A program made the translations under genes and the position numbers. This document shows positions 1 through 64,000 of a stretch of 64,000 bases of DNA, one piece after another (the first letter of the stretch is position 1; the number at the start of each line of letters is the position of its first letter). Source of the DNA: Craspedostauros australis (taxonomy: Eukaryota > Bacillariophyta > Bacillariophyceae > Mastogloiales > Achnanthaceae); contig JAMXDE010000013.1 in the NCBI GenBank assembly GCA_026770025.1, forward strand, positions 372,001 through 436,000, given 5' to 3'. The notes under the pieces are model-generated. The model made no database searches. It had not been told where the DNA came from and saw nothing but the letters and a program-made list of their open reading frames with translations.

Positions 1-99
1 GACAAGGTCGGAGAGATGCAGATGGTCTTGTCCAAGTTTCCAGGTCGGGAGTATCAGATCTTGAAGCGAGTGAAGAAGCAGTACTTGCAGCAGGAGTGA
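1..99 (+). CDS. 3' end of an unknown protein (partial)
   Basis: An open frame runs from the first base of the window to a TGA at 97-99 and encodes the last 32 residues of a protein that begins outside the window. The tail is basic and glutamine-rich (ending KKQYLQQE) and looks like the end of a helical region. No domain can be recognised from so short a piece. I take it as coding because the frame is open to the window edge and reads as plausible protein. A chance open frame of 99 bases cannot be excluded. Confidence 0.4.
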   Translation, partial: DKVGEMQMVLSKFPGREYQILKRVKKQYLQQE

Positions 100-312
100 G
101 CGACACGGCGTTGTTTTGTCGCCATATGGTACTCCACCACGAACATGATTCATTCCGCAGCAGATAGAGTATTATCGTGAAGAACTATAGAGGACAGTAG
201 GTCTCGCAACACGCTTGTTCAGCTTGCATTACTTGATACAGGATGGTAGAGCACAGCGACTCCGCCAACCATGCCGTTGCTGCCGCTGCGGTTTCCACCG
301 CTCCATCACAGC

Positions 313-2580
313 TTATGATAATGTGCCGAACATAACAGTATGGTCGCCACCTTCATGGTTGCTGTCGTCATTTCCATCCACGAATACGTTCTGCGCGTCG
401 TTGTCGGCATCGACAGAATCGTCATCGTCGTCCCGGTATGGCAAGTCCTCAACGACAATATCGTCAGAGAACGATGGGGGCGGCGTAGGTACACTGTGAT
501 TTGACGCAAACTCCACAACGTCCCCGTTCAGACAGTCCTCCTCTGTGACGCCAAGTGTCCGCCAGGCGACTGGCCGTTGGAATCCCAACAGGAATCCATA
601 CGTTAAGAAGGACCCCGCCATGGCACTCAGCACGGTCGTCATCAACACGAAGAAGCCAAAATGCTTAGCAATCATGGATGGTATCTGGTCGTTGCTATCG
701 CCATCGCTGTTGCCGTTGCCATCTTCAGATCGTTGCGCTGATGCATCCTGATGCCCCTCGCAGGGTCGATGTCGTTTGGCGAATGGTCGGATGCGATCCA
801 TCAACACTGCAATGTCACAAAGATCGGTATCGGGAGGGCATCCATCCATCAGGTGCGTGCGCACTTCTCCATTGTACAACAAACGGAATGCTCTGTCGGA
901 CGATGAAGGATAAAGAGTGGCGTCCTTGTTCCCATTCAGGTTGATTGCATGGATCTCGATGATGAACATGCTGGCGTACGGTGCCCACTCCCCGTCAAAG
1001 ACCCTGGGTCCCAACGCGGCCATGATGGGCATGACCGTCGTGTCGTGAGCGGAGAAGAGGGCGAGCTTGGATGGTGGCCGTTTGGGGCAGCACACTTGTT
1101 TCGGAGGTTGCTGCGCGGTGAATGCCTCCAAATTTGGCAAGACTTCTGCCCACATGGGTCCCATGGACACCTTTGCGTATTCGCTGTCGTTGGCCGTGTA
1201 CACCATGGTGGAAAGCTTGCTGTCGAGTTTGAGCAGGCGTTGGAAGAGATCAGTTCCGTACTCTTGGTGGTGCGGGTTGGCTTGCGGGTCATCGCCGCTG
1301 TTGGAATCGGCGGATGGTGATGGCGGTCGATAGTCATTGAGCGACTCCGGCAGTGGCCGATCGGTGCACATGGTCGTCATGAGACAGTCGATGGTATCCA
1401 TGTCCGCGTTGGGCAGTCCCAGAACTTCGCGCTGGAACCTCCGCAGCGTCTGAACTTCCTGCGATGTGTTGTAGGATTGGAAGGTGTCAGTTTGTTCGAA
1501 TTCTTCTCTGAGATCGTTCAAGGCCGGGCACACGCGTCCGTTGGGACCCAGGATGTCACCGTACCGATCGGCGACGTGCAGCGGAATGATGGGTGTGTAA
1601 CCACCTGAGCGTTGCACGAAGGATTGGATTTCCTGACCGATCAAGCCGCGAATGAAAACCTGTCCGGACATGAGCGTTCGCTGATCATCATCGACACGGA
1701 AGTAGAGGTTGGAAACGTCCCAAGGGTCGTCCTTGTTGACCGCATCGTCTTCCCCAACGTCGATGAGGTTCAACCGTTGGTCTGTGTTGGTGTCATCATC
1801 ATCTTTCGCATCCGCGCCTGACCCTGTTGCTGACGATGGCGAGTTCGTGCTGTCGTAGATGTAGGCGCGACGCAGATGCTCTCCATTGGCGATCTCCTGA
1901 TGGTAGCCTCGCAGCAGGAGCTGACCCATCTGGCAGGTGCCGTTGAACTCGTTGCGGAGATTGTCCGCTGGATCCATGAGGGCGTCGTAGCGCTTTTCGT
2001 ACACGGCGAACCCGGTGGCTTGTGCCATCGACTCCTCCTGATACGTCTGGTGTTGTGCTGCGCCGCTGTGGAATGTGGCTTCATCATCGAGCTGCGCGAT
2101 CTGATCCTCAGACGGGGTTGCCAGCCAGGTCTTCAAGGTGCAGTTCCACACTTGCGAAGGATCCTCGTTGTATCCGTCCCAGCAGGATAGACCTGCCCTC
2201 CATGGCGTGCGTGCACCATGTCGGATCATGACCGTCGCATGGAGCAGCTGCGATCCGCCAGGCCGCGCGTCGTTGGCAAGGGGCGGGATGGACCTGTTGG
2301 CCATTTCGGACGGGGTGGCACAGTACGGTGGGTAGTGTTCGTATCGCTGGTACCAACTGGATGGAATTGATGAGACATCCAGCGTGGATGCTGCTGCTGT
2401 TGGCGTTGCCGAGAATACGACGAAAGCTATGGCCACTGCGGTTGCTATCGACGGAGCAAGAGAGGTGTACGCACAGGCAGAGGAGCAGGCAAAGGTACCG
2501 CCACGCATCTTTCCGGCGTTCTGTCCACTCTGTCTCCTGATGCCGCTCCCGTTCCTGCTTCTGATCATGTTCCTAATCAT
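313..2580 (-). CDS. Histidine acid phosphatase, membrane-anchored
   Basis: This is a branch-2 histidine phosphatase, a family that hydrolyses phosphomonoesters through a phosphohistidine intermediate. The signature RHGARTP lies at about residue 120 and the second catalytic motif SAHDTT at about residue 511 (numbering from 2580). A hydrophobic stretch (SIATAVAIAFVVFSATPTAA) before the catalytic domain acts as signal peptide or anchor. A second one (FFVLMTTVLSAMAGSFLTYG) lies near the C-terminus and is followed by an acidic tail with a run of aspartates. A type I protein of the secretory path, with the catalytic domain outside the cytosol, is inferred. The frame stays open upstream to 2784 through a pentanucleotide array, but that codon is TTG. 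The usable ATGs are 2580, 2568 and 2508. The 2508 start places the signal peptide closest to the N-terminus and may be the true one. Single exon, about 755 aa. The family is clear; the substrate is unknown. Confidence 0.85.
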   Translation of the reverse strand: MIRNMIRSRNGSGIRRQSGQNAGKMRGGTFACSSACAYTSLAPSIATAVAIAFVVFSATPTAAASTLDVSSIPSSWYQRYEHYPPYCATPSEMANRSIPPLANDARPGGSQLLHATVMIRHGARTPWRAGLSCWDGYNEDPSQVWNCTLKTWLATPSEDQIAQLDDEATFHSGAAQHQTYQEESMAQATGFAVYEKRYDALMDPADNLRNEFNGTCQMGQLLLRGYHQEIANGEHLRRAYIYDSTNSPSSATGSGADAKDDDDTNTDQRLNLIDVGEDDAVNKDDPWDVSNLYFRVDDDQRTLMSGQVFIRGLIGQEIQSFVQRSGGYTPIIPLHVADRYGDILGPNGRVCPALNDLREEFEQTDTFQSYNTSQEVQTLRRFQREVLGLPNADMDTIDCLMTTMCTDRPLPESLNDYRPPSPSADSNSGDDPQANPHHQEYGTDLFQRLLKLDSKLSTMVYTANDSEYAKVSMGPMWAEVLPNLEAFTAQQPPKQVCCPKRPPSKLALFSAHDTTVMPIMAALGPRVFDGEWAPYASMFIIEIHAINLNGNKDATLYPSSSDRAFRLLYNGEVRTHLMDGCPPDTDLCDIAVLMDRIRPFAKRHRPCEGHQDASAQRSEDGNGNSDGDSNDQIPSMIAKHFGFFVLMTTVLSAMAGSFLTYGFLLGFQRPVAWRTLGVTEEDCLNGDVVEFASNHSVPTPPPSFSDDIVVEDLPYRDDDDDSVDADNDAQNVFVDGNDDSNHEGGDHTVMFGTLS

Positions 2581-3154
2581 GCTCACGTTTGCACCTGTGT
2601 TGACAACGTTCCTGCTGATTTGATATGGTATGGTATGGTATGGTATGTTATGGTATGGTATGGTATGGTATGGTATGGTATGGTATGGTATGGTATGGTA
2701 TGGTGTGAATGAGTCCCAACGAAGAAAATCATGGAGAGCGAATCTCCACGAAGGCAGAATCTGACAAACCTGTTGTGAAAACAAGCGTGTTTCGTTTCAC
2801 GGAACTCAGGTGGCGGGAATCGAAGCGACGAGAAACTTCGTCGACTCATTTGATCAATTTCGATCACGAAGGGTCTGCTCGACATGTCCGATTCCAAAAA
2901 TACTCCGATTGCACGTCTCAAAATATCGTCCGCGAAATGATTTGTCGGCAACAGCACAGAAACGCCGATAACAACGTTGTCTGTTCAACCAGGCATCCTG
3001 CTTGAGCTCCCGCACAACAACTCCACAACTCGAGCTGGTGTGTGAACAGATGTTGTTGTGCAATAGACTCTGCGATTACTCGTATCCGTACGCTCCTCTG
3101 CTTGTGCTCAAACCCACTCTCTCATTCACATTCCGCAGTCTACCAGCACATCAA
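2581..3154. promoter_or_regulatory. Divergent intergenic region between phosphatase and GT61 genes
   Basis: The phosphatase is transcribed leftward and the GT61 gene rightward from this roughly 570-bp stretch, so it must hold both promoters or a shared one. The only clear structure is the TGGTA array at 2626-2705. No TATA box or other element can be assigned with confidence. Confidence 0.4.
2626..2705. repeat. (TGGTA)n pentanucleotide microsatellite, 16 units
   Basis: Sixteen consecutive 5-bp units of TGGTA are present, with one TGTTA variant at 2646-2650 and a final TGGTG. On the minus strand the array reads through in frame upstream of the phosphatase as a YHTIP repeat. It precedes every ATG and is therefore more likely 5' leader or promoter than coding. 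Confidence 0.95.
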
Positions 3155-4693
3155 ATGTCTCAACATGGACGAAGAGACACCATGACACCATCCAACTTCT
3201 CTTGTATGACAAGCCAGTGTCGCGGCGAGTTTCCCACCATTCGCTCGGTGAATATCAAGCGCGCGATGGCTGCCATTCTCGCGGTCTCGTTCGCAGCGAT
3301 GAATTGGCGCATGTCCTTCCACGCGACGCAAGATTCCCGATTCTACGATGGGGTATTGGAAGATGCGATGGAGATGAGCCCCCCAAGAGAGCCAACCCCC
3401 GATCATTCCCACCGGTGGAACACGAACATCACAGAATTCCCCTCGTTCATGATGGATTGGCCAACCGATCCTTTTGGACCCGAAGGATGCAGCGTTTTCA
3501 ACACGTCGCTGCCGCACACCTTCAACGTCACTCGCTATCCAAAATCGTACAGCATCGAGGACATCTTCATTGTCATTCATGGGAATCTCAAGAGGGCATG
3601 GAAACATGCCGGTGCTGCAAATGGCAGTAGGACGGTCCGAACAGTTCATGCTGTTCACACGAACAACACTCGACGGCGGCGTCGGAAAGCCCCTGTCACG
3701 GAAGTCAAGACGGCCGCGTGTGGCTTTACTCGCAACTGGTTCCTACATCACTTTCCGCATCAGATGCAAAACATATACCCCTGCTGGTCGTTCTGGCGGC
3801 ACTTTCCAGACGCTGAACATGTCTTCGTTGTTGGAAAGCTCTACTATGACTGGTTCACAAGTGGCAGCGCCTTCACGGAGGGCATGGTCAAGGTATTGAA
3901 TGCGAACAACATCACAATCCAACGAAGAACCGTGAAAAGGTTCAAATACGAATTTAGTGCTCGCCCAGGCGACCTCCTCTACGTGTACCCGAACACGACC
4001 CTCATTGATGGCTATCGGACAGTTTACGAGGACGACCTGGATCATCTGAGACGGCATGCCTTGCCTGTCTTTGGCCTGGAGCGCTACCTCGAACCGTCCT
4101 GCGGAGTACCTCCCTCACCCAATACGGAGCATACCAACCTGCTCATACCATTGATAGCCGACGCCAACACAACAGCAAGCGGCGCGGCGAAGGTTCTGAA
4201 CAACCAGATCCTTCGCCCACCTCGTATCGCCATTTCCAATCGCAACACCACGAGGCGAATGTTTGGCGGCCGCAATATTTCCACGCTGCTGCAGGATGAG
4301 CTCCATCTGCCGTACAGACCGCCGGTCTTCTTTCTCGAGCACATGACGTTCGAGCAGCAGATCGAGGCATTCAACAACGTCGACATATTACTGACGCCGC
4401 ATGGTGCGCAACTCACGTTGATTCCGTTCATGCATCGTTGCAGCTCGGTGATCGAAGTATTCCCACGCGCCTATTCGGAGCAAGTGTTTTTTGGGAGGCT
4501 GGCAGCGCTGTCCGGTGTCAATCATTCCTACATTTACCTTGGGACCGATGTGGTGGCGGAGACGGAGCCTTTCAATTCATTCGAGGGGCAGAAGATTCCG
4601 CGCGCATACAATGTTTGCGCCCCAGTGCATCCGATGGTGGAAGCCGTCAAGGTGCAGATCGATCGATGGCACCAGTGCTGCGGATTCACTTAG
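3155..4693 (+). CDS. GT61-type glycosyltransferase, copy 1
   Basis: A glycosyltransferase of the DUF563/GT61 type, a family that includes plant beta-1,2-xylosyltransferase and animal EOGT and acts in the secretory path. From the ATG at 3155 the protein has 512 aa and type II topology: a short basic N-tail, one hydrophobic anchor (about residues 37-50), a stem, then the catalytic domain. The family-typical C-terminal block is present: NTTRRMFGGRN (the Arg-rich loop), a Gln-bearing helix (TFEQQIEAF), the LLTPHGAQLT loop with its conserved His at about residue 416, and SSVIEVFPRAY. Several N-glycosylation sequons are visible. Two paralogues lie at 14749 and 33528; all share the SGVNHSY motif and end near CCGF. 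Upstream frame to 3002 starts with TTG, so 3155 (or 3182) is chosen. Donor and acceptor sugars are unknown. Confidence 0.85.
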   Translation: MSQHGRRDTMTPSNFSCMTSQCRGEFPTIRSVNIKRAMAAILAVSFAAMNWRMSFHATQDSRFYDGVLEDAMEMSPPREPTPDHSHRWNTNITEFPSFMMDWPTDPFGPEGCSVFNTSLPHTFNVTRYPKSYSIEDIFIVIHGNLKRAWKHAGAANGSRTVRTVHAVHTNNTRRRRRKAPVTEVKTAACGFTRNWFLHHFPHQMQNIYPCWSFWRHFPDAEHVFVVGKLYYDWFTSGSAFTEGMVKVLNANNITIQRRTVKRFKYEFSARPGDLLYVYPNTTLIDGYRTVYEDDLDHLRRHALPVFGLERYLEPSCGVPPSPNTEHTNLLIPLIADANTTASGAAKVLNNQILRPPRIAISNRNTTRRMFGGRNISTLLQDELHLPYRPPVFFLEHMTFEQQIEAFNNVDILLTPHGAQLTLIPFMHRCSSVIEVFPRAYSEQVFFGRLAALSGVNHSYIYLGTDVVAETEPFNSFEGQKIPRAYNVCAPVHPMVEAVKVQIDRWHQCCGFT

Positions 4694-6014
4694 AGCCGTA
4701 ATTGCAGTTGTAGTCTATCATGCGATCGGATACATGACTGCGTCCGCGATGGGAAAAAGTCTGTGAAGGTGTGATTGGTGATTTCCCTGGGAGATTGGAA
4801 GGACCCATAATGGAGAGTACTCATATTCGAGGGCACGATATGGGGCTGGTAGTTTCGTGGTTGACTACTCGTATAGTAGGTTGTATCATTACTTTGGTGC
4901 TGACGACTATTTACGGAATTTATGACTTCACAGGAGGACTCTGGAGAGTACTTTACTCTACTCTTCTCTAAATGCTCGTGCTTATCTACACTCAATTCGT
5001 ACCATACACGCGTTATGAATTACGAGTAGTTTGAAGTTTTTGGCGAATCGAAGAAAGCACGTCATCCTTGGAGGTTGCCGTATAGTTGCGATATTACACA
5101 GAATAGCGGACATTATGCGGTATTGTTCGATTTCGGATTCACATGATCGTCCTTCAGTTAGCAGTTGTGCGCATATCGGACATCGTGTACTTCGGCGTCA
5201 TCCAATGTTGGTCCTACATTATGTCCGTTAGTACGTTCGATGAATATCTGTTCGAGAGGAGATCCTTGGTTTCGAACTGCTGACCAAAGTAGGATGTGTT
5301 TCATGATTTCCACCACAACATCAACAGCACCATCATCATCCGATGTGTTGATTGATAGGAGTTCTCTGTGTGGCCAACCACATCATGTTTGAGGGAACGC
5401 ACATCACCGCCACGCCAATGGTTGTGCAGAATGATGCTGTGCCAGAATCCATCGAACACAAGCAAATCAAGTGAAACACAAAACGTCATACAATCGGACC
5501 GTGGTTTTGCCGGACCAAAAATGTCTTGACACAACACAGAGGAAATGCCAAGTCAAACCGTACCCGCACAATGCTTGTATCATGTTTGAGTGAACCACAC
5601 AACAGCCATTGCATCAGTGGTTGGGGGAATGTCACTGTGACCGCCACGGCGCCATCACCTACGGAAGCGGAGTGGTCTGCGTAAACAGGTGGCAACAACA
5701 CATGCGAACGGACCATCTTGTGCGACTGAGGACTGCAAAGCACACAAAAGTGATTGCGACGGAACCAGCCCGCTGTCGTGTTCATCGTGGTGTCTCGTAA
5801 GATGACTGTTGTCCTACTGTTTCACCAGAATACGAATGGTCGTGTCTAGAGTACAGCGTTGTTAGAGAGGAGTGCTGCTCGTGGTCATTCGCAGCCGTAC
5901 CGCAAATGTAGTTGCCTGGTGATACACCTGTCTGGGAATCGATGTTGCTTGTGATGTTGCGGATAATAGATCTTGCGCGCATCCCCCTTTCTGGTGTTGG
6001 TTTGATAGCGCCCA
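4694..6014. other. Intergenic DNA without a supportable gene
   Basis: Short open frames are present on both strands but none shows a recognisable domain, a believable start or conservation with other parts of the window. I see no RNA gene and no obvious terminal repeat here. Confidence 0.5.
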
Positions 6015-6057
6015 GTACGACCCCATTCAGGATAGAAACGTACGTTTTTGCGGATTT
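6015..6057 (+). repeat. Left arm of a 43-bp inverted repeat pair
   Basis: These 43 bases, beginning GTACGACCCCATTCAGG and ending TTTGCGGATTT, match the reverse complement of 12095-12137 at 41 of 43 positions. The two arms are 6.1 kb apart. They may be terminal repeats of one transposon or two opposite copies of a short repeat. No target-site duplication is evident outside them. Confidence 0.8.
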
Positions 6058-6921
6058 TTAAGATAAGCACTTAGATCATCCTATTATGTTGTAGAGAGTA
6101 TATGAGTGAAGTTACAAGATCCTGGGCCTTGTAGTTAAAAAGTTTATATTTTTCGCATTAGTCTACAACTAAACACGTTGAGCATGCGGACGTTGAGAGG
6201 CACATGGGGTTCGGAATCGCCATTCGTGCTTCGGCTCGCTGTCCAGTCGTGTCCATCATCGGCGCTCTCGCATTTTGCATGGGTGAGGCGGTTGGGTGAT
6301 AAGAAATGATGAGGATTGCGCAGTGGCGGCAGGCTTGCTGAGGCCGATGCTTCGTCTGGGCTGCCGATCAGGCATCGCAATCCAGAGTTGTGGGTTGGTG
6401 GGTAATCCAGATCTTGATACCCAGCTTGACTTCCACACTGCTTTGTTCTCTGTTCTGCTGCTGTTCATGGCCATCGTTGGCTTCTGGCCGTTGTTCATCT
6501 GCTTTGCTCTTGGCTTCTTGTTTCAGTGTCAATCTCTTGATTCTTCCGAATTGAACGCAGTTTTGTGTGTTTTCCCGTTTCCGGAGACGCATGATTTTCT
6601 TGTTCTCAACGTATTTCACGTTTTGGACGAGAACAAAGGCCTGACATCATCAAATATTGATTCCAAATTTCTGATTTCTGATCATGTGTCGGCGAGAGGT
6701 GTTCTCCACGATAGTGTTTGAATTTTCAGTGACCAATCATTTCTTCTCGATGTCGTACATTATCTTCACGAAAGAGGGACAGACCTTGTATTTGGCAGTG
6801 AATACCAGCAGCGGTTGGGATCTTGGTGGGAGAGAGTCCAACTCGTGATCCTGTTGTGTTGGGTGCAATCTCTCCAAGTTCGCCAACCTCTATCGCACCC
6901 ACACACCACAAGCTACGATTC

Positions 6922-6945
6922 CAACAACAACAACAACAACAACAA
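6922..6945. repeat. (CAA)8 microsatellite
   Basis: Eight uninterrupted CAA units lie inside the gene-poor interval bounded by the 43-bp inverted repeats. Confidence 0.95.
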
Positions 6946-8929
6946 TCTAACCACAAAAGCAGCTCCTGAAGAATCTGTGTTGTGACCGCCAGTTGTCATG
7001 ATCGGAGATCGTTCCATGAAAGCAATTGAAAGCACAACCGGCATCCATTACTGAATTCATCGTTGGGGGCAACACGCATCTTGCACACTCAAAATTTGTC
7101 ACTCTGCCTGGGAAACCTTTGACCGCGCGAGATATTTGTGCTCCGCGCGCACAACACTTGTGATGTTGACATCTGTTGAAGGACCACTTTCGATTCGCAT
7201 TGTCCACATTGCGTGCAATGATTGGTGCAAAAAAGGAGTCCATCCGGTCAAGGGTCGTGACATGTTGGTGATTCCTTCAGTCTCTCTTGGGTCATTCATC
7301 CAAGGACTGTCGGATGAAGGATCAGGCGCGTGCTGCCAGGATCGAGCAGTGTTTGCAGATCGAGATGGTGGCGCTCAAGTATCAGATTGGTGTTGCCCCT
7401 GGCATCTGGCCTAGCACGAGTATCCATTTGGTTTTCATTCTTTCCATGCTTTGTGACCGACGGCGAAGGTATGAGCTTGACACTCGACTTGATTGCAGCG
7501 GACAATGATGATGGCAATAGTAGTATTAATGACATGAAAGTTGCTGGATGGTCCAAGTGTTGAGGGTTCACACACAGCAGTATAGCATGATGCATGCCAT
7601 GCAACAGAGATGAAGAACAACTCCAACGCAATACGCACCATGTGATGTCAGAGTCTGAGCCACAAATGCAATGTTCCCATACACGCACAATGCCATCACT
7701 GATGCACTTACCTGGTGCAGGGCACCCCATCTTCTGCATGCTTTTTGCAATCCTCCCCTCGACCCTCTGCCAGTGTCGCCTTGCGCATGGCCAGAGTAGG
7801 AAGGCATAATATGGCCAAGGCCCAAGCTCCAACTACGTGGCAACCCTTTTGTGTACGTCGCTGCTGCATATTCTGGTGTATGCAGAGCCTGACATGACTG
7901 TTTCCACGACTGTACTGAATGCTGATCGCTGGATGCACTAAAACACTGCCATTGGCACGTGTGTAGAGGCAGAATCTTTGCCCAGTCGCCAACAGCCAAG
8001 CTCTCGCAACCTGGGCACATTCCATGCAGACATATAGATGCGGCGCATCGCTAGTCCCATGCATTGTTGCCTCCTCCTCATGCTCGTAGCCTGCGTCGCA
8101 ACACATCTCACCTATTCTAGTCATTCAACGCTGCCAACACGGATACCCTGGGCGGTCAAAGCGCTCTCGTGGTATGATTGTTGCTCGTTGCATGTGACCG
8201 TTGCCAAGTTTCTGCCAAGTATTTGAACGGATTGACTGATGACAATTGTGAGCCAAAAGAATCGATTCTGATGGTGCAGAGGCCGTCAGCAATGAACCGC
8301 GACCGTGCTCATGACATAACATTTCACTGTTGCCATTGCCCTCGTCATGGCGCATTCGACGTGTTCCATTCTCCAATGATGCAGGTTGGGCACGAAGCCC
8401 GACGCGCAGATTCGCATCAGCAATCTGGCCACCACACATGTGCGAATGAGCCTGGCTGTGATGTGTTTTCCTCAACTCTCGTGTTGGTTGTACTGCATCT
8501 TCTTTCAGCTGTCTATCACCGTGGCAAACTCCTCACACAATGGACACCACAGCTGGTGCTTGAGCTTTGTTCTCCTGATGAGGTGGGGTCAGAGTTTAAT
8601 AGAGATGGAGGGATTCACAATGACTGATGCGAGGATAGACTCGAACAGCAGTTGCAAATCTCGCCGTATTCGCTTGTAGGATGGCCAGTCAATCATGAGA
8701 GCCTTCATTTCCGTTCGGTGCGCTTACACCAACTACCTTGGCCCCATGTGTTCATCCGCATCCTTGGGGGCATTGCCTGTGCTTTCTTTGTGGGCTACTG
8801 CCTGTACTTTTCTTGTCCCCACTTCCTCTTCCACGTTCTTCATGATCTTTGCTTTCAGCTTATTAGCACACCGCTTTATTCACCTGATACATTTTCTGAT
8901 TAGTCCGTCCTGGTATATGCTGAAACGTC

Positions 8930-9230
8930 TTTTCCTCCAGACACATGTTTATTGGCATAAGGGACACACTAGAGAACATCAGAGATTCGGTCTGGCCACC
9001 ACCTGGCAATCATGTGACACCAAGTTTAACTTGATCTACTTCCCAACTAAACCTGAAGTGACACCACCTTCAACAACCTCAAGATTCATCATGGAATGTG
9101 GAATCGACAGAGCCATGGAATGGTGATTAGTGACGTCGATACAGGAGACGTCATTGCCACATCATGGGTCATCTCCACATCAGAACAAGATGGCAAAGAT
9201 GCATGACCAAGAGCTGTCCTTAAACACAGC
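8930..9230 (+). pseudogene. Decayed transposon-like coding remnant, copy B
   Basis: This stretch shares an identical 18-base block (TACTTCCCAACTAAACCT, near 9040) and more diffuse similarity on both sides with the minus strand of about 31550-31900. In the matching register both copies read YFPTKPxxT, preceded and followed by weakly similar residues. Both copies are interrupted by stops. The minus-strand copy lies next to a MULE transposase exon, so a transposon origin is likely, but no catalytic motif is left here to name the family. Confidence 0.4.
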
Positions 9231-9310
9231 AACATGAGATACAACTCAATGAAGATAACATAGATTCAGAAGTCACTCTACCCAATCAGTGCCTTTGTTA
9301 CACCAGCTCA

Positions 9311-9892
9311 TCACCACCTTCCTGAAAGACTTGATCTCTCTTGACGGATTTGTGTGATTTCGCTGTGTACAATAACAGGATAACACAGCTCCTTCACAGG
9401 CTGTTCTGACTCTTGAAGGTGGACAGAGGTGTTCGGATGCTCTCGCACATGTGTGTGGATGGTCTTGCTGGACTTGTGAACACAACCACAGATGACCCGT
9501 CCGGATCCTTCAAGATGGTATGTAACATTTTTGGAATTCACTCTGTGTTGATTGTTGTTGCTGAGCCGAGGCTGCTTCATCTGGAAGGAGAAAAAGTTCA
9601 AAGAGGATAGGCTTGTTAGGCTTGGTGCATTGAAGATGGTGCTGGACAAGGGGCAAAGGAGGGAGGATTCGAATTCATCTTCCATGCTGCAACCATTGAG
9701 GTTGGGATCAGCAGGGAAGATGTGAGCTGATGCATCCTGGCAGTTCACATGGAAGATGGCATGACCAGGGGTCTGTGTGGAATGGAATAACACTGTCCCT
9801 GATAGTTTATCATTGTGCACCTGGGACGGAAAGTCGTTGCACAAGTCGCTGTTCAAGGAAATCGCCTCCTTGGCAATGATAGGCGTCTGCAT
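9311..9892 (-). CDS. Hypothetical ORF, 193 aa, unrecognised
   Basis: An ATG-initiated frame of 193 codons lies within the repeat-bounded 6.1-kb interval. It has ordinary composition and scattered Cys and His residues (for example ICGCVHKSSKTIHTHVREH) that could form a small metal site. No family is recognised. On the same strand upstream (about 10300-10600) another frame reads protein-like (RPFVQSVQNWRELLAIVP), so this could be one exon of a transposon gene. It could equally be a chance frame. Confidence 0.2.
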   Translation of the reverse strand: MQTPIIAKEAISLNSDLCNDFPSQVHNDKLSGTVLFHSTQTPGHAIFHVNCQDASAHIFPADPNLNGCSMEDEFESSLLCPLSSTIFNAPSLTSLSSLNFFSFQMKQPRLSNNNQHRVNSKNVTYHLEGSGRVICGCVHKSSKTIHTHVREHPNTSVHLQESEQPVKELCYPVIVHSEITQIRQERSSLSGRW

Positions 9893-10001
9893 TCGTTCCC
9901 TGCCACAACCTTGTGGAAAATTCTACTGACATATGCCAATGAGCATCGCGGACAGTGCCAACGTTCTGATTGCCCATGGACCAATTTCAAAGGTTGTACA
10001 T

Positions 10002-10018
10002 GGGGGGGGGGGGGGGGG
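10002..10018. repeat. Poly(G) tract, 17 bases
   Basis: A run of 17 guanines. It is unusual for this base composition and is a place where read length errors are likely. Confidence 0.9.
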
Positions 10019-12094
10019 AATCCAATTGGCAGTGAGCTCTTTCTGTGGTCACAAGGTCACAACCATGTTGGCTGTGGAGGCTGGGACCCAGTTCGCTCAA
10101 ATCCAGCCAACTTGGTGTTGCAAGCCAGTTCAAAGCCGTTTCGATTGGAACTCCTTCCTTGTGGTTGTTGGAATCATGATGATATCACCAGTTGCAGGAG
10201 TATTAAACCTTGTTTTGACATCTGGTGTCCTGAGTGTATATTGTGCATGGCCACTGGCCGCTGCTGTAATAATGGTGGCAGGATGAGGAGGTGTGGCTGC
10301 AAGGAACCTTGCAGAATGCCTCCTGCCTCCTCTTCTTGTTCCCGTTCTGCTGCTGCTGGAGTTGGCACGCCCTCTGTTGCGGATCGAATTGGTACTGCTG
10401 ATCCTGATGCAATTAAGGATCCTGGTGCAGCCAAAGATATCAGGATTTGTACCAACAATGGCACACAGTTCTTGCCGGAACCTGTCTTCTGTTGACACCA
10501 ATGGCACAATAGCCAGCAACTCTCTCCAATTTTGTACAGACTGCACAAAAGGGCGCATGGTTGATGTCTTGGCATGCTCTTCACAACAGGAGTAGATGAG
10601 ATGATGCTGCTACTGCTGCTACTCAATCCTATTGGTTCTTCTCCAGCAACCTCCACTGTTCTGATGTTTGTGCATGTTCCAAGGATGTTGGTGGCTGGAA
10701 GCTTTGGATTCAGTCGTCATGATGGCCATGTTGTCTCTTGTGGCCACCTGCTTGCCTGCTGATGGTTGGATGGTTGGATGGATGGAGGGATAGACAACGC
10801 CATATATTCGTGTATCGTGCAAGCCCACATGGGATGCTGTGAAAAGCATGGACCCGGCCTGGTAGAAGTATGACGGGTCTGTACATGTATGGGAGAGCAG
10901 AATTAATGTGAGGTGCGTCTGTGGATGGATCTTTTCCTAGAGTATACCATGCTCAGCACCAACATTGCAATACGTTGGCAGCGTATGCCAAGTTGAATAC
11001 TTCCACGGGTGCATGGAAAAGTTGGTGGATGGATGGGCCAGCCCATGTGATAATGCTGGAATAGACTGTATTCCATGTCGAAGGCAAGGATGGCAACAGT
11101 CGAGAAAAACTGTCACACTCAACGCACCCTCCCACAGATCACCAGATGCAAAACGTTGAACGGATCATCCGATGTGACCACAGCAGCCAAAAAAGCTGTC
11201 GCGGCTAGTAGCAGTCCGCCCTTGACTTGGCTTCCCCTGCAAAACCAGGTACGAAACACTCTTTGGCTGATCTGCACCAACACTGGTTGTCCGATTCTCA
11301 GCAGAATGGTTTGACAGTAGAGCACATTTTCGTGTTGTTTGTGTCTGCTCGATCCCTCAAAATGACTAATTCAACGTCTGTCCCACCACCAGGATCAGAA
11401 GCACCAAAACGTGCTCTGACGCCGGATCACCATGGAATTGGAAAAAATGTGGTCATTTGGTACCTTCTTTCAGCCCAAATCGTGTTGCGATTTGCACAAT
11501 GATGGCTGCCACAACAGGAAAGGTCAAAATCAACCAACAAGCACTGAAACACAACAAAGGAAACAACACTGCCGCCACCAGTATCTTTCCGCGTCGTGCC
11601 ATCAGGTCAGCAAGGGGAGAGATGCAGGTTGCGCAGGACTTTGTATGTACAAACTAAGCTTAACATTAAATAGTATAATATCATACAATATTTTGCATAC
11701 CACAGGATAAGCCACTGTGATCCATTACATTATAGAATACTGTGTTGTGTGGTATTCGCAAGTGTTGCTGTTGCTGTGAACATGGACGTGCAGGAACGCT
11801 GCCACCAACGCTGTGCTGTTTGACACAACACACACACAAACAAGGAAGCACACAACAGAACCAAATCACCAACAACGCAAGGAATCAAGGCAACACCGAA
11901 TCTGCGACAACGTCACCATCCACACCATTGGATTCCATTGCCGTCTGATATCGACCGTCAAAGACGTCATCAATTTCGTCCACGGTGAAGACAAGTCAGC
12001 CAGGTACTTGTGTCGTAGAAGCTAGCTAAATATATCTAACCCTAATTGACAACACGCCGTATCGTTATCTAAATATATCACGTTTTACGATGTC

Positions 12095-12137
12095 AAATCC
12101 GCAAAAACGTACGATTCTATCCTGAATGGGGCCGTAC
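12095..12137 (-). repeat. Right arm of the 43-bp inverted repeat pair
   Basis: The reverse complement of this stretch matches 6015-6057 at 41 of 43 positions; the differences are at repeat positions 6 and 24. Similarity stops sharply on both sides of the arm. Confidence 0.8.
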
Positions 12138-14748
12138 ACAGACACGTGCGCAGTTCCGCTCTTGTTGGGCTGCCCCCGTTCCGCGCCCAAATGACATGCG
12201 CAAATCGTGATCGCCCACCACTGCAGACCTATGACTATTGACAGAAAACAATGCAAACTACCTGATCGTAAAGATAAAGTACTTTTTCTTCTGTTGGTTT
12301 GCCATGACTGCCATCGAATGTCAAACCGCAAGAGAATGCCAGTTTCCGCTCAACCTTGTGTGTGGCGAATCCTCCGCTGCGGTGATGGCGAGATGTGAAT
12401 GATTAATTGTTGTCCTTCTTTGGTGTGGAACAGAACGGACATGTGTCACACAAGAACAACTCGTTTGCTACCGCGAGGATGATGAACATCGTTGCTTCGT
12501 TGATGTTGTGTATGTAGGCATGTTTCCGCACAAGACAGACACATGTGCGCTGTTGTGACAAACAGTCATGTCGCGATGAAGTCCAGTTGACATCGTACGA
12601 CGTTGGTCGGACCAGCATGCACAGCAAGCTGATCAACATCCGACGTCAGTATGCAATCAGCCGACAAACATCATACATCAGTATGATGTATGTCTGACAT
12701 GTTACAACCGTTATTGACATTTTTGCGAGAAGTAAGGCTAATCACGCAAATTTAGACACCCTCTGTAGAGATAATTATAATATTAATGGCAACAAAAGCG
12801 CCATTACGTGATAGGGGAGGCCTTCCTTGGTTATTCTATGTGTCTAGTTGCAAACTAATCATACTCAGTGACTGCAGAGGGGGGTGGCAAGTTGCGCCTT
12901 CGAAAAGTGGAAAACCCTGCCACCGCAATGTCATACTTCACCTTCACTTCAGTCAAACATCGGTCAAACATTGATCGGACGTCAGATGACGTAGGTTGGT
13001 TGTTGAGATGACATGATCCGACGGAGGTACGACTTTGGTCGGATGTTGCAACGACATCGTCTTCCCCACGCAGTGTGTTGGAAAGGCGCGGCACACTGAC
13101 ATTCCACGCGTCCAAGAAACACGAAGTAGCAGACAGCCATTCTCCAACAACGCGTGCATGAACTTGACACTGGCTTGATGGTAACGGACAGAAGTGGGGG
13201 TCGTTGTGCGAACTGGTGTCGGCGAAGAATGACCGTCTTTCTGTACATTGATGTACTAAGTTGGAATTTTGTTCGCAGATGCACGACCACGAGACATTTG
13301 TCATGGTCACAACAGGTGCTTGTGACAACAATTATTTTCATTGCGTTTATCTCCGCTATCATCAATGCCCACACATAATGACCATCAGCAAGGAACAAAT
13401 TATGTGACGGACATGTTTGTTCGGCACTGCAACATGGTGCGCTTGCGTTGTGTGTTACGTGTGATGTGGTGTGTTAACAACAAGACCTGTTCAGACACCT
13501 TTCCCGTGCGGCCATGTAGTCGTGCAATCTCACATCGGCAATGTCGAAGCCACAGGGAATCTACGAACATGTAGTGTGCCTATGAACCAGCGACCGCCAC
13601 GAACTGTTGCGACCACAGCCAACGATTGCGCCAGACAAAAGGGGTATCGGGATAGAGTGGAACCCGCTGTGCTTCGCGTATCTTGTGATTTGGAAGACAA
13701 TTCATCACCAGGCGATCGCATGCAGCAAGGGTATTGCATGTCTGTCACAACACCCCTTCTCCATTGTATGTAGTATGGAGAGTCTGGTCTCTCGTCCGCG
13801 TGGCAACAAAGAGAAAACGTGCAGAGAATATCCGTGACAAACATTCGAAACAGCTCAGTTGTCAAATGTCAGAGAGCGAATGCAGCTCAAGTTGTTCCAT
13901 ATGTGTAGTAGCTTCAATACCATGGTCAATGCTGACCGATCCGGGTGGTGCCTTACATGTCCAGCGTTCGAAGATAGAACTCTGATTGCAAACATCTTCA
14001 ATGCTATCGATACCATGATTCGCATAGATGTCTCGATTACTTGTTTTCGACGAATAGCCAACCTTGAAGCAGGCATCTCACAATCATTGGCCTATTTGTT
14101 ATTCCACTCAACGATGTCAACCGGTGCAAGAAGTGTGAATGTAGCAATGAGAAGGAGGCCATCGATGTTCTTTGCCATCCAGTACACTCAAAAATAAGAA
14201 GTTCAGGTGATTTTACGGAGGAGGAACATGCGATGGAAGTATGATTTTAACGTGGAGCAGTGCAACCGAGTGCGTGCCTAAGTACGATGTACACTTTTGT
14301 GCTAATCAAACTCAGGACTGCGTTTTCAGAAGTCTAACATTGGGTAGACTTTGGGTAGACATTGGTCGTCTGTCGTGCATACGTCAGGTTCTTGAGCATA
14401 CCGAAGTTTTCGGTGTGATATCCAACTATACGGCAACCTCCTTGTTCCTCAGCTTTCCTCGCGGCGCAGCCAAGTGTCCTTGGCATTGGCATCGGCGTCC
14501 ACCAACTGCGCCACCAGTACGAACCGCACGCTATTATCATCCACCCGACAATCATTTGGAGTTCATTCCATTGGTCGAGGAGAGCAGAGTTATGCACAAG
14601 TATAATATTATATCTAATAGAATAGTATAATATAATACCATGGAAGCAGAATAAAGCAAACGAAGAACGGCAGAATCCATGCACAAAGCAACCAAGACGA
14701 GAACTGCCAACACCTTTACATTCTCATACTCGCACCAGCACCAGCACC
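12138..14748. other. Intergenic DNA without a supportable gene
   Basis: Only short overlapping frames are present. A perfect small hairpin lies at 12668-12689 (9-bp stem ACATCATAC, loop ATCA). The last few hundred bases are the promoter side of the second GT61 gene. No RNA gene was recognised. Confidence 0.5.
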
Positions 14749-16248
14749 ATGGTACCGTCTATCCACGCCCGTTCTGCCACCTCCGGAGTGTATGGTAACA
14801 AAGCATTCACCATCTGTGTGGTCGTTGCCATCGCCATGATTGATTGGAGAAAGGCTTCACTGCAATTGAAATCATTAAGTCATGATGACCTCTATTTGGA
14901 CTCGTACACCTTCCCATCCTCAAACTTGGACTCAGCGAGCTTGGCGGGCAACAGCAGCAACGCAAGTCAAGGGGCTGAATCAATGCCTCGATGGACCGGC
15001 AACATCACAGAATTCCCTCCATTCATGATGCAGTGGCCAACCGATACGTTCGGGCCAGATCAATGTAACATTCTGAATACCTCAATTCCATACATCTTCA
15101 ATATCACTGACTATCCCACATCGTACGATTTGGGGGACGTCTTTGGCGTCGTCCATGGTAATCTCACCGAAGCCTGGCATCAAGCTGAGATTGCAGCGAA
15201 GGAGGGCAATCGTACAAATGGGGACGTGCCACAGGTCCCAGACGCTCCTTCCAACCAAATCAAGACTGTCGCCTGCAGCTTGATCGATTACAGCGTCATC
15301 AGTCAGTTCCCGCATCAGATGCAACACATTTACCCGTGCTGGTCGCTGTGGCGGCACTTTCCGGGCGCCAAACACTTCTTCTTTCTTCGTCCAAAGCACC
15401 TTCAAGGCCTTTTGACTGGCTCCGTCTACAACGCCGGCATAACGAACGTATTAAGAGCCAACAATATTTCCATCGTCCCCATGACGATGAAGAACTTCGT
15501 ACGACAGCACCGGTCCGACGCCAGCGAACTCCTCGTCGCGTACTCACATCGAGTTGGCGGTTATCGATCGGTTTCCGAAGGTGACATGCAAGATCTTGGA
15601 AAGCGGGCCTTGACTTCGAATGGTTTGGACGTCTACACCAAGCAGGGTTGTGATGCGGCTCACCGGGACGACAAGCTCGCAGCATCGCCACCAGCAGCCT
15701 TCAATGATGAAATGAAAGGAAAGAGCGGTTCGTCGGAATATTCCAACCCACTCCATCCACCGCGCATTGCTATTGCCAATCGCAGGGACAGGAGGCGGTT
15801 GCTTGGCGCGCACAACGTGTCAATTCTGTTGCAAGACGAATTTGGGCTGCCGTACAGTCCACCAGTTTTCTTCCTCGAGGACATGACATTCAAGCAACAG
15901 GTGGAGGCCTTCGCCAGCATTGACATCTTATTGACGCCGCATGGTGCACAGCTGACATCGGTTCCGTTCATGCCCCATTGCAGCTCACTGGTCGAGGTGC
16001 TCCCGCGTGCCTACGATTGGAATGAGTTCTTTGGAACGTTGGCAGCTATCTCTGGTGTGAATCATTCCTACAAATACCTTGGGACAGATGTGGCCGCGGA
16101 AACTGAACCTCTCCGCTCATCCCAAGGACAAGAAATCGCACGCTCAACCATTCTGTGCGCGCCAGCAGACCCCATGATAGAAGCCGTCAGGATACAAATG
16201 CACCGATGGCAAGAGTGCTGCGGGTTCGCGTGGTCGTCCGTTCGATAG
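14749..16248 (+). CDS. GT61-type glycosyltransferase, copy 2
   Basis: Paralogue of the gene at 3155, 499 aa, single exon, ATG start. It has the same plan: a short N-tail, a signal anchor (TICVVVAIAMIDW), a sequon-rich stem with the shared block ITEFPPFMMQWPTDTFGPDQC, then the GT61 catalytic core. Core motifs seen are NRRDRRRLLGAHN, LLQDEFGLPY, the Gln helix TFKQQVEAF, LLTPHGAQLT with the conserved His at about residue 398, and SSLVEVLPRAYDW. It ends near CCGFAWSSVR. All family landmarks are intact, so it should be an active Golgi-type transferase. Its start context (LPSIH/VPSIH) matches that of the broken copy 3, to which it seems the closest relative. Acceptor and sugar are unknown. Confidence 0.85.
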   Translation: MVPSIHARSATSGVYGNKAFTICVVVAIAMIDWRKASLQLKSLSHDDLYLDSYTFPSSNLDSASLAGNSSNASQGAESMPRWTGNITEFPPFMMQWPTDTFGPDQCNILNTSIPYIFNITDYPTSYDLGDVFGVVHGNLTEAWHQAEIAAKEGNRTNGDVPQVPDAPSNQIKTVACSLIDYSVISQFPHQMQHIYPCWSLWRHFPGAKHFFFLRPKHLQGLLTGSVYNAGITNVLRANNISIVPMTMKNFVRQHRSDASELLVAYSHRVGGYRSVSEGDMQDLGKRALTSNGLDVYTKQGCDAAHRDDKLAASPPAAFNDEMKGKSGSSEYSNPLHPPRIAIANRRDRRRLLGAHNVSILLQDEFGLPYSPPVFFLEDMTFKQQVEAFASIDILLTPHGAQLTSVPFMPHCSSLVEVLPRAYDWNEFFGTLAAISGVNHSYKYLGTDVAAETEPLRSSQGQEIARSTILCAPADPMIEAVRIQMHRWQECCGFAWSSVR

Positions 16249-16779
16249 CGAACGGGCGGTCCAACGGAACCATACCAATAGCGCCTATTGAATCGGCAAG
16301 TAGTAGCTCGTACGATTCCGCACTCTCGATCCGAAAACAAGTTGTCGGCATCCTCGAGGCGGCCCGTGGGGGTGGGGTTACGGATTCCAGGATCCCGTCC
16401 CTGCGCGCGACCGTCGCAGTCTTCTTGTCCAGGAATACTAATACTCGGACGAGTACTGGCGGACATCGCCGTTATCTCAGCTGCGATCTTCGTAATCTCT
16501 ATCCCACACTCAGGAGTACGATCAAGTTCATATCCAACCGAGTACTTCTAATGAATTATGCTCTACGTCTCGTGCACCATACCCGGAGTCTGCTATGCCG
16601 TACTACTCGTAGCACGACTGCATCCGCCTTGACAGGATGTCTTCTCTCTGTTGTGTCAACCGTATCAGAACACGCGGATGGTACACAGTCGCAGGAGTCA
16701 TCGTAAATTCTACCCATGGAAGATGCGCCATAATGCTCTCGAAACCCCCATCCCGACAAACCACATTCGGGAAGTGTCC
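16249..16779. other. Convergent 3' intergenic region
   Basis: This lies between the stop codons of the rightward GT61 gene and the leftward 711-aa gene, so it holds both 3' ends. No gene or clear terminator structure is seen. Confidence 0.5.
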
Positions 16780-18915
16780 TCAGGTTTTGAACCCTTCTGA
16801 CTTTCGCTGTTCGTACTCTTCCACTGAAAGTAGGTTGTGCTTTTCAACTTCCATCGTCTCGTACTCATCGCCGTCAGGATAACCATAATCACCAGAATAG
16901 TCCATCTTCAGATTTGCCTTGAGGGGACATTGCGTGCCGATCAACGGACAGCCCCCCAAATGTTCCCCCGGCGGGCCGTATTTGGCGATGTGTGCATCGT
17001 ACTCCTCAAGCGTCTCCTTGAACTTGCTCTTCAGTGAGTCGAACCACATCCACTTGCGATCTGCCATGGGGTCATTTTTGTGCCGTTTCCATTCTGTGCT
17101 GATACAGTGAAGGTGCTCATGCAATGCACGCCGTTCCGTCAGCGTGAGGCCAGTGCTGCTGAGGCCCTCCAAAGACGATGGGTGCATCTTTGCAATGACA
17201 TCCGGGTCCACCCTTAGCATCATCAGCACGGTGGTGCGTTTCCATTTCCGCACCATGAGCTCTGGCAGCCGTTGTTTCCGTTTCACTTTCGGTCCACAAA
17301 CATCATTCACGCTCAGCTCGCGGATGTTGACGGGCATATGGCGTCGGATCTGCCTCAAGGCTTCGCGGTTCCCTTCTGCGATGCTCATCTCCCATGTATC
17401 ATTCTTCGTCTGTTGCTCGCTGGCCCACTCCGGTGTCAACACGAGCGCGTTTTGATATCTGTCCAGGTCATCCGCGAGTCGCACGTACTCCGTCTCGAGC
17501 TTCGCCTGTTCCTTTGGAGAATTGTCGAGGCTCATATCCGTCGCAACGACCTGGAGCTCTTCACGCAGCTCAAAAATCTTTTGCTTCGCGACTTCGTACG
17601 TGATGCTGTCGTCTGCCACTTTCAAACCAGCCAAGGTCAGCTGTTTCTCCAATGACTTCGAACGCCTGTTCTCGGTGACGATCTCGACCAGCAAATCTTT
17701 GTCCACCGCCGAGAGTTTTCTGTTTTCATCAATTCGTAAGCGATGGAGGACTTGATCTTGGAGGTCCTCTTCGGTGAGCTGCACCTTGTTTGGTGATGGG
17801 GATGACATGCTCATCTTGCTTTTCTGCTTTTTGGTGGCTGAATACAGCTTGTTTCTGCCAACAGCATGAATGCCTCCCTTTGCCGCAACCGGGCTGGATG
17901 CGTACGCAGCCTCCATGTGCTCGTACTGCGCACCAGTGGGGTGCCCGTAATCTTCAGAGTAGTAGTCGACAGCAGAATCTGCCTTGACGGGACATTGGTT
18001 TCCTATCATACCGCATTTGCCATGCGATCCTGCTGCTCCGTGCTTCTCCACGTGCGACTTGTATGCATTCAGCATCTCGCGGAACTTTTGCTTCAGCGAT
18101 TGGAACCAGAGGAATCGCTTTTCCTGGCTCTTGTCAATCTTCTTGGATTCCCATATCTCAGCCGTTGACTTCAAGTGCTGATGCAAGGCGCGTCGCTCCG
18201 TCAACGTCAACCCTGTCGTTCTCAACCCTTCCAACAGAGACGGGTGCATGCGCTCAATTGCAACAGGATCCACTCTCAATAGTTGTAGCACGTTCACGCG
18301 TTTTAATCGCTTTGCGTACGCCTTTGGCAACGTCTTGCTGGCCGGGCTTGCCTGTGTCGTGAGCATCTCTTCCGACATGTTGCGGACATTGACTGGGATG
18401 CTCTGTCGCACTGCCCGCAAGGCGGCATTATTGTCATCCTCGTTGCTTGCTTCCCATTCCAGCTCCAATCGCTCCTGCTCTTCTGCCCATTCCTCAGTCA
18501 TCATCATCGCAGTCGAGTACTTGGTGAGCTGTTCCTCCAAGCCGTAGTACTTGGACTTCTGCTGCTGCATCTGATTGGGATCCTCCAGCATGGACCTCAT
18601 CTCGCGCTGGATGCTCTCTATCTTGGACTTTGCTACCTCGTATGGAATCTCGTCCGTGACGGGGATTCCATTTTGAGCCAACTGTTGCTTCATCTTCTCT
18701 TGGAGTTTTTCGATGGAGTTCAACTCGTCGAGTAATTTCTTGGTGACCTTTGACTTGGATTGACACGCTTGTTCGCGCAACTGGTCGCGTGGCGTAGCTG
18801 TCCTGATATCAGCCCGTGCTTGCATGGGTTGGGGTTGACTCTTGGAATCGTCAGTCCCTAACCCCGCTGCTGCCGCTGGAATGGACGCCGGGGCCTGAGG
18901 TTGATCATGTGCCAT
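16780..18915 (-). CDS. Duplicated-module protein of a diatom-type family (711 aa)
   Basis: Function unknown. The protein consists of a disordered N-terminus and two homologous modules of about 300 residues. Each module has a charged helical part, a block IPVNVRNMS / MPVNIRELS, a block RLKRVNVLQLLRVDP / KWKRTTVLMMLRVDP, then MHPSxLEGLxxTGLTLTERR followed by ALHxHL. A WFxSLKxKFxExL helix comes next, and each module ends in a Cys-containing tail (CGMIGNQCPVKAD / CPLIGTQCPLKAN) followed by DYGxPxGxxYE. The near-identical landmarks in both halves show an internal duplication. From memory this module type recurs in diatom proteomes; I know of no assigned role. The paired CxxIGxQCP motifs could bind metal, which is inference. 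ATG at 18915, single exon. Confidence 0.8.
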   Translation of the reverse strand: MAHDQPQAPASIPAAAAGLGTDDSKSQPQPMQARADIRTATPRDQLREQACQSKSKVTKKLLDELNSIEKLQEKMKQQLAQNGIPVTDEIPYEVAKSKIESIQREMRSMLEDPNQMQQQKSKYYGLEEQLTKYSTAMMMTEEWAEEQERLELEWEASNEDDNNAALRAVRQSIPVNVRNMSEEMLTTQASPASKTLPKAYAKRLKRVNVLQLLRVDPVAIERMHPSLLEGLRTTGLTLTERRALHQHLKSTAEIWESKKIDKSQEKRFLWFQSLKQKFREMLNAYKSHVEKHGAAGSHGKCGMIGNQCPVKADSAVDYYSEDYGHPTGAQYEHMEAAYASSPVAAKGGIHAVGRNKLYSATKKQKSKMSMSSPSPNKVQLTEEDLQDQVLHRLRIDENRKLSAVDKDLLVEIVTENRRSKSLEKQLTLAGLKVADDSITYEVAKQKIFELREELQVVATDMSLDNSPKEQAKLETEYVRLADDLDRYQNALVLTPEWASEQQTKNDTWEMSIAEGNREALRQIRRHMPVNIRELSVNDVCGPKVKRKQRLPELMVRKWKRTTVLMMLRVDPDVIAKMHPSSLEGLSSTGLTLTERRALHEHLHCISTEWKRHKNDPMADRKWMWFDSLKSKFKETLEEYDAHIAKYGPPGEHLGGCPLIGTQCPLKANLKMDYSGDYGYPDGDEYETMEVEKHNLLSVEEYEQRKSEGFKT

Positions 18916-19208
18916 TCAAAGGGACACACGAATGCAGACGCGCCGTGCGAGTGGGTGCAATTGCGGAGTGAAAGCATTAACGAATGAGTATGATGTCCCA
19001 TTGGAGATGCATAGATTCGTGCAGTCCATAAGGAATGTGGCTGTTGGGATAGAACACAATCTCAAACACATGCCCACAGTCATCGTCACCACTGGCGGAG
19101 CTTCTTATCATCCGCTCTACTCTATCGCACTTCTGTTACTCCATGCAGGATTCTTCGGTGGTAATACTCGGTCACAAAAACACTGCTTACCGCATTGGCG
19201 AATCCGAC

Positions 19209-22200
19209 TTAATGACTTACGCCGATGACATCTTGCGGATTGGCGAGTTCGAAACCAATCCCCGTCGAATTGGAAGATGCGGACGACGACGACAATGATG
19301 ATGACGACGATGATGCAGAAGATGATGACGACGATGATGCAGAAGATGATGACGAGGACGATGATCTGGCATCGATGATCTCGACTTCATCATAGTCATC
19401 CTCAATGGTTCGTTCCGTCATCTCGACAATCGATTCGTCACCGCTATCAAGAACTACATCATCTTCTTCCTCGTAGAACTCCGCCCCGTCTTCCACTTCC
19501 ACTTCATCTTCATCTTCGTCGCTGTCAATCTCGACCTCGTCCTCTCTTTGGACGGCAGGGTCTCCATTGGTATGGTGTGCTCGTGCTGCAGCCTGGTCCT
19601 GCTTCTCGTCGTAGCCAGAGTTGCCGTCGTTGTCATCAAGCATGCCATGCTCGTGCTCTTCCTGGAGCTGGAGTACAGCATCAATTTGGGATTCGTATTC
19701 CTTGCGCTTGATCTGCAACTTGCGCCGTTCCTTCGGTTTCATACCTTCTTTCTTCAACAACTTCTCGACCTTTTTCAACTTCTTTTCCAACATTGGCAAC
19801 GAGTGCTTGGGTTGTTGGATGCTGGTGGTGCTGTTCTTGGTTTCGTGGACGTCGTCGTATTCCGTCTCTTCGTCTTCGTCGTCAATGTCGGGAAGGCCCG
19901 GTAAAATCTCGATTTTGTGCGCTTGGTGTAGAGGCGACAAGGTTTCGGATGCGATGGTGGAGAATGAGAATGGCTTCACTGGAGTGCCAGCATGATCATC
20001 AATGCCATCGTCGTCGTCACCGTTGTTGCTGTGGCTGATGTCGTTGCCGTAGTGGGGACGGTACTGTGGCTTCTTGGACGTTGGCATGGACTTGGACTGG
20101 TGCACATGGGGGATGGATTTGTGCTCCTCGGCGGAACGTTCTTCCTCATCGCAATAAGATTCGTCGTCGTCATATTGCCCGTCATCGTGACAGTCATCAT
20201 CGTATTCATGTTCGTGACTTCCTTTACAGTCGTCCATCATGGCGTCACCTAGATTCAGTCGATTTTGGACAATCTCCCCTTGCTCCGCCAAGGCGAGCAT
20301 GCGCTTTGCCTCCTTCTCCAACTCCTCATTCTCTTCCAACCACTGCTCGCACTCCAGGATGCGTTCCATGTACTCGTCGCGTTTGGTTTGATACGAATTG
20401 AATTTCTTACGATTCATCGTCGCGCTCTTCTCCATCTGTTTCATGAGCTTGTCGACCTTGCTCAGCTTCTTCTGAAGGAGAATGAGCGTCTGCTGGTAGT
20501 TGGCCTTTTGCGCATCGAACTGTTCGGTTGGTCGTTCGACCTCCGGCGATATGGTTTGGACAACCGCCGCTTCTCCCGTGGATCGTTTCGGTGGTTGCAG
20601 GATGTCCGGATTTCTTGGATTGGCAGCACTGTTGTTGCTGCTGCTGTTGTTGTGCTTGGAGGATGAGGAGGATGTGATGGAGGTGGCCGTGTGCGACGCC
20701 GTCGTGATGGCTTTGGTGTTTGGGGTTTTACTATTCGTGTCGGTGTTTCTCAGTGCTTCCTTCTGTCTGGATGCCAGTTTATGACGAATAACTGACTCGG
20801 TCGGCGAAAGCAGGGTGGAATCGTCGTTCAACGATCGAGTGGAATGTGGTTTGTACTGAATGGTTTCTCCAAGGTACGGCGCGTACTGCGTAGCAACGTA
20901 ATCATCATCTGCGTCTTCTTTCTCATTTTGCTCGTTGCGTCCGTTCCGTTTCTGGAAGGGCGTTTGACTGGTCTGTGCCTGTCCTCGTACTTCTGTATGT
21001 GCGTTCGCGTTTGTATTGGGACGATTTGGGGAGTGGCCGTTGCTCTGCTCCGGATTGAGGAGCGATCTTTGCGAGTGGTGCTTTTGCAGATGTTGCTGGA
21101 GTTGGTTCATGTCGTCGTCGTCGTCGTCGTCGTCGTTGCGGCTGTCGTTGTCATTCTCGTACCACTGTATCTCATCCTTGTATTGCTTTATCTTGAGCTG
21201 GATCTTCTTGTAGTCCGACGCTGAGCATGACTTGAGCTGCTTGTGGCACTTTGCAAGCTTCTTTTGCAGGATGTCTTTCGAGTGCTTGGGCTTTTTTGGC
21301 GTGGAAGCTGGTTTCGAAGGAGCGGTGAAAGATCCGGTGGAGGGCGAGGTGATGGAGATGGTGTTCGGCGGTCGATGGTTCTTAGGACTCCGGCTGCTCT
21401 TGCTACGAGGAGACGACTGCGAGGCCGACGGCAAAGGTGAGATGGGTGATTGCATCGCTTTTCTGTTTGCTATGGTGGGCGTTCCGGTCACCTTATCTGA
21501 TGGCGCCGCAGATGACTTGCGTGTAGTCGACCGTGACTGCTCGGCTTCCAGTTTGTTCAGCATCGATTCGTACTCCTTCCGCTTGAGGCAGTACTTGCGG
21601 TACTCTCTGGAATTGGTCTGCCTGGTCTTTTCCATCTTGGCGATAAGATGCTGAACTTTTTCGTGCTTTTTCTGGTATGTGATGTACTCCTTCGATTGCA
21701 CCAGCTGTTGGTGGCGTTGCTCATCGTGATCATCATCGTCATGATTGTCGTCGGGTTGGTGTTGAGATTGTTTGGCCACGTTGCTGCTGCCATTCATTGC
21801 GTATCGATCAATGGGCGTGTTACGATGCTCCACATTATCGTCAATGTCATCGTTCTCGCTTCCATTGTCGAAATCATCATTGGCAGTAGCAGCGTTGTGC
21901 AGGATGCTCTCATATTCCTTGCGCTTGATACAGTATTGCTTGTACTCTTTGGAACGCGTCTTGTTGGATTTCTCGAGCTCTGCAATGAGCTTTTGCACCT
22001 TTTCGTATTTCTTGCGGTACGTTTTGATTTGTTCCGGCGTCATTTGCCTTTTGAGTTTGGCTTTGGTTGCCTTGTTGCTATTGTTGCTGACATGGCGTCT
22101 TTGCATGGACCGGGATGACGATGGAGCACCGTTATCAGCTTCGTTGGCCTGGCTGTGACTGATCGAACGAATGGATATTTCGTGTGGATGGTCATCTTCA

Positions 22201-23465
22201 TTTGTCCGCTGCCGGTGTTGTTGTTGATACTGCGTGCGCCGATCGTGCTGATCCTGATGAGAGTCATAATCTGATTCTCTGTCGCTATCGGTGTCATTGC
22301 CATTGCCGTTAACGTTGCGTTTGCCATTGTGCCGTGATGGATCGACGCTGTGGCCCGCGTTGTCGATATCGTCGTTCTCCTGTGCTTCGAGAAAGTCCTC
22401 TGTGCGCAAGAGGAGATCCTCGTACTTGGCCTGCTTCCTGGCGAGCTTTTGGAACTCCTTGAGGATCTTTGGTTTGACTGGGACCTCCATCTGCGCGTCG
22501 ATTTGACCATGCTCGTTGATCATGTCCTGTATGAGTTTCGTGACATGGTTGTACTTCTTGCTGTGCTTCGTATAGAATTGCTCCGCCGAGTCGAATCCTT
22601 GCTCGGCGAAGAAAGCTTCTGTGAGGGGAGACGAGTTGGAGGACATGGTGGGGAAGGTGTCGAAGCTGTGAGTGGAGAGATTGAAGGATGCATTGGAATC
22701 GAGCGTGAGCCGGTTGTTGGCGTCCGGAGGGCGGCGAGCGTTCCTGTGGGATGCCATTTTTTCGTCCGACGAGTCGGGATCGTCGGCGCTATGATTGAGC
22801 TCTTCCACCATCTCATCCTCGTCTTCGTCTTCGACATCCTCGTCGTCGTGGGTGTCACCAAGACGGGTGTCATCGTCGTCATCATCGTCGGCGGCATCGT
22901 TGCCTTCAGTTTCGTCATGAACGAGATCCACCATGTATTCTTCCGTGTCCTCGTGGTAGTCACCGTGGTCAGTCTCGTAGATCTCGCTTTCAAACGAGCT
23001 TTCGTCATCGGCCCGTTGCCTCCCGTTATCGTGGTCCCCATTGCGACCATTGCGACCTTTGCGGTCATTGTTGCTGTTGGCATCCGCGTCGGTGTCGATG
23101 TCGCTATCATTGTCATGATGATGATCGCCACCCTCGTCATCGTGGTCATCGTAGTCGTCGTGATCATCGTGATCTGTATCATCCATCCCTTCCATGAGAT
23201 CCTCCAACTCCATGGACTCCTCTTCGGAGGAGGCCCCTCCGTTGCTCGCCGTCATCTGCTGACGCCGTCGCTCAGCCTCTGCCTCCGCTTCTTCGGCAGC
23301 CTGGCGCTCATACTCCTCCAGCTGCTGGATGTACTGGTTGCGTTTCGAGGTGTACTTCTTGTAGAGCTTCTTGTCTTGGATGGTACCGTCCTCTCCATCG
23401 ATCAGCTCATCCAGCAGCCGTTCCACCTTCTCCAGCTTGGCTTCCAGGACTTCGTAGGACTTCAT
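19209..23465 (-). CDS. Large coiled-coil repeat protein (1418 aa)
   Basis: Function unknown. About seven copies of a 45-50-residue helical repeat are separated by long disordered acidic, Ser/His/Asn-rich linkers. The best copies read KKYEKVQKLIAELEKS followed by SKEYKQYCIKRKEYES, and KKHEKVQHLIAKMEKT followed by SREYRKYCLKRKEYES. Others begin at the initiator (LEAKLEKVERLLDEL) and near the C-terminus (LEKKLKKVEKLLKKE). The spacing of Leu/Ile/Val in a basic-acidic background predicts coiled coils, so a scaffold or filament role is plausible. The C-terminus carries a Ser/Ala run from TCATCGTCG-like microsatellites. No enzymatic or membrane segment is seen. ATG at 23465, one uninterrupted exon of 4.26 kb. 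A 397-codon plus-strand frame over the 5' end is a by-product of the acidic repeats. Confidence 0.8.
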   Translation of the reverse strand: MKSYEVLEAKLEKVERLLDELIDGEDGTIQDKKLYKKYTSKRNQYIQQLEEYERQAAEEAEAEAERRRQQMTASNGGASSEEESMELEDLMEGMDDTDHDDHDDYDDHDDEGGDHHHDNDSDIDTDADANSNNDRKGRNGRNGDHDNGRQRADDESSFESEIYETDHGDYHEDTEEYMVDLVHDETEGNDAADDDDDDDTRLGDTHDDEDVEDEDEDEMVEELNHSADDPDSSDEKMASHRNARRPPDANNRLTLDSNASFNLSTHSFDTFPTMSSNSSPLTEAFFAEQGFDSAEQFYTKHSKKYNHVTKLIQDMINEHGQIDAQMEVPVKPKILKEFQKLARKQAKYEDLLLRTEDFLEAQENDDIDNAGHSVDPSRHNGKRNVNGNGNDTDSDRESDYDSHQDQHDRRTQYQQQHRQRTNEDDHPHEISIRSISHSQANEADNGAPSSSRSMQRRHVSNNSNKATKAKLKRQMTPEQIKTYRKKYEKVQKLIAELEKSNKTRSKEYKQYCIKRKEYESILHNAATANDDFDNGSENDDIDDNVEHRNTPIDRYAMNGSSNVAKQSQHQPDDNHDDDDHDEQRHQQLVQSKEYITYQKKHEKVQHLIAKMEKTRQTNSREYRKYCLKRKEYESMLNKLEAEQSRSTTRKSSAAPSDKVTGTPTIANRKAMQSPISPLPSASQSSPRSKSSRSPKNHRPPNTISITSPSTGSFTAPSKPASTPKKPKHSKDILQKKLAKCHKQLKSCSASDYKKIQLKIKQYKDEIQWYENDNDSRNDDDDDDDDMNQLQQHLQKHHSQRSLLNPEQSNGHSPNRPNTNANAHTEVRGQAQTSQTPFQKRNGRNEQNEKEDADDDYVATQYAPYLGETIQYKPHSTRSLNDDSTLLSPTESVIRHKLASRQKEALRNTDTNSKTPNTKAITTASHTATSITSSSSSKHNNSSSNNSAANPRNPDILQPPKRSTGEAAVVQTISPEVERPTEQFDAQKANYQQTLILLQKKLSKVDKLMKQMEKSATMNRKKFNSYQTKRDEYMERILECEQWLEENEELEKEAKRMLALAEQGEIVQNRLNLGDAMMDDCKGSHEHEYDDDCHDDGQYDDDESYCDEEERSAEEHKSIPHVHQSKSMPTSKKPQYRPHYGNDISHSNNGDDDDGIDDHAGTPVKPFSFSTIASETLSPLHQAHKIEILPGLPDIDDEDEETEYDDVHETKNSTTSIQQPKHSLPMLEKKLKKVEKLLKKEGMKPKERRKLQIKRKEYESQIDAVLQLQEEHEHGMLDDNDGNSGYDEKQDQAAARAHHTNGDPAVQREDEVEIDSDEDEDEVEVEDGAEFYEEEDDVVLDSGDESIVEMTERTIEDDYDEVEIIDARSSSSSSSSASSSSSSSASSSSSSLSSSSASSNSTGIGFELANPQDVIGVSH

Positions 23466-24705
23466 GGCTGTCCACCTGTATGGTCGATGCGCGAGCGCCA
23501 GCTGCGGGTACGAATACGATCACGAATAGGAGTACGAATATGAATACGAATCCGTACGTATGAATAGATCGTATTCTATTATATGGAATAATATTATCGT
23601 GTGAGAGGCAATTGCACGATGTACTAGCTCTCGTGGATGGTATTATATTCTATTAGACCAGTGCATGTACCACACACTTCAGCAACATCAATGCTGTTCT
23701 TGCGCCAACGAGTATGATAGCTTGTGTCTGGCGCTTGCGTGTTGGGATTGCCTCTGGTGGCGCCGATTCTGGTACGCGCCTCATGAAGGGTGGTTTCGCG
23801 CCTTGTGCTGTTTTGCGTTCTCCCCTTTTCTGCACTCCACCCTCCCACGCTCCTTTCTCGTCGTGTCCGTGGTCCGTTTGCGAGGGAAGTCCGCGATTTG
23901 GTTTGACTTCGCCGTCTGTCATCTCCCCCACCTTCACTTCACCACCAACGACACGTTCCTTTTGTTCCGATTGTTCGCGTTGATCTTGCTGTTGTTGTTG
24001 TTGTTCACTCAATCACGGACGGAGAAAAGGCAATCGCGTCATGGAGCCGAGTGCCAACACTGACTTTGTTCTTCGCCGATGTCTTGCGGTCGGTCGAACA
24101 CGCTTCGGTTTGGGTTCGCCAATGTTCATGACCGGACCACGATCAACATCAATCACCAACGACAACTTCTGTAAAAGACTAAAACTGTACCCTACTGTCA
24201 CCACGACAATCATCCTTCCACGTGTCATATGTTTTAGTCGTGGATAGTGTTCATTTGTGACGCGCCAAAAACGGTGAACGTGACGCAATCCGCGCTGTGG
24301 CATTGCTGTGCCGCTCCTCTTCCACACGACGCAGAGATGCAGAGAGAAGTGCCAATCACAATCATCATGCAATGGCATCGGCCAATACGACTACTACTTG
24401 TTCCCAACAGCTCCTTGCATCTTGATCCATTTGTAATTCTCCACATTTATCGGCTCTAGTCGGAGCAGGATCCATCACACCATCACTTGCAGTCCACTGT
24501 TCAGACACAAACACGTACACGAAACAATCCCGTCGTCGTCGGCGGCGTCGTCGAAGCGAGTTCGGACAAGGTGCCAGATTGTGCACGCACACCATTTGCT
24601 CTTTTCAATGCAACGGAGCACTCGCAGAGGACTGTGATACTCTTTGCTACGACTGCGAATCCGCCGCCAAGCATCAGTCTTCAAAAAGAACAAGAACCTA
24701 TAGCC
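23466..24705. promoter_or_regulatory. Divergent intergenic region
   Basis: The region between the starts of the leftward coiled-coil gene and the rightward LEA2-like gene. It must contain both promoters. A 119-codon minus-strand frame at 23653-24012 starts with TTG and lacks an early ATG, so I do not call it. Nothing else is recognised. Confidence 0.4.
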
Positions 24706-25653
24706 ATGCCGGCAATTCTCGCCCTCCTGTCGTGGTCCATGTTTGCTGGCTTTTCGGGCAGCGGGTTGGCCTATCTCGCCAAGATCCGGTTGCCCGTCTA
24801 CAACTTCCAGATCCAGCAATTCCCTACCCTCGTGCGAGACAAGGCATCAACGTCCTCCCTCCTGCCCGCCTACTTTGCGCGCATCGGGGCCAACATCTCC
24901 CTCACCAACGACAACTTCGTCCCCATTGACGTGCACGCCATGTCCATCCAACTCTACTACCCCACCTGGTCCAACACCTTGCCCAAGCAGCAGTACTACC
25001 GCATGGCACACATTCGGGATGAGCGGCAGGAGTACAACGATCCCCTGTGGAAGATTCAGTCTTCCAGCACCGACGTTGACTTTCATGCAGAATGGAACAC
25101 GGACGTGGCCAAAACCACCACCACCAACAAAAGCAAGGGCAAGGGCAAGAGCATCAACGACAGCAAAAATATGACGCAAGAAGATGCTATCCAGTATTTC
25201 ATTCAAAAAGAAAAGGACAAGCAGGAGAAGTTGCAAACGCGCCGACGGCGAAGAGAAAAGGACCAACAGCAGCATTCCATGGCCCCGTCGCTCAACGCCT
25301 CCGCGTCGGACGCGACGTTATGGAAGATACCGGCGCGCGATCAGTTCTCTATCCAGGATCACGTGCTCGTCGATCATCAGATGAGTGTAATGGGTGTGCC
25401 GAGGTTGCTGTATGATCTCATCTTTGTGAATCGCGGCGCTCACATCCACGTGCCCAGTTCCGGCGTGCTTCACATCAAGGCGTTGGGCGCGCCCGCCACA
25501 GTGGGGATCGTGTGCGATAACATCTTCCATGTGTGGTCTTTGACGATGGAAGGATACACCTGCGATCTGGCGGGTCTGCCGCAAGTGGGCGGCTGGAGCG
25601 ATCCCGCTGCGTACTTTGCGAAGATCGAGCAGAAGCACTACATTATCGTGTAG
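24706..25653 (+). CDS. LEA2-like single-anchor membrane protein
   Basis: A 315-aa protein from the first in-frame ATG; the frame is open further upstream but begins with TTG. It has a short hydrophobic N-terminal anchor (ILALLSWSMFAGFSGSGLAYL). A region resembling the LEA_2 / NDR1-HIN1-like fold follows: FARIGANISLTNDNFVPIDV and AMSIQLYYP match the usual pattern of a beta strand with N-x-N-x-x-P-I. The second half of the domain (VPRLLYDLIFVNRGAHIHV to the C-terminus) is separated by a charged insert rich in Lys, Thr, Arg and Gln. The fold is usually membrane-bound and exposed to the lumen or outside. Similarity is judged by eye and the assignment is tentative. No partner is evident from the neighbours. 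Confidence 0.6.
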   Translation: MPAILALLSWSMFAGFSGSGLAYLAKIRLPVYNFQIQQFPTLVRDKASTSSLLPAYFARIGANISLTNDNFVPIDVHAMSIQLYYPTWSNTLPKQQYYRMAHIRDERQEYNDPLWKIQSSSTDVDFHAEWNTDVAKTTTTNKSKGKGKSINDSKNMTQEDAIQYFIQKEKDKQEKLQTRRRRREKDQQQHSMAPSLNASASDATLWKIPARDQFSIQDHVLVDHQMSVMGVPRLLYDLIFVNRGAHIHVPSSGVLHIKALGAPATVGIVCDNIFHVWSLTMEGYTCDLAGLPQVGGWSDPAAYFAKIEQKHYIIV

Positions 25654-26175
25654 TGTAGAGCACCGTATGTACGGGCAGAACAATGAACGTGATCGATCAC
25701 TCTACTGTGGCCGTATTGCGCGAAGCTATCACAATCATGAAGGGCACGGTGCATCCTAATCCGTGCGAGTCCTTGTACGTCCGCACGATATGATACAATT
25801 GACATCGACAACGCTCACCGTCCCAGTATTCTGGTTCATCAGTCATGACACGTGCGCCTTGGTACAATCCCATCTGAAATATAATAGAATAGCTCGTAGT
25901 GCAAGAGACAACATGTTAATATTGTGACAACTCAGAAGAATGCAAGCGCACCGTAAGATCAGAGTAGTCGCATCATGAAAAATAATATTATGCTCTAGAG
26001 AGTAATAACTTGTAGTATTACGGCACTATGCGAGTATTCGTGCCGCGGCCCCCACCTTGTTCATGCATCGTCGGGGTGTCAGGTCAACGGAGGTTGTGAA
26101 CGGGACGCCAAATGCACGAGATTACCATGTCATAGCAGCTCGTGATTTTCGTATTGGTAGACACTAAGACGATTC
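25654..26175. other. Convergent 3' intergenic region
   Basis: Holds the 3' ends of the rightward LEA2-like gene and the leftward three-exon membrane protein gene. AT-rich patches near 25980 could serve polyadenylation. No gene seen. Confidence 0.4.
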
Positions 26176-29100
26176 CTAAACGGTTGGATTATTGTACGTG
26201 GGAAGGGTGTTGATGTGCGTCGCTGATCTTGCTGCCGTTGTGGCGCCTTGGCCTCCTCCTAGATGTGGCTGAGTTATTTCTGAGGATAGGTAGGGGTGGT
26301 CGTCCGTGGCAGTGTCGTGGAAACCACTGGGATCAGCGGCCACATCCGTCTCCTCGTACGGGTAGCACCCGCAGCAGGCAGTCAATCGTGTCAAGGATGA
26401 TTGCTGCGATTCCGTCGTCCTCCGTAGCGGTTGGAAGCTGTTTGTGACGAGGCAACGGAACGCAATGCAAAGGCGAGTAGGTCGGAGCGTGGAAACAGAT
26501 TGGATGGTTATTGTCAGCTGCAAGTGGAAGATGGCAGCTCGCAGTATACTCGCAGTTTGGTCGCAACAACAATCCAAATCGCAGAAGGACGCATCAAATT
26601 CTTGTCTGTGCCAGCTTCCCCAAAGCTGTGCAACGCGGCAAAAATATGTGCACACATGCGCCCACGCATTTGCACCCCACGTCAACAACACGGCACAGCA
26701 CAACGCAGGACGATACGCACCTGACTTCTCCGAACATGGGAATGTTGGTGACCCCTTTGCCTTGCACGGAGGTCCATCCGTCCCTTCGCTTCCATCGCAG
26801 CTTTCGCGGGTGGACCGCTGCCTGACCACCGTAGAGCAGAAGGCGGCCGTACTCGTCACGACTGACAACCCAAGCGCCCATGCCCAGGAGCGTCACGACC
26901 ATCGGGGCCAGGATGACGACGAGGAGCTTGGTCTCGATTTCCATGGGTATAGCCATCGGAATGACTTCTCCCAGGATCACGACCAACACCATAGAAAGCA
27001 GGGCCGAGAGGGAGTAGAGGTTGCCCGCTGTGAGTTGCGACTCCGTGAGTCGGAAGTATCCCACCTGATGGCCGTGGATGATGTAGATGAGGGAGCCTGA
27101 GCAGATGGCGAGGACCGAGACGACGGGCGCCACGATGTACCTCCACCGAATGACGTCGTCGAAGCCGAAGTCGACCTTGAGGACTGTGAATATCATGCCG
27201 CCGAATACGAGCACCCAGCAGAGGACTCTGACGAAGTGCTGTGTCTTGCAGACGATGCCATCGAGGATGCCACCGATGACGATGATCCAGAGCGGGAAGA
27301 ATGCGGCGCACAGCGACATCCTGTTGTGGTGGATGAGTCTGAGGTAGAGGAGGATTTCGAAGAGGAAGAAGCCGAAGGAGATGCAGCCGGTTTTGAATCC
27401 GAATTTGAGCGATCTCTGCAGCAGCGGCAGGTACTCCGTTCTGTCGAGGTGGTCCCTGGAATCCGGACGCTGACGCGAGTCGTTGGCTTCCGCGATGAAC
27501 AGCGAAAGCGCCTTGGCGGACATGATGTGGCACCAGAAGAGACCAACATGGGACAACCATGACGGCATGAGGATGAACCAGAATGGTAGATGCGGGAGCA
27601 AACGCGTCCATCTCGACATGGCGAACAGCACGGTCATGGCAAATCCGACAGAGACAATTAGCTGTGTGTGCAAAATGACAGTGCGTGTTGAAGGTGTGTT
27701 CGTGATATTGCAACATCCAGATATGTTGTTGTGCGTTGGGGGAAGTGGGTTGTGGAGGTACGGTGAGAATTTGGCGATGAGAATATCACGTTGGACTCAC
27801 GCAAACAAGAGCCGAACGAATGAGGACATGTGGATGGACACATGCACACATGACACAATACATCACGCTGTCATTGACACTGCGTCCAACACTCACCCAC
27901 GTCTTGGTCAACGGCTTGAGGACCTGCAACGCTGCCTTACGCACAGCGTAGACGTCCTCCGGGATTTCCATGAGGGGCGGCATGCCGTGACCATCGTCAC
28001 CGTCGCCATCCCCACGACCATCGCCACCTCCTACAGCAACTGCGGAACCGTTCGCGTAGTGTTGTCGCGACTGTGGCATGGAATAGTTCTGATCGTGGGA
28101 CTGGTGATGTGGATCCGAGATGGAGTCATAGTACTTGTATCCCGATGCAAAGCCTTCTGCATCACCGTTGCCGTTGCCAGCACCACTTCCAGAGGCTGTG
28201 GCAATGTGTTCATCAGGTACTGTTGCGCTGTTGGCAATGCGATTTGGCCCCACGACGACATGCTTTGTTGGCGGTTGATAAGTTCCGTTTGATCGAACGC
28301 GCAAAGTGGTACGATCATTGCTTTCGTTGGTCTTCCGCAAGTGTCGCGACTGCTGTTGTTGTTGCTGTTGCTGCTGCCTATGGTGTGTTTCATTGTTCGA
28401 ATGGCCGTTTTCATGGGCGTGATATGCGTGCGCATACTCATACTCATACTCGTACCCGTGTTCGTCGTTTGTGCTGTTGTTGTTGTTCTGTTTGGCTGAC
28501 ATGACCGCGTGCGACGTTGGCAGTGATTGCGGCTGATTGGTGGTCATTGTGTTGGATGGGGCGGCGAGGTTGAGGTTTATGTTATCAACATCGCTGAAGA
28601 CGGACACGGAGGAGAGTATGGGGGCGTTGCCGATGGGCGCACCGATGACGGCATTGTCGTTGCTGATGGCGCTGTCGTTGGCATTGTCACCGCCTCGATC
28701 ATTGGGCGTGTCTGCGTTGTCATTGCTGCGGCTGTTGGCGTTGCTCAGAGAGTTGTCTGCGTTGTCATTGGTGTAGTTGCTGTTGTTGCTGTAGTTGCTA
28801 TTGCTGTTGCCAATGACTGGATTGATTTGTTCTGCGGAACCGGTTGCTGGGACCCTGAGAAGGCTGAGAGAGTTGTTGCCGATGGCGGGATCGTTCGAAT
28901 GATCGTGGTGATTAGCAGTCGGTTTTGGAGGAGAGTGGTTGTTGGCGACGGTTTCAGACTGTTCACCCTGAAGCAGGTGATGGTCCATCCTCTGCGAGAA
29001 CAGCAATGGTGACGATGACGAAGTTCTTCCTTTGCTGTAGCCGTTGATGGTGCTTCCGTAGTCACGCTGCTGCTTGATACTGTCTCGGATGCCCCCACTG

Positions 29101-29468
29101 ACAGGGTTGCTGGTGCTTGCGACTGTTCTGGGCGTCGGTGAGCGTCTTCGGATGCCTGCTGCTCCAACTATTGAACTACTACTACTGCTGCTGCCGCCAA
29201 TGCTGCCGTTCGCCTGCGTCGGAAGCAGCGGATCCGACTCGCCAACCGAGCGGTTGACAAAGCCCCTGTCTTCGTGCTTGGCTTTGACCCTGACTTTGTC
29301 CTTCGCTCTGTACTTGTCTTTGTCTTTGTCGAAGGAGGAGGAGAGCAAAGCCAGCGGAGAAGATGGACGAGAGTGCGAACGCGATTGCGAAGGGACCCGA
29401 CGCAAGCGGTGCTCGAATGGAGCAGGAGCGGAAGCAGAGGTCGTCGAGGATCTGGACAGCGATCTCAT
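26176..29468 (-). CDS. Three-exon multipass membrane protein, TMEM185-like
   Basis: The predicted coding exons are 29468-27897, 27661-26721 and 26437-26176, giving 924 aa. Both introns are GT-AG: 27896-27662 (GTGAGT...CACACAG, phase 0) and 26720-26438 (GTGCGT...AACAG, phase 2). All three frames join without a stop. The first exon is a long disordered region rich in Ser, Asn, His and Gln with an acidic dileucine motif (ESDPLLPT), a known endolysosomal or vacuolar sorting signal. It ends in a conserved-looking stretch (IPEDVYAVRKAALQVLKPL) that runs into the membrane part. Exon 2 encodes about eight hydrophobic segments, with FFPLWIIVIGGIL recalling the TMEM185 / Fragile-X-F-associated family. 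Exon 3 is a short polar tail with CCGCYPYEE. The gene model is strong; the family assignment is moderate and the role unknown. Confidence 0.7.
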
Positions 29469-30895
29469 CTGTCGTCCCGGTCAGGGAATGCTCCGTCGTT
29501 GTCTGGTGCGGTGTTGAGGAAGGAGTACGAGCGTGGTGCACCCGTATGCTGAGTGCACTTGTACTTGTACTTGCGCTTTACTTGTACTTGTGCTTGTCGT
29601 TGCGCTCCTATTAGTGCGAGCTACGAGCAACTAGTGGTCATGCAGTGCGCCTTCACTTCGTGTGACTGTCCGCGCGGCTCCTCTGCGAGCAATTGGAGTG
29701 AGTATAGTGTGAGGAGACTTTTGCGACAATCGATGATGGCAATCGACAATCGACAATGACAAGTGATGAACGATCGACGCAATCTTATGCCTGTTTGCCT
29801 GTCCGAATGGGTTGGACGTGGGACTCAGCGCAAGGTTGTTTTGGTCGGATGACTTTTTCGCTGAGAATCTCAACCTGCGTGGCCCTTTTTGCTGTTGTGT
29901 TTGCGTCTTTGCTGCGGCTTTGCGCGGGTGCTCGTTGCCTGTCTTTGTTGTCGTTGCGGTTGTCGATGGATGTGCAGGCACTTCGTTGCTATCGTGTGCA
30001 AGTATCGATGCACATGCAACTCCCTTCCGCAATTCCTCTCGCTGTCTTTTTCTTCGTCTTATTCTTCTCGGAATTCGTTCGCTTCGAGTGTAATGCCGCG
30101 CGGATGCATGCAACACAAAAGGTGGTGTGGGATGATGTTGATGGCGGAGGAGCGAGGTCGGAACGAAGGTCCTTGTCGCTGAGGGCGCGTTTGTCAGTGT
30201 AGATCGGCCGCATGGGTGGCTGCACTTGCTTCTTGTGCACGCTTCAGCACGATGTCCTTGTCCTCATTCTGGGCGCGAAACACGGCAGTCCTTGCTGCGC
30301 GCATTGGACCTGTTTGCACGTTGCCGGAAAATTTCACGCTTCGCGGCAGCGTTAACCGCGACGAGGTGCCTGCCTTGCTCGTCATTCCTCACCACCTGAT
30401 CAAATGGCGGGAAGCGCAGGATCGTGTCCGTTGTGGCAGCTTGTGATTGGTCGAATTTGGCTTGCTACCTCGCGTCGGAACGCTCCACTATCCCACGATC
30501 ACAAGTAAGACGTGTCCTACATACAGTTTTGTACATAGTGTTCATGGAGACTCCGACTCGCAATGACACAAAACGTGTCGCTACGACTCTATCGTCGCGC
30601 CTGTCATCTCACACCCCACCAAAACAGATTTTCAAAACCAGTTTTGTCTAGACTATCAATCGTGCATAGAGAGGTGGGAGAGACGGAAAACGTCAAATCT
30701 ACCACTGCATGGGAAATGATGCACCAGTACATACTATCCCTTCATGACCCAGAGATAATTACACTATTATATCGTTTATCTCGACACCATGTTAAATTTT
30801 GAACACGTTTGTCCTACCACGGCCTACGTGAAAACTAAATCTGTACCATCGTTTACTAGTGCTATCGTTGGGAACCACTGAAATTATGTTTTACC
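29469..30895. other. Intergenic DNA, upstream of the three-exon membrane gene
   Basis: The part next to 29468 should hold the promoter of the leftward membrane protein gene. Frames here begin with GTG or TTG and show no domain. No gene is called. Confidence 0.45.
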
Positions 30896-31920
30896 TTACT
30901 TCAACACCTTCCATGGTAGATACCCCCAATGTTCCTTGCAGAAGTGGACTTCGCACAAACTGAAGATCCGTTTGACCCTTTTTGGAGTGTTTCTTTCGAG
31001 GCCAGTAATTTTATTTGTGGCCCCCAAGCAGCAGCAATATTGGCAAAGTCGTTGCTTACCATCCTTGTCGATTATGTGTCCGTGGTCTTCATACACCCCA
31101 TGAACATATCCTCGCTTAGTTCTGGTTGGGTACTGCTCATCTTCATCCTTGTTCATATCTCCTGTGGGATTCTCCCTGCCTGTTGGCAAGTTCTGTGATT
31201 GGAAGCCTACGATCGTGGAAGACGGTGTTGGTTGATATTCGTTCTGTTTGCTATTTCATTAGTTGAGCACTCTAATCCTCTTGGTGTCTCCGTTCTCTTG
31301 CCCAATGCTCTTGGCACGTTAATATGTTTTGTAGATTGGGTCTCCAACTATGAGTTGGTGTGAGAGATGCTCTCTTGCTGCTATTTGTATTCTCTCTCTC
31401 TCTCTCTCCATATCATGTACTTGCATGACACTATACTTCTCGTTCGATGCGTATTCCGCATTCGACACTCCTTTCATTCAGTACTGTCTTCTACTCCAAG
31501 AGTACTTACCATTTGAACTTCATCTCCCGTATCCATGATCCTGATGTCCTTTGGTCATCGGATCTTTGCCTCCTGCTCTGACCTGGAGACAGATGTCGAC
31601 GTGGTGACACGATGACATCCTGTCAACGTCAGTAGGCGTCCTTCTGCTCTCCAGATGTCATGTTCCATTGGTGATGCAGTAGTCTGTCAGATGATATCGT
31701 CATCTGAGGTTTAGTTGGGAAGTACCTTGAGATTCGCTTGGTACCATACGTCTCCATTGATGGATGGATGGACGATATTTCCAATTCTCTCAGAAATCGT
31801 CGATTGGAAATTTCCTCCAGAAAGTCTGCTCATTTTCGTGTGTTCCATTTCCACTGTAATTCTGACAAATCACAGCATACTATTGACACGAATGTAGTTG
31901 TACCGTTCGTACATGAATAA
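30896..31920 (-). pseudogene. Decayed transposase-like tail, downstream of the MULE exon
   Basis: On the minus strand this stretch carries broken coding segments. At the low-coordinate end is an open segment with a Cys/His cluster (RLCQYCCCLG, then SLCEVHFCKEHWGYLP), of the kind found as a zinc-binding tail in cut-and-paste transposases such as piggyBac. Upstream segments read GDPIYKTY-stop-RAKSIGQENG and MDTGDEVQMVSTL, again interrupted by stops. Near 31740 lies the YFPTKPxxT block shared with 8930-9230. The segment could be the ruined 3' half of the MULE gene that lies next to it on the same strand, or a separate element. A (CT)n microsatellite at 31391-31408 interrupts it. Confidence 0.4.
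31391..31408. repeat. (CT)n microsatellite
   Basis: Nine dinucleotide units inside the decayed transposase region. Confidence 0.9.
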
Positions 31921-31974
31921 GAGATTAACAGGTGAACGATGCACATATACACGTACATGTCGACATATACTCAC

Positions 31975-32907
31975 ATGTACATCTCGACAGATGTGGTACA
32001 TGCAACACGTGTGAGTGATGCCCCATCCTACCAACATCGTTTGCACTTCGCCACTCTCAAGGCCCTTCGCACCATCGCTCATGAGCAGGCGCACGTTTGG
32101 AAAGCTGTCCCTCACATGATCAAGGAACCATTTCCAGTTGCTTGCTGTTTCAACAGGGAGAATGCCAAACGCAAGAATGACGAGTTGGCGTGATGCATCA
32201 TAAGCAGTCAGGAGGCACATGTAACCCTTCACTGCAGATCGAAGGTGAGTGGCATCCACACACACCATGCCATCGAAATGAGAGAATGTCTTGATGCTTC
32301 CACCAGGTGCACAAAAGACGTGGCGCAATTGCATTCCATCGTCACCATTGATGTCACCTTGGACTGGACCAATGTCAACCTTGTACGCTCCTCCACTGTC
32401 TTTCTCGGCCAAAGCACCGATGTAGGACCGAATCAATTTGCACTCAGCCAAGTGCTTCTTGATTGTAACTCCTTTGTCCCTGATGATATCGTAGAGCTGC
32501 CCCTTTTTCAGCGTGATGGACAATTCGTTCTTGATCATGTTGCCCAGTTGCTGACGTCCACCCGCAGCAGGAACTTGATACTTCCCAATGATGTCAGTCA
32601 TCTCGTCCAAGATGGCAGTTTTGTAGCTTGCCTTGCGGGTACATGTGCCCTGACAAGCATGGCCAACGAAGTGCGTGATGCGGACCCCTTTGCCATTCTT
32701 CAAGAGACGAGCATGGCAGTCGAAGGGACAGTCGGTAGCATCAGAGCACACGAGCTTGATTGCATCGCCTGACCTCTTCTTTTGAATGTATCCGGCACCA
32801 GCAGGCAAGCTGTGCGACAATACAGCCGCACAAACATGAATGAAGTCCACTCCTTCCTTTTCCGCTCCCTTTGCAAGGGTGATGAACGATTTGCTGTTGC
32901 TGGACAT
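31975..32907 (-). CDS. Mutator-like (MULE) transposase, N-terminal exon
   Basis: This exon encodes 311 aa from an ATG at 32907. The N-terminal part has a Cys/His DNA-binding-like region (CSDATDCPFDCHARL ... HFVGHACQGTC, residues 54-89). It is followed by the MULE transposase core: VDATHL with the first catalytic Asp at 218, GYMCLLTAYDASRQLVILAF, SNWKWFLDHV, the second Asp in LLMSDGAKGL (278), and THTCCMYHICRDVH. The third acidic residue and the rest of the domain are missing from this exon. A canonical donor (GTGAGT at 31974-31969) follows in phase 0 and suggests that further exons existed. The downstream DNA is full of stops, so the element is probably dead. The function would be cut-and-paste transposition in the nucleus. 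Confidence 0.75.
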
Positions 32908-33527
32908 GCTGGTTGTTGAACAGTTTGATGCGATTGTTGTGTTTGCTACGTTGGATGCGATTTATGTTATGGCTCGGCAGCCTGTTGTTTTGCATGCTCA
33001 GATGGATGCAGTGCATTTGTATGGAGCCACTCGATGATACATTTGGTCAGAACACGATCCATGGCGCAAAGAATCGGAGCAAATGGATGGATGATGCGCA
33101 TATCTACGACTAAAGTAGGCATTAATTCCCTTCATTGGATGTCACATATTCGTATGGATTATTTACTTGCATTCTATGATGAGTGTGTCACATTTATATG
33201 ATGTGGTTTGTCTTTTTCGTGCGTGTTACAGGTAATCTACATTCATGTGCTAACCTCGGATGTCGACAAGACATCTCTGTGTCCATGGGATGTCGCATCG
33301 ACATTTGGACGTTTTGACACTTTAAGTAACACAAAACAGGCTGGTTGATGCAAATCGGCACTTCAAAAGGGCTGGTTCGTGAATTTTCTCCCAAACAACG
33401 CACTCAACGCACAACGCCCTCTTCGGACCATCGCATTCACCTCACAACAACTTGGAACATTATTAACATCAATCACAAGAAGAACCAAGGTGACGACTCA
33501 AGAAGCAGCATCATCTTCCTGTCAACC
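32908..33527. other. Intergenic DNA between MULE exon and GT61 copy 3
   Basis: A divergent interval. Nothing is recognised beyond short shadow frames. Confidence 0.4.
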
Positions 33528-34990
33528 ATGCCAACGCCTCCAAACACATGGCTACCGTCTATCCATGGCGTGAACACGAGGCAGAAGCTCGTTTGTGCCA
33601 TCGGCTTCACGATCGTATTGACGAATTTGAGGTGGTCTCAGCAGACATTGGGAGCTTTCACAATGCCAACCATTGGTGCCTACAGAGATGCCGTCGTCGA
33701 CACTTCAACAGAAGCAGTTTCCAGCCACTCTCTTCGATGGAATAGCAACATCACGGACTTCCCATCCTTCATGCTGCAATGGCCAACCGATACATTCGAA
33801 CCAGACCAATGCGATATCATGAACGCTTCAATGCCGTACATCTTCACCATCACCAACTATTCTAAATCGTACGATCCGGAGGATGCCTTTAGATCTTTTA
33901 CGGTAGCATCACTGAAGCATGGAAGCAAGGCGGTGCTTCAATGAAGGAAGTCAATCGCACGAATTCGACGAACGTTGCCATCGGTCAAGTCAAAACAGTC
34001 GCGTGCAGGATAGGCAACCCATACGGGATACGCCACTTCCCACATCTGATGCAAAACTTGTACCCATGCTGGCCGTTGTGGAAGCACTTCCCAGACGCTG
34101 AACACATCTTTTTTCTTGGCAACCATTCCTCCAAAAAGATGTTTCGTTGGTCTGTGTTAGGCGCTACAACTCTCAAACTGTTTGAAGCAGAGAACGTTAC
34201 GTTCATCACCACGCCTCAGCAGCACTACATCGAAGAATTCAAAAATCGCCCCAACGAGCTGCTCTTTGTCGGGGCGAAGATCGTGAGTGAGCACTGGGAT
34301 GTTGTGGAGGCAGGTGGTTACCGAGCTCCCCACGAAGACGACATGTCAGATTTCAGGACGCATGTCTTGAATCTATTTGGGTTAGGCCGTTACGTCAATC
34401 AAGCTTGTGGAATGACTTCCCAGTCTGATGCGCATGAGGCATCTCCAAAATTGCTGGGAACCAACGGCAAAGCAGACACGGGCGATGGCTCAAACGCCCC
34501 AACACGCCGCCCACCACGCATCGTCATCGCCAATCGTTTCAAAACCCGGCGATTTCTCCGAGCGCACAACATCTCCATGCTCCTGCAGGGGGAGCTCAAT
34601 CTTCCGTACAGACCTCCCGTTTTCTACATCGACAACCTGCCAGCCGAACAGCAACTGGAGTTATTCTCCAACATCGACATTTTGCTGACACCGCATGGAG
34701 CGATGCTGGCAAATACACCATTCATGCCTCGTTGCAGTTCAGTGGTCGAAGTGATCCCGCGCGCCTATCCTCTTGGAAGATACTTTGGATCGCTGGCTGC
34801 AATATCCGGTGTCAATCATTCCTATGTCTACCTTGGAGAGGATTTGGTTGCCGACACTGTAGGTTGGAGAACGCGGGAGTTGCAAGGCCGTGCGCGCTCA
34901 GTTCCACTATGCGCGCCAGTGCATGCGCTCATAGAGGCAGTGAAGATCCAGGTCGATCAGTGGCACCAGTGCTGCGGATTTGCCGGTTAA
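33528..34990 (+). pseudogene. GT61-type glycosyltransferase, copy 3, frameshifted
   Basis: Third GT61 paralogue. The first frame runs from an ATG at 33528 (signal anchor KLVCAIGFTIVLTNL, shared block MLQWPTDTFEPDQC) to about 33899. The homologous reading then moves to another frame, which continues to 34990 with GSITEAWKQ and the full catalytic core (NRFKTRRFLRAHN, LLTPHGAMLA, SSVVEVIPRAY, SGVNHSY, ending CCGFAG). The break coincides with a run of four T at 33896-33899; one additional T would restore a single frame like copies 1 and 2. No other defect is seen, so it is either a very young pseudogene or a sequence error in a homopolymer. The change HGAQLT to HGAMLA next to the conserved His is also unlike the other two copies. 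Confidence 0.75.
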
Positions 34991-35053
34991 GCAGTTGTTG
35001 GAGTCCGTCTGTGGCGAGTATGGTAGATACGACTACTTTTATTCATACCAGTA

Positions 35054-35076
35054 CTCTCTCTCTCTCTCTCTCTCTA
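35054..35076. repeat. (CT)n microsatellite
   Basis: About eleven CT units in the short convergent gap between GT61 copy 3 and the GT49-like gene. Confidence 0.9.
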
Positions 35077-35236
35077 CTTGCAGAGAGTCTTACACGTGAT
35101 GGAGTACGAATATGCATCATCTGAGCCATTCATCTTCACTTAAACGCAGAGTGTGTACTCTCGCACGACGATTGCGTGGTTTGGTGTTGTACTGTGCTAT
35201 TAATTTTGCTCTACTCGCACGTACCCGTACAGAACA

Positions 35237-37213
35237 TTAGAAACTCCACAGGAGCTTCTCCTTCGGCAGCTTATACTTCGGCCGCATCGTTGGTCCGTAC
35301 GTCGCGTTCAGATGGCGCAAAAAGTCCTGGTAGCGCACCCGGTTGTACGCATTGTTGTGGTTGCGACGATCGTTGCTCACCACGGAATGATCCAGATGAG
35401 ACGCCCACACTTGCCGCAGTGTGGCGAACTCGTAACCGTCCAGATGAAGCTCGATGAACCACGAGAACTTGTTGTATCCATACCCGCGAAAGCTGCTCCA
35501 AAGCTGGGGCAGCCGGTTGACCCTGCCATCGTTCCGATCCAGATTACGGCGGGACGCCAGCACGTACGGCTCGAACTGCAACCTGTACCCGATGTGAAAG
35601 TACGGGTCCGACGTCGGCTTGTCCGCCTTCGCAAATCGCTCCCATCTGCCATAATTCGTCGGTAGGTGCCCTTGATTCCACACGTCTAGCTTGAATCCCA
35701 TCATGCTGCCTTCGTGCACGCGGCTCACCACCTCCAGCGGAGTTTGCGGCAGCGTCGCATCGCCGCCGTCATCTCGGGCGAAGACGGAATAGGCGGGCAC
35801 GACGAACACCACCTTGCGGGTGCGCAGGGCATCGCGCAGGGGATATTTGCCTGCATCGAGCTGACGTTGGAATCGTCGGTTGGCTTTGGCGATTTCATCC
35901 TTGCTGCGAGTCTCCTTCTTGTCATTGGTGCTGTCTCCCACTTTTGCGGATGGCGATGCATGTCGTTCGTGTTGCGTCCCGTCCGCGTACATGTTCAAGT
36001 TTGGAACCAAGTCGCCCTTCACGCCATCGGGCCTGTCTGCATTCGGTTCCGCCGCAACGATGGAATCGCACGAGTACAGCTGTTCATGCATGTTGGGATG
36101 GATCCGCCGGATCAGCGCATCGTGTAGATTGGGCGATGGGATCAAGTCCACATCCAACCCGACGAAGTAATCGGCACCGCAATGATTCATAGCAAGATTC
36201 CGCAGGATGTTGTGCGGATACGACGATCGGATGATCTGTTCGAACTTGCGCCGCTTCTCGGTTGCGGAAGATGGCGACGTCATCGTCATCGTCATCACGT
36301 CCCCGCGAGCTCCACCCTCCATGACGACGTGGAACGAGGCTTGGTTGAGCAAGAAGGCGGCATCGGATCGTTTTGCATCATTCTCGTCACCATAACTGTG
36401 TTGCCATCGAATTCGCAGTTCATGCACGAAGTCCCGGATTTGTTCGACGCTGGCAATGTGCACAACGATCGACGATGGTCCATTCCAGTACTGCAGCTGC
36501 AGCATGAGGTTGGCAAATTTGGGCACGCTCAAATGCGTGCAGAGCACGACATCTTCCGGATGCAAAGTCGGAAGGCTGCGACGCCGAATCACGTTGGGAA
36601 GCTCCACTCTTGAGACGTTGAGAAACGCAGTTTTCGCCGACCCCGCATCATCCCACTCCATCCGCGCGGATTCGATGGCCTCTGGAACGAAAATGCGCGC
36701 GTCGGCATCCTTCCATTTCTCGATGAGGGATTCCTCCAACCGCCGAAAGAACTGCTCATCCGGTGGAGGTATTCGCATCAACTGCATGGCGCGTACAGTG
36801 TGTGACGATCTTCCCGTGGCATCCCAACTTTCTGTGCGATCCAATGATGTCCATTTGTCGTCGCCTCGTCCCCCACGGCTCCTCGTTTCATCCATACCAT
36901 TCGCTACGTAGCTGCCTCCCGTCTGCGATAGCAGCAGCGCACCGTCCAGCATTCGATTGCACAGGAAAAAGTAACCATACAAGCCAACGATAAGGATGCC
37001 AAGTCGAACTGACATTGCCCGTGATTGGCGATTCTGATCCCCCCTTCGTCCACCAGCATCCTGCTGCACCGCCATTGGTGAGATTGGCGAGATTGCTGAC
37101 ATTGGTGGGAGTGCATGGCCATCTCCGCTGTCGCCGTAGTCGTTGCGACTGTCACTGACGCTGATGAAGCCGTTGTTGCCCACATGCCGTCGTTGGAGGC
37201 TTTGTTGTAGCAT
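35237..37213 (-). CDS. GT49/LARGE-type glycosyltransferase
   Basis: A 658-aa type II membrane protein: a cytosolic N-tail, one anchor (LGILIVGLYGYFFLC, about residues 70-85), a stem, then a catalytic domain like Glyco_transf_49 (the family of B4GAT1 and the second domain of LARGE, which transfer glucuronic acid in vertebrates). Key motifs are LCTHLSVPKFANLMLQLQYW at the domain start, YPHNILRNLAMNHCGADYF and GLDVDLIPS with the metal-binding DVD. Further along are EGSMMGFKLDVW, a WFIELHLDGYEF block and a VWASHLDHS block near the C-terminus. These lie in the order known for the family. Single exon, ATG at 37213. It lies tail to tail with GT61 copy 3, so the local cluster has several secretory glycosyltransferases. 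The sugar specificity in this lineage is not known. Confidence 0.8.
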   Translation of the reverse strand: MLQQSLQRRHVGNNGFISVSDSRNDYGDSGDGHALPPMSAISPISPMAVQQDAGGRRGDQNRQSRAMSVRLGILIVGLYGYFFLCNRMLDGALLLSQTGGSYVANGMDETRSRGGRGDDKWTSLDRTESWDATGRSSHTVRAMQLMRIPPPDEQFFRRLEESLIEKWKDADARIFVPEAIESARMEWDDAGSAKTAFLNVSRVELPNVIRRRSLPTLHPEDVVLCTHLSVPKFANLMLQLQYWNGPSSIVVHIASVEQIRDFVHELRIRWQHSYGDENDAKRSDAAFLLNQASFHVVMEGGARGDVMTMTMTSPSSATEKRRKFEQIIRSSYPHNILRNLAMNHCGADYFVGLDVDLIPSPNLHDALIRRIHPNMHEQLYSCDSIVAAEPNADRPDGVKGDLVPNLNMYADGTQHERHASPSAKVGDSTNDKKETRSKDEIAKANRRFQRQLDAGKYPLRDALRTRKVVFVVPAYSVFARDDGGDATLPQTPLEVVSRVHEGSMMGFKLDVWNQGHLPTNYGRWERFAKADKPTSDPYFHIGYRLQFEPYVLASRRNLDRNDGRVNRLPQLWSSFRGYGYNKFSWFIELHLDGYEFATLRQVWASHLDHSVVSNDRRNHNNAYNRVRYQDFLRHLNATYGPTMRPKYKLPKEKLLWSF

Positions 37214-38183
37214 GACCGCACACCTCTTGGAATTGCCTCGCTAGATGGACTGTGACGCAGATGAGGCAGAATGTCTGCAGGAAGGAGGAAGGTAATAACA
37301 TTCGGCCGGCGGAAAGAGCAGAGCGCGTGTGGGTCGCACACAGGAGGATCATCGCGCAGCCATCAAGAAACAGATGTGCCTGCTCTGTTTTGCATCACGA
37401 TTCCGAAAAGATACCCTCCGGCGTGACCTGTTCGATTAAAAAGGTGCGACACGTCTTTCTTGTTTCTGCGCAGTTTTTGTCGTCTTCGTGGTTGTTGATC
37501 AGTCAGATTGTTGACACGACCAAAACGCTGAATCCGATGAGTCCAACGCTCCGATGGCGCCATCTGATGGGCAAACAGACGAAAGATCGAATCGTCGCAA
37601 CGTCATTGAGCGTGCGTACGGCTGTTCCAACAAAGGAGTTCGTTGCTTGGTGGTGCACACCAGCGGTTTGATCGTTCCCCGCCAAATCTCGACACATCAC
37701 ATCAACTCAGTGCACATCACAACACCGCACATCACATCACCTCAGAGCACATAACATCACGTCGCAGTACAGCACATCATCGGGGAACCACTGCTCTTGG
37801 GAACAAGCGAAGAGCCACGAGCTACGAGAGACGAGCAATCGCAGTGTTATCATCTTTCCCAAAGCGGCATCGCCTTTTCGTCCTGCTTGACTCGCACATC
37901 GGAAGCAAGCGGAGACGACAATTGCGCACGGCTGCGTTGAGTTACTAATACGTCCAAGAAGAAGCCCAACACACCACCAACTGATCGATTGGCAGTCAAC
38001 GAAAGCTTCTCGAATCGGAAGATACTGCTCTCTATTGGTAGAGTGGGCACTCGTACTGATACCACGCTCCGACTAACGAACCGAAACTCACATGATCGAT
38101 TGATCGGTACATTGACTCATTATCGATTGCAATACTCTATCCATTATTGACTCGCTCCACGAAGCAACTCGAAATTTCGCAAC
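37214..38183. promoter_or_regulatory. Divergent intergenic region with CACATCA-like short repeats
   Basis: Separates the starts of the leftward GT49-like gene and the rightward plastid-type gene. Around 37690-37780 the motif CACATCA recurs imperfectly many times. No promoter element can be named. Confidence 0.4.
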
Positions 38184-38924
38184 ATGACATCATCACGATG
38201 TGGAGCTGCCACGATGGTGTGCGCAATTATGGCAATTACTTCCACTGCTGCATTCACAAGCCCCTCTCCGATGCAGCATCGTGGCATCGTGAGCCCGTCA
38301 ACATTGATCATCGACGCATCCACGCACACGCCCACGCAAAGGCAATGGCAAAGGCAACCATTCTCGCAACTCTTCGCGGCCAAGACGAGTGACGACGGTG
38401 CCAAGGGGGCGACCGCATCCAACCTGCCGGACATCGCCTCCATGAAGGCGAGGGAAATGAAGGCCGAGCTCGAGTCCTACGGCGTCTCCACAAAGTCTAT
38501 GTTTGAAAAGTCCGAATTCGAATCAGCGCTGCGCAAGGCACGTGAACAGGGTAAAACTCCGAAATCCGGTTCCGCTTCTTCCGCCAAGCAGACATCATCC
38601 AGCGGTAGCAGTAACGGCACCGGAAAGTCACGACAGGAACGTTACGACGAGGCCCTTTCGATGGCGTCGAAGATGAAAGTCGGTGAACTGAAGAAGGATC
38701 TGGAATCGCGTGGCATCTCCACCAAGTCATTTTTTGAGAAATCAGAATTCGTCAAGGCCTACGCGACAGCTGTTGCCGACGGCACAGCAAAAAAAGGAGG
38801 CTCCCCCGGAGCCGCTTCACAGGACGAGCCCTTCGATCCGTCCTACAGGGACGTTTCGGTGAGCAAATTCAATCCACGATCATTGCTGGGACAAAGAGTG
38901 ATTGATGTTCAAGTGGGAAGATAG
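38184..38924 (+). CDS. Probable plastid-targeted protein with two SAP-like helical repeats
   Basis: A 246-aa protein. The N-terminus has a hydrophobic signal peptide (MVCAIMAITST) followed at residues 22-24 by AAF, then a Ser/Thr/Pro- and later basic-rich stretch. In diatoms a signal peptide cut before an aromatic residue, followed by a transit-peptide-like region, sends proteins through the ER into the four-membrane plastid. Two related motifs follow: MKAREMKAELESYGVSTKSM with FEKSEF, and MKVGELKKDLESRGISTKSF with FEKSEF. They resemble SAP or ARMET-C-like helix-turn-helix units. A conserved-looking tail (YRDVSVSKFNPRSLLGQRVI) ends the protein. The targeting call is good; the biochemical role is unknown. 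SAP-like units often bind nucleic acid, so a plastid nucleoid or RNA role is conceivable. Confidence 0.75.
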   Translation: MTSSRCGAATMVCAIMAITSTAAFTSPSPMQHRGIVSPSTLIIDASTHTPTQRQWQRQPFSQLFAAKTSDDGAKGATASNLPDIASMKAREMKAELESYGVSTKSMFEKSEFESALRKAREQGKTPKSGSASSAKQTSSSGSSNGTGKSRQERYDEALSMASKMKVGELKKDLESRGISTKSFFEKSEFVKAYATAVADGTAKKGGSPGAASQDEPFDPSYRDVSVSKFNPRSLLGQRVIDVQVGR

Positions 38925-39750
38925 ATAGGTAGGAACGCGCGACCGGTCGACGGGGTGGACGTGCAGATTCGGAATTTCTTGTTTCCTCACCGCTCGGCTC
39001 GCTCAGCAACCAAAGGTCGACCTTGTGAGGGAGGAGTCGTCTCCTCGCCTTCCGAATAATCAAACCGTAATCATCCAACAGACGACGATGCCGGAAGTGC
39101 TGGGGTCGATAAATTGTAGCTTCCAATCTGCCCCTGTTTTGGCGATCCATCCACGTCACCAGGTCAGGCAAAAACAGGCCACTACCAAGCAGACTGTTCG
39201 CCAAACAGAGGGTAGATTCGCTTGCGACTGTAGGAAACCAAGCATCGCATCGCTCCTTTCGCATTGTTAAGGAGCACACGATCGGTAGTAGCTATGATGT
39301 CCACAGTGCCGGTCCCCAATACTATCAGCCGTACTCGACAGGAGATGCAAGAATTGTATTTGTGGTGACGTCCTGGTTGTCGTCATTATCACCGCGACAG
39401 CGCCCCGATTTCAAGCTATTTAAGGAGTGTAGCACCGATACCAACACACGATTACTCTAGGATTCGGTGTTATACAATTCAAGCGCCATCAAGCCGCGAA
39501 ATGCCTGCGATCCTGATACTTCCATCAGCAGCTTACGCATGCAGTACAGACTCAAAGAACATGCAATTGTAAAATGCAAATTGAGGGGTTTACTATAGTT
39601 CTGTAAGTATTTTTGTTAGAACATGCTATGCTCTTTGCGGTGATGGTTACAATGCATGTACCGTACGAGTATGCTCTCTGGCAAGTCAAAGCGGCTGCAA
39701 TCGTTGCGCCTATGGCTCCAAAGAAGAATGACGTGAAGAGGAGAATGGGA
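38925..39750. other. Convergent 3' intergenic region
   Basis: Holds the 3' ends of the plastid-type gene and of the leftward gene that ends at 39751. No gene or RNA is seen. Confidence 0.45.
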
Positions 39751-40539
39751 TCATGCGCAACGCGCCACGACCGAATCAGTGCGGGCTCGTGCCTGAGGCA
39801 TGATGTCCGGTCGCCGTGATCTCATTGCCTGTGGTTGGAAGGAGGCTTTCCGAGATATGTTCGTTTTGTCCGCAGCCCCGGTCGATGACAGTTTGCTGTC
39901 AGTCATCCATGTAGTACTGGTAGGCTTGGCAGTCGACGAAGCAGCCGTGCTGGCAATGTTGCCACTCCTTGTGCCATAGTCGAGACAGCAGTACCTTGCG
40001 GCTACCTTGGCGTCTGCGTTGCCAACCAAAGAGGCTTGATGATGACACCGCTGGGAGACGAGGTGGTACACACGTGCCATGGCCATTGCATCGACCTTCA
40101 CCGCTGGATGATTGGGACAATGCTCGCACTGTAACGCCTCTTGCTGTGCGAACACTGCCAGGTAGGCAAGCTCACGTGCATGCTGTAGCTGCAGATGCCG
40201 TGGGCCGACCAGTCTCTCCAGTCCACGCGTGCAGTAGCCAGTATCCTTGCCTGCCTCCATCTTGCGAAGGAGATTGATTGTCTTGTTGTTGATAGTTTCG
40301 TATTCGTCAGCCTGGTACCACACACGATGGAGTTCATCCGGTGTGTACTCGTTGAGAGGCATGGTGTAATGAATTTGCTGGATGGTACTGAAGCGGACTT
40401 TGCCACCGTTCTCGTCTCTGGCGATGCCCAGGCTGACTTCTTCCCGATTGATGAGACCGACGCTTGGTATGCTTGTGGTGGCCGTGCTCATGGCCGGGCT
40501 CGTCCTCGTGTTCGTATTTGTGCTCCCGTTCACGTTCAT
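39751..40539 (-). CDS. YCTRGLE-family protein, copy 1 (262 aa)
   Basis: Function unknown. The domain reads VRFSTIQQIHYTMPLNEYTP, then ELHRVWYQADEYETINNKTI, then LLRKMEAGKDTGYCTRGLER. Similar proteins, with V-x-F, a W-[FY]-x-x-x-[ED] motif and CxRGLE, are common in diatoms as far as I recall and have no assigned role. N- and C-terminal parts are disordered and polar, with a short Cys/His patch (CEHCPNH). The paralogue at 53236 matches through the domain and also in the final residues (VVARCA in both). The pair flanks a Harbinger-like transposon. ATG at 40539; a hexanucleotide TTAGTG array lies just upstream. Single exon. Confidence 0.75.
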   Translation of the reverse strand: MNVNGSTNTNTRTSPAMSTATTSIPSVGLINREEVSLGIARDENGGKVRFSTIQQIHYTMPLNEYTPDELHRVWYQADEYETINNKTINLLRKMEAGKDTGYCTRGLERLVGPRHLQLQHARELAYLAVFAQQEALQCEHCPNHPAVKVDAMAMARVYHLVSQRCHHQASLVGNADAKVAARYCCLDYGTRSGNIASTAASSTAKPTSTTWMTDSKLSSTGAADKTNISRKASFQPQAMRSRRPDIMPQARARTDSVVARCA

Positions 40540-40546
40540 TTTGATG

Positions 40547-40606
40547 TTAGTGTTAGTGTTAGTGTTAGTGTTAGTGTTTGTGTTAGTGATTGTGTTTGTG
40601 TTTGTG
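40547..40606. repeat. (TTAGTG)n hexanucleotide microsatellite
   Basis: Five perfect TTAGTG units followed by degenerate TTTGTG/TTAGTG/ATTGTG units, ending near 40606. It lies immediately upstream of the copy-1 YCTRGLE gene start. It resembles but does not match the TTAGGG telomere repeat. Confidence 0.9.
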
Positions 40607-41021
40607 ATCAGAACGCTGGCTGGGCGGATACATTGAGATTATGGGATAGATGTGGACGCAGAGATCGGTTGAAACTGTTCGTTGATGGCGTGAAAAGGCA
40701 TGCGTCGTCCTCGCTGGCCAGCGAACGAGTGCGCTGCCGCTACACCATGATTGTTTGTCGGTGTTCGTTCCAAGCGCATACACAACGACTCAGGCTGATG
40801 ATACCAGTAGAAATCCTTCGAATAATGATCATGCAGGCTGTATGGATGAGTGTGCACGGCAGGGATGAAATCTCATGGAATTCGACACAGCTGTGCCCTC
40901 TTCTGGGAGAGACGAATCCGTGGCTTCCTCCACAACGACTTCATTTTGTGAGAAGTGAAACGGCGAAGCCGCTTCGGTGTTTCTCGTTTGGGTGAGGTGC
41001 GTTATGTGTACAAGCTCCCAT

Positions 41022-41060
41022 GGGGGGGAAGGGAAAACGGCGTTTTTTGCGAATTGCGAC
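41022..41060 (+). repeat. Left terminal inverted repeat of the Harbinger-like element
   Basis: Begins GGGGGGGAAGGGAAAACGG, followed by CGTTTTTT. Its reverse-complement partner is at 51242-51280. The flanking CAT at 41019-41021 is repeated directly outside the right end. Confidence 0.8.
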
Positions 41061-41426
41061 GAAGGAAAACGAAAGTCGAAAAGGGATGCGGGCCACCAAA
41101 TGGCGAAACATTCTTGCGTATTTTCAAAAACAACTTGTGGCTTTTTTGCTCATTATCATGTTGTGTACGAACTGCATCTTGTTGTTTTTTGGCTTTTTTC
41201 ATTCTGGTCCACGGATCCTTCGCCTCTTCATGCCATTGTACACATTCGACAGCTACAGAGCCAGCATGTTCCCCTCTCTTCGAATGGGGGGTGCGGATGT
41301 TGTTGCGACTCTCTTGCCAGTTGACTTGTTGCATTCCAACAGCAGGATTCATCTAGGTACGACAAGCAAACGTTGTACATTCTGACTCCACTATTTATGG
41401 TATTCTCGTTTGCCTTGCTGAGGCGG

Positions 41427-44400
41427 TTAACTTGCATCACCACGGCTCTGTCGTGCAGCCCTTCCACGGGTCCTCATCCCAGTAGTAGTCGGCTTTCTTC
41501 GTGCTTTCTCTTTGTCATTATGCTGGTGCTGTGATTGTTGGTCTCCTATTGCTTGTTCTGCCATTGTGGGATTATTCGTGGCTGCTTCCGCTGTTGTCGT
41601 TGGTGCTGTTGCGACCTGCGGTGGCTGTTGGCTACTTCCTTCTGCTGTCTCTCCTCTTGCATCATCTTTTCGGACCGATTCAGTTGATGCCAAAGTTGCA
41701 CTTGGCGATGGCATCTGGACTCCACCTGTTTCGGCTCCTCTTGTTGACACCAGTGATGGCGGTGATGGCAAGATCACCACCTCTGTTTGGGCATCTGTTC
41801 GTGTTGTATGCTGCTTACCGCCTGCCTGGGCTGGTAGGATCCGTTGAGGTGATCCCACTACAGCAATCACCTCTTCTGGTGCCCGTCCTCCTCCACTGTC
41901 CAAGACTTCCGAAATTCTGGCTGCTGGTGATCGTGGTGGTGGCATTGTCTGCATCTCCGTTTGGGAATCTGTTCCTGTTGTTTGCTGCTCACCGCCTGCC
42001 TGGGCTGGTAGGATCCGTTGAGGCGATCCCACTACAGCAATCACCTCTTCTGGTGCCCGTCCTCCTCCACTGTCCAAGACTTCCAAACTTCTGGCTGCTG
42101 GTGATCGTGGTGGTGGCATTGTCTGCATCTCCGTTCGTGTTCTGTGGTGGGCATTGCCTGCCTGGGCTGGTAGGATCCGTTGGGGTGATCCTGCTGTTGC
42201 CATCTCGTCTGGCCATGCCCGTCCTCCTCCACTGTCCAAGACTTCCGAACGTCTGGCTGCTGGTGATTGTGGTGGTGGCATTGTCTGTGTCTCCGTTCGG
42301 GCATCTGTTCGTGTTGTTTGCTGTGCACCGCCTGCCTGGGCTGGTAGGATCCGTTCGAGCGATGGGTGAATGCGACTGCTCTGGCTTCTTTCGTCCATAG
42401 CAGAGCGACGGTATGTGTACTGGTCTGCGCTGACTCTCACATCTGCTGCTGCTGGATCTTTACCACCTGATCTGCTTGCCAAGTGGCCAGCAGCATCAAC
42501 CAATGCCGCATCAAGGGAGATATCCTCATGCTCCCACCATCTGTTGGCATTTTGGGAGACGTTCACATTGATGTTGGGGCCACCTGCTGGGGCCATTTCG
42601 ATGGCAAGGCGGGGCTTCTTTCTTGGTCCACTCACTTCATTGTTCTCTGCCAACATTCTGGGTCTCTGTTGCAAGGCGTCTTCCCGTGCCCGGATTATGC
42701 GCTTTTCCTCCACCTTGAGAGCCAGCTCAGCTTCCATCATCTCAAGTGCTACCCGCTTGATTTCAATGCGGTCTCGTATTATGTCGGTACTGTCCGTAAA
42801 TACCGACATGGTGTCGTCAGTGGCAGTCCGGGTTGCTGGCTGATGACTGATTGCAGAAACCGTGGGCGTGGCTTGTTGGCCATGCAGCCTTGGCTGTGTT
42901 GCTGATGGTAGTTGTCCGGTGTTGTTGCTTGCAAGGCTTTGTGCTGCTGGGATGTGGCTGTGGCCTCCTGGCTTGGTGGTGGGTGTGGGTATTGCAGGTG
43001 TTGTGCTGTAGCCAGCAGCATTTCCTGTGGTGTCCACTGTCTTGCTCACCGTGCTCGTCATTGTGTTGTTGATATTGTGGGTAGTGATGTCAGTGGTGCA
43101 ACTTTGTGTGTTAGTGACTTCACCACGGACACCCGGATGGCTTCCATCATCTGCAAAGCCGAGACCATGGCATACAGAAAAGTGCCGGGTCACACCCACG
43201 TTGGTTGCTTCCTTCAAACGTACCGTTATTGTGAGGATGTTGTGAGTGGCGCCATCATTGTCCTTCACAGCATGACGTAGCCAGACCACTCCTCCTAATC
43301 TTCGGCATGGTGTGTCACAGAAGATGGTGTCAATAGGAAATGGCATGGGCACAAGCATTTCTGATCGGAATGACTCTGCAAAGTCTTCATTCCGAAACTG
43401 CTGCACATGGGCAGCACGTTTCTGTCCTGCATCAGAGAATGGATGGCCCAACTTGTCGATTAGAATGTCCACGATGCTTCCATCTTGACCGAAAGCTGAT
43501 GGTGGCTTGTACAGCAGCACCAGGAACATCCGAGGTACTCCGCCCACCTTCCGACTTTCAATGGTCACTGTTGCGTCATTCCTTGTAGTACATGCAGGCA
43601 GGTGGAAATCCACCCCAACCATGCGATATCGTTCACCACGAGGTCTCCACACTTGAGTTGTGTGAAAGACCTCGATGGTGCGGCTCAGCTTCCGAAACTT
43701 GGCAACTCGTTGGGGCTCTGATAGCTCAAAAAAGGTGCCAAATCTTGCAGTGATGGGGTCCAGAGGGCGGCTTGAAGCTTGGTTTTGGACTGCTGTGTTG
43801 CCCATCCCAAGGTAGTCGATGTCATCCTCAGAATCGGTTGCTTCAACATCATCGGATGCATCGTCGTCTTCAGCCCATGCACTGTTGTTGCTCCCATCTG
43901 TGTCATTGGTTTGACTGGGGGTAGTGGTGCCATGTTTGTCGGATCTGTCATGTGTGCTTCTCCGTGTGATTCGTCTGCTCACAGCTGACCTGCTGTTGTT
44001 GATGGTGTTGGCGTTGTTCTGGTTGGCGGTGTTGGAGTTATGGTTGGAGGTTTCCAGCACAGAGTCATCAGCCGCAGGTTCATCAAGAGGACGGAGGTTG
44101 GCACCTAGCTTCTGGATTGAAACCTTGTGTGGTGTGCCATCCTCTGGATGAAACGACGAAGAGATGAAGGCCAAAGGTTGGTGTCATAGGAAAGAGATAA
44201 GAACACGGATGAGAAGTAACCTGGTTGAAAGCAGAGATGCTCAGGATGAAAAGTTGGCAATGTCACTGGGCATGTGATACTCACGATGAAACAAAGACTT
44301 CTTCACCAGTGCGCGTTTGAATTCGCGTAGCGTCCGAACAAACTTCTTTGCATCGTACTTGACCAAGAAAGGGTGATGAAGACGCAGAGGCGTTGACTCC

Positions 44401-44492
44401 CAGTGCCATTTTGTTGGCTCGGCCAAGAACGCCTTGATCAGCTCCTTAGCATCGGGGCCATTTTTGTAGAAACGGACTTCTGAGCCAACCAT
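41427..44492 (-). CDS. Two-exon transposon cargo protein, 974 aa, unrecognised
   Basis: The predicted exons are 44492-44285 and 44143-41427, joined in phase 1 through a 141-bp GT-AG intron (donor GTGAGT, acceptor CATCCAG). The first exon encodes a compact basic segment (KWHWESTPLRLHHPFLVKYD, then KKFVRTLREFKRALVKKSLF). Exon 2 gives a low-complexity acidic region and a folded-looking domain of about 200 residues (RPLDPITARFGTFFELSEPQ through FSVCHGLGFADDG). A linker with a predicted coiled coil (KRVALEMMEAELALKVEEKR) follows, then four tandem repeats of about 54 residues each starting RILPAQAGG, and a basic C-terminus (RGRAARQSRGDAS). No known domain is recognised. Its position inside the element suggests a role as second, DNA-binding protein of a Harbinger system, but it shows no Myb/SANT signature. 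Confidence 0.6.
41820..42360. repeat. In-frame tandem repeat within the cargo gene (about 162-180 bp units)
   Basis: Four copies anchored on CCTGCCTGGGCTGGTAGGAT start near 41821, 41995, 42157 and 42337. They encode the RILPAQAGG ... PPPRSPAAR ... EVLDSGGGR repeats of the 974-aa protein. All spacings are multiples of three, so the reading frame is kept. Confidence 0.85.
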
Positions 44493-44502
44493 TGTTGTGT
44501 GT

Positions 44503-45471
44503 GTGCAAATGTGCTGATGTGCAAGTGTCTTGATGTGCGAGTGCAAGGATGTGGTGATGTCCAAATGTGAGAGTGTCTTGATGTGCAAGTGTGAGGATGT
44601 GCTGATGTACAAATGTGAGAGTGTCTTGATGTGCAAGTGCAAGGATGTGGTGATGCCTGAGTGTGAGAGTCCGTTGATGTGGGAATGTGCAAATGTGCAA
44701 GGATGTGCTGATGTGGTGATGTCCAAATGTGAGAGTGTCTTGATGTGCGAGTGCGAGGATGTGCTGATGTTCGAATGTGAGAGTGTCTTGATGTGCGAGT
44801 GCGAGGATGTGCTGATGTCCAAATGTGAGAGTCTGTTTTTGTGCGAGTGCAAGGATGTGCTGATGTGCTGATATTCGAATGTGAGAGTGTCTTGATGTGC
44901 GAGTGCGAGGATGTGCTGATGTTCGAATGTGAGAGTGTCTTGATGTGCGAGTGCGAGGATGTGCTGATGTTCGAATGTGAGAGTGTCTTGATGTGCGAGT
45001 GCGAGGATGTGCTGATGTTCGAATGTGAGAGTCTGTTTTTGCACGAGTGCAAGGATGTGCTGATGTGCTGATGTGCAAATGTGCTGATATGGGAGTGTCT
45101 TGATGTGTGAGTGCGAGGAAGTGCTGATGTCCAAATGTGAGAGTCCGTTGATGTGCGAATGTGCTGATGTGCTGATGTCCAAATGTGAGAGCGTCTTGAT
45201 GTGCGGGTGCGAGTGCGGGTGCGCCTTTGGTGCAAGGATGTCCTGATGTGGTGATGTCCGAATGTGAGAGTGTCTTGATGTGCCAGTGTGAGGACGTGCT
45301 GATGTCCAAATGTGAGAGTCTGTTTTTGTGCGAGTTCGAGGATGTGCTGATGTGCTGATGTGCTGATGTGAGAGTGTCTTGGTGTGCAAGTGCAAGGATG
45401 TGCTGATGTCCAAATGTGAGAGTGTCTTGATGTGCGAGTGCAAGGATGTGCTGATGTTCGAATGTGTTGAT
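44503..45471. repeat. 48-bp minisatellite upstream of the cargo gene
   Basis: About 20 imperfect units are present; the core unit contains GTGAGAGTGTCTTGATGTGC and GAGGATGTGCTGATG. Perfect 48-bp spacing is seen between about 44880 and 45020. Because the unit is a multiple of three, all frames stay open, which creates minus-strand frames of more than 500 codons that I regard as artefactual. The array starts a few bases upstream of the predicted ATG at 44492, in the leader or promoter. Confidence 0.9.
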
Positions 45472-45721
45472 GTTGGATTGTGTGGGTGAGTGTTGTGTTT
45501 ATTATGGCAGCAATGATTTGTTCGAGTGGGTTGTTTTGACATGTTGAGAGGCAATACCACTGCAAGCCTTGTTTGGTGACGCTGCTCTGTGGGTGTTTGG
45601 TTGCCTCTGTTCTTCCAGTGCGCTGAAACAAACCAGCACGGTCGTGCGCTCCATTGCGATGCAAATTCCTTCCTTCGTGGCCATGCGTACGTGCAGAACC
45701 GGCGCAGTTCCATCGCAGCGA

Positions 45722-45965
45722 CGCATTCCGCATCAGTGGTCGTGGATGATTTCGAATGCTGCGAAAAGACCAAGCAGGGCCGGACAGTCCGTTGGCGCGG
45801 TCGAATACCACATGGTGAGACGAAACCGAATACATTGAAGTTTCGCATTCCGCGGAAGTATTCGCGTGTGACTTGGAAAGTCGCAAAAAGACCGAGCAGG
45901 ATCGGACAGTCCGTTGGTTCGGTTGAATACGACCTAGTAGGAATGGGCTCGGAACCACGTCGCAG
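45722..45965. repeat. 122-bp tandem duplication
   Basis: Two adjacent copies, 45722-45843 and 45844-45965, share CGCATTCC, CGGACAGTCCGTTGG and other blocks at a constant offset of 122 bases. Confidence 0.7.
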
Positions 45966-46499
45966 TGTACAACCACACTAAATAGCGTCGCAGCGAACCC
46001 AAAACGCGACATGTTGGTCCCAAATGGCACTTTGAAAGACTTTGATAGCCCCAATAGTGTCACTCGCTGCACAATAATTGACAAGAATGGGTCTAAGTAA
46101 TGCTGTTCTTGGTCGAAATCGACACCAAGGCATAAAATAGTCTCAACATTACGTCAATTGGCGCAGAAAGGGGCTAACAAATGCCCAAATGGTGTTGCTC
46201 GAACCGTTCATCCTGAAACTGCCTGTTCAGAACTGCCACAACCAAAACATCATTCCTGGCACATCCGGACGCAGGGAGCAATCCGTTCAAAACTGCAGTG
46301 TATGTACAAACAGACCAACATGTTGGGCGAATGCGCCAAAGGCGACGCAGTCGAAACACTGTTTCGGTCCGGCCAACGCAGAAAAAATGGCACAAATGAG
46401 AACATGTTCCACGATTCAACGGCGAGATGGAAAAAACGGTGCGAATGTCCGAGGGAAACAGTAACAGACGAATTTCGCACAGGACGAATAAATGTGACA

Positions 46500-48480
46500 A
46501 AGCGCTTCCGGTCTTCATCTGTGTGTATGCGTGCACCGGTCTTGTTCCTTCGTTTGGATTTAACCTGTCTGTTCTTACTGACATTGTGCATGTGACAAGT
46601 TTGCACGATCGACCCTGCGCGGCATGACTCCATACCCGGTTTGTTTCAGCAATACTGCACAGAAACATGTCAGACATGACATGAAGAACAACAAATCATC
46701 CCACGTACAACATCACTCGCGCACCATCCGACATGATCCTTCTGCTGTTCGTCTGTTGCTGTGTGTGCTGTTCTTTTTCGTTTGGTTCGATTTAACCTGT
46801 CTGTGCTTGGTAACGTTGCACATGTGGCAAGTTCGCACGATCAACCCTGCGCGCCATGACGCCATACCCTGTTTGTTGCAACCGTACTAGACACGACATG
46901 AAGAACACATCATCCCACGTACAACATCACTCGCGCACCATCCGACATGATCCTTCTGCTCTTCGTCTGTTTCTGTGTGTGCTGGTCTTTTTTGTTCGTT
47001 TCGATTGAACCTGTCTGTGCTTGGTGACGTTGCACATGTGGCAAGTTCGCACGATCAACCCTGCGCGCCATGACTCCATACCCTGTTTGTTGCAACCGTA
47101 CTAGACACGACATGAAGAACAACACATCATCCCACGTACAACATCACTTGCGCACCATCCGACATGATCCTTCTGCTGTTCGTCTGTTGCTGTGTGTGCT
47201 GTTCTTTTTCGTTTGGTTCGATTTAACCTGTCTGTGCTTGGTGACGTTGCACATGTGGCAAGTTCGCACGATCAACCCTGCGCGCCATGACTCCATACCC
47301 TGTTTGTTGCAACCGTACTAGACACGACATGAAGAACACATCATCCCACGTACAACATCACTCGCGCACCATCCGACATGATCCTTCTGCTCTTCGTCTG
47401 TTTCTGTGTGTGCTGGTCTTTTTCGTTCGTTTCGGTTGAACCTGTCTGTTCTTACCGACTTTGTGCATGTGACAAGTTTGCACAATCGACCCTGTGCTCG
47501 ATTACTACATACCCTGTTTGTTGCAACCGTACTAGACACGACATGAAGAACACATCATTGTGCATACAACATCACTTGCGCACCATCCGACATGGTCCTC
47601 CTTCTCTTTGTCTGTTTCTGTGTGTGCTGGTCTTTTTCGTTCGTTTCGATTTAGCCTATCTCTTCTTACTGACGTTGTGCATGTGACAAGTTTGCACGAT
47701 TGACCCTCTGTGTGCCATGACGCCATACCCGGTTTGTTTCAGGAACACTGCACAGAGACATGCCAGAAACGACGTGCGGAACAACAAATTATCCCACGTA
47801 CAACATCACTCATGCACCATCCGACACGGTCCTCCTGCTCTTGGTCTGTTTCTGTGTGTGCCGGTAATTTTTGTTCGTCTCGATTGAACCGGTCTGTTCT
47901 TGCCGACGTTGCACATGTGACAAGTTTGCACGATCGACCCTCTGTGTGCCATGAGTCCACACCCGGTTTGTTTCAGCAATACTGCACAGAGACATGCCAG
48001 AAACGACGTGTGGAACAACAAATTATCCCACATACAACATCACCCACACATCATCCGACACGATCCTCCTGCTCTTCGTCTGTGTGTATGCGTGCGCCGG
48101 TCTTTTTTGTTCGTTTCGATTGAATCTGTCTGTTCTTGCCGACGTTGCACATGTGGCAAGTTCGCACGATCGACCCTGTGTGCCATGACGCCATGGCGGG
48201 TTTGTTTCACCAACACTGCACAGAGACATGCCAGAAACGACGTGCGGAACAACAAATCATCCCACATACAACGTCGATCGCGCACCATCCGCCACGTCCC
48301 TCCTTCTCTTTGTCTGTTTCTGTGTGTGCTGGGTCTTTTTGTTTGTTTTGATTTAGCCTATCTGTCCGTACTTGTTCATGTTGCACATGTTACTACTTTG
48401 TATGGTTGGCCCTGTGCGCCATGACTCCATACCCGGTTTGTTGGGACAATACTGCACAGACATGAGGCCCACGTACAGAA
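46500..48480. repeat. Tandem satellite array, about 8-9 units of 214-236 bp
   Basis: The anchor ATGACTCCATACCC-like block recurs at 46624, 46856, 47070, 47287, 47501, 47717, 47951, 48185 and 48421. The intervals are 232, 214, 217, 214, 216, 234, 234 and 236 bases. Long units carry GTTTGTTTCAGCAATACTGC next to the anchor; short ones have a GTTTGTTGCAACCGTACTAG version and lack about 18 bases. The short class occupies the centre and the long class the edges. Partial units flank both ends. Frames of about 60-100 codons inside are by-products. Confidence 0.9.
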
Positions 48481-48751
48481 TTGCGCGGGCAGAATCAAAC
48501 ACAGCACATCCAACCCTCCTCTGTGTCCGTGAATGCACTGCGTTTTTTGCCAGTCCGAACCAACACAAATGGCGAATGCCAACAAGCCGCACAACATGCT
48601 AAATTTTGCATGTTCTTGTGTGTTCAGAACAAATCAACAATAGCAGCACTTGCCCTGCATGTTTTCCTCTCTCTGTTGCTGAATTTCATAGTTCACTGCT
48701 TGATGTCACAATTTTGTCCTCCATCCTGTTGGTACATCAAGGCACATCAGA

Positions 48752-49797
48752 ATGGCATCAGAGACAACAGAGACAGCCATTGCATGCAAGGGAATGGAGC
48801 TTCTGGGACAAGCGTTTGAGCCTAGACTCCAGACTCCACCATCGTACGGCGTGCAAACATGTTTCCGAAGCAACTTCGGAACCCACACCAAAGTGGCAGC
48901 CATGGCGTGGGACAGACTGAATGAGGAGGACTTACTGCCGTGGAATGCAACAATGGAGCACCTGCTGTGCGCTCTCATGTTTCTCAAACAATATTCGACA
49001 TGGGGCGTGCTGGCAGGGCAAATGGGAAAGGATGTGAAAACTATACAGAAGTGGACCTGGATTATTCTTCGTGCGTTGGGTCTCCTCAGCCGTGAACTTG
49101 TAAGTGGCACAACTTTGGAACATCAACATCCAGACTGCAACATACACAATGCAATTGATGAGCAGCATGCCTTACGTCTCACATTCTCTTTATCTTCCAA
49201 TGTTCACATGTGTTCATCCTATCCCAGATATGTTTTGAAGATCGGAAAATGGGATGTGCACCAGGAACTACAACAATGGCATCTGTAGATGGCACTGACT
49301 TCCCCATCATGGAGCCTGTTTTGTATGATCCAGGCTGGTATTCCCACAAATTTCAAGCTGCAGGGCTCCGATACGAAACTTGCGTTTCCATTGCAAAAGG
49401 GCACCTTGTGTGGGTGGATGGACCATATCCTTGTGGGGAGTGGCCGGACATCAAAATTTATCGAGAGAAGCTCCTACATGAGTTGGATCCTTTCGAACAG
49501 GTCATTGCAGACCGTGGGTACAGAGGTGAGCGAAGCTGCTGCTTGGATCGCACTCGACGCAATGGTGTGATTCGTGCACGCCATGAAACCGTACACAAAA
49601 GGTTCAAGAACTGGAAGTGCCTGAAGCAAAAATGGCGGCACTTACTGGAGAAGCACCAGTATGCAATGTACTCGGTTGCCGCAATCACGCAGTTGGAACT
49701 GAAACATACAAATCCATTGTTTAACCTCACCGAAACAATGGGAGTGATCAGAGAGATGGATGATTGGTTGGATTCCCTGGTGGAACCGGAAGAATAA
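48752..49797 (+). CDS. Harbinger-type DDE transposase, two exons
   Basis: The predicted exons are 48752-49099 and 49228-49797 (305 aa), joined in phase 0 across a 128-bp GTAAGT-CCCAG intron. Exon 1 gives the helical N-terminal part (WGVLAGQMGKDVKTIQKWTW), as expected for a helix-turn-helix-like region. Exon 2 carries the DDE_Tnp_4 core: SVDGTDFPI with Asp at 137, VIADRGYRG with Asp at 211, and IRARHETVHKRFKNWKCL with Glu at 236. The C-terminal YAMYSVAAITQLELKH is typical of the family. No stop, frameshift or missing catalytic residue is seen. The protein should cut at the element's inverted repeats in the nucleus. The intron is inferred from frame and homology. Confidence 0.85.
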
Positions 49798-51241
49798 GCA
49801 ACACTCACATGCAACAAAACAACGAACTTTAAATAGCAACAACAACCATCACTTTTCAATCTATTCGTCACCGGAACTGCTGGAAAGTTGATGCAGTTGG
49901 CTGGACCAACAGACAAAGTATCCCAGGCCAAACCAAGGTGGACTGAAGGAGTGATCCTTGTCTGCAAAGGTAAGAATAAGGACAAGGACAAGGAAGAAGA
50001 GAAGAAACAGAGGCACGAAGCAGTTTGTTTGCAATCATGATTGTGTTGTTGACAAACACATGGGGGGACAAGAAGAAGCTGCTTGTACAACATAAGAACA
50101 ACAACTATGCAAATAGCCTGGTAGTTTTGGACTCCTGCATCCAACAAATCCGGCACATCATGCAACCATCAAGGTCCACGGAGATGGGGGCAGAGGCCGT
50201 TGTTACAGCTCTCAGCATCCTGAAGTAAGGCAGCACTCCATCAGAAGGAAGCAACTACATGTCAATCAACATCATCAAGGAAGCTCGGCAAGGAGCAGGC
50301 TGAGACGGCCTGATATGGACTGCACAGTTCGACCGTGGAGAAAGCACGGTCGAAACCCTGCCAGGTCATCAGAGCGCCGCAAACCCTTCCACTGGCAAAC
50401 CAAAGTGACTCACGAGCTGTGACACGTGACATTACAACAATGGTCAGGCCTAAATCACCTCCTCCTTGAAGAATACCAGTGCGTCATCATGTTTCAGTGC
50501 ATGGACACCGATTGCCAAGCCTTTGCAGAGCTGCCTCGAAGATCTATGCTTACCCACCATGTGTAAGCTGGCTTTGCACCTAGCAGGAGCCAGGACGACT
50601 CTAGCAGAGGAGCTTCTTGCCATGACACATGGCAAGCCGTATATGGAGGCCACAGTTGGTCCAGAGCATGGAGCATGGCTGCACCGTTCACCATCTGCAT
50701 CCAACATCCTCCAGCGTGACCACACGCCCGGCATGCCTCACACGAGTCACTGCAATGGCAGCTGGCACTGCCACGTGCGTCTCCCGCATGTATGTAATAT
50801 ATGTACAGGCATATGTAATTGCATGCAACCACACGGCAAGGCAAGACCTGCCAACATGATCCATTCCCACTGAATGGTTCATGTGGAATGAATGCAGCAG
50901 TACGAAAACACCGGTGGCACATAGTTTTGGAATACAGTCTATATGGTACAACAATAACAGAAAAATATCTGTACACAGCATGCATGGGGAGGAAGAGAGA
51001 AGCAACTTGCATTGTTCGTATGGTAGGCTGGACCACTATTAGTTGTTACAGGGTGGTGGTAAAGTGTGGATGCAAGTTATGGACGAAGTTGCAATGGAGG
51101 ATGGGCTTGTTCTCCCAAACCCAAAGCAAGTCACAAATACACGAGGAAAGCAACAGCAGAACCTGTGAAATGGCTGATTCCAACGAAGACCAAGAAAATG
51201 TGGAAAATAGCAACAATGGACCCACTTTCTATTCTTTCTGA

Positions 51242-51280
51242 GTCGCATTTACAAAAAAACGCCGTTTTCCCTTCCCCTCC
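51242..51280 (-). repeat. Right terminal inverted repeat of the Harbinger-like element
   Basis: Reverse complement begins GGAGGGGAAGGGAAAACGG, followed by CGTTTTTT. It matches the left end without gaps at 34 of 39 positions. The direct CAT follows at 51281-51283. Confidence 0.8.
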
Positions 51281-51283
51281 CAT

Positions 51284-53235
51284 GGTATCGCACTTGGACG
51301 CATGTTTATGTTCAGGTCCCCTCCCGCCAAGCATCGCCACCAAACCATGACCAGACATTTCTCGAAACAATCAAGGTTGCTCCCCACAGCCGTGATGCAT
51401 GGTTCGACGACTCAATGGTTGTTAGACAAAACGGAATAAAATAGATTGCCGACATTGATGTTGTTCGTGGTGCTGGTTTGCTTCTCAGCACGTCTCACGG
51501 TGCAGCCGCCGAAGACGACACCTCTCTTCGGATCCAAAAGCAGCCATCAATTTTGTGCGCAATTCGGCCGTACCTCGGCGGCGGCGTCGCCGCGACATTG
51601 CATCCACATGTAGCTATAAGCATGCTGGTATAGCGCAGTATGTCCAAGTGGTTGGCACCGTGTCACACCATACATACGCATGCACAGTTGCCAGGACTTG
51701 TCGTGATGCAGAGCGCAAGTAGCCACGTTGAACGTGGCAGAAGGCCGGATCACATGATCCCCTTGACCGCTCCCCGCCTATTTCTCGATCGACGAGCGTG
51801 GGATTCAGAAAATAGCATGAAACGACCGTCATCCTGGTGATTTGGCGCACGAAAGCTACTCTTCTGTCTCCAGTTCGAAGAAGGAGGAGTTCGTACGCGT
51901 ACCCATGATATCTACTCGTATGGTACGTCGGCCGTGGATGCCCGGTTCCCACCAAGCAGAATAGGCATTGCACAGCCACAGCAAGCCGTTCGCACAGGTG
52001 ACTTTTCTCCTCTTATCCTTGGTTGGGTTAAATACCATGACCGGCTTTTCAGCGCGATGGTCGGTTGCGGTGCTCCTGCCACGATAGTGACCGCCTCAAC
52101 ATAGCTCGTACATCATCTCTCTTTTGCATCAAAAGGCTGTGGACGCCAGGTCAGCTTTCCAGCAGGGGAGCTTTTGCCAGCATTGATCAAGCAATTTGCA
52201 TGTGTGTCATCCCGTGCGTCGTTGCCCCGTGCCTCACTGCGCAGTTCGTGCATTGTGCTTGCACGGTACCTACGAGTACAGCTGTGATACGTTCACTCTT
52301 CTCCAGTAGCCTTCGAATGGCTTTTACTTCCAACAACCAGAGACTTGTGGTATGATATGATAGGATACCTACGAGCAAACGTGAAGACGAGCGCCTTTTA
52401 AAACAACTGGATCGCCAATCTCAGTAGCCAACGGGACACGATTGCAGCGCATTGCGTCTGCCTACATGCACAAGTACTTGAGTCTACATGTTCGAACCAT
52501 GGAGTCGGCATCACGACTATACTCCACCGAGGATGTGATAAAGAACGACATCTTGACCGATCCAGCCAAACAGATCCATGAGGTAGAGCACAAAATGCTG
52601 CCTTGTCCATTTGCACTTGGGTGAGTATGGAAGACTGGCACGATTCGGGTGTTCCTGTACCGCGCGTCGCGCCTACGCCATACAGTATACCTACGTACGT
52701 ACCATCGCTCGTACGAGTACACTTGCGTTCGACGATGGCAAGAGGCATCATTCAACACTCTTCAACCGCAGGGAGGCCAAGCTTTCGGCCTGCGGGCACA
52801 TCGCCCATTGGAGCACTGTATCCGACGCAAAATAGCATCGACGTTGAAGACTGTGCGATAGGTACCACATGCACTTGGGTGTACAGCTACGGAACCATGA
52901 ATAGGAAGGCTGGAAACGGAGTAATACAAGTAGTTGGGCATACGCACAAACGGGCACTCATGCATGCTCCGCAGGCTGTAGTTTTCGTTCGCACTACTCT
53001 ACTGTACTCTACTCTACTTGACTGTACTCTGCTGTATTCTTCCCAATACATTGTATTCTATTCCCCAGTATCATCCTACAGTCAGCTAGCTGCTACATTC
53101 CCATGAACGTTACACAGAATACAGCAATCGAGACATTCACTGCTTTGCGTTGGCAACTCATCATACTGTGTTATGTTCTACAATGCGAATGTCCCCGTGC
53201 TGTAGAATATAGGAGAGTAAGCTGGAACAATATGT
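51284..53235. other. Intergenic DNA without a supportable gene
   Basis: Short overlapping frames only. An imperfect pyrimidine-rich TACTCTACTC-like microsatellite lies near 52995-53060. No RNA gene seen. Confidence 0.45.
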
Positions 53236-54030
53236 TCAAGCGCAGCGTGCCACTACAGTCTCCTTGCACGCCAACGTATTTGATGCCACTTTTACTCGCG
53301 GCTCCTTATGTTTTGCTCCAGGCGACGGTGACGGCAACGACGAGGACGGAGGATGGCGTGCACTTGTGAATGATGCATGATGTTGCTGATTTGCAGGCGC
53401 AGCGGTCATAAATTGGCAGCCTGCCTCGATTTCATTGTCTCTCTTTCGCATGGTCGACGGCGCAGAATCTAAGGGCGAGTTGTTATGGTATTCGCTGTAC
53501 ACTTCGCCTTGAGTTGACGCTGATGCCCTGAGTGTGCCTGCATACTTCGGGCCGTAGCACCGTTCTGCGATCTTGGCGTCGGCAGCACCTATCAGCGATG
53601 CTTGTTGTTGGCAGTGAAGCGAAACAGAAGAGTACACGCCGATCATGATGCCTGCCTCATCTCCCATCACCATGTCAGTTTGGTTGCTCGTGAACACTGC
53701 GACGGAGGCAAATTCCCGAACGCGCCGTAGTTGGAACCGCCGTTGCCCCACCAATTTCTCCAGCCCTCGTGTGCAATAACCATTCGCCTTGCCCGCCTCC
53801 ATCTTTCGAAGCAGGTTGATTGTCTTGCCGTTGATAGTCTCGTACTCGAGGGGCTGATACCATGTTTGGCTCAGCTCTTGTGATGTGTATTGGTGGAGAG
53901 GGATTGTCCACTGCGTCTGGTGAGTGTCACCAAAGCGTACTTTTCTGCACCCTTTGGTTTTACTCTTTGTGATGCTGGCGCTGTTTCTGTCGCTAGCGCT
54001 GTTTTCGTTCGAGGCCGTTCCAGCGTCCAT
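53236..54030 (-). CDS. YCTRGLE-family protein, copy 2 (264 aa)
   Basis: Paralogue of the gene at 39751 on the same strand. The domain reads VRFGDTHQTQWTIPLHQYTS, then ELSQTWYQPLEYETINGKTI, then LLRKMEAGKANGYCTRGLEK. After the domain a helical stretch (RRFQLRRVREFASVAVF) and a conserved QQASLIGAADAKIAERC segment match copy 1 (HHQASLVGNADAKVAARYC). The last residues (ETVVARCA) match copy 1 (DSVVARCA). The N-terminus is short and polar, the region before the C-terminus disordered. ATG at 54030, single exon. Role unknown. Confidence 0.75.
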   Translation of the reverse strand: MDAGTASNENSASDRNSASITKSKTKGCRKVRFGDTHQTQWTIPLHQYTSQELSQTWYQPLEYETINGKTINLLRKMEAGKANGYCTRGLEKLVGQRRFQLRRVREFASVAVFTSNQTDMVMGDEAGIMIGVYSSVSLHCQQQASLIGAADAKIAERCYGPKYAGTLRASASTQGEVYSEYHNNSPLDSAPSTMRKRDNEIEAGCQFMTAAPANQQHHASFTSARHPPSSSLPSPSPGAKHKEPRVKVASNTLACKETVVARCA

Positions 54031-57000
54031 CTTCTCCTTGAATCTCTGTGCCGATGCAGATTCGTGAGCGGGTTGGCAAATATTGGTGTCCGTTCTTGCT
54101 GGAGTGAGTTATGTTGATGCCCAGAGAAGACGGAGCGAGATTGTTGATTGTTTTCGCTGTGACCTATTTTATGAATGCACCATACGAGTACGAGCATGGG
54201 AGAGGAGGTCAACGTCGCAGGTTGTGGATTTTGTGAGGAATGTTTCGGAGGTTCCAGCTCGGATCCTTGCTCTTCCTGATCGCAGTACCGATGTGCGACC
54301 CCACTCTTGTGTATCCATGTATTCTATGTACAGTGCAGCATACTGTAGCGTGTTCTGTGCCGTGTGGTATCGGGTGCCATTTTAGGTGCGTGTCACGCAT
54401 GTTGGCATCGCGCTGATTTGCTTTCTATTTGGTCTGCATGCTCTATGGAGAGGAGGATCATGTGTTGTAGGGGGTGGTGGTTTGCTCCCATTGTTGCCGT
54501 TTCTCTCTCGAGGAGGATGAAATTGTGAGGGGCGCTGCGTGAAGAACGTCTACAGGCATTCCACTCTGCGAAGAATAACGATTCGGCATCGCATTTCTTA
54601 TCGTAATTCCAAAAACTCAACCACGTCATGTCACGACTTCTCATCCAAAGAGGAAAATATATTCCATCTCCCCACTCATGTTCCTTTCCATGTTGTCTCC
54701 ATCTTGTTGGTATCATACCGTGTGTCGCCTTTGTCTCCAGCTGCGGCGTGCAGAACACAATACTCCATGTACTTCGCCCTTCTACCAACTGTGAATCGAC
54801 TCCTCCTTGTTTCACCAGCCGGAAGCCTTTGCCACTTGGCACGTAGATCATAGATCGTACTCGTCCATACCGCAGCTTGTGGTTACGCGTTCGAGTTGGA
54901 GTCTACTCCGCAGATTCGTCTTTGACTCGCTTTGTTGCGACCAGAAGGATGGAGGCAGAGCCATCAGAGGCATCACTATCCTGCGAATACGTGTGTGAAT
55001 GGTGCGTTCACGTGCATTGGCGCCAATCTGCGACCGTGTCGTGGCGCCTTCCGCATTCTGCTGTCCGCGGCGTGGCGTCACGTCACGTGACATTGATGGC
55101 GAGGTCGGTGAAGTCTGGCAACGCCGAAGACGTTGCACACTCGTGCGCATTGCCGAGTCGGCATCCCTTCTCTCCTTGGGTGAGTTCGCTGGTTTCTGTC
55201 CCAGAGGTCCACCGCTGCCGCTTTTTTCGTTCCATCCCAGGGAGCTGTGCACCTGGGCAATCCTCAAGAGTACTTTTATAGTTCGAACAATGAGCAGTAG
55301 CATCCTCTTCTCTGGACGAAACTTGACGTGATACGAATTCAGCGTGCGGTGTACGCACGACTACAGCAGCAATACTTGGTCTGTGGTCCAGCGGTGTTGC
55401 GTTCGAACGTTGTTGGAATCCATTTTCCACTCTCGTGAAACTGTGTGGCACCCTACTCGGACGAGTCAATAGAGCATGGCACCAGGGCGTTTTCACGCCG
55501 TGTCATGCGCATGCGCCATGTTTCCAGTACCTCCCCGCACGCCAAGGGCCGAATGAATCACTAAATACTCGTTGCTTCAGTTTGCTTGATCGAGGGATAC
55601 CGTACGAGTCGGTGTGTTAGGTCCTGTCTCCTCTCTCTTTGTTTTGGGTTGACTTTTGCAGCCGAAGCGTTTTCCCGGGACTTGTGATGAAGTCCATCGT
55701 TTGGTCGGACTTTTGGCGATCCCTTTGGACATGCAAGGCTGCAAAGTTGCACTTCGTGCTCATTCTCACGCTGGGCCTCTTGGTCGACCTGTGCTGGCAT
55801 TGAGTGGTGCCTGGAGCATAGCGAAGATGGCGAAGTGATCGTATGATGCGATCATGTGACAAAGGATGCTCAATGTTCCATCGGAGCTCGTCGCGCATGC
55901 TGTTTCCTGACAGTACTGGTACGAATTGGATATGATGCTCATGGACACACAGGCGCCCATGGCGTGAAGCTGACATCAGAACCAGCGTGATCCATCATGC
56001 GCATGGCCTCGACTTCGTGTGTTGTTTTCGTGCCAGCCCTTTTCGCGTTTTACGATCGTCGCGGCCCCATGGATCTTGGTCTCGCATTCGCAAGATCTTC
56101 GCTCGGAGTATGTTCTGTTGGGGCACGGGGTGGAGAAGCAGGAAGGTACGCATCGGTCGTATAATAGTATTATATGCCACTCCTGTGATGCCATATTCCA
56201 CGTGCTCGCCATCCAAGTCGATTGCGAAGCGACAGTCCGCTGTTGGGACGAGCTATTGTAGTATACAAATAGTCCTTCTCTGCATAACGGCGGAGTGTCC
56301 GGGTTTGTTTGTGTTTGTTTGCTCTTCGTTGCGAGCGATTTGTTGTGTTCTTTTGCTGTGCGCTTGTAGGTATGATGTTTGCTGTGTGGGGAGTTTGTTC
56401 CTGTCGATTCTTGTCACTTTTGGCGCCAAAGTCGTGTCAGGTTTCGACTGTTGCCCTTTGTTTGACCGAATCGATTAAGTCATGTTCCGAAACGTTATTT
56501 ACCGTTATATATCGTGTAGAACCATCTATCGTTCACAATTTCAGACACGCATAGCGCAGTGGCGAACAGAAACAAGGGTCGATGCGAAGTCGATGACAAT
56601 ATTTGTGGTCGTACAACTGTCGACAGATTCAACCAAGACGAACAAACGCCAAACATCCCGACCCCTCCCATGACATCCAACCAAGCTTCTCCGTCCATGG
56701 GCATGGTCGCTCCTTGCGACAAATAGATAGATGCGAATAGACGCGAAATCTTGTCTCGTCCCGACAGCACTTGCCTGCCCTGCGTGAAAGCTTGCAGCCG
56801 ATGGGGATAGGATCTGGCTGGATGCAATGTGCTCTCCGTGGGTGGGGAGTTTACGAAGCCTTGCCGAACAGAACACTCTGCGGAGAACGTACCTCTCGCT
56901 GGCGCTCCTGTTGTCCTCTCCGCACCACGCGCCACATGCTTTGATGACTGCGAAATGGGCATGCGACCACGTCCTCGAATCATTCTATTTGCAGTTGTGG

Positions 57001-58329
57001 CTCATACCACCTACAAAAGTTTCAGGCACTCCTGTGGGCAGGGGTGTGAGACGTTTGCTGTTGCTCCCAGCAGTGCGGGCGCACAGAGTAGAGTACTCAA
57101 CCTATTGTGTTTGCAACTCATTCCGCCAGTGGGACAATACAAGTGCCGCGCTGACTATGTCTGACACAATCCTGACACAACACACGTGCGAAGCGCATGA
57201 CGAAATCTCATTTTCATGGAAAGGATACAGAACAGGAGAAGGTGACATTTCGCCGAAGAAAATGGCCCATAGTCGTACGCGTTGCATTGTCTGATGAGCT
57301 TCACGAACTCAAGACACCGTGGAGTGGCCTTGGATCGCCGCACATCACGTCCTGCACGGTGATACTTATGACAAGGGCTTCTGTGATAGTCCCTCACGAG
57401 GCTTATGTACGGACGCATTTCGAAGCAAGTGGTGGCTTGTGTTGTGAAGTCGCCACATTTTTGCCGCCCAGCAAAGGCAATCTTTTGAGCCAGATCCCGG
57501 TCAATGGAGCTGACAGAGGGTTGTGGTTCCCCTCGTCCACAGGGTACTTGCATCCTGCGGCAATTCAAAGCTGCTTCGCGCGTTGTGATTGCCTCGGTTT
57601 GTCCCGCCACAGCCTGCGGGTCTCATCATCTCATGGATGCGACTGGAGCGATTCTCCTCGTCTTCAACCTGCGTCTCGTTGTGTCCGACACTGGCGCCAA
57701 CCGCGACAGAACATGGTGGGAAGTGATGATGTTTCGATGCAAAGTCCGCAATAAAAACGGTCGATCTGTTCTTCGTTGGGCAGCCGATTCTTCCTTGCTT
57801 GTTGCCCCAGCTCTCATTCAGCAGAGTATCCAGACATGCGCGGAAAGTGGAACACTCGCGTGTCTCGTACCTCGGTCGTAGAACGACATTGGCTGATTGT
57901 GGACATCCTCGTTCTTTGGTATGGCGTGCTCGGAACCCACGCAGAGGGCATGCCGCTTCGATCATCCACGAACATGACACAGCAACGCAGGGTACTCGTG
58001 CGCTCTGGTGTGGTGCCATACATACTGATACAAAAATGTTCGTATGTATGATATCATACATGCGTCACATCACGATCACAATTGAGCCTCCTTGTGTGCT
58101 CACACGCTGCCACACATTTCCAACCATCGGGGAACGCGGAGTCCTCGCTAGAGCGTGGTATTCGTACGGTTTGATGCGGTAACCAACCGTGAAGATATCC
58201 TCAATCGATCATAAAATCACAAACACCAGTAGGGACAACAGAAGCAGCGCTGGACGAAGCAGCGTATCCATAGCAACTCTCAACTGATCTCTCCACGCAC
58301 AACTACATATACTATAATACTATACGATA
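54031..58329. other. Long intergenic stretch without a confident gene
   Basis: About 4.3 kb. Several ATG-initiated frames of 150-190 codons occur on opposite strands over the same DNA (for example 57197-57754 on plus and 57501-58061 on minus). None has a recognised domain, so none is called. A small palindrome of the form GTATGATATCATAC lies near 58046-58059. No tRNA or rRNA was recognised. Confidence 0.4.
54393..54851 (-). CDS. Hypothetical ORF, 152 aa
   Basis: An ATG-initiated frame of 152 codons. The composition is ordinary, Trp and Met are fairly frequent, and there is no recognised domain, signal peptide or membrane segment. It lies in an otherwise gene-poor interval, upstream of the copy-2 YCTRGLE gene on the same strand. 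It could be a chance frame. Confidence 0.2.
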   Translation of the reverse strand: MIYVPSGKGFRLVKQGGVDSQLVEGRSTWSIVFCTPQLETKATHGMIPTRWRQHGKEHEWGDGIYFPLWMRSRDMTWLSFWNYDKKCDAESLFFAEWNACRRSSRSAPHNFILLERETATMGANHHPLQHMILLSIEHADQIESKSARCQHA

Positions 58330-59256
58330 ATGATGCCAAACATGAAGGTGGGGATCCGACGAAGGCGCCCAAAGCAGCAAAAGTCGCAGAAGCAACAACG
58401 GCGTCATGCCTTGAGCTTGAACGCTGCGATCGTCTCGAACGTCCCGAAGTGTAGACCGGCTTTGCCAGCCTCCTCATCGCATTCTGCACCAACAGCGCCG
58501 ACCAGTACGGAATCCTCCCTGCATGACGCTGATACTTACGATTTCAGCCACCACGGAGACGGAAACTGGGATGACACGTTCCATACGTCCACCGACAGCG
58601 ACGACGATGATGACGACACGGTCGCGAGCACGAGCACGAGCAGCACCATTTCCATATCGGAAGTCTTCACAAGGTCCGTCCATTTCGCGCCGATGGATAG
58701 CATCCACCCCATCGCGGGGCTGCAGGATTACACGGAAAAGGAGATCGAGGATTGCTGGTTCCAAACGGAGGACTTCGATTTGGCGCAGAGGAAGGCGAGG
58801 AAGCTGCTGTCCAAGATGCGCCACGGAACGGCGAATCAGTACTGCACGAGGGGATTGGAGAAGCTGTTCGGAGAACGATTGGAGGTCGCACGTGAGACCC
58901 GCCGGCAAGCGTACGACGCGGTCGCAGAGGCTCAGCTTGAAGAGCGAGCATGGTTGCAACGTGCTGATGCCATTGACCACGTCATTGCCATGGGTGATAG
59001 GGTAGCCAGAGCGTATTCAGCTGTGGCCACGGCATGCATCGAAAGAGCGAGGATCATGGCGGACAACGACGCTGCCGTTGTCAAGCCGTATCTAAGAAGG
59101 AACGGAAAGAAGAGCAGAAGCTCGAACAAGACGAAGAGGAAGGGGTCGATGGGTCCAAGGACACAACAGCAAACGCCGAGCCCTGCCAAGTCCCCGCGGG
59201 TATCCACCACGAAGCGAGGCAAAAAGGCAAAAGCCGCCAAGCAGCAGCAGCAGTAG
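58330..59256 (+). CDS. YCTRGLE-family protein, copy 3 (308 aa)
   Basis: A more distant member of the family of 39751 and 53236. The order is a basic N-terminus (GIRRRRPKQQKSQKQQRRH), a disordered Ser/Thr segment with an Asp run (DSDDDDDDT), then the domain VHFAPMDSIHPIAGLQDYTE, EIEDCWFQTEDFDLAQRKAR and LLSKMRHGTANQYCTRGLEK. A long helix with alternating charges follows, and the C-terminus is Lys/Arg-rich and could hold nuclear localisation signals (KSRSSNKTKRK). It lacks the VVARCA tail of the other two copies. Function unknown. ATG at 58330, single exon. Confidence 0.75.
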   Translation: MMPNMKVGIRRRRPKQQKSQKQQRRHALSLNAAIVSNVPKCRPALPASSSHSAPTAPTSTESSLHDADTYDFSHHGDGNWDDTFHTSTDSDDDDDDTVASTSTSSTISISEVFTRSVHFAPMDSIHPIAGLQDYTEKEIEDCWFQTEDFDLAQRKARKLLSKMRHGTANQYCTRGLEKLFGERLEVARETRRQAYDAVAEAQLEERAWLQRADAIDHVIAMGDRVARAYSAVATACIERARIMADNDAAVVKPYLRRNGKKSRSSNKTKRKGSMGPRTQQQTPSPAKSPRVSTTKRGKKAKAAKQQQQ

Positions 59257-60933
59257 TAACAATGACAGCTGCAGCGCCACCGCCGAAGCAGGAATGCCTG
59301 TCCCAGGTACCAACGACAGTCGCGACTTCATCGAGAAGACGGGAAGTAGGGTCTGGTCTGGGCATGGCCAGGACGTGTGAGACAGCAATGGAGGGAAGCG
59401 CACATTGCACTCTGCACGAAGAGGATCGCCATGGAGATGGCAATAGATATTACAATAGACAAATCCACAATTTCTCGCACACATTGCAGGACAGCAACCG
59501 CAATACATATGGCGGGCATGGATGCTATTGATACAACTGAAAGATCCCAAGCACGGCCCGCTGCATTCCAGCGAAGTATAGCAAGCCCGGTGGGCCTGTC
59601 GTGGTATGCTACACGAGGCCATGGCGATGATGGTAACGGGAAGGAGATGAGGACGAGAAGGGGCCGGGACGCAAAGGTTTCGCGCGGATGCAGGTCATGG
59701 ATGCTGGAAGGATAGCCTGAACGACCAAACGCAAAAGCAAAATCAGCCTCTGAACGCGAATCGTCCACGGATCGTCTGTCGACAACTCGTCGCCAGAAAA
59801 CGCTAGCCTTCCCGGGTTGTGCCAAATCCACCATGGTGGAGATGATGCTTGGTGTTTACCGAAACATCGTGAAGATGAAGCCCGCGTTGCTTGTCATCTC
59901 CCTCCCTCCTTCCCTCCCTCCCTCCTTCCCTCCTTCCCTTCTCTCTTGCGTCTCCTATCCGGATCTGCGCTGTTGGCTCCCTGAAATTGCGAGGTTGTTC
60001 ATTTCTCATCATTTTTCTGTTGTCCCTGAAGAAATGACGTTTGATCAAAAAGCAACCAAAATATGTGGAAAAAGTCATTTTCGGAGAGAAAACACTCCAG
60101 ACGTGTTCCCAAATTGGGGATTCCTGTTGATCGTGTGATGAAAATCGTTGCAACACGAGTATTGAGAGAAGGAATATGCAGTCCACAATTGATATTTATC
60201 GAGCGAAAACGCGCCAAAGCACAAACAGCTCACCCCGATCCTCAGAAGTATTGTGAGGTGCCAAGCTTTCCACTGTTCTGTTTCATCAATTCGAAACGTG
60301 TCATGCTAGGGATAATCATGTTGAGGAATGAAACGACACGTCCATTCGGGCACAAGATCCGACACGGACAACGCTTTCAAAAAACTAGAGGTCACAGGTG
60401 AGAGTCGATGGCTCCAACAAAACGCGCCCACGAGCAGGAACGAACCACCGAGCTGTTGGTGCGGGGGTCACCAAACGGAACCTCCGCTGTGTCGGAAGGC
60501 TGTTGTTCATGGGAGAAAGAGAGAGAGAGCCAAGAGAATCGCGAGGAGGAACACAGGAGGAGACCAGTCATCCCAGAGCACACCACCAGAGACTGCACCA
60601 ACAAAGGGCACCACCACAGTCCGACAGCAAAGTCGCATCGGCGGGGGTTGACTTCTTGTCTTGCATCATCCCATCGACAACAGACGGGTATGTCATACTA
60701 TACTATTATAGAATAGAATACATTGCATAACATTACATAAAACTGTACGACTATACCCGCACGATTACACCCCAGAAAGCCGACAAACACCACGAAGAGA
60801 AAGACGGCGAAGGCCTTCGTCTGGTTGCCCGCGTCTCACAGTTCCATAGAATAGGTCGTAGCTCGTGCGAGGAGAGACAGAGACAGAGAGCAGAGCTGAA
60901 AGAGTGGTGGAGACAGCACAACAAATTGGCACC
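59257..60933. other. Intergenic DNA with a pyrimidine tract
   Basis: No supportable gene. It contains a CCCT/CCTT-rich polypyrimidine tract at 59898-59946 and serves as 3' flank of the copy-3 gene and promoter side of the gene at 60934. Confidence 0.45.
59898..59946. repeat. Polypyrimidine (CCCT/CCTT)n tract
   Basis: Almost 50 bases composed only of C and T in four-base-like units. Such tracts can form triplex DNA; here it is simply noted. Confidence 0.9.
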
Positions 60934-63900
60934 ATGACGGGTTCATCGTCAGCGGAGATCATGGCGTCCCCGCAATCTGCTCTACCGCAGCACATGCAAA
61001 CAAAGGCACAAACGCCGTCCTCAGGTCTCCAGAGCAACAGTCGCAACCAAAATCGGCTTCGATCCCACAGACCTTCCACCGACATGGACGTCGCAAAGCG
61101 AAGCGCATCGTTGGACGGTGCTGCGAATGCTGTTCAGCATGCTGATTACTCCGCTCGTGCCAAGGAAAGCACTCACTCGCAGGCGCAGAGGCAGGCGAAG
61201 GCAGATGATGCGGAGGCTGTGATCAGGAGAGATTCGTCGCAGGACATCATGCTTGCAAGTCTTCATGAAGGCGCAGATTTCCATCGCTCGACAAAGGAGC
61301 TATCCGGAAATGCTCGTACAATGCAAGACGATGAACGTAGACGAAAGCAGAAGCAGCTTCAGCAAACGCAACTTCAGCAACAACAACAACAACGCAATCG
61401 GCTACAAAGACGCGCGCTGGACGAAGTGAAGCGCTCAGGCAATGGGAGCTGCAGATTCATCACGTCCCTCGAAACGCTGTCGCTGTCCACGCCGGACGCC
61501 ATTCCAACATCGCATTCCGTCCAGGCCTTTGATGGGACCGTGTTCACCATCCAATCGCCAACGGATGTGCGCCTCATGGGATTCGAACTGTCGATTGCCT
61601 CCACCAGCGTGGGCACGGCGCCCAGCATTAGCATGTTCATCCGTCTGGGCGAATACGATCAAGCCATCGTCGCGGATTCCGAGGGTTGGATCCAGCTGAT
61701 TGACGATCAGGAGCTTGTGCCTGCGCCGGTGGAGTCAGACACCTACTCGATGCCCGTCTTCATAGCCCCCACCCAGAACTTCAAGTCGTTTGGCATGCAG
61801 AGAAATCGCGTGTATTCGGTCTACTTGGTCCTTTCCAGCGACGAAACGACCTCGTTACAGCTCGTGGCACCGCGCAGCCCGCTCAGCACGCCAACTGGTC
61901 CAACCATCCTGCGGCAGGACGACTACTTGCAAGTCAACACAGGCCTCGGCATCTTCGATATCGTGGACAAGACAACACCTTTCTCCAACGCGGTGGCCTC
62001 GCAGCTGCCCCTGTCTTCCGCAACCTCCATGATCGGGCGCTTTCACTACGTCACCACGCAACCCTGTAACGGACTCCGCACGCGGTCCAACATATACTGG
62101 GAATTCGCCATCGACGAGCAGAAGAGCGACAAGACGCGGCAGGAGATACTTGGGGCCATGCAGACGTCCGTGTCCAACGCCATGGGCGCCGTCATCGTGC
62201 TCAATGCCGACCTCATCCGGTACACCAAGTTCCACGGGTTGGAGAAGCAGGGGGAAGTCCGCACGCAACTGCTCATCCCGGGCACTGACGCTGGCGCGGA
62301 TGGTGAGTGAATCTCTGCACTCCTTTTCATGTATTCGCCGCATGGAGCACCTGATGCATGTTCCATGGTGTGCGATTGGATGATGCAAGACCACAGATGG
62401 GTTCTTCGTCGTCTATCATTCCATCATTTGTATCCTTCGTACGAGTGCAACAATAGAGTTCCGGTATGGATTGCATGGATGCTATGTATGTCGCGATGAG
62501 GCATGACATCATCTGATCTTCTTGTCTCACCTTCTTCTTGCGCTCTGCCTACTACCCAATGCTACTCTACATACATATGTACGAGTCCTCTGTTTCACTC
62601 TCTCTTCTAATCTACCGGACACGTGCATGCATACATGTATATATACCCTCTTCGTCCCCTCCCTCGCGGCATGCCCCTGCAGAATACGAATGCCCGCTCA
62701 CCATGCCCCAATGCTCCATCGGGATTGCCACAGTCCCTTACGACCACGCCATCTCATTGCTACCTGGCGAGCTCACCCAAACATTCTTGCAGCAGGCGGA
62801 TACCATCGCCAGCAGCGTCACAGCCACCATGTCGTCCAGCTTCGCAGACACGGAGTACATCGGACATCCTCTTGCCACTGGTAAGTTCGTTGTATCCCTC
62901 GTGGGCGTCCCGTCGACGGACCAGCTCTTGAACTCTTTGCAACGCCGGTACGTGGAGCAGATCACGGCGGAGTTTTTTCAACAGTACCACAATCCCAGCG
63001 ACTCCTTCAGCACCAACCTCCAACAGCGCCCCGTCGTGCTCATGGCTTCCATCACGGACGCAGTCGCCAGCGACGATACCAACTCGGCAAGCAGCAATCG
63101 ATATCTGCGAGGCACGCAACAACGCTTGTTGCAGGACGCAGCTTCGTCATCGGGGGAGTTGCAACTCGGCGTGGACATCACAGGCCTGGTCGATTCGACC
63201 GACATCCGCGGTTTGGTGTTGCAAACCATGGAGAGCAATCCCGATGTTCTGCTGCATAAGTACTCGACGCAGTGGTATCGGCCGGGTGAGATCAACGAAT
63301 TGAATTCGGGAGAATTTTTCGGCCAGCTACAGAGCGTCTCTGTTGGACTGCAGCCTGCGGGATTCGGTCAGCCCCCGGCGACCTCGCCACCGGGCACCAG
63401 CAACGGTGGTGACAGCGGTATGGATGTGCAGGACAAATGGAAGATCGTTGCCATCGTCGGTCTCGTCGTTGGCCTGCTGTGGCTGCTGGTGCAGCTTTGG
63501 CGTGATTACATCGGTGACTTCCTGCGCGCGCACAGAATCTTGAAACCGAAGGAGCTGGAGGATTCTGCCACGACGGGCCTCATCTCGTCGTCCGACGAAG
63601 AACCTGACAGTCAGAAGCAACGTCGGATCTTCGGAATGTCGCTGCCGTCCATCCCCAGCGCCCACGCCGGTGGCGCATCGGACGATTGCAAGTCATTGGA
63701 CGGCCTGGGCAAGAATTCCTCGCGAGCTCCCAAGCTGGGATCATCCAAGTCAGATCATGTCGCCAGCAAGTTGCAACGTCCGAAGAGCTTGGGAAACCTG
63801 GAGCATTTTCTGTCTGATCACACCTGTCCGTCTCCGGGGCAGCGTGATGGTGGCAGCGTCGACGGCAATAAGCCTCAAAATCGCGCTGGGCAGAATGGCC

Positions 63901-64000
63901 GCGGAGTCCGACCAACGCGCAGCATGGATGATTCCAATCTCGTCCTTCGCAACCGCCCTGGACGTGGCAACTCGCGCTCCAGATCGTTGGAACCGCAGCG
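60934..64000 (+). CDS. Single-pass membrane protein with large outer domain (partial, two exons seen)
   Basis: The predicted exons are 60934-62302 and 62683 to the window edge, joined in phase 1 across a 380-bp GTGAGT-TGCAG intron. The start is the first ATG; the frame upstream begins with GTG. The N-terminal 190 residues are disordered and Gln-rich with a Q run. A beta-rich domain follows: FDGTVFTIQSPTDVRLMGFE, then FIRLGEYDQAIVADSEGWIQ and YSVYLVLSSDETTSLQL. It resembles a domain I recall from many diatom surface proteins, with a pattern like GxMFDVxA...Y...GSY...W. A further region contains VGVPSTDQLLNSLQRRYVEQ. A transmembrane helix (IVAIVGLVVGLLWLLVQLW) precedes a polar, Ser-rich tail open at 64000. 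No signal peptide was found at this start, so an upstream exon is possible. Function unknown. Confidence 0.65.

Follow-up and report, generated by a model that had tools for sequence, protein, structure and literature searches.

A 10.3-kb Harbinger-like transposon in a diatom genome carries a conserved second gene and has near-identical copies elsewhere

Two inverted ends in the genome of the diatom Craspedostauros australis enclose a transposase, a second gene and long tandem arrays, and the question raised by this locus is whether these parts form one mobile element and, if so, what the second gene and the arrays do within it. The locus lies in the window, a 64,000-nucleotide stretch (C11:372001–436000) of a 74.8-Mb, 90-contig genome, and the complete element spans window positions 41022–51280 (10,259 bp). 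Our preferred reading, to which we give a probability of roughly 85%, is that this element is a member of the PIF/Harbinger (PHIS) superfamily, a DDE transposon that moves by cut-and-paste with two proteins and is autonomous or was so recently. The left (41022–41060, plus strand) and right (51242–51280, minus strand) terminal inverted repeats (TIRs) are 39 bp long and, on re-comparison, align without a gap at 34 of 39 positions, exactly as the original prediction had it. The direct CAT that it placed just outside both ends is found at 41019–41021 and, in an identical copy, at 51281–51283. Scans of the window for tRNAs and Rfam families gave no matches. Elsewhere in this genome, a Pfam search for silicon transporters returned 88 matches, 32 of which cover at least 480 of the 513 model positions; four of these near-complete matches contain in-frame stops. 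This set of genes is in keeping with a diatom genome.

The transposase is encoded on the plus strand by two exons (48752–49099 and 49228–49797) that flank a single GT..AG intron of 128 bp (49100–49227). Its 305-aa product matches Pfam DDE_Tnp_4 with 29.4 bits (E 7e-7; cut-off 24.8 bits), the domain being located in exon 2. This exon also encodes Asp137, Asp211 and Glu236, the triad to which the original prediction had pointed in a two-exon transposase, and all three residues are conserved in a 66%-identical relative. Together with the TIRs and the 3-bp target site duplications (TSDs), the DDE_Tnp_4 transposase agrees with the Harbinger-like type first proposed. The intron is 128 bp long in every one of the 19 gene-bearing family-A copies read and 106 bp long in L049, a locus of a ~65% identical family; it is bounded by GT..AG in 18 of the 19, the AG being absent from C42. 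A PDB sequence search with the transposase gave a best E of 0.11, and one scan of viral contigs found no relative of its exon 2. Pairwise dN/dS ratios (Nei-Gojobori) among seven family-A copies, six without internal stops plus C42, ranged from 0.11 to 0.25 for the transposase, with some pairs saturated or empty, which at the level of sequence demonstrates purifying selection; against the ~65% relative, dS was mostly saturated. In the aligned pieces, 12 of the 19 gene-bearing copies have no internal stop in either gene, six of these ending at the second-last residue of the transposase, and the other seven have stops inside one or both genes.

A genome search for the end sequence, suggested with the original prediction, revealed a multi-copy family. 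The 21-bp TIR core, allowing up to two mismatches, has 64 matches in the whole genome, compared with 0 for the reversed control pattern. Queries with the first 101 bp and the last 121 bp of the element gave 39 matches for the left end and 40 scored matches of 45 candidates for the right, both sets containing cross-hits between the two inverted ends. We read 21 two-ended copies including that of the window: 19 contain gene sequence (8.8–19.6 kb), and the remaining two are 1.95-kb derivatives on C2 with identical adjoining bases, which were counted as one duplicated site. Coordinates point to three further end pairs, on C15, C57 and C9, with ~313 bp between the two ends on C9. Across the 20 non-duplicate copies the left and right 39-bp ends agree at 20 to 37 positions without gaps, the low values resulting from slippage in G or T runs. 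The interiors are colinear across copies, with identities from 99.9% down to about 71–86%, and longer copies contain unaligned insertions or longer arrays.

Gene 2 is encoded on the minus strand and yields a 974-aa protein. Exon 1 (44285–44492) provides the start codon and a basic N-terminal region of 69 aa rich in W, F and Y. A single 141-bp intron (44144–44284), with GT..AG boundaries predicted from the sequence, separates it from exon 2 (41427–44143); the donor is GT in 19 of 20 gene-bearing loci including L049, and AT in C11b. Following the basic N-terminal region are an acidic linker, a conserved region (aa 191–405, window 43137–43781), a charged stretch that appears helical by eye, a basic motif (PRKKPRL) and a variable tail, within which a 174-bp repeat lies at 41781–42363. 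The basic motif, a putative nuclear signal, recurs as PRKKPRL or a KKPR-like form in six other copies examined.

The linkage of this gene to the transposase is close. Gene 2 lies within 25 kb at 60 of the 62 scored transposase loci with at least 63% identity. Of the other 87 Harbinger transposases scored in this genome, which are less similar, just 3 have a gene 2 match in that range, and by position all three matches (C23, C7 and C43) are partner genes of counted elements nearby. The transposase search scored 150 of 326 candidates, with a query that began with a few intron-encoded residues of a mechanical open reading frame, and the linkage count used 149 of them (a partial 71% match on C35 was omitted) together with 68 of 126 gene 2 matches (the main piece per locus, leaving aside second pieces and exon-1 matches). 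By nearest gene 2 match, which in crowded places such as C57 may give the gene of a neighboring element, the two genes are divergent at 59 of the 60 linked loci; at the remaining locus, C27, a divergent partner lies slightly further off. One of the two partnerless transposases, C4:3369949, is within ~6 kb of a contig end. The disparity between 60/62 and 3/87 identifies a clade that has a partner gene of its own, and gene 2 is linked and divergent even in relatives that are ~65% identical in the transposase.

Selection on gene 2 is uneven. Among the same seven family-A copies, again with some pairs saturated or empty, dN/dS was 0.07–0.35 for exon 1 (one pair 0.58), 0.04–0.13 for aa 191–405 (0.48 in one pair with few changes), 0.14–0.57 for the linker at aa 70–190 (2.01 in one pair with few changes) and 0.39–0.78 for the tail. 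Judged by these ratios, exon 1 and aa 191–405 are both under purifying selection equal to or stronger than that on the transposase, and it is strongest at aa 191–405. Exon 1 is 43% identical to that of the ~65% relative, and the residues conserved between them include W, F, Y and basic ones. The gene 2 protein of the window has no Pfam match, nor do its two conserved regions at E values up to 10, while the L049 homologue has one sub-threshold match, to MVL (E 0.16, 12.4 of 25 bits). A PDB sequence search with aa 191–405 likewise found no match. A single-sequence model of the N-terminal region (pLDDT 67) gave a helix-strand-strand-helix arrangement, not a clear Myb tri-helix, and the corresponding model of aa 191–405 (pLDDT 39) contained no usable structure. 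Gene 2 may nevertheless hold a very diverged Myb-like domain.

What, then, does gene 2 do? Both Ping/Pong and Harbinger3_DR need two proteins (PMC2836001), and the published partner, ORF1, has a Myb-like domain, binds the TIRs and carries the transposase into the nucleus (PMC2836001, PMC9179366). We propose that the gene 2 protein takes the ORF1/Myb role of Ping and Harbinger3_DR and would thus be a DNA-binding partner of the transposase, binding the TIRs and delivering the transposase to the nucleus. Because the conserved regions match no Pfam family, this putative role is argued from linkage and selection rather than from homology. Gene 2 could instead be cargo, a passenger or host-captured gene that aids persistence, for example through silencing evasion, and is dispensable for transposition. 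Its lack of a recognised domain in the window copy would fit such a role, as would its long, fast-evolving tail with an internal repeat, and the giant DNA transposons of Ectocarpus bear accessory genes of mostly unknown function according to PMC12477816. However, the gene accompanies transposases that differ by up to ~37%, at 60 of 62 loci of the clade and divergently in 59, and selection on two of its regions is as strong as that on the transposase. Cargo is usually variable, and we regard this explanation as unlikely.

Three full-length copies (C10, C66 and C36) are 99.8–99.9% identical to the window copy by BLAST over the whole interior. Each differs from the window copy by 2–7 substitutions per 10.26 kb, and over about 10,260 bp any two of the four are separated by 1–7 substitutions. 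Five of the variable positions are tightly clustered in array 2, in a pattern resembling conversion. The flanks of the four copies differ, so these are separate insertions, and both genes are open in all of them. With so few substitutions between full-length copies, the sequences themselves indicate movement within very recent time, in keeping with the original suggestion of a giant, possibly recently mobile element. Alternatively, the transposase may be all that is needed, and the 10-kb form may be a hitch-hiker whose long copies were mobilized in trans by other members of the family. Short two-ended derivatives do exist (1.95 kb on C2 and, by coordinates, ~313 bp on C9), and therefore the ends seem to suffice for mobilization in trans. 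But among the copies read the youngest retain their full length and two open genes, and both genes are under constraint, which makes this alternative quite improbable.

Identical 3-bp TSDs flank 20 of the 21 copies when slippage of up to one base is allowed in G/C runs, and the diverged copy C42 matches at two of three bases. At the 19 non-duplicate sites the TSDs are CAA (4), TTT (3), ATG (2), TTG (2) and, once each, CAT, GCA, CCA, CTT, TGT, TGG, CTG and CAG; 11 of the 19 fit CAN or NTG, for which the background is 17%. A C directly precedes the TSD in 20 of 21 copies and a G directly follows it in all 21 (19/20 and 20/20 with the duplicate removed), against a background of 6.6% for C...G pentamers in the window. 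The flanks of the 19 sites, excluding C42 and the duplicate C2m2, were also joined without the second duplication and searched against the genome. Related empty sites were found for at least 7 of the 19 insertions (C10, C66, C36, C1, C34, C57a and C74), with the best match of each 89–100% identical and its query and subject spans equal in length; in one query batch C34 took 35 of the 40 scored matches (100 candidates), which makes the number of empty sites there a lower bound. Equal spans across the junction mean that the empty site holds a single copy of the 3 bp, and hence that the duplication is 3 bp. The empty-site count proposed along with the original prediction thus recovers a single TSD at seven of 19 insertions, while the empty site of the window copy itself was not found in the genome search.

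Insertion occurs at C|NNN|G, a target whose central 3 bp are degenerate and become duplicated. In the mechanism that we envisage, the transposase would cut at the boundary between TIR and target with a 3-bp stagger, and the excised element would rejoin into C|NNN|G with duplication of the central 3 bp. That the ends might turn up as separate repeats without a common interior, an outcome that would have counted against the original prediction, is contradicted by the shared interiors, and these together with the 64 to 0 result for the TIR core rule out chance or composite ends. A composite of two unrelated short inverted repeats flanking a repeat-rich region has a negligible probability, given an interior common to 18 of 18 other long two-ended copies, TSDs identical in 20 of 21, the empty sites, and nothing found in its favor.

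In the window, 4.26 kb separates the start codons of the two genes, and tandem repeats make up 68% of this spacer. Array 1 (44502–45483) begins ~10 bp upstream of the gene 2 start codon and keeps an 8-bp register (8/16/24/32/40/48/56), a non-repetitive core follows (45722–46480), and array 2 (46538–48460) is located upstream of the transposase. Tandem repeats account for most of the spacer in 16 of the 19 gene-bearing copies (cover 0.49–0.80). Cover is low in C4a (0.27), C27 (0.14) and C42 (0.05), so long arrays are not strictly required, and it is 0.34 in L049, which has the same layout with other satellites (consensus units 48, 60 and 61 bp). In C14, C2b and C11b array 1 is built of other units than in the window, yet the 8-bp register is kept in all four copies tested, and the private indel of the window copy in array 1 is a deletion of one 8-bp unit. 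The units of array 2 measure about 193–247 bp and multiples thereof in the copies displayed, and the spacer core can be aligned, in whole or in part, at 71–88% in 15 diverged gene-bearing copies.

Two simple roles for the satellites were rejected. None of the 25 commonest 7-mers of array 1 occurs in either 470-bp end region, and of the 25 commonest of array 2 just 4 are found there, with one or two occurrences each, which argues against binding repeats common to the element ends; random load is ruled out by the spacer cover of the 16 copies. The original prediction had called the size and the load of satellites and a further gene unusual. Of this, the word load did not survive, since the clade conserves gene 2 as a core gene and arrays occupy the same place in most copies read. 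From their position at the 5' sides of the genes, the arrays are most likely turnover-prone promoter or spacer DNA for both divergent genes.

How does this element relate to known systems? A 3-bp duplication, here established by the empty sites, is found in most PHIS groups, and TIRs are common to the superfamily. The six PHIS groups of PMC4482050 have the targets TWA, AT, none (Spy, in AAATTT), ANT, CWG and C|TNA|G, and judged by target sequence our element would fall outside all of them. Among the 19 non-duplicate perfect-TSD sites there is no TAA or TTA (TWA, PIF/Harbinger sensu stricto) and no ANT (Pangu). The TNA core of NuwaII is found at 0 of 19 despite the outer C (20/21) and G (21/21), and CAG or CTG (CWG, NuwaI) at just two, or three under the alternative reading of the slippage at C1. 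The TSD is 3 bp rather than the 2-bp AT of ISL2EU, whose second protein is of the YqaJ type; gene 2 has no Pfam match.

By the description in PMC4482050, PIF/Harbinger sensu stricto resembles our element in its DDE transposase, TIRs of <60 bp starting with G, 3-bp TSD and two genes; it differs in its TWA target and mean length (~4.1 kb versus 10.3 kb), whereas gene 2 here has no detectable Myb/SANT domain and tandem arrays fill the divergent spacer. NuwaII has C and G flanking a 3-bp duplication, NuwaI has GGG at the TIR start, and both have two genes. Compared by target and not by phylogeny, they differ from our element in that its core is degenerate (CAT, CAA, GCA, CTT, TGT, TTT and others), and the second ORF of Nuwa is Myb/SANT (PMC4482050). 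Pangu is known from one heterokont among other hosts, and its second ORF is given as without known motif in the Results of PMC4482050, in this resembling gene 2, and as Myb/SANT in the Discussion; its ANT TSD is absent here. Pangu and the Harbingers of Ectocarpus share stramenopile hosts with our element, but the Ectocarpus gene pairs are tail-to-tail and ours head-to-head (PMC4482050, PMC12477816). Ping/Pong and Harbinger3_DR also have two element-encoded proteins, a 3-bp TSD and short non-autonomous derivatives, and differ in that our putative partner is without a detectable Myb domain (PMC2836001). Giant DNA transposons of algae and fungi are similar in length (10–20 kb), in further insertions inside and in an extra gene; those named in Ectocarpus are KDZ, EnSpm and Sola-1, not Harbinger (PMC12477816).

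Diatoms were already known to host the superfamily, since Harbinger-like elements have been described in Thalassiosira and Cyclotella (PMC2806351, PMC7466962). By term search, the main text of PMC6431247 does not mention Harbinger or PIF, and no such element is described in the titles and abstract openings of the papers listed in literature searches, although a deposited Repbase consensus may exist. By the TSD rule of PMC4482050, we tentatively raise the possibility, in our view clearly less probable than its negation, of a further PHIS group. In such a lineage, targeting C|NNN|G, an unrelated protein would have taken the place of the Myb partner, and the divergent promoters would be made of tandem arrays with fast turnover, one of them in strict 8-bp register; by reading these arrays the partner protein would set its own dose.

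In the members of the superfamily that have been characterised a second protein is required, and the forms described to date are Myb/SANT and YqaJ. With a conserved putative partner in which neither domain is detected, a relaxed target and near-identical 10-kb copies, this family would make a good natural test of partner function and of the evolution of target choice. As a large, recently mobile DNA element of a diatom, it could also be tried as a gene-delivery tool.

Around the transposon at window positions 41022-51280 are three ORFs in all that carry a YCTRGLE motif and resemble one another by eye (39751-40539 and 53236-54030 on the minus strand, 58330-59256 on the plus strand). Because these ORFs lie to both sides, the element is placed within a cluster of related host genes. 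Three further ORFs in the window, also alike by eye, look like glycosyltransferase-type paralogues (3002-4693, 14749-16248 and 33941-34990), and the minus-strand ORF at 31870-32907 resembles a MULE-type transposase, again by eye.

Within the element, the tail of gene 2 contains a 174-bp repeat, a unit that is a multiple of three bases, present in 3.4 copies (41781-42363). The length of this tail differs between element copies.

Elsewhere in the genome, the repeat into which the family-A copy on contig C34 inserted occurs, among the matches listed in the genome search, at many loci as 100%-identical pairs with a spacing of 6,383 bp, including C50:74991/81374, C46:16822/23205 and C28:503261/509644. 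Such identical, regularly spaced pairs are what a very young LTR retrotransposon would be expected to show.

A MITE-like derivative of ~313 bp (C9:249808-250121) has a silicon transporter gene, located at C9:252229, as a neighbour ~2 kb away. Diatom genomes are known to carry just a handful of silicon transporter genes each. Here they are greatly expanded (for example at C11:710408-712021, C9:2024068-2025684 and C2:977655-1028778), with 88 match rows in a Pfam silicon-transporter search, 32 of them nearly full length, and some of them are clustered.

The sister family B, ~65% identical in its transposase, includes a locus at C11:475300-484800 (L049), where the left end of the element lies beyond the stretch read. 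Another, distinct repeat, no shorter than 1.06 kb, starts beside or inside this element at L049:8443-9501; the genome search gave it at least 40 other long matches among the matches listed, with 480 candidates. Counting L049, 12 copies of family B share 99-100% identity across 900 bp near the gene 2 side, so this family probably represents a second recent burst.
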